A DNA stretch of 44,423 nt from positions 1 to 44,423 of the forward strand of contig NZ_VJWX01000008.1 of NCBI RefSeq assembly GCF_007713715.1, given 5' to 3'. Made by a program: the position numbers and the translations under genes. Positions within the stretch are counted from its first letter, which is position 1, and every line of letters starts with the position of its first letter. The notes beneath the pieces are model-generated. The model searched no databases, was not told where the DNA came from, and saw nothing but the letters and a program-made list of their open reading frames with translations. Positions 1 through 44,423 of this stretch are shown in pieces. This stretch comes from Amycolatopsis rhizosphaerae (GTDB taxonomy: Bacteria > Actinomycetota > Actinomycetes > Mycobacteriales > Pseudonocardiaceae).

Positions 1-2
1 AC

Positions 3-200
3 CCTCACGCCCTTGAGCGCCTGATCGCTGCCAACCGCAGTTGGTACGACAAGGTCCAGGCCCTCGGCGGCACCGCATACCCCACGGGCGCCATCGCCTT
101 CACTCAGCATGACTGGCAGACCCACCACGGGACCTCACTCACCGGCACGCGTCGTCGCTACGACCCCCACGGCATCCTCGGACGAGGCCTCACACTGTGA
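3..200 (+). CDS. FAD-linked oxidase (berberine-bridge/cytokinin-oxidase-like), C-terminal end
   Basis: Only the last 65 codons are present; the gene begins left of the window. The frame is open from base 3 to a TGA at 198-200. It reads WYDKVQALGGTAYPTGAIAF, then ends near RRYDPHGILGRGLTL. A late aromatic-rich stretch followed by a (R/K)(Y/F)DP..IL..G tail is characteristic of FAD-binding_4 oxidases such as cytokinin dehydrogenase and berberine-bridge enzymes. There it closes the substrate domain and the remark 'DP..IL.PG' is near-universal. The family oxidises amines, alcohols or sugars using covalently or tightly bound FAD. The substrate cannot be inferred from this fragment. What follows it is mobile-element debris, so it probably marks the end of a separate locus. 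Confidence 0.6.
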   Translation, partial: PHALERLIAANRSWYDKVQALGGTAYPTGAIAFTQHDWQTHHGTSLTGTRRRYDPHGILGRGLTL

Positions 201-280
201 GGCGCTCGGGCATGCCGCAGTCGAGGGCTGGATGGCGGTGGCCTGATTCACCGCCGAGGACCTCGGTGTTCTGGTCGGTC

Positions 281-481
281 CCCACCGCGCCGACGACTCG
301 AACGCCCGAGCCCGGGCCCTGGCTGATCCGCGCCGATCGTGTCATCGTCGACGATTTCGGGCTCCTGCCCGTCAGTGCGGACGCAGCCGAGAGCCTCTGT
401 CGCCTGTTCGATGCCACCCCCGATTGGTGGACACTCGCTGTCAGTTCGAACTTGCACCCCTCCAAGCACCCAGACATCCGC
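281..481 (+). pseudogene. IS21-family istB (helper ATPase) remnant
   Basis: The frame through 323-466 reads RADRVIVDDFGLLPVSADAA and continues to LAVSSNLHPS. This matches the Walker B and sensor region of IstB, the AAA+ transposition helper of IS21 elements (typically VDD.G.LP...DAAE...R..DA...R..LAVSSNLHPS). The preceding bases, in another frame, read DDSNARARALAD, which also fits IstB, so there is at least one frameshift. No Walker A, no istA and no terminal repeats are visible. It is a dead fragment and evidence of past IS activity at this edge. Confidence 0.6.
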
Positions 482-619
482 GCGGGACTGAGTCTGGCGA
501 CGACACCGAAACGTCACAGGTTCGCACGCGCAGACCCCAGGTCCGTTGAAGCGTGTGGACGATAGGGCGTCGGTGTGACCGCAATAGATGCGGTCGCAGC
601 GGGATGCGTTAGAGAGATC

Positions 620-904
620 TTAGTTCTCACTTTCACTTAGTTCGGTGGACAGTCTTTCGCAAACTATCTTTACTAGTTCCTCTGGGTGTTGATTAACTAA
701 TTCTCTCAGTCGTTGCCGCTCAAGTTTGATCAGTAGTTCTTGGTATGGATAATAGTAGCAACTATTCGAAGGACTTCTTGAGTTTTCTATGTTGCTGATA
801 GTTGCAGCAGTTGTCCCCAGCCTGCCGGCAACTTCTTCTCCTGTCGCTCCTAGTTTATCTCTGCGTTCCCTTAGAACTCGCCCAGCGTCTATCTTGACAT
901 GCAT
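620..904 (-). CDS. Small XRE-type helix-turn-helix protein, AT-rich
   Basis: A 94-residue protein. The N-terminal half is a Cro/CI-type HTH (residues about 8-45), with LRERRDKLGATGEEVAGRLG followed by the recognition-helix segment TTAATISNIENSRS. The C-terminal half is charged and probably helical, with no recognisable effector domain. The ATG at 904 is preceded by AGGA six bases upstream on the minus strand. The striking feature is composition: the coding stretch and about 50 bp on each side are clearly AT-rich (codons such as TAT, AAA, ATT, TTA) beside neighbours rich in G and C. That points to recent acquisition from a lower-GC donor, perhaps a phage or plasmid. It has no operon partner. 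It may be an orphan repressor or the antitoxin half of a lost toxin-antitoxin pair. Confidence 0.65.
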   Translation of the reverse strand: MHVKIDAGRVLRERRDKLGATGEEVAGRLGTTAATISNIENSRSPSNSCYYYPYQELLIKLERQRLRELVNQHPEELVKIVCERLSTELSESEN

Positions 905-1116
905 AGTTATTCCTAATTGTCGCTAACTCTGTCGTAGTTGTATCGAAGATGTTTGGGCTCTTGCTGGCGGGATATGGCGTCTCTTGAGGGATGCGAAAGC
1001 TCCACCTCGGTAGCCTCCGATGATCCATGGGCTCTAGTCGGCTCATTCGACGAAGTCGAGAATAGGCTCAGTGTGGACGTTTTGCAAGGTGTGACTTCGA
1101 TAGCGATCGGGTCGAA

Positions 1117-1440
1117 TCAAAGCGGTCGGCGAACTAGATGAGGCCCTCGAAAGCCCAGGGGTATGTTGAAGGCGGTGAGTATTGGGTCGAGGTTGTTGAA
1201 CAGGTCGACCAGCCGATTGGAGTGCAGCGTCTTCGACCGGATGCTGGCCGGGGTGAGCACGTGGCTGAAGAGGTAGGCCGAGGCGCGAGGGCTGACTCGC
1301 TTGATTTTGGAGAGGTTATCCCGGAGTGACCGATCGGCACCCGGCCATCATGTGGACCAACTCCGGCGTCTGATTGACGAAGCAGTCGCCGACCACGTCA
1401 CCCTGCCAAGTTCTTCCCAAGTCGGCTGGCGCAAGTCCTG
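1117..1440 (-). pseudogene. Decayed CDS of unrecognised family, frameshifted
   Basis: Two minus-strand frames join into one plausible protein. From about 1440 to 1345 one frame reads GRTWQGDVVGDCFVNQTPEL then VHMMAG. From about 1357 to the stop at 1117 a second frame reads DRSLRDNLSKIKRVSPRASA and continues through FSHVLTPASIRSKTLHSNRL to a TGA. The second frame has no stop for about 80 codons and no start codon of its own. Residue composition is far more natural than in the other frames. A single indel near 1345-1357 would restore continuity. I do not recognise the family. Bases 905-1116 show nothing convincing. Confidence 0.35.
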
Positions 1441-1560
1441 GCCTTGACAGCCCGTTCTCGTTTCTGACGCTGCTCGACCCCATTCCCGACTTCGCCTATG
1501 CGGAAGGTCCTGGCGGAGCCCCACACCGCGACCCCAGCGCCATGACGCCGAGGCCACGCG

Positions 1561-1646
1561 TTGTGGTTCCAGGGCGGGCACGGTCAACTCGGCTGGAAGA
1601 TGACGGTCGGGCGAGTCACCGTCGCTATCCTGCCCGCTGAGGTCGA
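1561..1646. repeat. Copy A of a diverged ~85-bp duplicated segment
   Basis: This segment aligns by eye with 24507-24590. Both copies begin TTGTG(G/A)TTCCAGGGC, share GGCACGG and GCGGCTGGAAG-like blocks, then GCGAGTCAC(C/G)GTCGC. There is one roughly 3-base gap and about three quarters identity. Conceptual translation gives WFQG.HGQ.GWK followed by RVTVAI in both, so it is probably a fragment of one decayed gene family present twice. The function is not recognised. Confidence 0.4.
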
Positions 1647-1738
1647 CCTTCGGGTCGGCCCCGCCCGCCCTGGACATCGTTCTTACGACGGCGATGGCCT
1701 ACTACGCCAGCCGGATCGGTGTGATAGCCGACGGTGCA

Positions 1739-2719
1739 TCAGGCCCGGATGGTAAGGACCTGTCGGACCGAGTGCATCCCACCGCCATCGAGCACTGCAG
1801 GTAGATTCGAGAACTCGCCAGCATCGGAGACAAGGTATGCGACCTGATCGGTATGACTGCGCAGCAGGCCCAGGGCAAGTGCGAAGTCGTCGTGTTGTCT
1901 GCGACAGTAGGAGAATGAACCGATCAGGCGGATTGATCGGCGAAAGAGATCACGCAGCGGGACCGGAAGCCTGACGCCGGGGTGGTAAGCGTTTTGGACG
2001 ATGACGGTGCCGCCATCACTTACGAGTCGCAGCGCGAGGTCGAGTGGTGCTGGGTCGGTCCCGGTAGCCGCGTCCACCACCAGGGCGAAGGTCCTTTCCG
2101 GGTGCAGTGTGGCTGGCGATCGGAACGCTGCTGGCACCGCTGTGGTCACGGTTTCATGGGGCGCGCGGCCGTCACGGTATACGACGGTGACATCCCAGCC
2201 CTGTTCGTGGGCGTAGAGGGCCGTGAGCAAGCCGACTGTGCCTGCGCCGATGACGGCCAGCCGTCCCGGCTCACCAACCGGGTGGCAGCGAAGGCCGTGG
2301 ATGGCGACTGCGGCAGGGTCGGTAAGGGTGGCGTGGAGTGGATCAACGCCGTCCGGCACGGGGTGCACGTTTCCCTCGCGAACGACCATCTGCTCGGCGC
2401 ATCCACCGGGTAGGTCCCAGCCGATTCGACGTAGCGCGCCACAGAGATGGGTGTTCCCTGTTGCGCAGTTCGGACAAACGTTGCATGACACGAGCGGGTC
2501 GACGGCGACGGTTCTGCCGGTCGGATCGGTGCCGACGATCTCGTGCCCAGGCCGCCACAGCTTGGGTAGGGCGAAGCTGGCGGGATGTAGCAGTTTGGGG
2601 CGATCGCTGCCGCAGATGCCGATGTGGCTGACGCGGACCAAGGTCTCGTCCGCACCCGGCGGGGCCGGTGCTACCTCATGCAGGCCCAAGACGTTGTTTC
2701 TGACTTCCCACGCTTTCAT
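1739..2719 (-). CDS. Zinc-dependent medium-chain dehydrogenase (threonine/glucose/polyol dehydrogenase-like)
   Basis: About 326 residues, starting at the ATG at 2719, which overlaps the TGA of the upstream HAD gene (ATGA). The catalytic domain shows GICGSD with the catalytic-zinc Cys36 and GHE with His59/Glu60. A structural-zinc lobe has four cysteines (C79, C82, C85, C93). A Rossmann fold follows with the dinucleotide motif VIGAGTVGLL. The MDR family oxidises secondary alcohols with NAD(P)+. The glucose, threonine and deoxy-scyllo-inosamine dehydrogenase branch fits best by motif. The exact substrate is not deducible. It is the last gene of an eight-gene operon with glycosyltransferases, a methyltransferase and two tRNA-synthetase homologues, which suggests a sugar or cyclitol alcohol as substrate. 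A longer reading frame upstream of 2719 is unlikely because it would run into the HAD gene. Confidence 0.85.
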   Translation of the reverse strand: MKAWEVRNNVLGLHEVAPAPPGADETLVRVSHIGICGSDRPKLLHPASFALPKLWRPGHEIVGTDPTGRTVAVDPLVSCNVCPNCATGNTHLCGALRRIGWDLPGGCAEQMVVREGNVHPVPDGVDPLHATLTDPAAVAIHGLRCHPVGEPGRLAVIGAGTVGLLTALYAHEQGWDVTVVYRDGRAPHETVTTAVPAAFRSPATLHPERTFALVVDAATGTDPAPLDLALRLVSDGGTVIVQNAYHPGVRLPVPLRDLFRRSIRLIGSFSYCRRQHDDFALALGLLRSHTDQVAYLVSDAGEFSNLPAVLDGGGMHSVRQVLTIRA

Positions 2720-3399
2720 GCTCGCTCCGCGAGGTAGGCAGGCACATTTTCCACGGCGTCCAGGATCGGGCCGGGCCATTCGGTGTGGTTGAAGGCCAGG
2801 GCGTCGGAGGGACCTCGTCGGTGGACGGCGATGACGGCGCCCATGCCCGCCGTCCTCGCGCCGCGCAGCTCGTCACCCCCTCCGTCACCGACGTACAACG
2901 TCCGGTGTGGGAGCACGCGCAGTTCGTCGCAGATCTCACGGTAGAGCCGCTGCTCGGGTTTGACCGCCCCAGCCGTGCAACTGAACACCGCCGCATCCAC
3001 CAGCGCGGCTAAAGGACTGTTCGGCCAGGCAGCGACGATTTCGGCACTGGCGTCGCTGAGGATGCCGAGCCTTAGTCTCTTGCTGCGCAGGGACTTCAAG
3101 GCGTAGACCACCGACGGGGCGGGTACAAGGCGTGCCCGCCCGAGGGCACACAGTTCGTCGGCGACCGGCCCGACCGCCGTGCCCGGCCCGTCGACGGCGC
3201 GAACCAGGTGCATGGCGAGGTCGGCGAGCGTCGGCAAGGCGCCGTCATGACGAACGCGCCAGGTGCCGCGGAAGTAGCGTTCAACCGTCGTGGCACTGCG
3301 GCCCATCAGGGCCGCTAGCCGTGATGCAGCTCGGGTGCGTTCGTCTGGTGTAGGAGCGCTGACAAGGGTGCCGAACAGGTCGAGGACCACGGCCTCCAC
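2716..3399 (-). CDS. HAD-superfamily hydrolase (phosphatase-like)
   Basis: A 227-residue protein starting at the GTG at 3399. Motif I is near the N-terminus (VVLDLFGTLV), with nucleophile Asp7; the usual second Asp is replaced by Phe-Gly (DLFGT), as in many HAD phosphatases of this clade. Motif II is LGILSDAS, motif III the lysine of VKPEQRLY, and motif IV YVGDGGGDELRGA. The helical cap between motifs I and II is the C1 type. The family removes phosphate from small metabolites, often sugar phosphates or dehalogenation substrates. It lies 9 bp after the tyrosyl-tRNA synthetase stop and overlaps the dehydrogenase start by four bases. In this operon a phosphatase acting before the dehydrogenase on a sugar or cyclitol phosphate would make sense, but that is inference. 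Confidence 0.85.
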   Translation of the reverse strand: MEAVVLDLFGTLVSAPTPDERTRAASRLAALMGRSATTVERYFRGTWRVRHDGALPTLADLAMHLVRAVDGPGTAVGPVADELCALGRARLVPAPSVVYALKSLRSKRLRLGILSDASAEIVAAWPNSPLAALVDAAVFSCTAGAVKPEQRLYREICDELRVLPHRTLYVGDGGGDELRGARTAGMGAVIAVHRRGPSDALAFNHTEWPGPILDAVENVPAYLAERA

Positions 3400-3408
3400 G
3401 GTCAGCGA

Positions 3409-4803
3409 TCAGGTGGTCGTGATGCGGGCGAGCTTGCGGCCCACCTTGAGGTAGAGCTCGCCACTCTTTGTGTCGAGCTTGTCCTTGACCACGGCTTCCA
3501 GCGGTTTGCGAGCGTCGTCGGCGCTCAACGTCACCTGCTCTTGGTCGCCTTCAGACTCAATCACCAGGCGAAGGCCGTTCTGCTGGGCGACGCGCCGGAC
3601 ATCGCCATTGCTCTTGGCGAAGCCCAGAGCCTTGACCACTTCGGCCACCGGCTGACTCAGGTCGGTGATCGTGGGCAGGTCTTCGACCTCGCTGAAGGCG
3701 CGCTTGGAGAAGCGGGCCACAAACTCCTCACGAGCCTTCATGGCCGCGTCGACGCCGTGGATGGCAGCGGTGACCTCGCCTGCCAGGATCTTCTTCAGGT
3801 CCATCGGGTGCAGCGAGCCGTCCTTGACCCGCTCGCTGGTGATGGCCAGTTCGGAGTCCAGCCACTCTGACAAGGCTCGGAAGTAGGGCTCGAGCAGCCG
3901 GTCGGGTACCGACATGATCTTGCCGAAGATCTCGCCGGGTGGGGCGGTCAGCGGCACGTAGTTGCCCTTGGACTTGCTCATCTTGGCCCCGGTGCCGTCC
4001 GTGCCCTCGATCAGTGAGGTGGCGACCACGAGTTCGGAGGTCTGGCCGCAGATGTCCATGACCTTGCGGCACATCTGCATGTTGAGGAACTGGTCGATTC
4101 CGCCGACTTCGAGGTCGCAGTTGGTCTCTACCGAGTCGAGCGCCATCACGACCGAGTACATCAGCTCGGCTAGCGACAGGCCCTGCCCGGCCTCAAGGCG
4201 CTTGCGGAAGTCCTCGCGTTGCAGCGGCATCGACACCGGGATCTGCGCGGTGATCTCGATGATCTTCGGCAGGGTGATCTGCCGCAGCCAGTCGCCGTTG
4301 TGCCGGAACTGGGCACGCTCGAAGTCGAAGAACGGGGTGACCTGCTGGCGGTAGGTGGCGAGGTTGCGGGCGATGTCATCGTCGGTCAGCGCCGGGCGTT
4401 CGTCGGAGCGGCCGGACGGGTCACCGATCTTGGCGGTCATGTCGCCAACGATGAACACGACCTGGTGGCCCATACGTTGGAAGCGGCTGAGGATGAGCAT
4501 GGGCACCGTGTGCCCTAGGTGGACCTCGGCGCCGGTCGGATCGATGCCGAATTTGGCGATAAAGCGCCGGCCCTTCACCTCGGCCGCGGTGATCCGCTCG
4601 GCCAGCGCGTCAGCGGAGGGCTGTAGCTCCTGCGAGCGGGCGGCGATCAGGGCGGCCTGTTCGGCCGGAGGTAGGTCCGACAGGTCCAGGCTGCGACGCT
4701 GCGTGGTTTCGGTCAGCAGCTCCCGCACAGTGGTGTCGGCCGCGAGGTCCGCGCCCCTGAGCAGGGCGGTGGCGCGGTCGACGGACTGGCTCAGTCGGGT
4801 CAT
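3409..4803 (-). CDS. Tyrosyl-tRNA synthetase, TyrZ-like, within a biosynthetic operon
   Basis: 464 residues from the ATG at 4803, preceded by GGAGAG five bases upstream; a TTG at 4806 is less likely. Class I signature HLGH is at 95-98, inside KFGIDPTGAEVHLGH. The second signature KMSKS is at 274-278. The KMSKS form and the GDMTAKIGDPSGRS block match the TyrZ branch rather than housekeeping TyrS (which has KFGKS). A C-terminal S4-like domain runs from about 375 to the end. The N-terminus carries some 80 residues before the Rossmann core, longer than usual. Both catalytic signatures are intact, so it is probably active. It follows the aaRS-like gene by about 100 bp. TyrRS duplicates can be resistance copies, or they can supply aminoacyl-tRNA or an activated amino acid for a pathway; the operon context favours the second idea. 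Confidence 0.88.
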   Translation of the reverse strand: MTRLSQSVDRATALLRGADLAADTTVRELLTETTQRRSLDLSDLPPAEQAALIAARSQELQPSADALAERITAAEVKGRRFIAKFGIDPTGAEVHLGHTVPMLILSRFQRMGHQVVFIVGDMTAKIGDPSGRSDERPALTDDDIARNLATYRQQVTPFFDFERAQFRHNGDWLRQITLPKIIEITAQIPVSMPLQREDFRKRLEAGQGLSLAELMYSVVMALDSVETNCDLEVGGIDQFLNMQMCRKVMDICGQTSELVVATSLIEGTDGTGAKMSKSKGNYVPLTAPPGEIFGKIMSVPDRLLEPYFRALSEWLDSELAITSERVKDGSLHPMDLKKILAGEVTAAIHGVDAAMKAREEFVARFSKRAFSEVEDLPTITDLSQPVAEVVKALGFAKSNGDVRRVAQQNGLRLVIESEGDQEQVTLSADDARKPLEAVVKDKLDTKSGELYLKVGRKLARITTT

Positions 4804-4903
4804 CAAAGCTCTCCGGATTCGGGTGGCGCGCGCGACATGACGTGACTTGACAAGGCATGGACGTAACGATGGTAGCGGGGCGCGGTGAGCCGATTCCTCC
4901 TGG

Positions 4904-5935
4904 TCAACATGGCCACAGCCTGATCAGGTCGATCACCTGGTCGGCGAACTCGCGCACCGCACGCTGCCAGGCCGGACCGGCTTCCCAGCACTGCGCGTGC
5001 AGTTGTCGCAGGCGGTCGGCGTCGTAACGAGGCATCTGGCACATGAGCTGATAGGTCGCCGACTCCTCGGGAATGGGCGGCTCGGCGGCGAGTAGACGAT
5101 GGACCGCGTCCAGCGGGGTGGTCACGTCGAGGGCGGAGCCGGGGATGCTCTTGCTGAACTTGGGGTGGCCGCCGAAACCCCGGACCATCCGGGTGTAGGT
5201 GGCTGTCAGCGCGAACTCCGACCGCAACGGCACGTGCTCATCCAAGCGCGCCCGTGCCTGCTGAGCGAAGCGGACGTAGCGGTGCTCATCCACACCAAGC
5301 ATCACCAGCACGGCGTCGTGGTCCTGGCCCAGAGCGAGGAAGTCGGCAGCCATCAGCGACAGCGAGAGGGCACGACGGAAGGTCATGGTCGAGTCAACGA
5401 GCCCGTGCTCGGCGTAATAACCGTGGTTGTCTTCCTCGGCGGCGTCGAAGTCAGCCTGCTCGACGTATCGGCCGAGCAGGTACATCGCCTCCAGCGCGGG
5501 CAGGTAGGCCTCCTGGGAGCGCACAGTTCCGACGTGGTCGTCGAAGCCGAGCCGCAACGTGTACTCCCGGAACCGCTCGGCCAGTTCGTGCACCTCGGCG
5601 TAAGGCCGGGCCTTGCCGTTGTAGGCGTCAAGGTCACCAAGCACGATCTGGCAGCGCTCGCCCCCGCGCTGAAGTTCGATCATCTTGAGGATGTGGGACA
5701 CCGTGGCCAGGTGCGGCACCCCGGACATGCCGAACCCAGTGGTCACGACGCGCCGCTGCGGAGCGGCGTTCAGGTACTGGTCGGCATGGTGATGGCACAG
5801 ATAGCGAGCGTTGAGAGTGTCGGCATCGAGCCCGGCCACGCCGAAGTCGAATCGGCGCAGGTCGAACGAGGTGTAGCCGAACTCGGCGAGTACCTGCTGG
5901 TAGTAGGACTCGGAGAACAGAACGGCTTCGGTCAC
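4904..5935 (-). CDS. Divergent class I aminoacyl-tRNA-synthetase-like protein (TrpRS/TyrRS fold)
   Basis: 343 residues from a GTG at 5935, chosen because GGAGGGA lies eight bases upstream and the GTG overlaps the TGA of the glycosyltransferase gene (GTGA). The core reads VVTTGFGMSGVPHLATVSH, a degenerate HIGH signature (PHLAT, residues about 74-78), then IVLGDLDAYNGK. Later comes GGHPKFSKSIPGS, a good KFSKS signature near residue 270. These are the marks of the TrpRS/TyrRS subgroup of class I synthetases. Overall sequence is far from housekeeping TrpRS, and there is no obvious anticodon-binding C-terminal domain. It could activate an amino acid as adenylate, or aminoacylate a tRNA used as donor in natural-product assembly. 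An amino-acid ligase role is possible. Two class I synthetase homologues side by side in one operon is unusual. Confidence 0.75.
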   Translation of the reverse strand: MTEAVLFSESYYQQVLAEFGYTSFDLRRFDFGVAGLDADTLNARYLCHHHADQYLNAAPQRRVVTTGFGMSGVPHLATVSHILKMIELQRGGERCQIVLGDLDAYNGKARPYAEVHELAERFREYTLRLGFDDHVGTVRSQEAYLPALEAMYLLGRYVEQADFDAAEEDNHGYYAEHGLVDSTMTFRRALSLSLMAADFLALGQDHDAVLVMLGVDEHRYVRFAQQARARLDEHVPLRSEFALTATYTRMVRGFGGHPKFSKSIPGSALDVTTPLDAVHRLLAAEPPIPEESATYQLMCQMPRYDADRLRQLHAQCWEAGPAWQRAVREFADQVIDLIRLWPC

Positions 5936-6738
5936 CGGGAAGATCCCTCCTGGATGGTGGCGCACCCGGCCTGGTCGCGTTGGCGCTGGGCGTCGTCGCG
6001 GAACTCGGTTGCCCGGCTGCGGTATAGCGCGCCGAGGTCGACAAGCTGCCCGGTGTCTGCCCACGTCGGCGGACGTGTGGACAGTTGATCGAGGCGAGCA
6101 GCCAGGTCCGTACAGATGCCGGCCATGTAGTCGAAGAAGGCACCGGGTGTGCGCCGGTCGGTCATGCTCGCCTCGTGGACCCGGTAGCGGGTCAACGGCT
6201 CGGGCAGGCGGATGCCGTGGCTGAGGTCGGCCAGCACGTGGAAGAACAATTCGTTGGTCATCGGCAGCAGGTCGCGCGCCGCAGTGGTGCGTACCACTAG
6301 TGTGCTGGTGGACCCACCCGGATGGGTACCTTCACCGAACGACTTGCCCTTGGCATCGACCACGTACTCTCCGTGTTGAATTAGCAGCCGAGCCGGGTCG
6401 GTCAGATAAGGGGCCAGCGTTCGCAGCTTGTCCGGCGTGAAAGCGTCATCGGCGTCGAGCGGGGCGAGCCAGTCGCCGGAGGCTTCGCGGACGGCGCGGG
6501 TGAGCGTGGCGGGGAATCCCTCGTGACCTCTACGGACCACGCGGACGTCGTGAAACTGCCGATACACCTGGTGGCTCTGATCGGTGGAGCCGTCATCGAT
6601 GACCACGACTTCGGCCAGTCGGTAGTCACCCGGCACCTGACCAGTCGCGCTGGCCAGGGCCTCGCCGACGTAACGCCCATAGTTGTGGTTCAACACCACA
6701 ATCGACACCGAGGGCGGCCGGTTCGACGGCTGTGTCAT
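5932..6738 (-). CDS. Family 2 glycosyltransferase (GT-A fold)
   Basis: 268 residues starting at the ATG at 6738, which overlaps the stop of the upstream glycosyltransferase (ATGA). The N-terminal sequence VSIVVLNHNYGRYVGEAL and the VVVIDDGSTD nucleotide-sugar motif (Asp48-Asp49) are typical of GT2. The metal-binding DADD motif (95-98, in LAPLDADDAF) follows. The C-terminal region is helical, with no membrane segment visible. GT2 enzymes transfer a sugar from an NDP-sugar. It overlaps the aaRS-like gene by four bases at its 3' end (GTGA), so translation of the block is coupled. Together with the GT-B enzyme encoded just before it, the product probably carries two sugars or one activated disaccharide. 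The acceptor is unknown. Confidence 0.88.
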   Translation of the reverse strand: MTQPSNRPPSVSIVVLNHNYGRYVGEALASATGQVPGDYRLAEVVVIDDGSTDQSHQVYRQFHDVRVVRRGHEGFPATLTRAVREASGDWLAPLDADDAFTPDKLRTLAPYLTDPARLLIQHGEYVVDAKGKSFGEGTHPGGSTSTLVVRTTAARDLLPMTNELFFHVLADLSHGIRLPEPLTRYRVHEASMTDRRTPGAFFDYMAGICTDLAARLDQLSTRPPTWADTGQLVDLGALYRSRATEFRDDAQRQRDQAGCATIQEGSSR

Positions 6739-7799
6739 CGGTTGCCCTCGTACAACTCGCGATATACGGCGATGACGTCGGCGTGCTCGCGACGGCGGTA
6801 ATCGACGAACTTCTCGGCGTCGTGGGCGTGCCAGCCGTCCTGGATCGCCGTGTGCGCGGTCCGCATCGCATCGAGCAGACGGGCACCGTGATCGAACGGG
6901 GCGTTGTCCGGCCAGTCGAACCACATCGGTTCCGGCGCGCGACCGCGGTGTAGCGCAATCTGATCAGGCAGGTAACCGGTTCGCGCAGCCACCGGCAGCA
7001 CACCGAGGTCGAGGGCGTGTTCGAGTTGCCCGGAGTGGCTAGCCCACCGGTAGGGCAGCAGCAGGCAGTCGGCAGCAGCCACGGCCGTGTTCACCTCATC
7101 GTCTGTTGGGAAAGGCAGAACGTCCACTCGCAGCCGAGGGTCGGCGGCGTGCTCGCGAATGGCCCGCCAGACCTCACCATCGTCGGCCAGGCTGGCGCGA
7201 GACGGCGCGCGAAGCAGCAGATGCAGCGTGGTCGCTGCAAGGTGTCGAGCGAAGCGCCAGCAGGCCAGGACCAGCTCGATATCCCGGTTGCGGCGAAGTG
7301 AACCATAGATCAGAAACTGGGTAGGGCCATCCTCGCGCCGTCTCGAGCGCAGCGGCGTTCCCGGCACGGCCACATACCCGTGCGGAGCCACAGTTGTGCT
7401 AGCTGCGAACCGCCGGCGCGCAGCGGCCTCAGCAGCGGGTGTGAGACAGACAAACGGCACCCCGTGCTCCGCGAGCACGCGCAACCTGTGATGGTGTGTC
7501 GCCCGGTCCCCGAAGACCGGGCTGAGGTCGTGCGCGGTGTACACCACCCGCTTTCCCGCGCGGCGGCACTCTTCGAGCACGGTGCGCAGCCGCGGAATCG
7601 ACTCGAAATCCGGATGGTGCAGGTGCACTACGTCCAGCCAATCCCACGGCCGGTGCTCCAACAGCCAGGTCAGTGTGGCGTCGCGTGGTACCGCGAGTCC
7701 ATTCACTGTAGTTTCGTTGAGGATCTGGATGTTTCCGTCGCGCAGTTTGCGCGCGTACGGGGTTCGGGCTGGGACGTGAAGTACGCGGATCGCCGTCAC
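6735..7799 (-). CDS. GT-B glycosyltransferase (GT4-like)
   Basis: 354 residues from the GTG at 7799, which overlaps the TGA of the methyltransferase gene (GTGA). The N-terminal half has a Rossmann-like start (IRVLHVPARTPYARKLRDGN), then LDVVHLHHPDFESIPRL and RVVYTAHDLSPVFGD, as in glycogen-synthase-type GT4 enzymes. The C-terminal half contains FLIYGSLRRNRDIEL, ADCLLLPYRWASHSGQLEHA and ALDLGVLPVAARTGYLPDQ. This is the donor-binding lobe, where the usual E..G.P.(V/I)A....G region sits. No membrane segments. It is a retaining NDP-sugar-dependent transferase by fold, presumably cytoplasmic. Donor and acceptor cannot be told from sequence. A longer upstream reading frame exists but runs into the methyltransferase gene. 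Confidence 0.83.
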   Translation of the reverse strand: MTAIRVLHVPARTPYARKLRDGNIQILNETTVNGLAVPRDATLTWLLEHRPWDWLDVVHLHHPDFESIPRLRTVLEECRRAGKRVVYTAHDLSPVFGDRATHHHRLRVLAEHGVPFVCLTPAAEAAARRRFAASTTVAPHGYVAVPGTPLRSRRREDGPTQFLIYGSLRRNRDIELVLACWRFARHLAATTLHLLLRAPSRASLADDGEVWRAIREHAADPRLRVDVLPFPTDDEVNTAVAAADCLLLPYRWASHSGQLEHALDLGVLPVAARTGYLPDQIALHRGRAPEPMWFDWPDNAPFDHGARLLDAMRTAHTAIQDGWHAHDAEKFVDYRRREHADVIAVYRELYEGNR

Positions 7800-8467
7800 C
7801 GGTGCTCTCCGCGCCGTGTCACCACAACAAGCTGCGTTGTCAGCCCGCCCCCGCCATCGTCGCTGCGGGTCAGCTCGAACCGCTCTATCGCCACCGGGAA
7901 GCTCGCCACGAAGGCACGGAACTCGGCTTGCGTCCACTCCCGGACGTGGGCCGGGTTGAACGGCGGTCCCACGTGCGCGGCTCCCGCACGCTTGTCCCGG
8001 GCCGGCGTGGACAGCACCGCACAGGCCGCGCCGCGATCGAGCAACCAGCAGATCAGGCGCATCGCCGGGCGTGGGTCGGTCAGATGTTCCAGCACGTCCG
8101 AACACACCACCACCGACCGGGCAATGACCTCGGGCGCCAGCGGCAGTGCCGTCGCCGCCTCCAGATCCGCGTCCAGCCAAAGCCCGAACGGAAGGCGCTC
8201 ACGGCACCAGTCGATGTTGGAGCCGAAGTCGACACCGATGATGTCGAGATCCGGGCTCTGCTCGCGCAAGGCCGCCAGCTTGCCCGCCCGTCCGCACCCC
8301 AGGTCGATGATCGCCGTGCGGTGGTGTTTGCGGGCCAGCGACAACACCTCCGGATATACGTCCGGTTGCCAGATGATCCCCGAGGCGTCGGTGTCCGCGA
8401 AGTACTCAGGCGGGACACGCTGGGTGTAGCCGCGGGTGAGAAAGTGCAGTTCCGGGTCGAAGTCCAC
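7796..8467 (-). CDS. Class I SAM-dependent methyltransferase
   Basis: 223 residues from the GTG at 8467, with a GAGAGGGG Shine-Dalgarno-like stretch upstream and only four bases after the TrpD-like stop. SAM-binding motif I is IIDLGCGRAGKLA (53-65), then IIGVDFGSNIDWC with the acidic residue that holds the ribose, and later VVVCSDVLEHLTDP, the standard motif III region of UbiE/COQ5-type enzymes. A FTRGYTQR-like N-terminal segment and a C-terminal strand pair complete a single-domain enzyme of usual length. O-, N- or C-methylation of a pathway intermediate is likely; the substrate is unknown. The gene overlaps the GT-B start (GTGA). Confidence 0.85.
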   Translation of the reverse strand: MDFDPELHFLTRGYTQRVPPEYFADTDASGIIWQPDVYPEVLSLARKHHRTAIIDLGCGRAGKLAALREQSPDLDIIGVDFGSNIDWCRERLPFGLWLDADLEAATALPLAPEVIARSVVVCSDVLEHLTDPRPAMRLICWLLDRGAACAVLSTPARDKRAGAAHVGPPFNPAHVREWTQAEFRAFVASFPVAIERFELTRSDDGGGGLTTQLVVVTRRGEHR

Positions 8468-8471
8468 GCGC

Positions 8472-9594
8472 TCAGGCACCCCTCTCGGCCGTGCGCGCGG
8501 CCGGGCGGCTCGCCAGTGCGGCGCCACTGCGCAACACGTCCTCGGCCGTCACCACGCCCTGAGCCAACGACGTGGTGATGCCGCTGAGCACGAGCAGGTG
8601 GGCGGCGTTGATCGCGACGAGCGCACGATGGTTGGTCCAGACCGCCGCCGGCCAGCAGTTCGCCAGTGCGCTCGATCGCTTCATCGGCCCCGCGCGGCGT
8701 CGGCACGTCGCGAGGAAGACCCGTGGTCAGGCTGTCAGCTGGTTCAGCCTCGACGGGGCCAACCACACCGTTCCGCACTCGACACCATCGCAACTCGCCG
8801 GCAAGGCCGATCTCGTCCAGGTAGTAGCCGCTGGGCAGGCGTGTGCTCAACACGTCGATGTGACGCATGCCGAAGCGGCTCAGCACGTGTGCCGCTACTT
8901 CAACACGCGGATGGGACAGGCCGAACACTGTGACATCGCCTCGTACTGGGCTCGCCAGCGGAGCCAGTCCGAAGGAGAACGGGTTCGGTGCGTGGAACCG
9001 CCCGCCGTACAGTTCGTCCAGGAGCGGAATCTCCGGCTCGATCGCTACGAAGGCGAACCCGGACTCGGCCAGAGCGGCGCGCACATCACCGGCCGTTCGG
9101 TGCTCTCGCAGCCCGAGGGCTCGCACCAGATCACGAGAGCCCAAGGCCGACGATGTAGCCGCTGAACCGACCTTGATCACACGTGCTCCGGCGGCGGCAG
9201 CCACGAGCGCGGCGGGCGTGGACACGTTCAGCGTTCGCACGCCCTTCTTGCCGCTGCCCGCCAACATCAGCACTGGTCGGTCACCGCCACTGATCACCTC
9301 CGTGGGCGCCAGAGCATCCACGGAAAGCGCACCTCGCAACAAACCCTCCACCTCGTCGGCCACAGGACCACGCGTCATCGCGGCCGTCATCAGCGACCCC
9401 AGCACCACATCCCGCGTTGGCGCGGCCAGCGCCACGGTAGCCAGGAAAGCATCGGAGAGCGCTGCCGAGGTCAAGTGATCACCTACGGCGATCCTGGTCA
9501 GCACCGCGCGAATGGCCGTGGGCAAATCGCCGGAACGGGACGACGTGGCGACCTGCCGGATGGCGGCCGAGCCTTGCGCTGCCCCCGCTGTCAT
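8472..9594 (-). pseudogene. TrpD-like phosphoribosyltransferase, interrupted by one frameshift as sequenced
   Basis: First gene of the operon, ATG at 9594 with GGAGA about seven bases upstream. The protein follows anthranilate phosphoribosyltransferase in layout: a helical N-terminal domain (AIRAVLTRIAVGDHLTSAAL), then LMLAGSGKKGVRTLNVSTPA, which replaces the PRPP-binding GTGGD loop, and AAGARVIKVGSAATSSALGS, which stands where TrpD has KHGNRSVSS. The substrate-binding region is therefore clearly divergent. The reading frame breaks near 8640-8655 inside a GGCGGCGG run. The other frame supplies the expected C-terminus (VWTNHRALVAINAAHLLVLS to the TGA at 8472). Skipping one base joins them to about 373 residues. 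It may be a pseudogene, a +1 slippage site or a sequencing error. If intact it would attach phosphoribose to an aromatic or heterocyclic amine. Confidence 0.75.
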
Positions 9595-9872
9595 TGGCCG
9601 TCTCCGGATTTCGTCGATCTCTCCCACCGATCCACGAGCATTTTCCCCGGTTACACCCGGATCGCATGTCACCTCTTGTGTTGATCGCGTCACTACTACG
9701 ACCCTATTGGCCGCCGCATTGTTTTTTCGGTTACTTCAGCCGGGTTACACGAACGGAGCAGTCACGTGCCGCCAACGGTTGCGATCGGTAGCAGTCACCC
9801 GTGTAGCTATGCTCCAAACAGGCTGTCCGACTGCTTCGACCGGTCCCTGTTTCAGCGAGTGGAATCGTTGAT
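9595..9872. promoter_or_regulatory. Upstream region of the eight-gene operon with repeated GGTTAC(AC) sites
   Basis: A 278-bp gap between the first operon gene (start 9594, minus) and the GntR gene. The plus strand carries GGTTACAC at 9649-9656 and 9743-9750 and GGTTACTT at 9729-9736. The stretch 9715-9760 is less GC-rich than its surroundings. No confident -10/-35 pair can be chosen by eye. The short GntR protein encoded next door is the obvious candidate to bind here, but that is inference. Confidence 0.3.
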
Positions 9873-10193
9873 CTAGGAGCCCGGAGGTAGCGTGGGTGTC
9901 GAGTCGCCCGGTCGCGCCACGACGAAGGTGCCTTTGCTTCGAAGTGTCGCCACGATCCCGCGCTGCCGAAGCAGTCTAGTGGCTTTGCGGGCGGTACCTA
10001 CTGATACTCCGTACTGGCGGGCCAGATCCATTTCCCCCGGGAGCCTGCTGTGGATGGCCAGGTCACCGGAGGTGACCTGCCTGGCCAGGAGATCGGCGAA
10101 CTGGTTATACAGGTAATCCAGGTCGCTGGGGATAAATCGATTGCCCGGGGCTGGATTGTCCGTTGGACTGGCTTGAGGTTCGTCGACGTGCAT
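9873..10193 (-). CDS. Short GntR-family transcriptional regulator
   Basis: 106 residues, ATG at 10193 with a strong AAGGAG eight bases upstream. After a short polar leader, residues about 27-95 form the winged helix: DLDYLYNQFADLLARQVTSG, then IHSRLPGEMDLARQYGVSVG and TARKATRLLRQRGIVATLRS, with the wing ending in GTFVV. This is the classic GntR signature (LP.E..LA...GVS..T...A...L...G.....G.GTFV). There is no C-terminal effector domain (no FCD, UTRA or aminotransferase part), so it resembles the YtrA-like short group or the one-domain GntR proteins common in actinomycetes. It lies upstream of, and in the same direction as, the aaRS/glycosyltransferase operon and may control it. Confidence 0.8.
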   Translation of the reverse strand: MHVDEPQASPTDNPAPGNRFIPSDLDYLYNQFADLLARQVTSGDLAIHSRLPGEMDLARQYGVSVGTARKATRLLRQRGIVATLRSKGTFVVARPGDSTPTLPPGS

Positions 10194-10278
10194 CGATCAT
10201 TCTCCTTTTTGGACATGATGGTGAGACAGAGTCGCTGGGGACGCCGGGTAGAGCTCTACATTCGGAACTACAGTGGGG

Positions 10279-10632
10279 TTAACCGGTTGGCCATGCCCGA
10301 TTGCCCAGGTCATCAGCGGAGGCGTACGGCGCAAAATCCGACGATGTGGCGGTGATCAGCCAGTTCAGGGCGTTGATGGCATGGCCTCGGCGATGCTCGA
10401 CGACGGGGCCGTGTTGAGCGGGTCGCTGATAGTCGAAGCTGGCTTCGACGCGGGCAGCCTGGGCGAAGCCGCTTGCGCGGAGCGCGAGGTATTCCACATA
10501 CCCGGAGCGCACCCGCCACAGGCGGGTGCCGACCAGGGCCCCGCCGTCGGCCACATCGGGTAAGGGGCGGAACCCCTCGGCGTGCAGGCGTCGACCCAGC
10601 TCACGCGCGGCTCGCGGCGACAGCGGATTCAC
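10279..10632 (-). CDS. Small hypothetical protein, third gene of a coupled operon
   Basis: 117 residues. The GTG at 10632 overlaps the TGA of the preceding gene (GTGA), which sets the start. The sequence begins MNPLSPRAARELGRRLHAEG and includes LWRVRSGYVEYLALRASGFA and HAINALNWLITATSSDF. It is soluble, with no motif I can name. Such small proteins commonly accompany XRE/DUF397 loci in Pseudonocardiales; a role in the same regulatory block is inference only. Confidence 0.55.
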   Translation of the reverse strand: MNPLSPRAARELGRRLHAEGFRPLPDVADGGALVGTRLWRVRSGYVEYLALRASGFAQAARVEASFDYQRPAQHGPVVEHRRGHAINALNWLITATSSDFAPYASADDLGNRAWPTG

Positions 10633-10766
10633 GCCTGCCCCTCCTGTCGGGCACAGTGCTCGGCGATCCGGCCATCGACACGCGCGCGGTACAGCGCGGC
10701 CACCAACCGGCTAAGGAACACCATGGCTGCGATGACCACTGCAACGACCTGCGCGGCGAGGCTCAT
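10629..10766 (-). CDS. 45-residue single-pass membrane protein
   Basis: Starts at the ATG at 10766, overlapping the stop of the preceding gene (ATGA), and ends in the GTGA overlap with the next. Residues about 5-25 (AQVVAVVIAAMVFLSRLVAA) form one hydrophobic helix. A basic, then mixed-charge, cytoplasmic tail follows (RARVDGRIAEHCARQEGQA). The two overlaps, rather than the sequence itself, are the best evidence that it is translated. Function unknown. Confidence 0.55.
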   Translation of the reverse strand: MSLAAQVVAVVIAAMVFLSRLVAALYRARVDGRIAEHCARQEGQA

Positions 10767-11023
10767 GCGCTGTTCCGCAGGGTCGGCACGGTGTATTGGT
10801 GCTGCTCTCGTGTGGCGGGCTCTTCCAGGGCGAGCAGGGCATCTCGCAGGGCGGCGCGCAGGCGACCGGCCTGCAGCGGCTCCAGGACGGCGACCTCGCC
10901 TGGCGGAATGATCAGCGCCACTCGGTCGTCGTCGGTGGGCAGGATGAGGATCTCCCGGCGCCGACTGGCGACATCTCGGCAGGTCGCCAGCCATTGGTCG
11001 GGTTTGCGTCGCGTTCGCCTCAT
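10763..11023 (-). CDS. Small hypothetical protein, first gene of the leftward operon
   Basis: 86 residues from the ATG at 11023 with GGAGAG about six bases upstream. The N-terminus is very basic (MRRTRRKPDQW). The core reads ILILPTDDDRVALIIPPGEV and LEPLQAGRLRAALRDALLAL, a short alpha/beta domain. I do not recognise a named family. Its promoter presumably lies in the divergent region that carries the 39-bp palindrome. The three genes from 11023 to 10279 form one translationally coupled unit. Confidence 0.6.
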   Translation of the reverse strand: MRRTRRKPDQWLATCRDVASRRREILILPTDDDRVALIIPPGEVAVLEPLQAGRLRAALRDALLALEEPATREQHQYTVPTLRNSA

Positions 11024-11181
11024 GATTGCTCTCCACGTGCCGCACCGACCCGTGATGCGAATCGGTTGGTGGGTCCGGCGGAGCCAAGCCGGGTCGGGGT
11101 CTGGCCTGGCTCCACCGGAGCTAGGGGGACTGGCGATCGGTGATCGCCAGGAGGGCTACCGTGTGTCCTTCAGCACAGCAA

Positions 11182-11220
11182 CCATGCTAGGCATAATGCC
11201 TGGCATTATGCCTAGCATGG
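11182..11220. promoter_or_regulatory. Perfect 39-bp palindrome (19-bp arms, 1-bp centre), probable operator
   Basis: Bases 11182-11200 are the exact reverse complement of 11202-11220, around a single T at 11201. Each arm contains an 11-bp near-palindrome of its own: GGCATAATGCC (11190-11200) and GGCATTATGCC (11202-11212). The outer part, CCATGCTA/TAGCATGG, extends the symmetry. It lies between divergent operons, 98 bases before the XRE gene and about 160 from the leftward operon. CATAAT within it could serve as a -10 hexamer, so a bound regulator would block transcription. The adjacent XRE/DUF5753 protein is the natural candidate ligand (inference). Confidence 0.7.
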
Positions 11221-11299
11221 AAGTGCTCCAAACGGGTGATCATGCGAGTCGCCAGCCGCGACCGCTGTGCATGGGGATCGAGGAAGGGGAGGACACACG

Positions 11300-12139
11300 A
11301 TGCGACCGACGGTGCGCAGTCGTCGTCTCGGTAGCCGTCTGGGCACCTACAGGCAGCAGAGCGGCCTGTCCGGCACCGAATTGGCCGCCAAGATCGGCAT
11401 CCACCAGGGAACCTGGTCGAAGATCGAGTCAGGTAAGGCCAAGGTGTCCCCCAACGTTCTCGTCCGTACCGCGCAGGCGCTGAACATTCCCGCTGAGGTG
11501 GCTGCCCAGTTGGAGGCGTTACGCCGAAAGGCCGACGAACCGGGCTGGTGGCAGGACTATGGCGACATCCTGTCCGAAGCCGTCCAGATGCTCATCGAAC
11601 TGGAGACCGATGCCTCCTGGATACGTACTTACGAAGGCGAGGTCATCCCGGGCCTGCTCCAGACCCGTGACTACGCCGAGCGGGGCATCACCGCGGTCTC
11701 GCCTCACATTCGCGTGGCCGACGTCGACCGTTACCTCGAACTGCGGATGCGCCGCCAGAAACGCATCCTCGAGGGACTGCGCCTCACTGCCGTCGTCGGC
11801 GAAGCCGCCATCCGTCAACAGGTAGGCGGCCCCGGCATCCTGCGCGAGCAGCTACAACACATCACCCGCATGGTCCGCGAACGCGATGTCACCGTGCAGG
11901 TCGTACCGTTCACTGCCGACGCGCACGCCGCGCTCGGTGACTCGTTCGTGATCATCCAATGGCCCGACGAGACCGATCCCGAAGCCGTCTACGTTGATGG
12001 AGTGACATCCTGGACAGTGCACGAACGCGGCGGGGTCATCCGCAGCTACCTACACGCGTTCGGCTCCGTGCAAAGCCAGGCACTGGCCCCACGAGAATCA
12101 CTGGACCTCATCCACGACGTGATCAAGGACCTACGATGA
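11300..12139 (+). CDS. XRE-family regulator with DUF5753 sensor domain
   Basis: 279 residues from the ATG at 11300, chosen because GGGGAGG lies about eight bases upstream; an upstream in-frame start at 11267 has no such site. Residues 5-65 are an XRE helix-turn-helix (LGTYRQQSGLSGTELAAKIG, then IHQGTWSKIESGKAKVS). Residues about 95-275 are DUF5753 (WIRTYEGEVIPGLLQTRDYA, RRQKRILEG, VTVQVVPF, SFVIIQW). This architecture (BldB/WhiJ-like partner families) is very common in actinomycetes, where it pairs with a DUF397 protein that modulates it. The next gene is exactly that and overlaps by four bases (ATGA). It probably represses one or both divergent operons through the palindrome. Confidence 0.9.
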   Translation: MRPTVRSRRLGSRLGTYRQQSGLSGTELAAKIGIHQGTWSKIESGKAKVSPNVLVRTAQALNIPAEVAAQLEALRRKADEPGWWQDYGDILSEAVQMLIELETDASWIRTYEGEVIPGLLQTRDYAERGITAVSPHIRVADVDRYLELRMRRQKRILEGLRLTAVVGEAAIRQQVGGPGILREQLQHITRMVRERDVTVQVVPFTADAHAALGDSFVIIQWPDETDPEAVYVDGVTSWTVHERGGVIRSYLHAFGSVQSQALAPRESLDLIHDVIKDLR

Positions 12140-12504
12140 ACACCGACTCCCCGACGGCACCCGCCGACCCCATCTGGCGCAAGAGCAGCTACAGCACCGG
12201 TACCGGCAACTGCGTGGAAGTCGCCCCCACAGCCGATGGCGTGATCATCCGGCACAGCAAACACCCCGACGCCGGCACGATCACCTTCTCCTACCCTGCG
12301 TGGGCAGCGTTCGTCCGCGACGCATCCAATGGCGACCCCACCAGCGCAAACGGGGTCGCCAGCATCGCCAAGATCGGCACAGACACCGTGGTCGGGTCCC
12401 TCACCGCGGAGGTTGAACTTCGCTTCGACGAAGGCGAGTGGTCCGCCTTCCTCGCGGGAGCTGCCGACGCTGAGTTCGACTTCGGCGTCCAGGTCGCCGC
12501 CTGA
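12136..12504 (+). CDS. DUF397-domain protein
   Basis: 122 residues, ATG at 12136 overlapping the regulator's TGA. The DUF397 signature is in the first 60 residues: WRKSSYSTGTGNCVEVAP, then VIIRHSKHPDAGTITF and AWAAFVRDA. The usual domain is about 55 residues. Here some 55 more follow (TVVGSLTAEVELRFDEGEW and SAFLAGAADAEFDF), which look like a second degenerate copy of the final W..F element. DUF397 proteins are small partners of DUF5753 regulators and have also been proposed as antitoxin-like components. Acts in the cytoplasm. Confidence 0.85.
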   Translation: MNTDSPTAPADPIWRKSSYSTGTGNCVEVAPTADGVIIRHSKHPDAGTITFSYPAWAAFVRDASNGDPTSANGVASIAKIGTDTVVGSLTAEVELRFDEGEWSAFLAGAADAEFDFGVQVAA

Positions 12505-12852
12505 TCAGGACCGGGGGAGGCAACCCGACGCCGTTGCGGCAACGGCCTATCAGCGTGCTGCTAGGCCTGGCGTCCGGCAACGCCCGTGTTCTTGGGCGGA
12601 CGACAGTGGAATCAGCCTCCCGCCGGCGCCTTGGTTTCGCCACTACTGCAATACCATTGTCGGACGCGCTACCCGGGCCGTCTCGACGGTCTCGTTGCTG
12701 GTCTCGCTCGCGGTCTCGGCATGATGCCGCTTGAGAGCGCGGTCGAGTAACTTGGCCGGCCACCAATAGCAGCGCTAGCGGTGGGCAGGCCGCCACCGCA
12801 ACGGCCGAGAGCGCTCACTTACGCCGGTGATCAAGGCCCGGCATGATCTCGG
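12505..12852. other. Intergenic region without convincing gene; weak hairpin
   Basis: A 348-bp gap. Right after the DUF397 gene a small hairpin occurs: stem GCCGTTG (12530-12536), loop CGG, stem CAACGGC (12540-12546), without a T-run. A cluster of three GGTCTCG-like heptamers sits near 12688-12719. Codon composition of all open frames looks unnatural and I see no gene. Confidence 0.4.
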
Positions 12853-13041
12853 ATGGGTGAGCGCACGGGAAAGGGAAGCCGTATCGGACGGCATCGAGAC
12901 CGGAACCGGCTGGGCACCGACGAAGGTGCGCTGCAGTACGAGACGCCGACGGTGATCGAACTGGGTGGCGTGGTGGAGTTGACCAATGGCAGCGGGGAGG
13001 ACGAAGCCCGTCGCCGTCAGCGGCGAATTCAGCACCACTGA
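12853..13041 (+). CDS. RiPP precursor with lasso-type leader peptide
   Basis: 62 residues. Residues about 29-46 read YETPTVIELGGVVELTNG, which fits the lasso leader consensus Y..P.L...G.....T.G position by position (Tyr, Pro at +3, Gly at +9, Thr at +15, Gly at +17). In true lasso peptides this part is bound by the B1/RRE protein, and the core starts two residues after the Thr. Here the tail after the Thr is NGSGEDEARRRQRRIQHH. It begins with Gly, but Asp/Glu fall at positions 4-6, not at 7-9 as a lasso ring requires, and the rest is very basic. No B1, B2 or C (asparagine-synthetase-like) gene is present. It may be an orphan or decayed precursor, or one for another RiPP class with a similar leader. 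The start at 12853 is uncertain. Confidence 0.6.
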   Translation: MGERTGKGSRIGRHRDRNRLGTDEGALQYETPTVIELGGVVELTNGSGEDEARRRQRRIQHH

Positions 13042-13171
13042 TCACAACGTGTCCGTCGGCCCCGACTGGGACATCCTCATCGTCGGCCGCAGCGTCGCCG
13101 ACGTGGTCGACCCTGCCACCACAGCCGCCCGCATCGTCGAACTCGCTCACCGTACCGATAGGTTCCCGTGA
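12986..13171 (+). CDS. Small hypothetical protein between RiPP leader and GNAT remnant
   Basis: 61 residues. The C-terminal part reads VGPDWDILIVGRSVADVVDP and ATTAARIVELAHRT, a natural-looking alpha/beta stretch. The N-terminal part overlaps the RiPP precursor in another frame, so the true start may be the GTG near 13048. Its stop overlaps the start of the GNAT pseudogene (GTGA), as in a coupled operon. I do not recognise a family. Confidence 0.4.
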   Translation: MAAGRTKPVAVSGEFSTTDHNVSVGPDWDILIVGRSVADVVDPATTAARIVELAHRTDRFP

Positions 13172-13652
13172 ACGTCCGCCCCCTGCACCAAGACGACATC
13201 CCCGCCATCCTGGACCTGATGGAACTCGGCGCACCCTACGTCCGTACCCGCGCCGCCTCCGACTACTGGCTCTACGCCCACCTCTTCTCCACCACCTGCC
13301 CCGTTGCCGTGGACGAGGGCCAGCTCGCCGGCCCATCATCGCGTTCCGCAGCCAAGACCACCCCGACGACCGCTACGTTCAAGACGTCATCACCCATGCT
13401 GACCACCGACGCCGCGGCGCGGCATCTCCACCGCCCTGCTGAACTCCGTCCGCGAGGCGGGCAGCGCCTCGGCTGCCATCGCCTCTACCTCACCTCCGAA
13501 CCCGAGAACACCGCCGCACATCACACGTGGACTAGCCGAGGGATCACCAACGTCCCCGGCGACCAGCCGTGAACGGCATCGACGTCGTCTCCGACTACAA
13601 AGGCCCCGGCAAACACCGCGCCGTGTACGAGCTGCACCTGCCCTCAGCTTGA
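13168..13652 (+). pseudogene. GNAT-family acetyltransferase, broken by at least two frameshifts
   Basis: Begins at the GTG at 13168 with MNVRPLHQDDIPAILDLMEL and RAASDYWLYAHLFSTTCPVA. Continuity then needs a frame change near 13330, giving IIAFRSQDHPDDRYVQDVIT and HADHRRRG. The last block is the acetyl-CoA pyrophosphate loop (Q/R-x-x-G-x-G/A). Another change near 13400-13480 gives CHRLYLTSEPENTAAHHTWT, the usual late GNAT segment. A third near 13569 gives NGIDVVSDYKGPGKHRAVYE and the end LHLPSA at 13652. Put together this is a full-length GNAT enzyme (about 160 residues), but as sequenced it cannot be made. Decay or sequencing error are both possible. Confidence 0.65.
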
Positions 13653-13970
13653 GTCCCCACCGCGCGCCGAACTCGTCAACCCCCGCTCGGCCTCCGTTCG
13701 GTCGGGCCGGGCACGGTAGGTGGACAGGCTCGACAGGGTCCCCTCCGACCATGCTGGCGCCGCTTCTGGGGCATCGATGACAGTGACCGGCAGTAGGACC
13801 AAAGCTGTGAAGCCGAGCGTCTGCCCCAGTTTTCCGGGGACGGGCCGCGGACCTGCGTCGTCGACAGCCTCCTGCCAACGACGCTGCAGATCGGCCAGTA
13901 TCCCTACAGCACCCGCTTCGGGCGCGCCCACACCCGCTTCGCCACAAGTGCCTGGCAGACCGATGAGCAT
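13644..13970 (-). CDS. Doubtful small ORF
   Basis: 108 codons. The middle reads ILADLQRRWQEAVDDAGPRP and LGQTLGFTALVLLPVTVIDA, which is the most protein-like reading of this 670-bp stretch, but both ends look poor and no ribosome-binding site stands out. The region 13,980-14,320 holds no gene I can support. Confidence 0.22.
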   Translation of the reverse strand: MLIGLPGTCGEAGVGAPEAGAVGILADLQRRWQEAVDDAGPRPVPGKLGQTLGFTALVLLPVTVIDAPEAAPAWSEGTLSSLSTYRARPDRTEAERGLTSSARGGDSS

Positions 13971-14238
13971 CGATTAGGAGAGTCGACAGCGGGATATCCG
14001 TCGACGTTCTCAGGCAGTACGACAAACGGCGACGGACATGCCTAAAACCGACAGCAGCGACGCACGCCGTGCGGGTTATTGTTCACGGTGACAACAACGC
14101 ATTGCTGGTTTGAACCAACGGCTGGTCAACCACCTTTCGCGCTCTCGCATGAGCCGCATCGCCTAGTTCAGCACCAGGGAAGAGTTGTCCAGACGGGCGG
14201 GTACCTGCCCCGGCGGTCCAGGCACGCGGCAAATGGGT

Positions 14239-14253
14239 GTTACCACGAGTAAC
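14239..14253. promoter_or_regulatory. 15-bp dyad upstream of the pPIWI-RE operon
   Basis: GTTAC-CACGA-GTAAC is a perfect 5-bp inverted repeat with a 5-bp spacer, 69 bases before the first gene. About 150 bp further upstream, near 14078-14100, TTGTTCAC and GTGACAACAA form a second imperfect dyad. Either could be an operator, but such short dyads also occur by chance. I cannot choose promoter hexamers. Confidence 0.3.
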
Positions 14254-14321
14254 AAACTACCGCACTCTTGTGTGTGGTCACTAGAGTCCAACAGGGTGTT
14301 GTTGTAGTGACTGGGGAGCTC

Positions 14322-15953
14322 ATGACAGTTAACCCGTGGGTTGTTCCCGTTGGAATGGCCGGTTCTGACGGCTTGGTGCGAATCGGCACCGGAGCCGCCG
14401 ACGATGAGCTGCTTACATGCCCCTCCTACCTCGGCGTTAAGGTCCGTCCGAGGATTCGCTCGAGGCGACCGTCGTGGGCGCCAGCCGCTCAGTTCGAGAT
14501 GTTCACGCTTCAACCAGTCATGGCTGCACTTGACAGCGTCGAATACTGTCAACTCTCCGAGGATGCTGCTCTGGCAGAGATTGGACAGAGCGGCACGCCA
14601 CTCCACCCTGGGTTAATCAAGTTTGCACGCCACGCGGTGCACAACTTCTTGACCATTGGTTGCGAAGAAAAGGGATTGGAACCTGTTCCAGACTGGTGGG
14701 TCGTTCGCAAGACAAGTGCGCGCATCTGGGAACTCTATGGATGGGGGCGTCGCTACCAATCGACTGACGGTCGGCGTCGTGAATTTCGATTCCTACGGCT
14801 CGGTGAGGCTGCCAACCACCGACATGATCGCACAAAAACTGCGATCGCGGCTTATGTGACGGCGTTCGGCGTTCCAGCAGTATGGCCCGATCCATGGCGT
14901 GAGCCGTTCGACCTCCGTGAAGCTCGACCGGTAGATCATGCGCGGGTGGTGGAGGTAAGCCTGGCGAACGGGTCTGCCGATGTGCTATTCGACGGCACGC
15001 CTGCTGACGCCGAGGCCTATTACGCCGAGCATGGTCGGAGACGCGTAGCGTCCATCGCCGCTGGGGGACCGGCGCGCCCCGGCTCGTCATGCGCAGAGTG
15101 CAAACAGCTGACCAGCTGCGGGAGCTTGCCGCGTATTCCGGGCGTCCTGGCGTTACCAACGACGCGAGCGCCGATTCGCACCGTGTCGACGAGCGACCTG
15201 CGCTACCACCGGACATGCCCGGCCCAAGCCCACCTGCGGTCGCTCCACCTGCCACGCGCCTACGAATACGGTGCCGAAGCCGAGCTCGGTCACGCCGTTC
15301 ACGCCTGGCTTGAGGACGCGCACCGGGACGGCACGGCCTGCGATCCGGCGACAATGCCGACAGGAAAGACCGCTTGGTCTGCGGGCCGCTGGCGGGTCGA
15401 CGGCGACGCGGCACGGATCGGTGCCCGGATGCTGCGGCGACACATCGACGTCTGCGCCCTCCATCACTCCGACACGGTGACGCAGGTCCAGGTCGAGCCT
15501 CGTCTTGCGGTTCATGACACGGCGGCCCAGGCGGTCGTGCTTGCGAAGCCGGACATGATCTACATGGACGACGGCGGCTGGGTTTGGCGCGAGCTGAAAA
15601 CCACCCAGAAGGGGCGCTGGTTTCATGACGACCTCCTCGACGAGTTCCCGCAACTGGCCCTTGCTGTGTCATTCCTCGCTGAAGGAGCGCTAGGCGGCGA
15701 TGCCGCCATGGCCCGGGTCGAACTGGAGGTGCTGCGCCCGGAGGGCGCGGAGATCGATGTTATCGATCCGACCGACCCTGAACGGCTTGCCAAAGCACGC
15801 GAAGTACTACGGCGTCTCGCGCAGCCGTGGCGCGCTGACGAGACGTTCGAAGCTCGGCCGAGCAAAAACTGTCGGTGGTGTCCTGTATCTAGGTGGTGTC
15901 CGAGTTTCCCAGGCTCGGACCTACCTGACGAGGAGGACAGCGGCGCATGGTGA
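14322..15953 (+). CDS. Fe-S PD-(D/E)XK nuclease (RecB/Cas4-like) with a second cysteine-cluster half
   Basis: 543 residues from the ATG at 14322, preceded by GGGGAG; a TTG at 14268 and a GTG at 14307 are weaker starts. The C-terminal half (about 290-543) is a RecB/Cas4-type nuclease: Cys299 (YHRTCPAQ), His324 (GHAVHAWLED), Asp411 (LAKPDMIY), Glu424-x-Lys426 (RELKTTQ), then FPQLAL, and finally C517-x2-C520-x5-C526. The four cysteines should hold a 4Fe-4S cluster as in AddB and Cas4. The N-terminal half has a matching set, Cys33 (LLTCPSYL) and C257-x2-C260-x5-C266, with identical spacing. I see no HxxxD-ExK there, so it looks like a degenerate duplicate. The gene overlaps the next by seven bases (ATGGTGA) and is the first of a four-gene operon with a helicase and a PIWI protein. 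Likely role: DNA processing in an anti-invader system. Confidence 0.8.
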   Translation: MTVNPWVVPVGMAGSDGLVRIGTGAADDELLTCPSYLGVKVRPRIRSRRPSWAPAAQFEMFTLQPVMAALDSVEYCQLSEDAALAEIGQSGTPLHPGLIKFARHAVHNFLTIGCEEKGLEPVPDWWVVRKTSARIWELYGWGRRYQSTDGRRREFRFLRLGEAANHRHDRTKTAIAAYVTAFGVPAVWPDPWREPFDLREARPVDHARVVEVSLANGSADVLFDGTPADAEAYYAEHGRRRVASIAAGGPARPGSSCAECKQLTSCGSLPRIPGVLALPTTRAPIRTVSTSDLRYHRTCPAQAHLRSLHLPRAYEYGAEAELGHAVHAWLEDAHRDGTACDPATMPTGKTAWSAGRWRVDGDAARIGARMLRRHIDVCALHHSDTVTQVQVEPRLAVHDTAAQAVVLAKPDMIYMDDGGWVWRELKTTQKGRWFHDDLLDEFPQLALAVSFLAEGALGGDAAMARVELEVLRPEGAEIDVIDPTDPERLAKAREVLRRLAQPWRADETFEARPSKNCRWCPVSRWCPSFPGSDLPDEEDSGAW

Positions 15954-17113
15954 CTGCACGCCCGGCTGTGTCGGCGGTGTTCTTCGACGGCGAACCGCTG
16001 GTACGGATGATCGCGTCGGCGCTGTTCACGCTGTCACGCCAGCGTGCGCCGCGCAACCCTGTGTACGAGGACACGGTCCAGACCGCATTCAACCACCTGG
16101 TTCTGCGCTGCCTGCGCCATGATGTGCTGCCGCCGGCCAGCGTCCCTGACATGGTCTCGTGGGCTATGCACCGCCCATTGCACGAGTGGCCGCTCGGTTT
16201 GCCGGACGACCTAGACACCGCAGACGGTTTCCTGATCGACCCACAGACGCGCCTGCCGACCCAGCAGTGCCTCGAATGGGTGATCTCGGCTCCCGATCCG
16301 GCCGCGGAACAGTACGAGAACGAGGTCATGCTCGGCGTGATCCAGCAGTGCCGGGTCGCCCGGTCGCCGGAGTCCTACACGGCGTTCCGCCGCCTGCTGA
16401 TCACCCGCCCCGTCCTGACCGGCACTGAACTTGCTCTGCTGGGTGAGGACCTGGACCTGATGCTGCTGATCGACACCATCAAACGGTCCTACGAACCCGC
16501 TCCGGGGTCGTATCTGCGCGACGGACAGTATGCGCAGTGCGCCCGCTGCAAGTGTCTGCTCGTACCGATCGAGGGTGGCCGGTACCGGTGCGAATTGGAC
16601 CGATGCCGACGTGAGGGCTACCCGACGATCGAGCGCACGCTGGACCCTGCCCGCGGCAACGGCGTCTATCAGCTCAGCCGCCCGCTGCGGATGTTCATCA
16701 CAGGCCCAGGACTGGCCGAAACGGATCTGGAGCAAGACCTGATCAAGAAGAAGTTGCAGCCGGAAATGTGGCCGAACTTCGACGCCTACGACCTACGCAT
16801 CACGCTTCCAAACAAGCAGGTCTGGGCCATCGACGTGAAGGACCGCGCCAACCCTGCGCTACTCGCCCGCACCGCGCGTGCCTTCATTCCCGCGCCGCCC
16901 TACGACCAGGCCTTTCTGGTTGTACCGCAGTACCGGTTCGACGAGCGCGAAGCTTACGCACGGATCTTCGCCCGGCACGTCGCAGACGAGGTACGCGACC
17001 GAGTTCGCTTGACGTCGGATGCCGAGTTCCAGCGGGTACTGACACGCGAACTGCGCCGGATCCGGCGCATCACCACGGTCCACTCGACGGACGGGGGCTC
17101 CTCCAATGCGTGA
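15947..17113 (+). CDS. pPIWI-RE-associated restriction endonuclease (zinc ribbon + PD-(D/E)XK)
   Basis: 388 residues, ATG at 15947 behind GAGGAGG. The middle carries a zinc ribbon: C198-x2-C201 (also Cys203) and C215-x4-C220. The C-terminal part is a small restriction-type nuclease fold: RMFITGPGLAETDLEQDLIK (a helix with the conserved acidic residue), Asp282 in NFDAYDLRITLP, then Asp296-x-Lys298 in WAIDVKDRANPALL. This D..(D)xK arrangement is the catalytic core. The N-terminal 190 residues are helical and unassigned. It fits the REase that accompanies prokaryotic PIWI-RE proteins. It overlaps the helicase gene by eight bases and would act with it on invading DNA. Assignment is by motif and gene order only. 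Confidence 0.72.
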   Translation: MVTARPAVSAVFFDGEPLVRMIASALFTLSRQRAPRNPVYEDTVQTAFNHLVLRCLRHDVLPPASVPDMVSWAMHRPLHEWPLGLPDDLDTADGFLIDPQTRLPTQQCLEWVISAPDPAAEQYENEVMLGVIQQCRVARSPESYTAFRRLLITRPVLTGTELALLGEDLDLMLLIDTIKRSYEPAPGSYLRDGQYAQCARCKCLLVPIEGGRYRCELDRCRREGYPTIERTLDPARGNGVYQLSRPLRMFITGPGLAETDLEQDLIKKKLQPEMWPNFDAYDLRITLPNKQVWAIDVKDRANPALLARTARAFIPAPPYDQAFLVVPQYRFDEREAYARIFARHVADEVRDRVRLTSDAEFQRVLTRELRRIRRITTVHSTDGGSSNA

Positions 17114-20100
17114 TCGCAGCAGCTGGCACCGCCGCCTTGCCCGCCAGATCACTCCAGCCTGGCCAGCAACGCTGACCACCTTCACACCCGGCGACCTGAT
17201 GGACGTCGAGCTGGGCCTCTACTTGCTCGAGACCGTGATGCCCACCCGCACCGTCACCGACGCGTGGACCCTGTTTGGTGGCTACCCCTACAGCGAAGCA
17301 TTCGGAGATGTCCGCACCGACGCACAGCGGCACCGCATCCAGCGTGGCCGCCACTACCTGTGGAGCATGCGACGCCGCCGAGAGTGGCGAATGGCGGTGA
17401 CCGCCTATCTCACCGTGCCGGAGGAGGTGCGCGGGTACGACATCAAGGACCTTGACGCGGTGCCCGAGCGACGCACACCCTCTCGAGCCGCGACCCGCTT
17501 CTCCGTGTACGAGGACGTCCTCACATCGGCACCCCCGTTCGATCGCAAGCCGCTGCCCCTCGCTGACGTCGGCGAATACCGGTTCCCGGTGCGAGACCGC
17601 TCGTACTCGGTGACCTTCACCAACGACTTGGTGCCTGGCCCGCCGTCGCGGCCCCACGACCTCGACGCCCTGCCGCCAGGCGGTGGCACGCCCGTCGAGG
17701 TGACTTGGGAGCAGCTCGAACAGGCCGCCCAGGCGATGGACCGCATCGAGGCTGCCCACCCGGATCACAAGGCTCACGAGTGGGAGCGCCGGCTGGGGCG
17801 GGTCAAGCTGCTCGTCCGCGACGAAGCGCGCGGCGAGTTCGCCCCAAGCGACACCTTGCGCGTCGACGGGCTGCTCAATCTCGTCGGCATGGTCGGTGCT
17901 GGCAAGTCGACCCTGCGCGACATCCTCGCCTTCTGGGCCACCACCGACAAGGCCAAACCGCGGCGGATCACCATCGTGGTCGGCGACGTTGCAGAAGTCC
18001 TCACCGTCGTCCAGCAGTTCCGCGCGCTAGGCGTCGCCGCAGCCCCAATCCTCGGCCGATCCACCCGCGAGCGGAATATCGAACGTCTCCATCGGCGCAC
18101 CGCCACGGCTGGCGCCACGACCATGCTGGCGCACAACGACCCGAGCTTCGACTACCTCAGCAGCGCCTGCCCGCTTGACGCCTTACGTGGACTGGAAGCT
18201 CCGCGCCCACTCGGCATCGGCGAAGCACCCTGCGTGTCCCTCTACCCCGTCACCAAGCCTCGTACTAAGGCAACTGCGGCCGCGCTAGGCCGCGAGATAC
18301 TCGACGAGCCCGTTGCCGCTGAATCAGACGTCGAAGAAGAGCGGCCGAAGCGCCATGCTTGCCCGCTGTGGACGCGCTGCCCCCGGCATCACGGTGCACG
18401 CGACCTGGTTGACGCCACTATCTGGGTCGCCACCCCGGCCGGGCTCGTCCACAGCGGCATCCCGCAACACCTCCACGAGGAACGGCTCCGCTACCTTGAA
18501 CTCGCCTGCAGACTGAGCGACCTCGTCATCGTCGACGAGGCCGACCGCGTCCAAATGCAGCTCGACACTGCGTTCGCGCCGGCCACCACACTGGTGGGCC
18601 GTTCGCCGAATTCCTGGCTCGACGAGGTGTCTGCCCACAAAGTCACCGAGCTGGCCCGTCGCGGCCGGCTGCAACTCTCCGCCCGGGAGAACGACGACTG
18701 GGCCAACGCCACCGACACCGTCACAGCGGCGACCAACCGCCTCTACTCTCTGCTAATCCAGGACGCCGCCCTGCGCACGTGGATCACCGAGGACTATTTC
18801 AGCGCGCTCACCCTCCACCAATGGCTGATCAATGCCTGGTTTCCCGACACCGGCGACAACTCGCAAGACCCAGACGAGAACGTAGCGGCCGAACGCGACC
18901 AGCAGATCGCACGCATCGACCGCATCCTCGACCGCTTCCGCGACGACCCACTCCAGGAGCAATCCACCCTTACGCCGTCGGGCGAACCGGACGAGGATGC
19001 CGTCATCGTCAACCAGCTCGTCCATCTCGCGCTTGAGCTCCTGCACGCCCGGCGCGACTCGGCAACCCGAGAACGACTCCGCGATACCTTGCTCGCACTG
19101 CTTGGCGACAACGACCCCGTCGCCAGCAACATCGACGCCCACGTCACCAGGTTCGAATTCACGCTGATCTTGGCGGCTTTGCACCATCGGCTGAACTTGA
19201 TGACCACCCTATGGCCGCGCGTTGAGGCGGCCCTCAACCTCGAGGCGACGTCAAACGTACTGTCGCGGCGACCGCCCAAGGACTACGAACCAATCCTCCC
19301 GGAATCCCCGATGGGCAACGTTCTCGGATTCCAGTTCCAGCTCGGCGAGCGCAACCGCGACGGTGACCAGAGCGGGGAATTGCGGTTCTTCCGCTGCAGC
19401 GGCGTCGGCCGCGAACTGCTTCTACAGCTGCCACAGCTGCCGGCGATCGACAACCGGCCCGGCCCCAATGTCTTGCTGATGTCGGCGACCAGCTGGGCGG
19501 GTACCTCCAGCCGCTACCACGTCAACACCGATGTCGGCGCCGTCCTTCGTCCGCACGACGACGAAGTACGTCTCGTCCTCGAGTCCACGTTCCGCAAGGA
19601 GTTCCTCTACTGGCCGGGCTCCTCCACCCCGCTGCGTCTGTCCGGGTCCGATACCGAGACCCGCCCGCAAGTGCTCACACAGATGCTCCACCAGCTTGCG
19701 GTGCCAGACCGCAGCCTCGCTGACTCGACCAGCATGCTCGAACAAGAACTCACCGACATCGACGACCCCGATCGCCGGAGGATCCTCCTACTGGTCGGCA
19801 GCTACATCGAAGCCAAGCGCGCCGCCGAGTACCTCAACGCGATCCCCGAATGGACCGGGCGGATCACACTGCTCGTGTCCGACGATGCGGACCTCGACAA
19901 CGCCTGGCGCACACTCCCCAGCGACCCCTCGCTGCGGACCCTCAGCCGAGGTAACGTCGCCTCTTTCCCCGCCGAAGGCGGACAGATTCTCATCGCGCCG
20001 CTGCTGGCCGTGGAACGTGGCCACAACATCGTCGTCCCCGGCGGTAAGGCGGCGATCGGCAGCGTGTACTTCCTCGCCCGACCGCACCCGCGCCCTGACG

Positions 20101-20579
20101 ACATCGCCTTGGCGATCCAAGCGATCAACGACTGGGCAGTACGCCAGGTTCGCGGACCCGAGGGGGGCTTCCGGCAGCTGGCACTCGCCGCCGGCACGCC
20201 TGACCTTGCCGGACTGGCCTTCCGTCGCGAAGCGCGCAAGAAGTGGAATCGCTTCTTGACCAGGCAACTGTCGTGGACAAGCCTGCCCCCAGAAGAGAAG
20301 GTCGCTTTCACCTGGGACCAGCTCGTCGTGATGTGGCAGGTCATTGGCCGCCTTGTTCGCGGTGGAGTCGAGGCCCGCGTCGTCTTCGTCGACGCAGCGT
20401 TCTCTCCGCGGGAAGCTGGGCTGAATGCCGTCGACACGCCGGACACCAGCCTCCTTGCGAGCATGCGTTCCATCCTCGATCCGTACTTCACTCCGGACTC
20501 CACGTTGCCGGATATCGACAAATCGCTCGTCGTCGCGCTGTACGAACCGCTGTACCGCGCCCTCGCCGATATGGACTAA
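17106..20579 (+). CDS. DinG/XPD-like Fe-S superfamily 2 helicase of a pPIWI-RE system
   Basis: 1,157 residues, ATG at 17106. An N-terminal region of about 240 residues with no known motif precedes the ATPase. Walker A is GMVGAGKST (261-269). Four cysteines follow, C355, C376, C419 and C425, placed between motifs I and II as in the Fe-S domain of DinG/XPD. Motif II is VIVDEADRV (Asp477-Glu478-Ala-Asp480). The second RecA domain carries LLLVGSYIEAKRAAEYL and motif VI QVIGRLVRGG (from residue 1078). A long acidic insertion lies between. DinG-type helicases are one of the three core partners of pPIWI-RE proteins. The role would be unwinding DNA or R-loops for the PIWI protein and nucleases. It is separated from the PIWI gene by only 36 bp. 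Confidence 0.82.
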   Translation: MRDRSSWHRRLARQITPAWPATLTTFTPGDLMDVELGLYLLETVMPTRTVTDAWTLFGGYPYSEAFGDVRTDAQRHRIQRGRHYLWSMRRRREWRMAVTAYLTVPEEVRGYDIKDLDAVPERRTPSRAATRFSVYEDVLTSAPPFDRKPLPLADVGEYRFPVRDRSYSVTFTNDLVPGPPSRPHDLDALPPGGGTPVEVTWEQLEQAAQAMDRIEAAHPDHKAHEWERRLGRVKLLVRDEARGEFAPSDTLRVDGLLNLVGMVGAGKSTLRDILAFWATTDKAKPRRITIVVGDVAEVLTVVQQFRALGVAAAPILGRSTRERNIERLHRRTATAGATTMLAHNDPSFDYLSSACPLDALRGLEAPRPLGIGEAPCVSLYPVTKPRTKATAAALGREILDEPVAAESDVEEERPKRHACPLWTRCPRHHGARDLVDATIWVATPAGLVHSGIPQHLHEERLRYLELACRLSDLVIVDEADRVQMQLDTAFAPATTLVGRSPNSWLDEVSAHKVTELARRGRLQLSARENDDWANATDTVTAATNRLYSLLIQDAALRTWITEDYFSALTLHQWLINAWFPDTGDNSQDPDENVAAERDQQIARIDRILDRFRDDPLQEQSTLTPSGEPDEDAVIVNQLVHLALELLHARRDSATRERLRDTLLALLGDNDPVASNIDAHVTRFEFTLILAALHHRLNLMTTLWPRVEAALNLEATSNVLSRRPPKDYEPILPESPMGNVLGFQFQLGERNRDGDQSGELRFFRCSGVGRELLLQLPQLPAIDNRPGPNVLLMSATSWAGTSSRYHVNTDVGAVLRPHDDEVRLVLESTFRKEFLYWPGSSTPLRLSGSDTETRPQVLTQMLHQLAVPDRSLADSTSMLEQELTDIDDPDRRRILLLVGSYIEAKRAAEYLNAIPEWTGRITLLVSDDADLDNAWRTLPSDPSLRTLSRGNVASFPAEGGQILIAPLLAVERGHNIVVPGGKAAIGSVYFLARPHPRPDDIALAIQAINDWAVRQVRGPEGGFRQLALAAGTPDLAGLAFRREARKKWNRFLTRQLSWTSLPPEEKVAFTWDQLVVMWQVIGRLVRGGVEARVVFVDAAFSPREAGLNAVDTPDTSLLASMRSILDPYFTPDSTLPDIDKSLVVALYEPLYRALADMD

Positions 20580-20615
20580 CCGCCAGCCGCAGCGCAACCG
20601 AGAGAGACCAGCATC

Positions 20616-23417
20616 GTGGCCTATAACGAAATCCAGCAAGCCGCCTTCGTCCCGAACCCCGAGGTCGAGAGTTTTACCCGCCCCCTGCACACCCTTGCCT
20701 TTCCCGCGACCTGGCGTGAGCCGATCATCAACCTCTACGCCCACGGCAGGTCTGAGGCTGCCCGAGTCAAGATCAAGAGCGTGCCGATCCGGCGGCTCAA
20801 CAGCCTCATGCGCGCCGTTGCCCCCGACCTGATCACCGTGGACGGCCCGACGACTTTCGACGAGAACAAGCCCTGGCTCTACGCTGACGCCCCTTACCCT
20901 CAGGCCGTGCTCGACAGCATGATTCACGCCTGGCTTCGGAACATGCAACCCAGCAACGAGGCCTACCCCTTATTCCGTGAGACCGTCCGCGCACTGTCCA
21001 CTCATGCGCTGACATGGCAGATCGAGAACGTCGACCTCCGGGCCCAAGATATCTCCCCCGGGGGCACAGCCCTGCCCCACGATCGCCTCTACCGCCTCGT
21101 CCCGGAGATCCTCGCTGACCGTATCGCACAACTCGACCCCTACGAACACGCCGGCAAGCAGCTCCTGTTCCACCGTGTCGCCGTTGACGCTCGAGCCAAT
21201 GGTGCCGAGCTGATGTCCTGGCCTCCGCTCGAACACCCCACCAAAGGCCAAAACGGTGTAAAGATCGCCTACTACTCTGCGGTCATTCGCGTCGCGCTAC
21301 GCACCGTGCCGTTCTCGCCAACGCCACGAGTGCACATCAGCACCGGTGTCCGCCGGTGGGTCAGCGGGCGCGTCTACTTCCCAGGAAAGAACGGCGTTTC
21401 GACCTACTTACTTACCAATGAGCCTCTCGTCCCCGACGGCACCCGGCCCCATCGATTCGCCGTCGCCTCGCTCGTCTGGGATCGCAAGTCTCGTAAGACC
21501 GTGTGGCGCCAAGGCGGGCCCGAGGGGCTGCTCAACCAGGTCTCTGCGCTCGACAACCTGCCCTCGCCGGACGTCTTCGCCAAGGAACCCGACGCCTGGA
21601 TCCACGGCCGCGACGGCATCACAGCAGCGGTCGCGTTCCACAGTCGTATGAAATGGCACCCCGTCGGGACCGGGCTCATGCCCAGCGAACGCCGCCGGCT
21701 GACCGAATGGGCTGCACAAGCGCTCACCCCCGAGTTCATCTGGGCCCCGCCGCTGCACCGAAGCGAGATCAAGCAAAACCCCGCTCGCGCGTTGGAGAAG
21801 AACGTCCCGGTCAGCAAGGACGCTACCGACGTCGAACGAGCACAAGCACACCTGGACAACGCCGCAGTGAACAGCCGCAACGCCGAAAAGCGGCGTGTCC
21901 TGGCGGCCGCGACCAATGACAACCTCGTGAGCGCTGTGCTGCTTCACCAGACCAGCACCATGCGCCAGCACGTCCTGGACGCAGTCGAATCGAGTCTCGG
22001 GCTGGCGGAACATCGATGCGCAACCGGACCGGAACTCTGGTCTTGGGAAGCTCCAGAACTCAGCGTCCGGCTGCACGTACGTCCCCTCGGCGCCCTGGGG
22101 GCGCCGCTGGGGAACGGGGACAAACCGCCCCGCCGCGGACAAGAATTCGACGATGCCATCCGACAACGACGCGACCAGGTCTCAACGACGGTCACGGACC
22201 TGTGCGACAGCCTCGCCGAACGCCCACCGCTCGTCCTCATCGAACTCGAGGGACCCGACCGATTCCAACAGCCCAGAACCGATCCCAAGTTTGCGATCCG
22301 GCTCGGCTGCGCCGACGCCGGCACCGTCACCCAGTTTTTTCGACCTCCCAGCACAGAACCCGACGACGAGGACGATGCTGGATTTCGCGCAGCCGCCGCT
22401 TGGGGAGACGGCATGCGACAGCTCGGTATGCGCTTCGTCCCCCAGCACACGCTCGGCGAGGCGATCCCGGATCAGCTCAACCAGCTCGCGTTCTGGCTGG
22501 TCAAACGCCGTGTGGACGGCCCGACCCAAAACGCGCAGTTCACCCCGGTCGCGGTCCTGATCCGTCCTGGCCAGAACTGCATCATGGGCCGTACGGCGAG
22601 CATGTCGGAATGGGTTCCGTATCCCGAGCTGCTCAAGAGTCTCACCGGCCAGATCCGCCCCGACACTTTGAAGACTGACTACGAGCAGGCCGCGGCCACC
22701 GCCGCGTTCGTCAAGAACATCCTCTACCAGATGAAGAGCAAGCCCACTCTCGTCGTCACCCATGCACAAAACACCCGTAACCGCTGGCCCTGGCTACAGA
22801 ACGGCGGCCTCGTCATCGACCGGATCCAAGTCGGGGCAGCTAACACCCAACGCATCGCCGCTTACGGGAAGCAGTTACGTATCGTGCGTATCGCAACCGG
22901 AGACCGCGACGAAACTGCACAGTGGTGGGCACCCAAATCCGGAGGAAGCGGCGGCATCTCCAAAGGCCTCTGGCGGCTCCAACCGTCCGACGACCGGCAC
23001 CGCGTCTTCTACAGCACAACCGACAAAGCGAGCACCCACCCACTCGCAGTAGACGCCACGAAGCTAACCCCGCGAATCACCACGGCCGGTAAGCCAGACA
23101 TCAAGCCAGCGAAGAACGCGTGGAACCCGGACCTGCTCGAGTTGTCGATCGCAGGACTCCAACCGGGAGACAGCCCTGAGACGTGGGCGATGTTCTTGCA
23201 CCAGCAGAGGTTCTCCGAAGACTATCGCGATGGACTCGGGCTTCCGCTGATCCTGCACCTAGCGGAACTTACATCCCATTACGCACTGCCTCATGGTGAG
23301 GAGCTCGATGGCGATGTCATAGACGAGGCAGAAGACAGCGACGAGCCAAATGAAAAGGACGATGCAGCAGTAGATGAGTCCGACCCGTCTGAGGCACGAG
23401 ATCGCCGCAGAAGCTGA
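20616..23417 (+). CDS. Prokaryotic PIWI protein, pPIWI-RE family (DUF3962/DUF3893-like)
   Basis: 933 residues from a GTG at 20616 with GAGAGAGA about ten bases upstream. The N-terminal half has the layout of the module once called DUF3962 (YNEIQQAAFVPNPE at the start, later ARANGAELMSWPPLEHPT). The C-terminal 300 residues have an RNase-H-like PIWI layout: KPTLVVTHAQNTRNRWPWLQ, then LRIVRIATGDRDETAQWW, with Arg755/Arg758 and Glu766 as candidates for the conserved R and E that name the family, then DLLELSIAGLQPGD and FLHQQRFSEDYRDGLGLPLI. The acidic tail (DEAEDSDEPNEKDDAAVDES) is unusual. The family lacks the standard PAZ domain and is linked to a DinG-like helicase and an REase. It probably uses a nucleic-acid guide against plasmids or phages. 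Confidence 0.8.
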   Translation: MAYNEIQQAAFVPNPEVESFTRPLHTLAFPATWREPIINLYAHGRSEAARVKIKSVPIRRLNSLMRAVAPDLITVDGPTTFDENKPWLYADAPYPQAVLDSMIHAWLRNMQPSNEAYPLFRETVRALSTHALTWQIENVDLRAQDISPGGTALPHDRLYRLVPEILADRIAQLDPYEHAGKQLLFHRVAVDARANGAELMSWPPLEHPTKGQNGVKIAYYSAVIRVALRTVPFSPTPRVHISTGVRRWVSGRVYFPGKNGVSTYLLTNEPLVPDGTRPHRFAVASLVWDRKSRKTVWRQGGPEGLLNQVSALDNLPSPDVFAKEPDAWIHGRDGITAAVAFHSRMKWHPVGTGLMPSERRRLTEWAAQALTPEFIWAPPLHRSEIKQNPARALEKNVPVSKDATDVERAQAHLDNAAVNSRNAEKRRVLAAATNDNLVSAVLLHQTSTMRQHVLDAVESSLGLAEHRCATGPELWSWEAPELSVRLHVRPLGALGAPLGNGDKPPRRGQEFDDAIRQRRDQVSTTVTDLCDSLAERPPLVLIELEGPDRFQQPRTDPKFAIRLGCADAGTVTQFFRPPSTEPDDEDDAGFRAAAAWGDGMRQLGMRFVPQHTLGEAIPDQLNQLAFWLVKRRVDGPTQNAQFTPVAVLIRPGQNCIMGRTASMSEWVPYPELLKSLTGQIRPDTLKTDYEQAAATAAFVKNILYQMKSKPTLVVTHAQNTRNRWPWLQNGGLVIDRIQVGAANTQRIAAYGKQLRIVRIATGDRDETAQWWAPKSGGSGGISKGLWRLQPSDDRHRVFYSTTDKASTHPLAVDATKLTPRITTAGKPDIKPAKNAWNPDLLELSIAGLQPGDSPETWAMFLHQQRFSEDYRDGLGLPLILHLAELTSHYALPHGEELDGDVIDEAEDSDEPNEKDDAAVDESDPSEARDRRRS

Positions 23418-23451
23418 ATCCCACAGGTGCCTGGGGGAGCCGAAGTCCCAG

Positions 23452-23637
23452 ATGCGCGAGCTCACCGGACAAGCCGCCGGCGCGTTCGGCTACGGCGTCG
23501 GGCATCTGCAGCGCGAGCGGGCATATCTCGCTGAGTTGGCCAACCGCTTGAACGAGGCGCTGGGTAAGATCACCAAGAGTGACCATGTGGCCACAGGCAT
23601 CCTCAATCAAGCGACCAGTGACAGTGAGGTTCTTTGA
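23452..23637 (+). pseudogene. 3' fragment of an ESX/WXG-like gene at the island boundary
   Basis: The frame ending at the TGA at 23635-23637 reads AGAFGYGVGHLQRERAYLAE, then LANRLNEALGKITKSDHVAT and LNQATSDSEVL. It closely matches the C-terminus of the ESX-like product at 25478-25923 (AGAFGYGIGHLQRERAYLDE, LVQRLNNALGKIAESAHAAT). The N-terminal two thirds present in the other copy are missing here: upstream of about 23450 the sequence is the end of the PIWI gene instead. So the gene was cut when the pPIWI-RE operon arrived, or by a deletion. The stop overlaps the DUF3558 start (TGATG), as in the second copy. Confidence 0.7.
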
Positions 23638-24266
23638 TGATCCGGGCTTCGCACATCGGGCTGCTGGTGTTGGCGGCCGTGATTCTCGCCGGTTGCAGTC
23701 CTGGAAGTGGCGTCCCCCGGCCGTCATCGGGGGCGTCATCCTCCGCGACTACGTCGACCGCAAGCAGCGCGGTCCCCTACGCCGGGGCGCCAAAGGTGGC
23801 CAATCCGCTGCCGGTGTCCACGCTGTCCGGCGACCCGTGCGCGGATGGGTTGACCGCCGATCAGACGAAGACTGTCTTCGGCCAGGTAGAGAGCGGCCAG
23901 CGGAAGGACGATCCCGTCCTCGGGTCGAACTGCGAATGGAGCAATCCCGACACGGGTGCTTTGCTGTCGGTCACCTACGACTCGACACATGACGGATTGA
24001 GTTCCGTCTACCGCGGTAACAAGCCGCGAGCCATCGTGTGGCACGAGACCTCTATCCAGGGCTTCCCCGCGGCCGCCCACCTAACGAATCTCAGCGGCCC
24101 CAAAGACACGTTCTGCGTCGTCAGTGTCGGCATCGCTGACAGTGCTTCGGTCGACATCGGCCTCACGCTCAGCCGGGCGAAGGTGGGCAAGAGTGATCCC
24201 TGCGCGGTGAACACCCAGATCGCGGACATGGTCATCGGGAATCTGAGGCAGAAGGCGGGTTCGTGA
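23637..24266 (+). CDS. DUF3558 lipoprotein, copy 1
   Basis: 209 residues from the ATG at 23637 (TGATG overlap with the ESX remnant). Lipoprotein signal: RASHIGLLVLAAVILAGC, with the lipobox LAGC, then a Ser/Thr-rich linker. The mature domain contains GDPCADGLTADQTKTVFGQV, SNCEWSNPDTGALLSVTY, FCVVSVGIADSASVDIGL and KVGKSDPCAVNTQIADMVIG, with four Cys that could form two disulfides. This is the DUF3558 fold, abundant in Pseudonocardiales and mycobacteria and usually next to small ESX-type genes. Exposed on the outer face of the membrane. Function unknown, perhaps linked to type VII secretion. Confidence 0.82.
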   Translation: MIRASHIGLLVLAAVILAGCSPGSGVPRPSSGASSSATTSTASSAVPYAGAPKVANPLPVSTLSGDPCADGLTADQTKTVFGQVESGQRKDDPVLGSNCEWSNPDTGALLSVTYDSTHDGLSSVYRGNKPRAIVWHETSIQGFPAAAHLTNLSGPKDTFCVVSVGIADSASVDIGLTLSRAKVGKSDPCAVNTQIADMVIGNLRQKAGS

Positions 24267-24385
24267 TGGGCATGTTCGACTGGCTTGGTGATGCGGCGAA
24301 CGCTGTGGTGCACGGCGTCGAGGACGCCGCTGAGTGGGTCGGCGACCGCGTCGAGGATGTCGAGCACTGGTTCGGTACCGCGTGA
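24266..24385 (+). CDS. 39-residue N-terminal fragment of a type VII secreted effector
   Basis: Starts at the ATG at 24266, overlapping the DUF3558 stop (TGATG). It reads GMFDWLGDAANAVVHGVEDA, then AEWVGDRVEDVEHWFGTA and a TGA at 24383-24385. Amphipathic helices of this kind (FDWLGDA...V...V.D...W.GD..ED) open many actinobacterial T7SS-secreted toxins of several hundred residues. Here the frame ends early and the following 500 bp are disordered debris, so it is probably a truncated effector. It could instead be a genuine small peptide. Confidence 0.5.
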   Translation: MGMFDWLGDAANAVVHGVEDAAEWVGDRVEDVEHWFGTA

Positions 24386-24506
24386 TCGGAAAGACTCATC
24401 ACTTCCCGGCCGGAACCGACAGGCCCGGCCTTGAACCGTTCGTCGCCTGCGGCAACCACTCCCAGCACAACACTGCGCTCGAACTCCCTACCGCCGAGGT
24501 CAGGCC

Positions 24507-24590
24507 TTGTGATTCCAGGGCTGGCACGGCCAATGCGGCTGGAAGCCAGGTCTAGCGAGTCACGGTCGCCATCCCGCTGCGGGGCCAGCC
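24507..24590. repeat. Copy B of the diverged ~85-bp duplicated segment
   Basis: Aligns with 1561-1646. The stretch 24386-24900 otherwise holds no intact gene; it appears to be made of short decayed pieces. The shared piece translates in one frame to FQGWHGQCGWK, with RVTVAI in the other frame after a small gap, as in copy A. Confidence 0.4.
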
Positions 24591-24909
24591 TTCAAGCCCG
24601 GTCTCCGCACGCCACGACTGATTGCTCGTTATCGCGTCCTGGCGCTCTACTGGATCCGCGTGACCAGGTCAGTGGCCTGAACGTCGTCTCGCCGGTCACA
24701 CAGCCTGTAGTCCGGCGCGTTGTGTTTGCCCTGCTCTCGCTGCTGCAGGCGGCAGTGCGATTGATCCAGATCTGCACAGCCGAACTGCTGCCTTCCGCCA
24801 GGTGGCGAAGTGGTCTGCTTCATCGGCCACGATCACACCGGCCACGCGTCCTCGCTGCATAGGTGCTGCAGCTTCTCGACACGTTCGGAGTGCGCTAGAA
24901 AGCCCGACC

Positions 24910-25260
24910 TACAAGCCGGATTGGGATCTGTCCGGCGGCACGGCCGAAGCGAATAAACCTCCCAGCGCGGCCGCTGAGCGGGAACTGCGGGAGGAGCTTG
25001 GCCTCGATATCGCTGTCGGCCGCCTCCTGTGCCTGGACTGGGTGTTGCCGCACGGCCCCTCGGACGACACACTGATGTTCGTCTTCGACGGCGGCACCCT
25101 CGACGACGAAGCGGTCGCGAAGCTGCGGATCCACGATGACGAGATCGGCCAGTTGGCCTTCGTGTCCGTGTCTGAGGCTCGGACACTCCTGCGCCCGTAT
25201 GTGTGGGACCGGCTCAACAGAGCCGTGCAGGCCCGCAGCACGGGAATGGCCTTCACCGTG
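24910..25260 (+). pseudogene. Nudix hydrolase remnant with altered Nudix box
   Basis: The frame from about 24910 reads YKPDWDLSGGTAEANKPPSA, AAERELREELGLDIAVGRLL, then FVFDGGTLDDEAVAKLRIHD and VWDRLNRAVQARSTGMAF. The Nudix box G-x5-E-x7-REUxEExGU is present (RELREELGL), except that the first Glu is Lys (GGTAEANK). The N-terminal strand that should precede it is missing; upstream sequence is unrelated. Downstream of about 25260 the frame runs on without homology. Probably inactive. Nudix enzymes hydrolyse nucleoside-diphosphate-linked compounds. Confidence 0.6.
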
Positions 25261-25477
25261 CGGCCGACGAACCGGGCGCCGGTACGGTCACGCGCCACGA
25301 CGGATAGCCGACTCGTCTCCGACCGTCGCGCTGTGCCCGCTGACGCTCGCCAACCTCTCGCAAAGCGTCCACTTCACGGTGACTGAGCCGCTACTGCAAG
25401 GCGCGGGCCGCGGCATGACGCGGCGCCTCGCGGTGGCGAACGCGGAGGGGAGCAGCGAGTTGGCGCAGTCAGGTTGG

Positions 25478-25923
25478 TTGAGCGACGTCAACTTCTGGAT
25501 CAAGGACGATCCCAGCGCTCCGGGCAGTCCGGCTGCCGGTGCGAGCGGTGGTGCCATCGGGGGAACCGCGGGGCCGTCCGGCGGTCAAGGCTTCAGTCTC
25601 ACGCGGGACGAGGCCGAGAGCATGCTTCGTCAGGTGCAGGGTGTCCTACGTGACATCGACTTCATGCAGACAAAGGCCAATGCACTAACCAAAGTCACGC
25701 CGCCGGCTCAGGACCCGGCCAGCGTCACCTTCAATGCTCGCCTGTGGGCAACGGGCAAGATGCCGGCGCATTCGGGTATGGCATCGGTCATCTTCAACGT
25801 GAACGGGCGTACCTCGACGAGCTGGTACAACGCTTGAACAATGCCCTCGGTAAGATCGCTGAGAGTGCCCATGCGGCTACGAACACCGTCAACCAAGCCG
25901 CCAATAACACTGGGATTGCCTGA
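25478..25923 (+). pseudogene. ESX/WXG-like small protein gene with one-base frameshift, copy 2
   Basis: A TTG at 25478 gives SDVNFWIKDDPSAPGSPAAG, a Gly/Ala linker, then QGFSLTRDEAESMLRQVQGV and LRDIDFMQTKANALTKVTPP. Near 25742 the frame must change by one base to continue as VGNGQDAGAFGYGIGHLQRE, RAYLDELVQRLNNALGKIAE and the TGA at 25921-25923. Joined, this is about 149 residues of helical, WXG100-sized domain. The final TGA overlaps the ATG of the DUF3558 gene (TGATG). The break may be a real null allele or a missing base in CGCCT-GTGGGC. Copy 1 (23452-23637) retains only the C-terminus. Confidence 0.62.
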
Positions 25924-26558
25924 TGTTCCGGACTTCGCACATCTGGCCACTCGCGCTGGCCGCCGTGGTTCTTGCTGCCTGTAGCAACAGCCCGGAGCCC
26001 GGCAATCCCCAACCGTCGTCGGCGGCAGGGTCGTCTGCCAGCACCTCGTCTGCGAATAGCGCGCTGCCTTACGCTGGGGCACCACAGGTCGCGGACCCGT
26101 TGCCGGTGTCCATCCTGTCTGGTGACCCGTGCGTAGATGCGCTAACAGCTGACCAGACGAGGACGATCTTCGGACAGGTGGAGAGCGGTGGGCGGAGTGA
26201 TCACGGTGCGCTCGGGCCCACCTGCGGATGGAGCAACCTCGACAGTGGCGCTTCACTGTTGGTGACCTACGACTTAACGCACGACGGGCTGAGTTCTGTC
26301 TATCGCGGTAGCAAACCGCGGGCCACCGTGTGGCGCGAGGTATCTACCCAGAGCTTCCCAGCAGTCGCCTATGTCACCGATCTGGGCGGCTCCAAGGACG
26401 CATTCTGCGCTATCAGTGTCGGTGTCGCAGACAGTGCAACGGTCGACATCGGTCTCACGCTCAGCCGGGCGAAGGTGGGCAAGAGTGATCCCTGCGCGGT
26501 GAACGCCCAGATCGCGGACCTGGTCATCGGGAATCTGAGGCAGAAGGCGGGTTCGTGA
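25923..26558 (+). CDS. DUF3558 lipoprotein, copy 2
   Basis: 211 residues, ATG at 25923. Lipobox LAAC after SHIWPLALAAVVLAAC, then a Pro/Ser-rich linker. The domain repeats copy 1: GDPCVDALTADQTRTIFGQV, PTCGWSNLDSGASLLVTYDL, FCAISVGVADSATVDIGLTL, KVGKSDPCAVNAQIADLVIG. The last 110 bp are almost identical in DNA to the end of copy 1 (two or three differences), whereas the 5' halves differ a lot, which suggests gene conversion or a recent duplication of the 3' part. No T7 effector start follows this copy. Confidence 0.82.
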   Translation: MFRTSHIWPLALAAVVLAACSNSPEPGNPQPSSAAGSSASTSSANSALPYAGAPQVADPLPVSILSGDPCVDALTADQTRTIFGQVESGGRSDHGALGPTCGWSNLDSGASLLVTYDLTHDGLSSVYRGSKPRATVWREVSTQSFPAVAYVTDLGGSKDAFCAISVGVADSATVDIGLTLSRAKVGKSDPCAVNAQIADLVIGNLRQKAGS

Positions 26559-26759
26559 TGGCCCGATGCGCAGCCGTGACGCTCCCGCTCGAGGCCCGCG
26601 GGGCGGGTCGGTAGAGCAAGGATCGGTGATAGCCGTGTAACTCACAGTCCATCGTTGCCGATCTTCATCTCAAGCCTGGCTGCATCCGGGTCCGTCTCAG
26701 TTGGTGTTTCCAGCGTTGTTGATCAGTAGGTTTCGGCGGCCAGCCAGCGGTCACCGAAG

Positions 26760-27029
26760 GTGACGGACGACGCTCGGCTGGCAGCCGAACAGCGGGCGCG
26801 GGTGCTGATTGACCAGCAGTTGACCAACGCCGGGTGGTTGGTTCAGGACGAGGCCCAACTCCTCGCCCGATGTCGTGTTCCTGTCAAGCTGTTACGCACT
26901 GTCACATCGCGTACCTCAGCCAGCGATCTGTCTGAACCGACGGACGCATCGATCACGGTCAAGCAACTGCGTGCCCGCGTGGTGTCGCTTCTGAAGCACC
27001 GCCAGCCGGCGAGCGGGAGGAGGCCATGA
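26760..27029 (+). pseudogene. N-terminal fragment of another type I restriction subunit (HsdR, EcoEI-like)
   Basis: A GTG at 26760 gives RLAAEQRARVLIDQQLTNAG WLVQDEAQL in sequence, the standard opening of EcoEI-type HsdR proteins (AE..ARV.ID.QL..AGW.VQ). After about residue 35 the homology stops, and the rest (LRARVVSLLKHRQPASGRRP) looks unrelated. The nuclease and helicase parts are absent. It is distinct from the HsdR encoded at 30401, so it is debris of a second system, replaced or displaced when the present one arrived. Confidence 0.5.
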
Positions 27030-27084
27030 CCCGTGACCAGAGGCCCCGCTGGCTTCACGACGGTGGCGGGCTGATTAGCTGTGG

Positions 27085-27203
27085 GTGACTTGGGGGTGCC
27101 GTTGTTGCTGTACCAGGTGATGGTGCCGTGTTGGAAGTTGGTGCGGCGGCCACTTGCGGAGCTGATCACCGAGCCCGTGGCTGAGGGGATCGCCGCCTGG
27201 TTT
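27085..27203 (-). pseudogene. Fragment of an LGFP-repeat protein
   Basis: Minus-strand reading: IPSATGSVISSASGRRTNFQ, then HGTITWYSNNGT. This is close to one LGFP repeat (G.P...E.......R...FQ.G.I.W....G), found in secreted, cell-wall-bound actinobacterial proteins. Only one repeat is visible and no start or signal peptide accompanies it. Debris between the DUF3558 unit and the restriction system. Confidence 0.4.
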
Positions 27204-27423
27204 CTCGCGCGCGGGGCCACGCCGCCCCAGCCATGTAAGCGCTCGGCTGCAGGCGCTGCACGCGGCTCAGGACTGGTGGCGCCGCCGGGAGGACTGGCAT
27301 GCGCGATGATGTTCTCGTGACGCACCGGCTGCTGCAGACTGTGTGCGGCGTGTTCGGACGGCGCGCAGGGGCTCGCGCTGGGCGTCCAACCTTCATCGTT
27401 GAGTGAGCCTCGTAAGGAGCCTT

Positions 27424-29169
27424 GTGAGCACGCTCGGTAGTTTCATCTGGTCGATCGCCGACCAGCTTCGGGGTCCGTACCGCCCCAACCAGTACGGCAA
27501 CGTGATCCTGCCGCTCACGATCCTGCGCCGCCTCGACTGCATCCTCGAGCCCGACCGCGAAACGGTCCGGAAGTTGGCGGCGAAGTACGACAACCCGAAC
27601 CGGCTCAGGATCGAGGTCAAGAAGGCGACCGGCCGACCGTTCTACAACACCTCGAACTACTCCTTCGCCAACCTGCTGGCTGACGCCGACGGGCTGGCGG
27701 ACAACCTGGCCGACTACATCGACCGGTTCTCGCCCGATGTCGATGTGTTCGAGTACTTCGACTTCAAGAAGGAGATCCTCGCCCTGGAGAAGGCGGAGCT
27801 CCTGCGCGAGATCATCACGTCCTTCAAGGCTGTCGACCTGCATCCGGACGTCGTCTCCAACGCCGACATGGGCGATGCGTTCGAGTACATCATCCGCAAG
27901 TTCAACGAGGCCGCGAACGAGACCTCCGGTGACCACTACACCCCGCGGGACGCGATCCGGCTGCTGGTCGACCTGCTCTTCGCCGAGAAGGACGCCGACC
28001 TGACCGAGGCCGACATCGTCCGCACGCTGTACGACCCCACCGCGGGCACCGGCGGCATGCTCGCCCTGGCCGAGGAGCACCTACTCGCGCAGAACCCCGA
28101 CGCGAGGCTGAGCCTGTACGGTCAGGAGTACAACCCGCAGTCGTACGCGATCTGCAAGTCCGACCTGCTGGCCAAGGGCCACGATGCGTCCAACATCGCC
28201 TTCGGCAACACGCTGACCGATGACGCGTTCAAGAGCCGCCAGTTCGACTTCTGCATGTCCAACCCGCCGTACGGCGTCGACTGGAAGCAGTACGCCAAGG
28301 CGGTCACGAAGGAGCGCGACGAAGCGGGCCCCTACGGCCGGTTCGCTCCCGGCCTCCCGTCGACCTCGGACGGGCAGATGCTCTTCCTGCTCCACCTGGT
28401 CCACAAGATGCGGGCTCCCGAAGACGGTGGCGGCCGGGCCGGGATCGTGATGAACGGCTCGCCGCTCTTCAATGGCGCCGCCGAGTCCGGCCCCTCCAAC
28501 ATCCGCAAGTGGCTGCTGGAGAACGACCGGGTCGACGCCATCGTCGCGCTGCCGACCAACATGTTCTTCAACACCGGCATTGCCACCTACATCTGGATCC
28601 TCGACAACACGAAGCACCCCGACCGCAAGGGCCTGGTCCAGCTCATCGACGGCACCTCGTTCTGGACCAAGATGCGCAAGAACCTCGGCAACAAGAACCG
28701 TGAGCTCAGCGACGCTGACCGCGCCAAGGTGGTGAAGCTGTACGCCGACTTCACCGACGCCGATCCCGACTACTCCAAAGTGCTGCGCAACGACGAGTTC
28801 GGCTACTGGACCATCACCGTCGAGCGCCCTCTCCTCGACGAGTCCGGCAACCCCGTGCTCGACCGCAAGGGCAAGCCCAAGCCAGATCCGAAGAAGCGCG
28901 ACACCGAGAACGTCCCGTTCACCTACAGTGGCTCGAGTGCTGGTGCGGCCGCTAAGTCCGAGGTCATTCAGGCGTACTTCGACGCAGAGGTGAAGCCGCA
29001 CGTCCCCGACGCCTGGATCGACTGGGCCAAGGTCAAGACCGGCTACGAGATCCCCTTTACCCGCCACTTCTACAAGTACGTCCCACCTCGCCCTCTCGCT
29101 GAGATCGACGCCGACCTGGAGAAACAGGTCGCCAAGATCCTCGACCTCCTGCGCGAGGTGGAGCAGTGA
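27424..29169 (+). CDS. hsdM: Type I restriction-modification DNA methyltransferase subunit
   Basis: 581 residues from the GTG at 27424 with TAAGGAG five bases upstream; an in-frame ATG-equivalent at 27403 lacks such a site. The N-terminal HsdM_N helical domain (GSFIWSIADQLRGPYRPNQY) is followed by the N6-adenine methylase: motif I DPTAGTGGM (204-212) and motif IV NPPYG (280-284). The segment GDHYTPRDAIRLLVDLLF and the later ALPTNMFFNTGIATYIWIL are typical. It transfers methyl groups to adenine in the recognition site defined by HsdS, forming an M2S methylase or R2M2S nuclease. Its stop overlaps the hsdS start (GTGA). Composition is somewhat more GC-regular than the debris upstream; no sign of damage. 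Confidence 0.96.
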   Translation: MSTLGSFIWSIADQLRGPYRPNQYGNVILPLTILRRLDCILEPDRETVRKLAAKYDNPNRLRIEVKKATGRPFYNTSNYSFANLLADADGLADNLADYIDRFSPDVDVFEYFDFKKEILALEKAELLREIITSFKAVDLHPDVVSNADMGDAFEYIIRKFNEAANETSGDHYTPRDAIRLLVDLLFAEKDADLTEADIVRTLYDPTAGTGGMLALAEEHLLAQNPDARLSLYGQEYNPQSYAICKSDLLAKGHDASNIAFGNTLTDDAFKSRQFDFCMSNPPYGVDWKQYAKAVTKERDEAGPYGRFAPGLPSTSDGQMLFLLHLVHKMRAPEDGGGRAGIVMNGSPLFNGAAESGPSNIRKWLLENDRVDAIVALPTNMFFNTGIATYIWILDNTKHPDRKGLVQLIDGTSFWTKMRKNLGNKNRELSDADRAKVVKLYADFTDADPDYSKVLRNDEFGYWTITVERPLLDESGNPVLDRKGKPKPDPKKRDTENVPFTYSGSSAGAAAKSEVIQAYFDAEVKPHVPDAWIDWAKVKTGYEIPFTRHFYKYVPPRPLAEIDADLEKQVAKILDLLREVEQ

Positions 29170-30404
29170 CGGGACCGCTCTGGGGCGCCTTGCCGGATGG
29201 GTGGCTGGCCGGCCAGGTCAAGAACGCTGCGACAGTCACGCTCGGCAAGATGCTGCAGAGTAAGGACTCCGGCAGTGACGTTCGTGCCCCGTACATGCGT
29301 GCTGCGAACGTACAGCCTGACGGTGTGCTCGCCCTCCACGACGTCAACGAGATGTGGTTCGGCGACGCCGAACTGGAGCAGTTGAGCATCCGAGCAGGCG
29401 ACGTTGTTGTCGTCGAGGGCGGCCAAGGCGGGTTTGGCCGCGCTGCGTATGTCGACGAGGATCTCCCGGGCTGGGGATTCCAAAACTCGATCAACCGGCT
29501 TCGACCGATTGGCGACTTCGACGGCCGGTTCATCGCGTACTATCTGATCGCGCTGCGTGGTAGCGGCTTCATTCGTGCCTACTCCAACGTTGTCTCGATG
29601 CCGCACCTCACCGCAGAGAAGCTCGCGAGGATTCCGATGCCGCTGCCGCATCCGGAGGAGCAGCGCGCCGTCGCCGACTACCTCGACCGCGAGACTGCCC
29701 GCATCGACACGCTCATCGAGGAGCAGCAGCGCTTGGTCGAGATGCTCCGCGAACGCCGGGACGGAGTAGTGACTAAGGCGTTCCTCAATTCGACAAGCGA
29801 GGAACGCGCGCTCAAATTCGCGGTGGATGACGTGACGGTGGGCATCGTGGTTCAGCCTTCGCGCTGGTACGTCGATGCCGGTGTTCCGGCGCTTCGAGGT
29901 GTCAACGTCAAGCGCGGTTCGATCTCGCTCGCAGACCTAGTCAACATCTCAGAGGAAGGTCACGCGGCTCACCGAAAGTCGCAGTTGCGCTCGGGCGACG
30001 TGGTTGTGGTCCGAACCGGTCAGGCAGGGGCCGCGGCGAAGATCCCTGACGAACTCGACGGTGCCAACGCCATCGACATCCTCATTGTCAGGCCCGGAGA
30101 AGGCATCGATCCAGACTTCTTGGTCTGGTACCTCAACTCGCCGCTGGCGGCGTCTCGCATTGAGCACGGCTCTGTCGGAGCACTGCAGGGGCACTTCAAC
30201 GTAAGCGCTCTTCGAGAGTTACCCCTTCCCAATACGCCGCTTGCAGAGCAGCAGCGCATCGTCACTTATCTCGACGAGCAGATTGCGAAGATCGACACAA
30301 CGATTGCGGAGACCGAGCGCTTCATCGAGCTAGCCCGTGAGCGCCGCGCTGCGTTGATCACGGCGGCGGTGACGGGGCAGATCGAAGTACGGGAGATGGC
30401 GTGA
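29166..30404 (+). CDS. hsdS: Type I restriction-modification specificity subunit
   Basis: 412 residues from the GTG at 29166. Two target recognition domains, about 1-150 and 210-350, are each followed by a conserved helical region: LPHPEEQRAVADYLDRETAR then IDTLIEEQQRLVEMLRERRD, and LPNTPLAEQQRIVTYLDEQI then AKIDTTIAETERFIELARER. This twofold symmetry is the hallmark of HsdS, which sets a bipartite site. The first TRD includes GFQNSINRLRP. The specificity cannot be predicted by eye. It is coupled to hsdM and hsdR by four-base overlaps. Confidence 0.95.
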   Translation: MTGPLWGALPDGWLAGQVKNAATVTLGKMLQSKDSGSDVRAPYMRAANVQPDGVLALHDVNEMWFGDAELEQLSIRAGDVVVVEGGQGGFGRAAYVDEDLPGWGFQNSINRLRPIGDFDGRFIAYYLIALRGSGFIRAYSNVVSMPHLTAEKLARIPMPLPHPEEQRAVADYLDRETARIDTLIEEQQRLVEMLRERRDGVVTKAFLNSTSEERALKFAVDDVTVGIVVQPSRWYVDAGVPALRGVNVKRGSISLADLVNISEEGHAAHRKSQLRSGDVVVVRTGQAGAAAKIPDELDGANAIDILIVRPGEGIDPDFLVWYLNSPLAASRIEHGSVGALQGHFNVSALRELPLPNTPLAEQQRIVTYLDEQIAKIDTTIAETERFIELARERRAALITAAVTGQIEVREMA

Positions 30405-33400
30405 CGGCGGACCACCACGAAGGCGTCTTCGAATCCGAGATCTGTGCGTACTTGAAGGCACACGGGTGGCTCTACTCCGCCGATGACACCGGGTACGACC
30501 GGGAGCGGGCGCTCTTCCCTGAGGACCTGTTCGCCTGGCTGGGGGAGACCCAGCAGGCGGCGTACGAGAAGGCTTTGAAGGCTGCGGGTTCGCAGGCGAA
30601 GTTTCTCGACGTGCTGACCACGGCGCTCGACAAGCCTCTCGAGCATGGTGGCGGGATGTTGAATATCCTGCGTAACGGGGTGCAGTACATCGGCGGTGGC
30701 CGACTGAAGATGGCGCAGTTCCGCCCCGAGACCAGCTTGAACGCGACCACCAACGAGCAGTACGCGGCGATGCGGGTGCGGGTGATGCGGCAGGTGCACT
30801 TCTCTACCGCTGACCAGCGCAGCATCGACCTGGTCTTCTTCGTCAACGGGCTCCCGGTGGCCACCGTGGAGCTGAAGACCGACTTCACCCAGTCGCTGGA
30901 CGAGGCGATCAACCAGTACCGCAAGAATCGGCCTCCGCTGACCAATGGTCGGCCGGAGCCGCTGCTGTCGTTCGGGCACCGGGCGCTGGTCCACTTCGCG
31001 GTCTCTAACGACCTGGCCGCGATGACCACCCGGCTCGAGGGCGAGAAGACGCACTTCCTGCCGTTCAACATGGGCCATGAGGATGGCGCGGGGAACCCGC
31101 CGGGCGAGGGTGGGTGGTCGGCGACGGCGTACCTGTGGGAGCGGGTCTGGGAGAAGGACGCCTGGCTCAACATCATCGGTCGGCTGATGATCGTGGAGAC
31201 TAAGGAGGAGTGGGACGTCGCGACCGGCACTTCGGTGCGGCGTACGAGCATGCTCTTCCCGCGGTTCCACCAGTGGGAGGCCGTGACGAACATCGTGGCC
31301 GCGGTGCGCGAAGAAGGGGTGGGGCACCGCTACCTGATCGAGCACTCGGCTGGGTCGGGGAAGACGAACACCATCGCCTGGACCGCGCACCGGCTGGCGC
31401 GGCTGCACGTGAACGACGAGAAGGTCTTCGACTCAGTGATCGTGGTCGTGGACCGCACCGTGCTCGACGGGCAGCTCCAGGAAGCGATCCGGCAGATCGA
31501 CGGGTCAGGGAAGATCGTGGCCACGATCAGCCCTGAGGATGTCCGCAAGGCGGGGGCGAAGTCGAAGTCCGGGCTGCTGGCGACTGCGTTGAAGAACGGG
31601 GAACTGATCATTGCGGTGACGGTGCAGACCTTCCCGTTCGCCATCAAGGAGATCCGGGCCGATAAGGGTCTGAAGGGCCGGCGGTTCGCCGTGATCGCGG
31701 ACGAGGCGCACTCCTCGCAATCTGGGCAGATCTCCTCCAAGCTCAAGGCTGTGCTGACCGCGGAGGAAGTCAAGGAGATCGAGGACGGCGGTGAGGTCGA
31801 CGTCGAGTCGATCCTGGCCTCGGAGATGACCGAGCGGGCCGAGTCGGAGAACATCTCCTACTTCGCGTTTACCGCGACGCCGAAGAACAAGACCCTGGAA
31901 CTCTTCGGCCGCAAGGGCCCTGATGGGAAGCCGGCCGAGTTCCACCTGTATTCGATGCGGCAGGCGATCGAGGAGGGATACATCCTCGACGTGCTCAAGG
32001 GCTACCAGTCCTACGACACCGCGCTGAAGATCGCCGGCAAGGCCGAGAACGGCGACGGTGGCGAGGTGGAGGAGGGCGCGGCGCGTAAGGCGCTGATGCG
32101 GTGGGTGAAGCTGCACCCGACCAACATCAGCCAGAAGGTGCGGATCATCGTCGAGCACTTCCACGCCAACGTCGCCCACTTGCTGGAAGGCAAGGCGAAG
32201 GCGATGGTCGTGACCGACTCGCGCAAGGCCGCGGTGAAGTACAAGAAGGCGATCGACGCCTACATCGCCAAACGGGCCGCCATGGACGCCTCATACAACT
32301 ACCGCACCCTGGTCGCCTTCTCCGGCTCAGTGACGATGGTCGAGGACGAGGAGTGGGCCCCGGACTGGGGGCCGCAGCCGAGCAAGGACGACGAGTTCAC
32401 CGAGGCCAACCTCAACCCCGGCGCCGGCTCAGACCTGGCCGCCGCCTTCAAGGGCGAGACGTACAAGATCATGCTGGTCGCCAACAAGTTCCAGACAGGG
32501 TTCGACCAGCCGCTGCTCTCGGCGATGTACGTCGACAAGAAGCTCTCCGGGGTCACCGCCGTGCAAACGCTCTCCCGGCTCAACCGCACCCATCGCACCG
32601 CGGGCGGGGAGCAGAAGCGCAAGACGTTCGTCATCGACTTCATAAACAAGCCGGAGGACATCCGGGCCGCGTTCGAGCCGTACTTCACCAACGCCACCCT
32701 GGAGACCGAGACCGACCCGTACGTCGTCATCCACCTCGCCAACAAGCTCGCCCAGGCCGGCATCTACACGCCCGAGCAGGTGCGCGAGGTCGCCGAACTG
32801 TGGGTCACCCGGAAGGGCAACAACGCGCTCTCGGCCGCGATCAGCCCGGCCAAGAACGACTTCGCCCGCCGCTACGCGGCTGCAATCGAGGCCGACGACA
32901 AAGTCACCCTCAACACCCTCGACCTGTTCCGCAAGGACATCTCCACCTACGTCCGGCTCTACGACTTCATGAGCCAGATCATCGACTACGGCGACCCGTA
33001 CATGGAGATGCTGTCGATCTTCCTGCGACTCCTGGAGAAGGTCATCAAAGACTCATCCTGGGCCGCGGACGTCGACCTCTCCGACGTGGTCCTGGTCGGC
33101 GTCACGCACAACAAGGGGACCGCGGTCGACATCTCGCTGACCGGCGACGGCGAACTCAAGGGCATCACCAGCGCGGGCACCGGCACCCGGAAGGAGCCCA
33201 AGTACGTCGCACTGCAGGTCGTCATCGACAAGATGAACGACCTCTTCGGCGCCGAGTCGTTCACCCAGTCTCAGGTCCGCGAGTTCGTGCAGGGACTGGT
33301 GCAGCGACTGCTCGCCTACCCGGACCTGGTCAAGCAGACCAAGGTGAACTCGAAGAAGCAGTTCATGGAGTCGCCGGACTTCCAGGCGGCGGTCACCGAG

Positions 33401-33538
33401 GCGGTCGTCGACAACCAGGAGGCCCACAACACCATGGCCGACTACTTCTTCAGCGACGGTCCCGGTATCACCGCCGTCATCGTGGCGCTCGCGGACGCCT
33501 TCTACGAGGCCGCGATCGATCAACGTACGGACGTGTGA
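30401..33538 (+). CDS. hsdR: Type I restriction endonuclease/translocase subunit
   Basis: 1,045 residues from the GTG at 30401, overlapping the hsdS stop. The N-terminal nuclease has Asp143 (SIDLVFFVNG) and Glu157-x-Lys159 (ATVELKTDF), the PD-(D/E)XK core. The SF2 motor has Walker A HSAGSGKT (315-322), DEAH (434-437) in VIADEAHSS, and motif VI near QTLSRLNRTH. The C-terminal helical part, from about 800 on, binds the methylase. Length is usual for the type I family. All catalytic residues I can see are present, so the system appears functional: it would translocate and cut unmodified DNA. Confidence 0.96.
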   Translation: MTADHHEGVFESEICAYLKAHGWLYSADDTGYDRERALFPEDLFAWLGETQQAAYEKALKAAGSQAKFLDVLTTALDKPLEHGGGMLNILRNGVQYIGGGRLKMAQFRPETSLNATTNEQYAAMRVRVMRQVHFSTADQRSIDLVFFVNGLPVATVELKTDFTQSLDEAINQYRKNRPPLTNGRPEPLLSFGHRALVHFAVSNDLAAMTTRLEGEKTHFLPFNMGHEDGAGNPPGEGGWSATAYLWERVWEKDAWLNIIGRLMIVETKEEWDVATGTSVRRTSMLFPRFHQWEAVTNIVAAVREEGVGHRYLIEHSAGSGKTNTIAWTAHRLARLHVNDEKVFDSVIVVVDRTVLDGQLQEAIRQIDGSGKIVATISPEDVRKAGAKSKSGLLATALKNGELIIAVTVQTFPFAIKEIRADKGLKGRRFAVIADEAHSSQSGQISSKLKAVLTAEEVKEIEDGGEVDVESILASEMTERAESENISYFAFTATPKNKTLELFGRKGPDGKPAEFHLYSMRQAIEEGYILDVLKGYQSYDTALKIAGKAENGDGGEVEEGAARKALMRWVKLHPTNISQKVRIIVEHFHANVAHLLEGKAKAMVVTDSRKAAVKYKKAIDAYIAKRAAMDASYNYRTLVAFSGSVTMVEDEEWAPDWGPQPSKDDEFTEANLNPGAGSDLAAAFKGETYKIMLVANKFQTGFDQPLLSAMYVDKKLSGVTAVQTLSRLNRTHRTAGGEQKRKTFVIDFINKPEDIRAAFEPYFTNATLETETDPYVVIHLANKLAQAGIYTPEQVREVAELWVTRKGNNALSAAISPAKNDFARRYAAAIEADDKVTLNTLDLFRKDISTYVRLYDFMSQIIDYGDPYMEMLSIFLRLLEKVIKDSSWAADVDLSDVVLVGVTHNKGTAVDISLTGDGELKGITSAGTGTRKEPKYVALQVVIDKMNDLFGAESFTQSQVREFVQGLVQRLLAYPDLVKQTKVNSKKQFMESPDFQAAVTEAVVDNQEAHNTMADYFFSDGPGITAVIVALADAFYEAAIDQRTDV

Positions 33539-33574
33539 GCAGCCCAGGGTCTATGCTATCGTGCGCGGCCACCA

Positions 33575-33679
33575 CACGATCTTGAGCTGTCTTCACAAAC
33601 CGCCATGATCAACTGGTGGCCGCACCTGCGTTCACCCACCCCCACCAGCCAAGATCACGAAGCCCGGCTGCAGTACTAG
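33575..33679 (+). pseudogene. Possible C-terminal transposase remnant
   Basis: The frame ending at the TAG at 33677-33679 reads SSQTAMINWWPHLRSPTPTS then QDHEARLQY. Endings of the type QTAMI.W....R.....T..HEARLQY occur in actinobacterial transposases. No start and no inverted repeat are visible. The stop overlaps the end of the convergent membrane-protein gene. Confidence 0.3.
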
Positions 33680-33954
33680 GCCGTCGGTGGTCGGTTCGGG
33701 TTCTGCGGAAACCTAACTAACCTGAGCCCCAAGGTCCCCACCAGACCGATGATCACGAGTGGGACGGTCCATCCTGTCCGCGTACCCATCGCGCTGCCGC
33801 AACCGGAGAAGTCGTTGTTGTTGTGGTTCAGTACGGTGCCGCAGATCTGTGGCACGCCTCGGTGCGTGCCGGCATGAACCTCCGTGAACATGCCGATGGC
33901 TCCGATCAACAGCAGGACGACGCACACGAGCATCGCGAAAGTCTTCGGTCTCAT
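33676..33954 (-). CDS. Small two-pass membrane protein
   Basis: 92 residues, ATG at 33954 with GAGGA about ten bases upstream. Residues about 6-26 (FAMLVCVVLLLIGAIGMFTE) and 63-82 (WTVPLVIIGLVGTLGLRLVR) are hydrophobic helices. The loop between them (GVPQICGTVLNHNNNDFSGC) has two cysteines and probably lies outside, where it could form a disulfide. No family recognised. No operon partner. Confidence 0.65.
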   Translation of the reverse strand: MRPKTFAMLVCVVLLLIGAIGMFTEVHAGTHRGVPQICGTVLNHNNNDFSGCGSAMGTRTGWTVPLVIIGLVGTLGLRLVRFPQNPNRPPTA

Positions 33955-34324
33955 CCCAGCAACATCCTCTTCGTCCCGCTGTGGCGCTGTCGAAACTGGC
34001 TATTCCGCCGTATCGTCACCTCGATGTCGCCTCGGCCAAGCCCTGTGTTACAGGTCGGCGTACTGATAAAGCAAGCAGCACAAACACAGCCGAATCAGCA
34101 CCTCCCGCCCGGCTGAGGCGGTGTCGGACAAGCGGCGCTCGTGAACGCTCGCTGGCTTACCGGTCTTCCTCTTCGATGACCGTGACGCCACACCGTCAAC
34201 TGTTGTCACACTCCGTGCCCATTCTGTCGACAGCGCGAGGTCGATTCCGAGCCCGTCGCGGAGCACTGGCACCTTGTACCCCGCGTCCCACGGCGCCGGC
34301 AACGGCCTCCCATAGGCTGTCAAA

Positions 34325-35338
34325 ATGACAATCGGACGTTCACGCGGACCGGCAGGCAGGGGGCCCCGGTCTGTCCCGAAGCCGAAACGACTTGCGCACC
34401 TCCGTATCGACCCTCGCGGCTACCCGATCATCGCCGCGATCGGCCAGGCACCCGGGGACATCGACTTCGGCGCGCTGTCGGAGTCGCGAAAGCTCGCTTT
34501 GGCCACCTTCGACCTCTGCGCAGTTTGCGCGCTTCCATTCGGCGAGGAGCTGCGGTGGCAGGTTTCTTTCGACGAAGCAACGGCGATGGCGAAAACGCTC
34601 GTCTCAAATGAGGCGCCGGTCCACGAAATCTGCGCCCTGTACGCGGCCCAAGTCTGTCCGTTCGTTTCTTCACCGTATGCCCGACACGGCGACGATGTCC
34701 GTAAAGGTATGAAGCGCCCTGAGATCACCTACCTGACTGGGTTCCGCAGGACAGCGCGGGTCTTCGGTCGACGCTCAGGGCTTCAGACATCCGAAAGCGT
34801 TCTGCACTTCGAGACCACCGGCGTCGAACAGCAGCTGAAGCTGTCGACCTCGACCGAAGCGATCGAGGCCTACCAGCGGGCGCTTGAGACCGACGTGGAG
34901 GTCACGATCGACGACACCGAGCGAGAACTTGCGACGCGGCTCACCGAGTTGACGATCAAGGACGGTGAGGATTCCGGCAGTGTGATGGCGGGCGCCGCGT
35001 GGTTCGCGGGCGGTGCGTTCTGTCCGGGTGTCGGCAACGTGCAGGGCATGCGGCGCTTCACGGAAGAACCGATGTACACGGCTCTCGCAAGGCAGGTGCT
35101 GCTGGAACCTGGATTCGCGAAGAAGTTCGAGGAGACGGAGGACCTCTACACCCGCGCTGCGCTCAAGTGGCTCAACAGCCGAGATGACCTGCCCGAGATC
35201 CTGGCGGGCTGGCGCAACACCGCACTGAACCGGGCGTGGCATGGACGGCCGTCACCTGGCAAGAGCAGCGGTGGAACTGATCCCAAGAAGTCCAAACGCA
35301 AGCTTCAAAGCGCGGCTCGGCGTAAGAATCGCCGATGA
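34325..35338 (+). CDS. Hypothetical protein with possible zinc-binding cysteines
   Basis: 337 residues. The N-terminus is basic and Pro/Gly-rich; the ATG at 34325 has no Shine-Dalgarno and TAGGCT lies a few bases upstream, so the mRNA may be leaderless. CxxC occurs in DLCAVCALPFGEEL, followed by EICALYAAQVCPFVSSPYAR, so three or four Cys could bind a metal. This arrangement recurs in uncharacterised actinobacterial proteins. Later parts (GGAFCPGVGNVQGMRRFTEE, RAALKWLNSRDDLPEILAGW) are helical. The C-terminus is very basic (KKSKRKLQSAARRKNRR), which suits nucleic-acid binding. The 370-bp gap before it holds no gene I can support. Function unknown. Confidence 0.7.
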   Translation: MTIGRSRGPAGRGPRSVPKPKRLAHLRIDPRGYPIIAAIGQAPGDIDFGALSESRKLALATFDLCAVCALPFGEELRWQVSFDEATAMAKTLVSNEAPVHEICALYAAQVCPFVSSPYARHGDDVRKGMKRPEITYLTGFRRTARVFGRRSGLQTSESVLHFETTGVEQQLKLSTSTEAIEAYQRALETDVEVTIDDTERELATRLTELTIKDGEDSGSVMAGAAWFAGGAFCPGVGNVQGMRRFTEEPMYTALARQVLLEPGFAKKFEETEDLYTRAALKWLNSRDDLPEILAGWRNTALNRAWHGRPSPGKSSGGTDPKKSKRKLQSAARRKNRR

Positions 35339-35527
35339 CTGAGAAGCTGGGCTGCACTCACGCACGATCTCCGCTGGGCCACCCCGCATTACGACTACTC
35401 CATCTCCTTACCGTGGCCACTCGCGGTCGCCAAGCAAATCGCTCAGTACGTCATGCCCCTAGACCTCCTCGACGATGTTGACGAAATCGAGGCGGACATT
35501 TCATCACCCGTCGATGACGGGAACTAG
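35339..35527 (+). CDS. Probable small ORF with frameshifted or non-standard start
   Basis: From just after the preceding stop to the TAG at 35525-35527 one frame reads WAALTHDLRWATPHYDYSIS, LPWPLAVAKQIAQYVMPLDL and LDDVDEIEADISSPVDDGN. This looks like real, acidic protein. The only starts are a CTG at 35339 or internal codons. An ATG at 35335 overlapping the previous stop is one base out of frame, so a single indel near 35350 would give a normal coupled start. It is followed at once by a strong hairpin. Confidence 0.4.
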   Translation: MRSWAALTHDLRWATPHYDYSISLPWPLAVAKQIAQYVMPLDLLDDVDEIEADISSPVDDGN

Positions 35528-35535
35528 TCGCCGCC

Positions 35536-35575
35536 CGGGTTGGCGGAGCTATACACTCCGATCTCCGCCAACCCG
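35536..35575. terminator. Strong 13-bp perfect hairpin, terminator-like
   Basis: CGGGTTGGCGGAG (35536-35548) is the exact reverse complement of CTCCGCCAACCCG (35563-35575), with a 14-base loop. It lies nine bases after the small ORF stop and 43 bases before the HNH gene. There is no T-run, which is usual for actinobacterial terminators. Confidence 0.65.
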
Positions 35576-35617
35576 ACATTCATCAGCCTGAATTAGCGAC
35601 GGACCCAAGGAGCCTTC

Positions 35618-36712
35618 TTGTCCACTTGCCCCTTCTGCGGCTTCACCGGCAAGCTGACCGCCGAGCATGTATTTGGGAACTGGCTTTCGCGGATCGGCCT
35701 GGATTTGGAACCAATTGCGCACGGCGCTGGGCCGCTGAATCGTGTAGGGCAGGACCTGGGTGTGCGTCCGCCGTTCCGCCAGACGGTGCGCGTCTGTGGC
35801 GGCTGTAACAATGGCTGGATGAGTCGCATCGAGGCGGTCGCTGCGCGGGTCCTGACACCCTTCATTCTGGGTGAAGCGGGGCAGATCGCGGCCGAAGACG
35901 CGGGAGCCGTCGCGGCGTGGGTTCAGAAAACAGCGCTCACGGCCATGCTCGTTTCGTCCGAGACCCAGCGCAGCGCAGGCTATGGGCTCCCGCAATCGGA
36001 GTACCGTGGGCTGTCGAACGCCAGAAACGAGATGCAACCGCTTTCGGCCAGTCATTTCTGGGTCGGGCGGTATACCGGAGAGAGCCGGTTCGCCTCGACG
36101 TGGGTCACGCCGTTGACGGTGACGGCCAGTGAGTTGCCTGAGCCCGACCGGCCGCAGGGTTACGCGATGACCCTCGTGCTGGGGCAACTGTTGCTGCACG
36201 GCGTGCGGTTCACGACGCCAAGCCTGCAAGTCGAGGTGACCACCAGGCAGGAGTTGCCGCAGTTGTGGCCACCGGCGGAACGAGTCGTGTGGTCCAGCGG
36301 GATGCCCGTAGACGATGAGGCCTTCCTCGGCTTCGCCGCAGGCAAAGACCTTCGTTCGATGGAGCGGCATATCGAGGTACGGCCGTGGAGGCCCGCGACG
36401 GAACTTCCTGAAAGCAGGACTGTTGACGGCATGGTGGAGCTGCCGACCGCCTGCGGCAAGCACGTCGTGTACTACCCCGCCGGCCTGGTTGACGAGGCGC
36501 TGCGCGGCAGGTTCTACGCATTCGGGACAGCCTGTGACTGTGGCACGGCCTACCTCGTCCAGACCGAGCCTGATGGCGCTCACTGCAAGGCAGCGAACTC
36601 GGTGGATGTCATCTCCGAGTTGTACGAGGGTCTGCCTGGAAAGGAAGTTGTGCTTGAGGACCAGCACGGCGTGTTCCCCTGCAAGCGACTGCCGGAACCC
36701 TCAGAGCACTGA
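35618..36712 (+). CDS. HNH-like zinc-finger protein, TTG start
   Basis: 364 residues. The start is a TTG at 35618, supported by AAGGAG five bases upstream. The N-terminal 75 residues are an HNH-type treble clef: CPFC (C4, C7), then TAEHVFGNWL (Glu16-His17) and VCGGCNNGWMS (C60, C63, Asn64-Asn65). The CxxC...EH...CxxCNN.WM arrangement is a standard HNH/His-Me finger with two zinc-binding pairs. The remaining 290 residues have no recognised domain. They include CGKHVVYYPAG and AFGTACDCGTAYLV. HNH genes of this type often lie in defence or mobile regions and may nick DNA. Activity is uncertain because only the N-terminal motif is identifiable. Confidence 0.72.
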   Translation: MSTCPFCGFTGKLTAEHVFGNWLSRIGLDLEPIAHGAGPLNRVGQDLGVRPPFRQTVRVCGGCNNGWMSRIEAVAARVLTPFILGEAGQIAAEDAGAVAAWVQKTALTAMLVSSETQRSAGYGLPQSEYRGLSNARNEMQPLSASHFWVGRYTGESRFASTWVTPLTVTASELPEPDRPQGYAMTLVLGQLLLHGVRFTTPSLQVEVTTRQELPQLWPPAERVVWSSGMPVDDEAFLGFAAGKDLRSMERHIEVRPWRPATELPESRTVDGMVELPTACGKHVVYYPAGLVDEALRGRFYAFGTACDCGTAYLVQTEPDGAHCKAANSVDVISELYEGLPGKEVVLEDQHGVFPCKRLPEPSEH

Positions 36713-36891
36713 TGTGTAAGTGAAGCAGAGATACTCATGATCGTGGTCGTTCGCATCCGACGGCGGTTTCGGCCGGGGTACCCCAGAGTTCCCGGATCGA
36801 GCAAGTTCTCTTGGTCCATCAGGCTGGCGGTTTCCGCACGTTTCCTGCCGATATCTCGCGCACTGTCGGCGGTCGGCGCTACCGTGACGGT

Positions 36892-37329
36892 ATGAGCAAG
36901 GACGGTCTGACGCGGTTGGTCGTGTCGCTTATGGTGTCCGGCGGGGTGACCGCCGTGGATGCCGCGCATCCTGCCGATGCTCATGCTGCTGTGCTCCGCG
37001 CGGTCCGTCTGCCAGGTGGCGAGATGCTCTCACGTGCCTTTGGCACGGAGGTGCGTACAGTGCCGGACCCTAGCGTTGGGCTGCGCGTCCTCGGCCTGAC
37101 CCAGGCCCTTTGGAGGGCGGTCGGCCGCGGTTGGCTTGAGCCCTGCGATGGAAGCGGGCAAGCGCTACTCGTGCTGTCGGACGCCGCTGCACAGGACCTT
37201 GCAGCGGACCTCAGCCAACTCGACCAATCCCAGGGCTGCGCGGTGCGTCAGGCCGGTGACGCCTGGGCAAGGGACTCCACCTGCCTGAAGAACTCGGCCA
37301 GCGCCTTCGCGTCTCCCGCGTCCGTGTAG
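36892..37329 (+). CDS. Hypothetical protein converging on the kinase gene
   Basis: 145 residues from the ATG at 36892; a longer frame upstream looks non-coding. It begins MSKDGLTRLVVSLMVSGGVT and contains LGLTQALWRAVGRGWLEPCD, suggesting a winged-helix-like or regulatory fold (GLTQALW..V..GWLEP). The last 27 codons overlap the 3' end of the kinase gene on the other strand by 82 bp, and that tail (DSTCLKNSASAFASPASV) looks like read-through, so the functional protein may end earlier. Family not recognised. Confidence 0.5.
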   Translation: MSKDGLTRLVVSLMVSGGVTAVDAAHPADAHAAVLRAVRLPGGEMLSRAFGTEVRTVPDPSVGLRVLGLTQALWRAVGRGWLEPCDGSGQALLVLSDAAAQDLAADLSQLDQSQGCAVRQAGDAWARDSTCLKNSASAFASPASV

Positions 37330-38372
37330 CTGGTTAGCCTGCGGATGCTTCGCCAAGGGCTACCCGGCTTCTGCCACTCGGCGGTTACCTGTACCCGTCC
37401 GGCGTGACGTCCACGCGCCACTTCGATTGCCTGGACGCGGTAGCGTCGGCGCCTCGCAGGGATCTTGGTGGGTGGCCAGGTGCCGACCCACTCGCCGAGC
37501 AGGTCTGTCCCCGATACACGTCGCCAGTCAACGTATTGCAGCCCGTTCAGCTTGCGGAGCGCGGAGCGTGCTGTGTCTGGCCTCCTGGCAGGTTCCACCC
37601 GCACCAGTGAACTGACAAACTTCCTCACGTTGGGCGGCACATGCGGCGGGAATGTGTACCACCGGTCGGTCATCGCGCGCTTCCCCGCGGCAAGGCGAGT
37701 GTCAACCTCGGAAAACTGGATCTGCTCGTACGGGAACCTGCCGGCGAGCATCTCGATTGTTGTGACCCCTAGCGAGTACAGATCAGACCTGAGAGTCACG
37801 TGCCCAGTGGACTTGGCCTCGGGTGCGAGGTACAAGGGCGTGCCACCGTAATCCGGCGCTGTGCCAGTGCGGGTGTCGATTTTGCCGGCGGAGCCTAGGT
37901 CGGCGAGGACTGCGTTCTCCCGTGACTGGTCGAGAAGGACATTGCCGGGCTTGACGTCCCTGTGTACATACGCGCGATCCTGGTGCAGGTACTCCAGGGC
38001 ATCCAGCACCTGGCCGCAGATCCTCATCGCGTCGGCCAACCCGAATCCGTGCCCGTCCATGAGCGCGTCGTAGACGCTCCCTCCGGGGTAGTAGTCGCAG
38101 ATGAAGGTCACGGCGTCCAGACCACGGAACTGGGGGTCGGGTTCCCACTGGGCGTCCCATACCTCGATCAGATGCTTGTGCCGGGCTTCCTTCAGCAGGT
38201 GCGGCTCGCGGGCCACCCCGTCGGGCACGCTGAGGAGGGAGATTGTCTTCTGTACGACGTCACGATCGAAGATGTCGTGCCTCGCAAGCCGGCAGATGCC
38301 GACGTTGCCCTCCCCGATTGTGTGGAGGATCTCGTAGGTGGGCCGTTGAAGGAGGTCTCCGACGATGGGCAT
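37248..38372 (-). CDS. Ser/Thr protein kinase (Hanks type), soluble
   Basis: 374 residues from the ATG at 38372. Kinase domain about 12-275: glycine-rich loop GEGNVG (20-25), Lys42, His137-Arg138-Asp139 with Lys141 and Asn144 (HRDVKPGN), Asp158-Leu-Gly in place of DFG, and APE (183-185). All catalytic residues are present. There is no transmembrane segment and no PASTA repeat, so it is cytoplasmic, unlike PknB. The C-terminal 100 residues (VDWRRVSGTDLLGEWVGTWP, YRVQAIEVARGRHAGRVQVT) form a separate beta-rich domain, perhaps for target recognition. It follows a RuvC/RNase-H-like gene by only three bases. Such pairs are compatible with a phage-defence or regulatory module (inference). Confidence 0.9.
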   Translation of the reverse strand: MPIVGDLLQRPTYEILHTIGEGNVGICRLARHDIFDRDVVQKTISLLSVPDGVAREPHLLKEARHKHLIEVWDAQWEPDPQFRGLDAVTFICDYYPGGSVYDALMDGHGFGLADAMRICGQVLDALEYLHQDRAYVHRDVKPGNVLLDQSRENAVLADLGSAGKIDTRTGTAPDYGGTPLYLAPEAKSTGHVTLRSDLYSLGVTTIEMLAGRFPYEQIQFSEVDTRLAAGKRAMTDRWYTFPPHVPPNVRKFVSSLVRVEPARRPDTARSALRKLNGLQYVDWRRVSGTDLLGEWVGTWPPTKIPARRRRYRVQAIEVARGRHAGRVQVTAEWQKPGSPWRSIRRLTSYTDAGDAKALAEFFRQVESLAQASPA

Positions 38373-38375
38373 ATC

Positions 38376-38840
38376 TCACTCTCCGACGATCTCTGCGCGT
38401 GCCGCCACCGCGGCGAGATCCCGTTTCTTCGTCCAGTATTTCCCTACCGGGGTAGCGAACACGCTGGCCACGTGGTCGGCAACCGCGCCCTTGCGGGGAA
38501 GGCCCAGCCGGGAGCGGAGCGTCGCGCGGGCGAGCCGGACGCAAGTCACTTCGGCGTCTACAGCGCACGATGCCAGCAGCGCCTCAGCAGTGAACCGGGT
38601 CCGCATGTCCGCAAGCTTCGGAACCCGCCCACCCGGTTCCATGTCTAGGATCACGACCCGATTTGGGGACAGTGCCGCCAGCGCATGGACGCACTCGTCC
38701 CGGAACGCCACGATGGCGTACCCGGCGTGGGGGCCGTCGCGCAACTCAAGGCAAGTCGGCTCGGTCTCTAACACACCGTTGTCGTCGACCAGACAGAGCC
38801 ACAGCTTGCCGCCCGCCGCGTTCACGCCGAGAACTCTCAA
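38376..38840 (-). CDS. RuvC/RNase-H-fold-like small protein paired with the kinase
   Basis: 154 residues from a TTG at 38840 with GAGGGG about 13 bases upstream. The N-terminus RVLGVNAAGGKLWLCLVDDN has the beta-hairpin layout of RNase-H-like domains (compare DUF3010 and RuvC: ..LGID.SG....L...D), but the catalytic Asp at the first position is Asn. A later RVVILDMEPGG has Asp and Glu where the second strand's acid sits. Inference: an inactive or altered nuclease fold, or an actin-like sensor. It is encoded immediately before the kinase and probably acts with it as substrate or activator. Confidence 0.55.
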   Translation of the reverse strand: MRVLGVNAAGGKLWLCLVDDNGVLETEPTCLELRDGPHAGYAIVAFRDECVHALAALSPNRVVILDMEPGGRVPKLADMRTRFTAEALLASCAVDAEVTCVRLARATLRSRLGLPRKGAVADHVASVFATPVGKYWTKKRDLAAVAARAEIVGE

Positions 38841-38967
38841 ATCTAGTTACTCGCCCCTCATCAGTGCCGGATCCGCAGGACCCCAGAATAGGGGCACAGG
38901 CTAATGTGGCCTCGACGACCTCACCCTTCAGCTCTGCGTAGGTAGTGTCGCGAGCTATCGGCCGAGC

Positions 38968-39216
38968 TCAGTAAGCGCCTTTCATCCGGCGGTTGCTTCG
39001 TCGATGAGTCAGCTCTGGAGCACTCGGCGGTACGGCGTCGGTGGTCAATACTGCTGTGACCTTGTGGGCGTCGCCGGACACGACACCGTCCGGACAGCCG
39101 TCGGCGATCCAACACAGCACGTCCAGTTGTCTGGCGTTGAGCGAGTCGGTGAGACGCACACGAGCATCGAACCTCAACAAGGCTTGGTCTTCACAGTCGC
39201 CAGCCCGAGCGGGCAT
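38968..39216 (-). pseudogene. N-terminal fragment of an uncharacterised actinobacterial family
   Basis: 82 codons. The middle reads TDSLNARQLDVLCWIADGCP then DGVVSGDAHKVTAVL. I have seen the signature LT.RQ.EVL.WI.DGCPDGV in the N-terminus of much longer uncharacterised actinobacterial proteins. After about residue 60 the sequence is not natural (PPSAPELTHRRSNRRMKGAY). Probably truncated. Confidence 0.45.
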
Positions 39217-39625
39217 TAAATATGTGGTTTCGAGACCAGCACCACCTCGGTTGGTGTGCGGCCTCCCATGAGGTGGCTGGCTCGGGGGTGTTGGTGTCAG
39301 GCTGGCGCGGGGCCCAAGGCAGCCATTGCCGATCGATGCAGGTTGTCAGGCTCGCCTCGCCCTGGTCCATGTGGCGGCCGCTAGGCAACCAAGGCCACCC
39401 CCAGCGCCGTCTACTTGAGCACCCACTGGCTCTGGTGAGAGGCGATCTGTGGTGCGGGGACGCCGTTGACTCGCAGGTTGCGGGTGAAGACGGCCGTGCC
39501 GTTTCTGAGGTCCCGATCCTGCTGCATACGCCAAACGGGTGAAACTCGGTGTTGTGTGCCTAGAGTGCACAAAGTACGCGCTTTGTGGGTTTAGCTGGCG
39601 CGGTCGTGCTGTCGCCTGGAGGGAT
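39217..39625. other. Region without convincing gene
   Basis: About 400 bp between the truncated gene and the next small ORF. I find no credible coding frame, no tRNA-like cloverleaf and no clear repeat. Confidence 0.4.
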
Positions 39626-39961
39626 ATGACCGTCTTGCCTGAAGTTTTCCTACCTGTGATCGCGGCTTCGATCTGCGCACTCGTCAGGTTCGTGACGACA
39701 GCCGTTGTGGCCGCCTACATCGTGCACCGAACCGGCGGGACCAGTGGGTTACGGGACTTCGCCGAGGTCGTCCGGGCTTCCGAGCCCGTGAAGATCTGGC
39801 CGATCAGACGGCCTCGGTTGGGTCGATGTTACTGGTCGCTTCTCGTGCCGGGCGTTCATCAGCCGCCCACAGGCCTATCTGGGCAGAGAGCCGTGCACGT
39901 CGATGCCGACTTGGGCATGACCTCAGCCTCGCCGTCAACGAGGGGAGTGCCGAAGTCGTAA
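39626..39961 (+). CDS. Small membrane protein, possibly truncated
   Basis: 111 codons from the ATG at 39626, with GGAGGG just two bases upstream. Residues 5-35 (FLPVIAASICALVRFVTTAV, VAAYIVHRT) make one or two hydrophobic helices and the next part (GGTSGLRDFAEVVRA) looks natural. The remainder after about residue 50 (IRRPRLGRCYWSLLVPGVHQ) looks unlike protein and overlaps a gene on the other strand, so the reading frame may have shifted. Function unknown. Confidence 0.4.
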   Translation: MTVLPEVFLPVIAASICALVRFVTTAVVAAYIVHRTGGTSGLRDFAEVVRASEPVKIWPIRRPRLGRCYWSLLVPGVHQPPTGLSGQRAVHVDADLGMTSASPSTRGVPKS

Positions 39962-40209
39962 AGGACGAGTTCGTGGGGACCGGTCGCTGAGAATTTCACG
40001 AGCCGCTCCTCCGGAGCCGCACCGGTGGTCGGACCAGCGGACTTTCCGTATGCTCGCCGCGGACCCTGCTCTCCCGGCTTGGGATGATTGCGCTTCGGTG
40101 TCGCTAACGCCAAGGGCGAATCGCGGCGGAGTCGGGTAGTGAGGAACGTGCAGATGAGGAACACCGACGCCGCGCCCTCCGTGATCCACACGTTCGCTTC
40201 GATCGTCAT
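39859..40209 (-). CDS. Doubtful small ORF with N-terminal membrane segment
   Basis: 116 codons; ATG at 40209 with AAGGA upstream. Residues 8-28 (WITEGAASVFLICTFLTTRL) could cross the membrane. The rest is polar and low in structure and overlaps the 3' end of the plus-strand ORF. Divergently placed to the Mrr-NACHT gene, whose promoter would lie at 40210-40271. Confidence 0.33.
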   Translation of the reverse strand: MTIEANVWITEGAASVFLICTFLTTRLRRDSPLALATPKRNHPKPGEQGPRRAYGKSAGPTTGAAPEERLVKFSATGPHELVLYDFGTPLVDGEAEVMPKSASTCTALCPDRPVGG

Positions 40210-40271
40210 CTAGAGATCCTTTCGACGCACTGTGGTGCTGTGGATCATTGGAGTTCGCTAGCCTCAGCTGA

Positions 40272-43200
40272 GTGAGTGCTCGAGGAGACTCCCGTGCGGA
40301 GCAACCTGACGATGGGCCCGCTAAGCAGCCCGCCTGGGCGAAACTACTCGGGGATGCGGAGCGCGCGTACGTGCACAGTGAGGAAGCCGGGCTTGCGCAA
40401 TTGTCGGGTGCGTCAGGCCGTTACCTATACGAGCGACTGGGCGAGAAGACCTTTCAGCGTCTCTGCAATGCGTTATTGACACACAAGTACCCTGGTGTCA
40501 CATGCATGCCGGTCGGTCACAGTGACGGTGGGCGCGACGCAATGCGGCACGATGAGGATCAGGGTCTGATCGTTTACCAGGTCAAGTGGGCGGCGTCCCC
40601 GCCGCCCAAGCCCATAGCGTGGCTCAACGCCGCGATCCTCAGGGAACGTACAAACATCGAGCGGCTCGTCTCCGAAGGCGCCCAGTCATACATTCTGATG
40701 ACTAGCGTCTCTGGTACCGCAGTTCCGAACCGGGGAACCATGGACAAGCTGCGCACTGAACTGGAACGGTATTCGTCTGAGCTAGGGATCCACATCGAAT
40801 GCTGGTGGCGCGCGGACCTGGACGCACTCATCGATGCCGCTCCCGACTCCCTGAAGTGGTCTTACGGCGACATGCTCGCCGGGTGGGACCTCATTCGGTA
40901 CCTCAACCGCTCGGAGACGCTGGCGGAGCAGGACCGCGTTCTGCGCGATCTCGTGCGTCAGGTCATCGCGACTCAGTGGGAGGAGGACGCCAGAGTTAAG
41001 TTCAAGCAGGTCGACCTCGTCTCCTCGGCGCTGGGCGACCTGTTCGTCGACGTTGAAGCCGTGCGTATCGCCGCACCCGGCTCATCTGCCAGGGGCAAGG
41101 ACCGCCGAGTCCCTCACGAGTTGGGTGGTGCGGCGGCTTACCTGCTCAAGGCCGACTACAACCAGACTCTGGTGTTCGGTGCTCCTGGACAGGGCAAGTC
41201 GACGCTGGGGCAGTTTCTCTGTCAGGTTCATCGCGCGGCCTTCCTCGACAACGCATCCCTGTTCCCAGCCCCGCCTGGCGTGGCGGGGGTGACCACGCCA
41301 CGCCTGCCGCTGCGGGTCGACTTGCGCGATTACGCCTCATGGCTCGCGGGTGTGGACCCGTTCGCGGTTGCTGCACGAGACTACCTGACGCCTGCGGAGC
41401 GCCAACCGGATCCGTCCCTGGAGGCGTTCTTGGTACGGCTGGCTCGAGCGAAAAGCGGTGCCCTCCCAGTGACCGCTGAAACGCTGCAGCGGATCTTCAC
41501 AAGGTTCCCGCTACTGCTGGTCCTCGACGGGCTCGATGAGGTCGCAGAACCGGGTGAGCGCCAGCTTGTCGTAGCTCAGATCAACGATTTCTGTGCGCGT
41601 ATTCGGGCAGGAGTGCAACCGGCCCAGGTTATCGTCACAACGCGTCCGAACGTGGTGCAACTCGCCGAGCCCTCCTCCGCTTCGTTCGAGAGCATCAGCC
41701 TGCAACCGTTGAGTACCCAACTGCGGAGCACCTACCTCGGCCTGTGGAGCCGAGCACAGGGCCTTGTCGACCGGGATCGCGAGACACTGCGTCGAATCTT
41801 CGAGGTCCGTGCGGTCGAGCCGCACATCGCGGGGCTGGCCGAGAATCCGATGCAGATGACGATTCTGCTGTTCCTCATCCTCAAGCGTGGTGAATCCGTA
41901 CCGCACGCTCGAACCGAGCTGTACTCCTCCTACATGCAGACATTCCTGGACCGGGAAGCCGAAAAGAGCATCGCAGTCCGGCGGCACCGAGCGGATCTGG
42001 AAGAGGTCACCGCTCACCTCGGCTGGGTGCTACAGGAGCAGAGCGAAGCCGGCGAGGTTTACGGTCGGCTCTCAGTCACGATGATCAAAAGGGTCATTCT
42101 GTCGTACCTGTATAGCGTCGGCAAAGATGTGACGCTCGTTGACGAGTTGTTTACCGCCGTGACCTACCGGGTCTGGGCGTTGTCGAGCAAACAGCAGGGC
42201 ACGTTTCAGTTCGATATCCTGCCGATGCAGGAGTATTTCGCTGCCAAGCACCTGTACGAGGTCGCGGGTGCCGGGACGCGTGATTTCGACAAAACTCTTG
42301 TGTTTCGTCAACTCGTCCGACGTCCGTATTGGATGAACACTTGCCGCTTTTACGCTGGTTTCGCTACCGTGAGCGAGCTGATCGTACTTGCTGAGGTGTT
42401 GAAAGACGAGTTCGAGCTCGAACACCGCCCGGCGCATCTACGTCTCATCACCTGGACATTGCTGGCAGACGGGGTGTTCAGTCGGCGACCGCGGACACAG
42501 AACGAGGTGGTCGAACTGCTCGCCTCCAACGCGAGCGCGATCATCTTGTGCCATCTCGACGGTCGCCAGGATGGGTTGCCCCTGCTGGCGGTGGAGCACG
42601 GCGGTGAGCAACTGCTCGGGCGGCTTTGCGCGTTGATTGCGAAATACCCTTCGGCTGGAGTAAGTCGTGCTCGGGTCAGGCTCATCCGATGTTTAGGTCC
42701 CACATCGCTCGCTTTCATCGAATGGTGGGCGTCGCAGATATTCGCGGCTGCCGGGGGTGATGCCGAGACGGCGTGGCTCCATCTCACGGTGGCGGGTCCA
42801 GATATACCGGAGAAAGCTTGGAGTGAAGACCTAATCCACCGCCTGTCTTTAGCTGATCCGGCCGCCGCAGACGTCGCGTTGACGACCAGTGTCCCAATCG
42901 GGGAGGACTCGCCGCTTGAATCGCTGCTGGTGGCTCACGTGCTCGACGGGCAATGTTCGGGTATTTCCAGTCATGGCGTCGGCTTCCCACGAGAGTTGCT
43001 GCGGATTTTTGGCCCCAAAGGTTTCATCGCGTCCGCGAAGCAGGGAGAGGGGCTTCGTCACGCCGATCCCACCCGCAGGGTGGGTTTCTCCACGACGCGA
43101 TCGCGAGACCTCCCAGCGCTGGAGAGACTGGTCTCACGCGACGACAGGTTCGGCGAGGCGGCGCTCGCTATGCTGACTGGGAAAGGGCAGCAGCACACCA

Positions 43201-44036
43201 CGTCGCCCTGGGCCAACACCGCGCGTGCTCTCACGGCGATCTTCGGGCCGTGCTGGCTCGCTGCGGAGATCGCCGTGATCGGTGCGGCGAGCGCTCCCGA
43301 GGTACTGAAGACCGGTGGAGACATCACCCCAGGTTCTGACCCTCTAGGGCCTGCCGCGGACTACGGCCGGTTGCTCACTGAGATTCGCGCAAACACCGCG
43401 AAAAACACGTGGTGGATGGACCAGTTCCATCGGTACCCGGACCCGCTCTCTCGATGCACCTGGAGCCTCGCGCTAGTTGCCGTAGCCGCACCGGCCGTGG
43501 TACTGCGATGTCTCGACCTGCTGGAGACCGCGGTCGCCGAAGCCCCTCCCGAGCGGCGACGGGCGCTCTTGTTCTCATCTAGCAACCTCGGGAGGAGTCG
43601 AGTCGCTCGTCGCCTGGAGTTGGCTGCGCTCGGTGGCGTGCATCGCCGCAGTCCCGACGTCCTTCTTCTCCTCAGCCACTACGCGGTCGAATCTGCTGGG
43701 CTTGACCCCTTGCCGGGCTTGCCGTTTGAGCCATTGACAGCGATGGCTTCGCGCGGCAGGGTCGGCTGGCCCGGCGTGCACGCCCTCGTGGCACGTCTCC
43801 TCGGTACGCCCAGTGAACAGGCGGTGGAGGCGCTAAAGGACTGCCCGGCCGAGACTGATCTACTCTCCACAGTCGAGGGATTAGAAATCCCCCTCGAGCA
43901 TGCTCGTCGAATTTTCAAGGAACCGACACGATTCCCTGCATCGGTTGTCGTCTTAGCTGAAAAGATGCTCACCGGAGCAGCGCGTGAGGAATCAATACGC
44001 GGCACTGCCTCCGACGAAGGCTGGTTTCGCGAATGA
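40272..44036 (+). CDS. STAND NTPase with Mrr-type nuclease and NACHT domain (Avs/bNACHT-like)
   Basis: 1,254 residues from the GTG at 40272; no strong Shine-Dalgarno helps, so the start may be downstream. Residues about 50-130 are an Mrr-type restriction endonuclease: GEKTFQRLCNALLTHKYPGV, then SDGGRDAM (Asp89) and IVYQVKWA (Gln103-x-Lys105). Residues about 295-560 are a NACHT ATPase: Walker A GAPGQGKST (303-311), Walker B LLLVLDGLDE (Asp419, Asp422-Glu423), then VIVTTRPN. Then come winged-helix and helical segments (PMQMTILLFLILKRGE, FDILPMQEYFAAKHLYE). The last 650 residues are helical repeats, the probable sensor. Family knowledge: such NLR-like proteins recognise phage proteins, oligomerise, and the N-terminal nuclease degrades DNA. 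All key residues are intact. It stands alone. Confidence 0.88.
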   Translation: MSARGDSRAEQPDDGPAKQPAWAKLLGDAERAYVHSEEAGLAQLSGASGRYLYERLGEKTFQRLCNALLTHKYPGVTCMPVGHSDGGRDAMRHDEDQGLIVYQVKWAASPPPKPIAWLNAAILRERTNIERLVSEGAQSYILMTSVSGTAVPNRGTMDKLRTELERYSSELGIHIECWWRADLDALIDAAPDSLKWSYGDMLAGWDLIRYLNRSETLAEQDRVLRDLVRQVIATQWEEDARVKFKQVDLVSSALGDLFVDVEAVRIAAPGSSARGKDRRVPHELGGAAAYLLKADYNQTLVFGAPGQGKSTLGQFLCQVHRAAFLDNASLFPAPPGVAGVTTPRLPLRVDLRDYASWLAGVDPFAVAARDYLTPAERQPDPSLEAFLVRLARAKSGALPVTAETLQRIFTRFPLLLVLDGLDEVAEPGERQLVVAQINDFCARIRAGVQPAQVIVTTRPNVVQLAEPSSASFESISLQPLSTQLRSTYLGLWSRAQGLVDRDRETLRRIFEVRAVEPHIAGLAENPMQMTILLFLILKRGESVPHARTELYSSYMQTFLDREAEKSIAVRRHRADLEEVTAHLGWVLQEQSEAGEVYGRLSVTMIKRVILSYLYSVGKDVTLVDELFTAVTYRVWALSSKQQGTFQFDILPMQEYFAAKHLYEVAGAGTRDFDKTLVFRQLVRRPYWMNTCRFYAGFATVSELIVLAEVLKDEFELEHRPAHLRLITWTLLADGVFSRRPRTQNEVVELLASNASAIILCHLDGRQDGLPLLAVEHGGEQLLGRLCALIAKYPSAGVSRARVRLIRCLGPTSLAFIEWWASQIFAAAGGDAETAWLHLTVAGPDIPEKAWSEDLIHRLSLADPAAADVALTTSVPIGEDSPLESLLVAHVLDGQCSGISSHGVGFPRELLRIFGPKGFIASAKQGEGLRHADPTRRVGFSTTRSRDLPALERLVSRDDRFGEAALAMLTGKGQQHTTSPWANTARALTAIFGPCWLAAEIAVIGAASAPEVLKTGGDITPGSDPLGPAADYGRLLTEIRANTAKNTWWMDQFHRYPDPLSRCTWSLALVAVAAPAVVLRCLDLLETAVAEAPPERRRALLFSSSNLGRSRVARRLELAALGGVHRRSPDVLLLLSHYAVESAGLDPLPGLPFEPLTAMASRGRVGWPGVHALVARLLGTPSEQAVEALKDCPAETDLLSTVEGLEIPLEHARRIFKEPTRFPASVVVLAEKMLTGAAREESIRGTASDEGWFRE

Positions 44037-44059
44037 CGACTCTCCACAGGCGTGGTCAG

Positions 44060-44423
44060 GTCGCATATCTCAAGAGCTTCTAACACAATGAGTGGATCTC
44101 GAGTCGACGCCAGCAGATGAGGTGCATCCGAGGGGGAGGAATGCTTTGTGAATATCGTCGCGTGTTTCCTTTCGGATGCGGACACGTCGGAACCAGTGCA
44201 GCAGTGCGAAGCACTGCTCGACCACCCATCGGTGGACGCCCAGTCCCGAGCCGTGCCGGCTGCCGACGGGCGATCACTGGCTGGATTCTCTTTTCCTGTG
44301 TCAGCGTGCGGTGTCGTGGTCATAGGGCGGTCGCGGACACCACGTCGGGTCTCCTGTGTCAGTGGTCGCTTTTGCCGCGGATGGGTAGTAACGCTCCGTC
44401 GCCTGACGACAGGGGTTCTTAGG
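44060..44423 (-). pseudogene. IS5-family transposase C-terminal remnant, frameshifted, partial at window edge
   Basis: Minus-strand frame: RHGSGLGVHRWVVEQCFALL then HWFRRVRIRKETRDDIHKAF LPLG in sequence. This is the classic end of IS5-type DDE transposases (GSGLG.HRWVVE...A.LH.FRR.RIR.E.R.DIH.AF). Upstream pieces in other frames (YDHDTAR, EKRIQPVIARR) also belong to it, and downstream LICWRRL appears in a third frame. At least two frameshifts. The element is dead in this window. With the IS21 remnant at the left edge it shows past IS traffic around the region. Confidence 0.7.

What the first reader, a model, noticed from the sequence alone, without database searches (positions are those of the whole stretch)
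14322..23417. Four-gene pPIWI-RE operon with an added RecB/Cas4-like Fe-S nuclease
A prokaryotic PIWI-RE-like protein, a DinG/XPD-like Fe-S helicase and a zinc-ribbon PD-(D/E)XK REase match the three-gene core proposed for pPIWI-RE systems. Here they are preceded, with a seven-base overlap, by a 543-residue Fe-S nuclease. Two nucleases, a helicase and a PIWI protein in one transcript could acquire, load and cut with a nucleic-acid guide. A Cas4-like enzyme hints at guide or end processing. Wet data on this family are few.
Basis: partly seen in the sequence, partly recalled or inferred. Interest (0 to 1): 0.92.

Follow-up and report, generated by a model that had tools for sequence, protein, structure and literature searches.

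The report
Four-gene pPIWI-RE defence operon
An actinomycete carries an intact four-gene set, probably an immune system against plasmids and phages, built around a relative of the RNA-interference protein PIWI; the fourth gene, an iron-sulfur nuclease thought to be an oddity here, is a regular part of one branch of these systems and already has a database model.

Summary
Window 14322-23417 encodes four intact co-directional genes: an Fe-S PD-(D/E)XK nuclease, a Y/zinc-ribbon/REase protein, a DinG-type helicase and a pPIWI-RE protein, all matching curated models far above cut-off. The nuclease is not special to this genome: PADLOC-DB models it (PprPDDEXK, E 1.9e-106), and it heads the operon in 80 of the 80 closest helicase loci (best 80 of 272, all actinomycete). 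In less selected samples it precedes 34 of 71 Streptomyces and 20 of 41 Pseudonocardiaceae near-full-length pPIWI-RE copies. On a helicase tree it needs one change. New detail: the nuclease looks like two fused Fe-S nuclease-like domains, each with a conserved C...CX2CX5C set, only the second with an active site. The window PIWI has His where the second catalytic Asp belongs, so 'cut with a guide' by PIWI is unlikely here; a few relatives may still cut. Best reading: a non-slicing PIWI senses a guide-target hybrid or R-loop, the helicase opens DNA, two nucleases destroy it. Whether the Fe-S nuclease trims guides or degrades target is open. Known kind, unusually testable.

The parts
14238..14254 (.). 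perfect inverted repeat TGTTAC-N5-GTAACA, possible operator of the operon
   Evidence: only exact copy in the window; at up to 2 mismatches 2 found, 0.24 expected, 5 of 100 shuffles reach 2; both arms kept in L023 with a changed spacer at the same distance from the start; exact form upstream of the nuclease in 2 of 81 loci only, window included
14322..15953 (+). PprPDDEXK: Fe-S PD-(D/E)XK nuclease, 543 aa
   Evidence: PADLOC PDLC02423 1.9e-106, Pfam PDDEXK_1 4.9e-26; AlphaFold2 model mean pLDDT 91.4
14322..15146 (+). N-terminal half of the nuclease (residues 1-275): predicted degenerate Fe-S nuclease-like domain, C33 + C257/C260/C266, no catalytic Lys
   Evidence: conservation; secondary-structure order; weak profile match to the C-terminal half
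15162..15917 (+). C-terminal half of the nuclease (residues 281-532): intact domain, H334 D411 E424 K426 Q444 and C299 + C517/C520/C526
   Evidence: each invariant in 81 of 81, window included; VIA-align Z 13.1 to AdnA, 11.7 to ACE1
15947..17113 (+). PprRE: Y domain, zinc ribbon (C198 C201 C215 C220) and REase domain, 388 aa
   Evidence: Pfam pPIWI_RE_Y 2.3e-44 and pPIWI_RE_REase 3.9e-34; four Cys at 1.00, D296 in 80 of 81 and K298 in 79 of 81
17106..20579 (+). PprDinG: Z domain plus DinG/XPD-type Fe-S helicase, 1157 aa
   Evidence: Pfam pPIWI_RE_Z 4.3e-46, PADLOC PprDinG 8.8e-255; K267, D477, E478, R1082 and C355/C376/C419/C425 in 81 of 81
20616..23417 (+). PprPIWI: X, MID and RNaseH/PIWI domains, 933 aa, predicted not to cut
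   Evidence: Pfam 1.8e-100, 1.7e-28, 1.1e-66; Argonaute fold, best Z 15.9 to Siwi; no acid on strands 622-631 and 711-716
14227..23399 (+). block of 90% DNA identity shared with Amycolatopsis thailandensis L023 while nothing else in the two stretches aligns: the unit that moved
35348..35524 (+). 59-codon C-terminal remnant of a second, different pPIWI-RE protein
   Evidence: 94.9% identical to the PIWI of L230; Pfam RNaseH_pPIWI_RE 1.6e-10

Best explanation
A horizontally mobile, four-gene pPIWI-RE system for interference with invading DNA. Shown here: gene content, order, conservation, kept active-site residues of helicase, REase and C-terminal nuclease domain, and replacement of at least one PIWI cutting residue. 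Inferred: the MID-PIWI protein holds a short guide strand (or grips an R-loop) as a sensor and does not cut; the DinG-type helicase is recruited and unwinds the hybrid or translocates on the DNA; the zinc-ribbon REase cuts the DNA; the Fe-S nuclease works on the single strands or ends so made. Its catalytic domain is closest to the nuclease of the actinobacterial end-resection enzyme AdnAB and, in the next tied group, to the Argonaute partner ACE1, so I commit to DNA-end processing, with target degradation slightly ahead of guide trimming. Its N-terminal half is predicted to be a catalytically dead copy of the same fold that keeps an Fe-S site and would serve to bind DNA or partners.
For: Curated-model matches for all four. 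Nuclease, REase and helicase in the same order and strand in 80 of 80 best loci, PIWI visible in 79 (L051 ends before it; L074 ends inside it). RE-DinG overlap of 8 bases in 76 of 81. Nuclease-partner distances correlate r 0.94-0.95, core pairs 0.95-0.96, 80 loci, permuted maximum 0.10. One 9.2 kb block at 90% DNA identity with unrelated flanks. Patchy presence: 35 of 246 Streptomyces and 22 of 200 Pseudonocardiaceae genomes with a strong nuclease match. H334, D411, E424, K426, Q444 and the Cys sets in 81 of 81 (C33 80 of 81). PIWI: His at the second catalytic place in the window and in 64 of 79 readable rows; Argonaute fold. Nuclease fold: AdnA Z 13.1, rmsd 4.4, 223 aligned; ACE1 Z 11.7, rmsd 4.0, 232 aligned. 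Defence-like surroundings: type I R-M 27403-33538, NACHT protein 40272-44036, second pPIWI-RE remnant. Hybrid-directed restriction was proposed for the three-gene form (PMC3702460, passages and section 7).
Against: No experiment in the papers read shows defence by any pPIWI-RE system; the one studied member (Pseudomonas stutzeri) cuts DNA with RNA guides, and its deletion raised ciprofloxacin sensitivity and affected cell division, read by its authors as a role in replication (PMC10991935, passages). About half of the near-full-length pPIWI-RE copies lack the nuclease, so it is not needed for the core function. Relatives of the nuclease occur without PIWI. Of 90 close pairs with enough flank, 82 share some upstream flank too and only 7 share the four genes and no flank. 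The place of the first catalytic Asp is uncertain: if it is D634, just past the first strand and acidic in 54 of 80, then 6 of 80 relatives have acids at both places and may cut. The clade-wide claim of a dead PIWI is thus weaker than the claim for the window protein.
Confidence: 0.5

Rival explanations
1. Guide maker: the Fe-S nuclease trims RNA or DNA fragments into guides for the PIWI protein, as ACE1 is said to do for its Argonaute.
For: Catalytic domain resembles ACE1 over 232 residues (Z 11.7); gene is first in the operon and inherited with PIWI.
Against: About half of pPIWI-RE loci do without it; PIWI-free relatives of the nuclease exist; AdnA, a DNA-end resection enzyme, ranks higher. 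The guide-processing role of ACE1 is recalled; searches for that paper in the library found nothing.
Confidence: 0.25
2. Host replication or repair helper: the four proteins resolve R-loops or replication-transcription conflicts and are not an immune system.
For: DinG-type helicases act on R-loops (cited in PMC3702460), and deletion of the P. stutzeri PIWI-RE gene affected cell division and ciprofloxacin sensitivity (PMC10991935).
Against: Patchy distribution (35 of 246, 22 of 200 genomes), transfer as a block, remnants of other copies and defence-gene neighbours are unlike a housekeeping pathway.
Confidence: 0.15
3. The nuclease is a separate neighbouring defence gene that merely travels with the three-gene core.
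For: Related nucleases occur without PIWI, some in a trio with a PIN-like and an IrrE-like protein.
Against: Directly upstream in 80 of 80 best loci, distance correlation as tight as within the core, single change on the tree.
Confidence: 0.1

Closest known systems
PADLOC-DB 2.0.0 Ppr models (PprPDDEXK, PprRE, PprDinG, PprPIWI)
   Same: All four window proteins match over nearly the whole length of the profiles (nuclease residues 54-530, profile 14-445 of 449).
   Different: No difference was found; the models carry no description of how the nuclease works. PADLOC's rule for calling the system was not seen.
Three-gene pPIWI-RE island of Burroughs, Iyer and Aravind 2013 (PMC3702460)
   Same: REase first, DinG-type helicase, then pPIWI-RE, overlapping or close genes; X, MID, RNaseH, Y, Z domains.
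   Different: A fourth gene, the Fe-S nuclease, comes before the REase; the words Cas4, RecB and fourth do not occur in the paper's main text.
PsPIWI-RE of Pseudomonas stutzeri (PMC10991935)
   Same: Same family by name; gene beside a DinG helicase and a nuclease gene. Its sequence was not compared here.
   Different: It cuts and needs D525 and D610; the window protein has His at the inferred D610 place.
ACE1, Argonaute-associated Cas4-family protein (PDB 9iab, 9iac)
   Same: Fold of the catalytic domain, tie to a PIWI-domain protein.
   Different: The ACE1 chains have 266-269 residues, one domain's worth, with a cyanobacterial Argonaute as partner (pairing recalled); here two fused domains are predicted and the partner is pPIWI-RE with helicase and REase.
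AdnA nuclease domain of mycobacterial AdnAB
   Same: Best structural match of the catalytic domain (Z 13.1) and the only PDB sequence matches of its profile (best E 0.0037).
   Different: AdnA carries its own UvrD-type motor; here the motor would be a separate DinG-type helicase.

Membership tests
pPIWI-RE protein family | X, MID and RNaseH_pPIWI_RE domains | tested here: met
   Pfam 1.8e-100, 1.7e-28, 1.1e-66
pPIWI-RE protein family | conserved arginine and glutamate that name the family | tested here: met
   window has R758 and E842; R in 78 and E in 73 of 80 rows, one row cut short; which R and E are meant was inferred from spacing in PsPIWI-RE (R639, E718), not from an alignment with it
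pPIWI-RE protein family | catalytic aspartates (kept only in a subset of the family, so not required) | tested here: not met
   second place is His716 in the window; acid there in 8 of 79 readable rows. First place uncertain: no acid at 622-632, D634 just beyond
three-gene pPIWI-RE island | REase, then DinG helicase, then PIWI, same strand, tightly spaced | tested here: met
   overlap 8, gap 36; Y, Z and REase models
PADLOC Ppr set with PprPDDEXK | nuclease of the PprPDDEXK model beside the other three | tested here: met
   1.9e-106, adjacent gene; PADLOC's own system rule was not available
CRISPR Cas4 | match to a Cas4 model and cas1/cas2 context | tested here: inconclusive
   Cas4 models 0.0094 and 0.03 only; no cas genes among the window proteins scanned, but not every ORF was scanned
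ACE1 (Argonaute-associated Cas4 family) | fold of the catalytic domain | tested here: met
   Z 11.7, rmsd 4.0, 232 aligned, 13% identity; tied with 3l0a, AddA and others
ACE1 (Argonaute-associated Cas4 family) | partner is a canonical Argonaute (recalled) | tested here: not met
   partner is pPIWI-RE
ACE1 (Argonaute-associated Cas4 family) | processes guides of its partner (recalled) | not testable with these tools
   needs biochemistry
active Fe-S PD-(D/E)XK nuclease | H, D, E-x-K, Q motifs and four Cys (motifs recalled) | tested here: met
   all in 81 of 81
tandem Fe-S PD-(D/E)XK protein | N-terminal half has the same fold | tested here: inconclusive
   same order of predicted elements (score 275 against shuffled mean 188, best of 60 shuffles 241); hhalign E 8e-4 but probability 25% and only the last third, global mode nothing; no Pfam family over cut-off, no PDB match by sequence below E 1
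anti-phage or anti-plasmid defence system | interference shown in cells | not testable with these tools
   no experiment

The most novel reading that the evidence does not exclude
A PIWI counterpart of type I CRISPR: a non-cutting PIWI protein with a guide marks the target and recruits a split helicase-nuclease, in which the DinG-type motor feeds DNA to a fused pair of Fe-S nuclease domains, one dead and one active (recalled parallel: RecBCD, where RecC keeps a dead nuclease fold beside active RecB), so that guided recognition leads to processive destruction and not to a single cut.
Probability: 0.2. Interest if true: 0.85.

Novelty: new member of a known kind. Interest (0 to 1): 0.48.

Why it matters
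What pPIWI-RE systems do has been open since they were proposed in 2013. This branch offers a clean way in: a compact operon with close relatives in dozens of named actinomycete strains, three enzymes whose active sites can be killed one at a time, a sensor that probably cannot itself cut, and a natural comparison set of sister systems without the nuclease. If the nuclease proves to make guides, it would name the missing step of guide supply; if it degrades targets, it would join PIWI recognition to a resection enzyme.

Tried and rejected
Rejected: chance or misannotation (curated matches). Rejected: nuclease unique to this genome. Rejected: a frameshift in the helicase of L230 and L231, suspected from two HMM pieces; one 1117-codon frame is open in each. 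Dropped before the co-location count: four Streptomyces nuclease places (E 6e-5 to 8e-4, in open frames of 1134-1227 aa) and two Pseudonocardiaceae ones (E 3e-4 and 8e-4), taken as other nuclease proteins.

Led nowhere: viral contigs with the nuclease alignment (47 pattern matches, none a relative); phages with the window nuclease or a Nostoc PIWI query (none); Rfam over 12000-25000 (none); promoter and terminator scans (0 promoters, 1.4 expected; 3 terminator-like sites, 5.4 expected); PDB by sequence with PIWI (none) and with the whole nuclease (only designed proteins over about 34 residues, judged spurious); tRNA scan (0); NCBIfam (no model for the four; one 0.16 match to the helicase). A global-mode hhalign of the two nuclease halves gave nothing (probability 0.1). 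A search for the downstream DUF3558 gene in 19 genomes of the genus, meant to find an empty site, gave scattered paralogues and was not followed.

Literature searched: PIWI-RE (13 papers hold the whole word), pPIWI-RE spellings and PprPIWI, pPIWI-RE with DinG and nuclease, DUF3962/DUF3893, PADLOC with PIWI and DinG, Argonaute with Cas4. No paper on the four-gene form or its nuclease was recognised, judging by listings and passages; supplements were not read. Seen: PMC3702460 abstract, passages and section 7; PMC10991935 and PMC6299218 passages; PMC9252829, PMC10653904, PMC12948488, PMC12988326, PMC10853773, PMC7641849 passages that bore little on the question. Preprints and most subscription journals are not held.

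Full report
WHAT IS THERE. Four genes lie head to tail on the + strand: nuclease 14322-15953, REase protein 15947-17113, helicase 17106-20579, PIWI protein 20616-23417. All four match curated models, best E per protein 1.9e-106, 2.7e-79, 8.8e-255 and 8.5e-201 in PADLOC, with Pfam in agreement. The own genome (7.67 Mb, 896 contigs) has one match to the nuclease model and two to RNaseH_pPIWI_RE, the intact gene and a 38-position fragment, all in this window.

IS THE FOURTH GENE AN ADDITION? No. PADLOC-DB 2.0.0 holds a PprPDDEXK model beside PprDinG, PprPIWI and PprRE. I scanned one genome for each of 84,980 species with a helicase alignment: 272 relatives, of which the tool keeps the best 80. 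By their titles all 80 are actinomycetes (two are metagenome bins; L049 and L083 come from one strain). All 80 have nuclease, REase and helicase in the same order and strand; 79 also show PIWI, while in L051 the contig ends before it and in L074 inside it. This set is chosen by likeness to the window helicase and says nothing about frequency.

The draws overlap with the 80 loci. Streptomyces, 246 genomes: 88 PIWI places, 71 near full length (span of at least 200 of 288 positions), 34 of these with the nuclease 6.1-7.2 kb upstream on the same strand; 35 strong nuclease places (E under 1e-40), 34 paired, and the other on a contig of the same length as that of L074, where PIWI runs off the end. 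Pseudonocardiaceae, 200 genomes: 48 PIWI places, 41 near full length, 20 with the nuclease; 23 strong nuclease places, 20 paired, 3 in genomes without any PIWI match. Genomes with both / nuclease only / PIWI only / neither: 35/0/35/176 and 19/3/18/160. In 396 genomes across the phylum, PIWI was found in 6, and the nuclease in 3 of these 6 and nowhere else. So the nuclease is nearly always with pPIWI-RE, and about half of the pPIWI-RE loci in these two groups have it.

ONE BRANCH. On a quick tree of 106 helicases (82 with, 24 without the nuclease) the label changes once, on a branch with SH-aLRT 99. The rows were not drawn at random, the program warns of many long branches, and the root is unknown, so gain and loss cannot be told apart. 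Loci without the nuclease in the fetched stretch include three-gene sets on Nostoc, Calothrix, Tolypothrix, Azospirillum and Streptomyces plasmids and the 17 I looked at of the 58 near-full-length places without nuclease from the two draws.

A UNIT THAT MOVES. Window 14227-23399 aligns at 90.0% to Amycolatopsis thailandensis L023, and nothing else in the 44 kb window aligns to its 23 kb at E 1e-5. The shared block begins 95 bases before the nuclease start and ends six codons before the PIWI stop. Just inside it is a palindrome TGTTAC-N5-GTAACA (14238-14254) whose arms, not its spacer, are kept in L023; its exact form was not found in the 200 bases upstream of the nuclease in the other 79 loci. 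Against a sharp general unit: of 113 close pairs, 90 have over 3 kb of flank on both sides; 7 of these share the four genes and no flank, 79 share no downstream flank, 82 share some upstream flank, often about 5 kb in the 45 rows printed. Distances between the nuclease and each partner correlate at 0.94-0.95 over 80 loci, core pairs at 0.95-0.96; shared descent of whole loci alone would give this too.

THE NUCLEASE. Among 81 sequences, window included, H334, D411, E424, K426 and Q444 never vary, nor do C299, C517, C520, C526: an intact Fe-S nuclease of the AddB/Cas4/RecB type (type recalled; fold matches). A second set, C33 (80 of 81) and C257, C260, C266 (81 of 81), has the same C...CX2CX5C form in the N-terminal half; both sets are also kept in the two plasmid relatives. 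The predicted model (mean pLDDT 91.4) shows, by my reading, the same order of helices and strands in both halves, with C33 and C299, and C257 and C517, at matching elements; a simple alignment of the two strings scores 275 against 188 +/- 18 for 60 shuffles of element order, best 241. At the place that I match with the catalytic Lys the N-terminal half has Arg 40, Trp 35, other 6 of 81, never Lys. Sequence evidence is weak: hhalign probability 25-36%, E 4e-4 to 8e-4 for a single comparison, over the last third only; a reversed control gave 0.4% and global mode nothing; none of 34 members matched a Pfam family better than 0.03. I take the two-domain reading as likely, not shown. C340, H374 and C378 are also invariant and unexplained.

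THE PIWI PROTEIN. The model (pLDDT 88.0) aligns over its length with Argonautes and PIWI proteins (Siwi Z 15.9, rmsd 5.1, 518 aligned). The two strands taken to carry the catalytic Asp residues are 622-631 and 711-716; the window reads NQLAFWLVKR and TLVVTH there. At 716 the rows have His 64, Asp 4, Glu 4, other 7, and one is cut short. At 627-632 there is an acid in 17 of 80, together with an acid at 716 in none. But D634, three residues past the strand, is acidic in 54 of 80, and if that is the first Asp then 6 of 80 (L041, L042, L045, L046, L047, L052: Actinoplanes and Micromonospora) have both. Of 17 nuclease-free actinomycete relatives, 14 have Asp and 1 Glu at 716, none an acid at 627-632, 5 an acid at both 634 and 716. 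The studied P. stutzeri protein needs D525 and D610 (PMC10991935, passages); its sequence was not at hand, so both places rest on strand order and spacing. The window protein most likely cannot cut; for the clade this holds for most, not all, members. Loss of PIWI cutting beside added nucleases is a known pattern for prokaryotic Argonautes (PMC6299218, passages).

OTHER ENZYMES. Helicase: K267, D477, E478, D480, Q1078, R1082 and four Cys in 81 of 81. REase: zinc-ribbon Cys 1.00, D296 in 80 and K298 in 79 of 81.

A SIDE BRANCH OF THE NUCLEASE. On plasmids of Rhodococcus antarcticus and Streptomyces albidoflavus a relative (31% and 27% identical to the window nuclease) sits with a 265-268 aa protein (PIN_4 match of 9e-4 in one, below cut-off) and a convergent IrrE-type metallopeptidase; the same trio lies in L236, whose genome has no PIWI match. 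The chromosomes of the two plasmid hosts were not searched for PIWI. Two more relatives in genomes without PIWI (L234; L235, a contig of 8 kb) show no match to the trio partners. So the nuclease can serve without PIWI, which leans slightly against a pure guide-making role.

MECHANISM. See Best explanation. Steps shown: genes, order, co-inheritance, residues. Steps inferred: guide or R-loop sensing (proposed for the three-gene form in PMC3702460), recruitment, cutting by two nucleases, target of the system.

VERDICT. Kind known, mechanism open; the details (two Fe-S domains, His in the PIWI active site, PIWI-free nuclease trio) were not seen in the listings and passages searched.

Noticed in passing
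window 35348-36709: A 59-codon tail of a second, different pPIWI-RE protein (94.9% identical to L230) followed by a 95.6% identical copy of the gene that follows PIWI in L230 (391 aa, no Pfam match): a second pPIWI-RE locus seems to have been almost wholly replaced by the block to its left.
   Followed up: partly
L018 12094-15665, L019 11992-15694, L236 7556-11128: Recurring trio without PIWI beside it: PprPDDEXK-like nuclease, 265-268 aa protein (weak PIN match in one), convergent IrrE/CapP-like metallopeptidase; possible separate defence module.
   Followed up: partly
two genome draws: pPIWI-RE pieces (span under 200 of 288 positions) are common: 17 in 14 of 246 Streptomyces and 7 in 7 of 200 Pseudonocardiaceae genomes; some may be parts of one gene or contig ends.
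   Followed up: no
window 27403-33538: Type I restriction-modification genes (M, S, R) downstream of the operon.
   Followed up: no
window 34325-35338: 337-aa protein without Pfam or PADLOC match between the R-M genes and the PIWI remnant.
   Followed up: no
window 1739-9693, minus strand: Cluster with two tRNA-synthetase class Ib-like proteins, glycosyltransferase-like, HAD and alcohol-dehydrogenase-like genes; may be a biosynthetic cluster.
   Followed up: no
window 23634-24266 and 25923-26558: Two DUF3558 proteins, 73% identical, just after the operon.
   Followed up: no
window 40272-44036: 1254-aa NACHT protein with a weak match (8.5e-4) near its N-terminus to a PADLOC model named Aga_REase-TIR.
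   Followed up: no
L028 2100-7059 and like Streptomyces loci: About 5 kb upstream of the operon, with an AAA/helicase-like gene and two genes without Pfam match (794 and 291 aa), is shared with the operon among many of the Streptomyces loci.
   Followed up: partly
nuclease residues C340, H374, C378: Three more residues invariant in 81 of 81 nucleases, outside both Fe-S sets and the active site; possibly another metal site.
   Followed up: no
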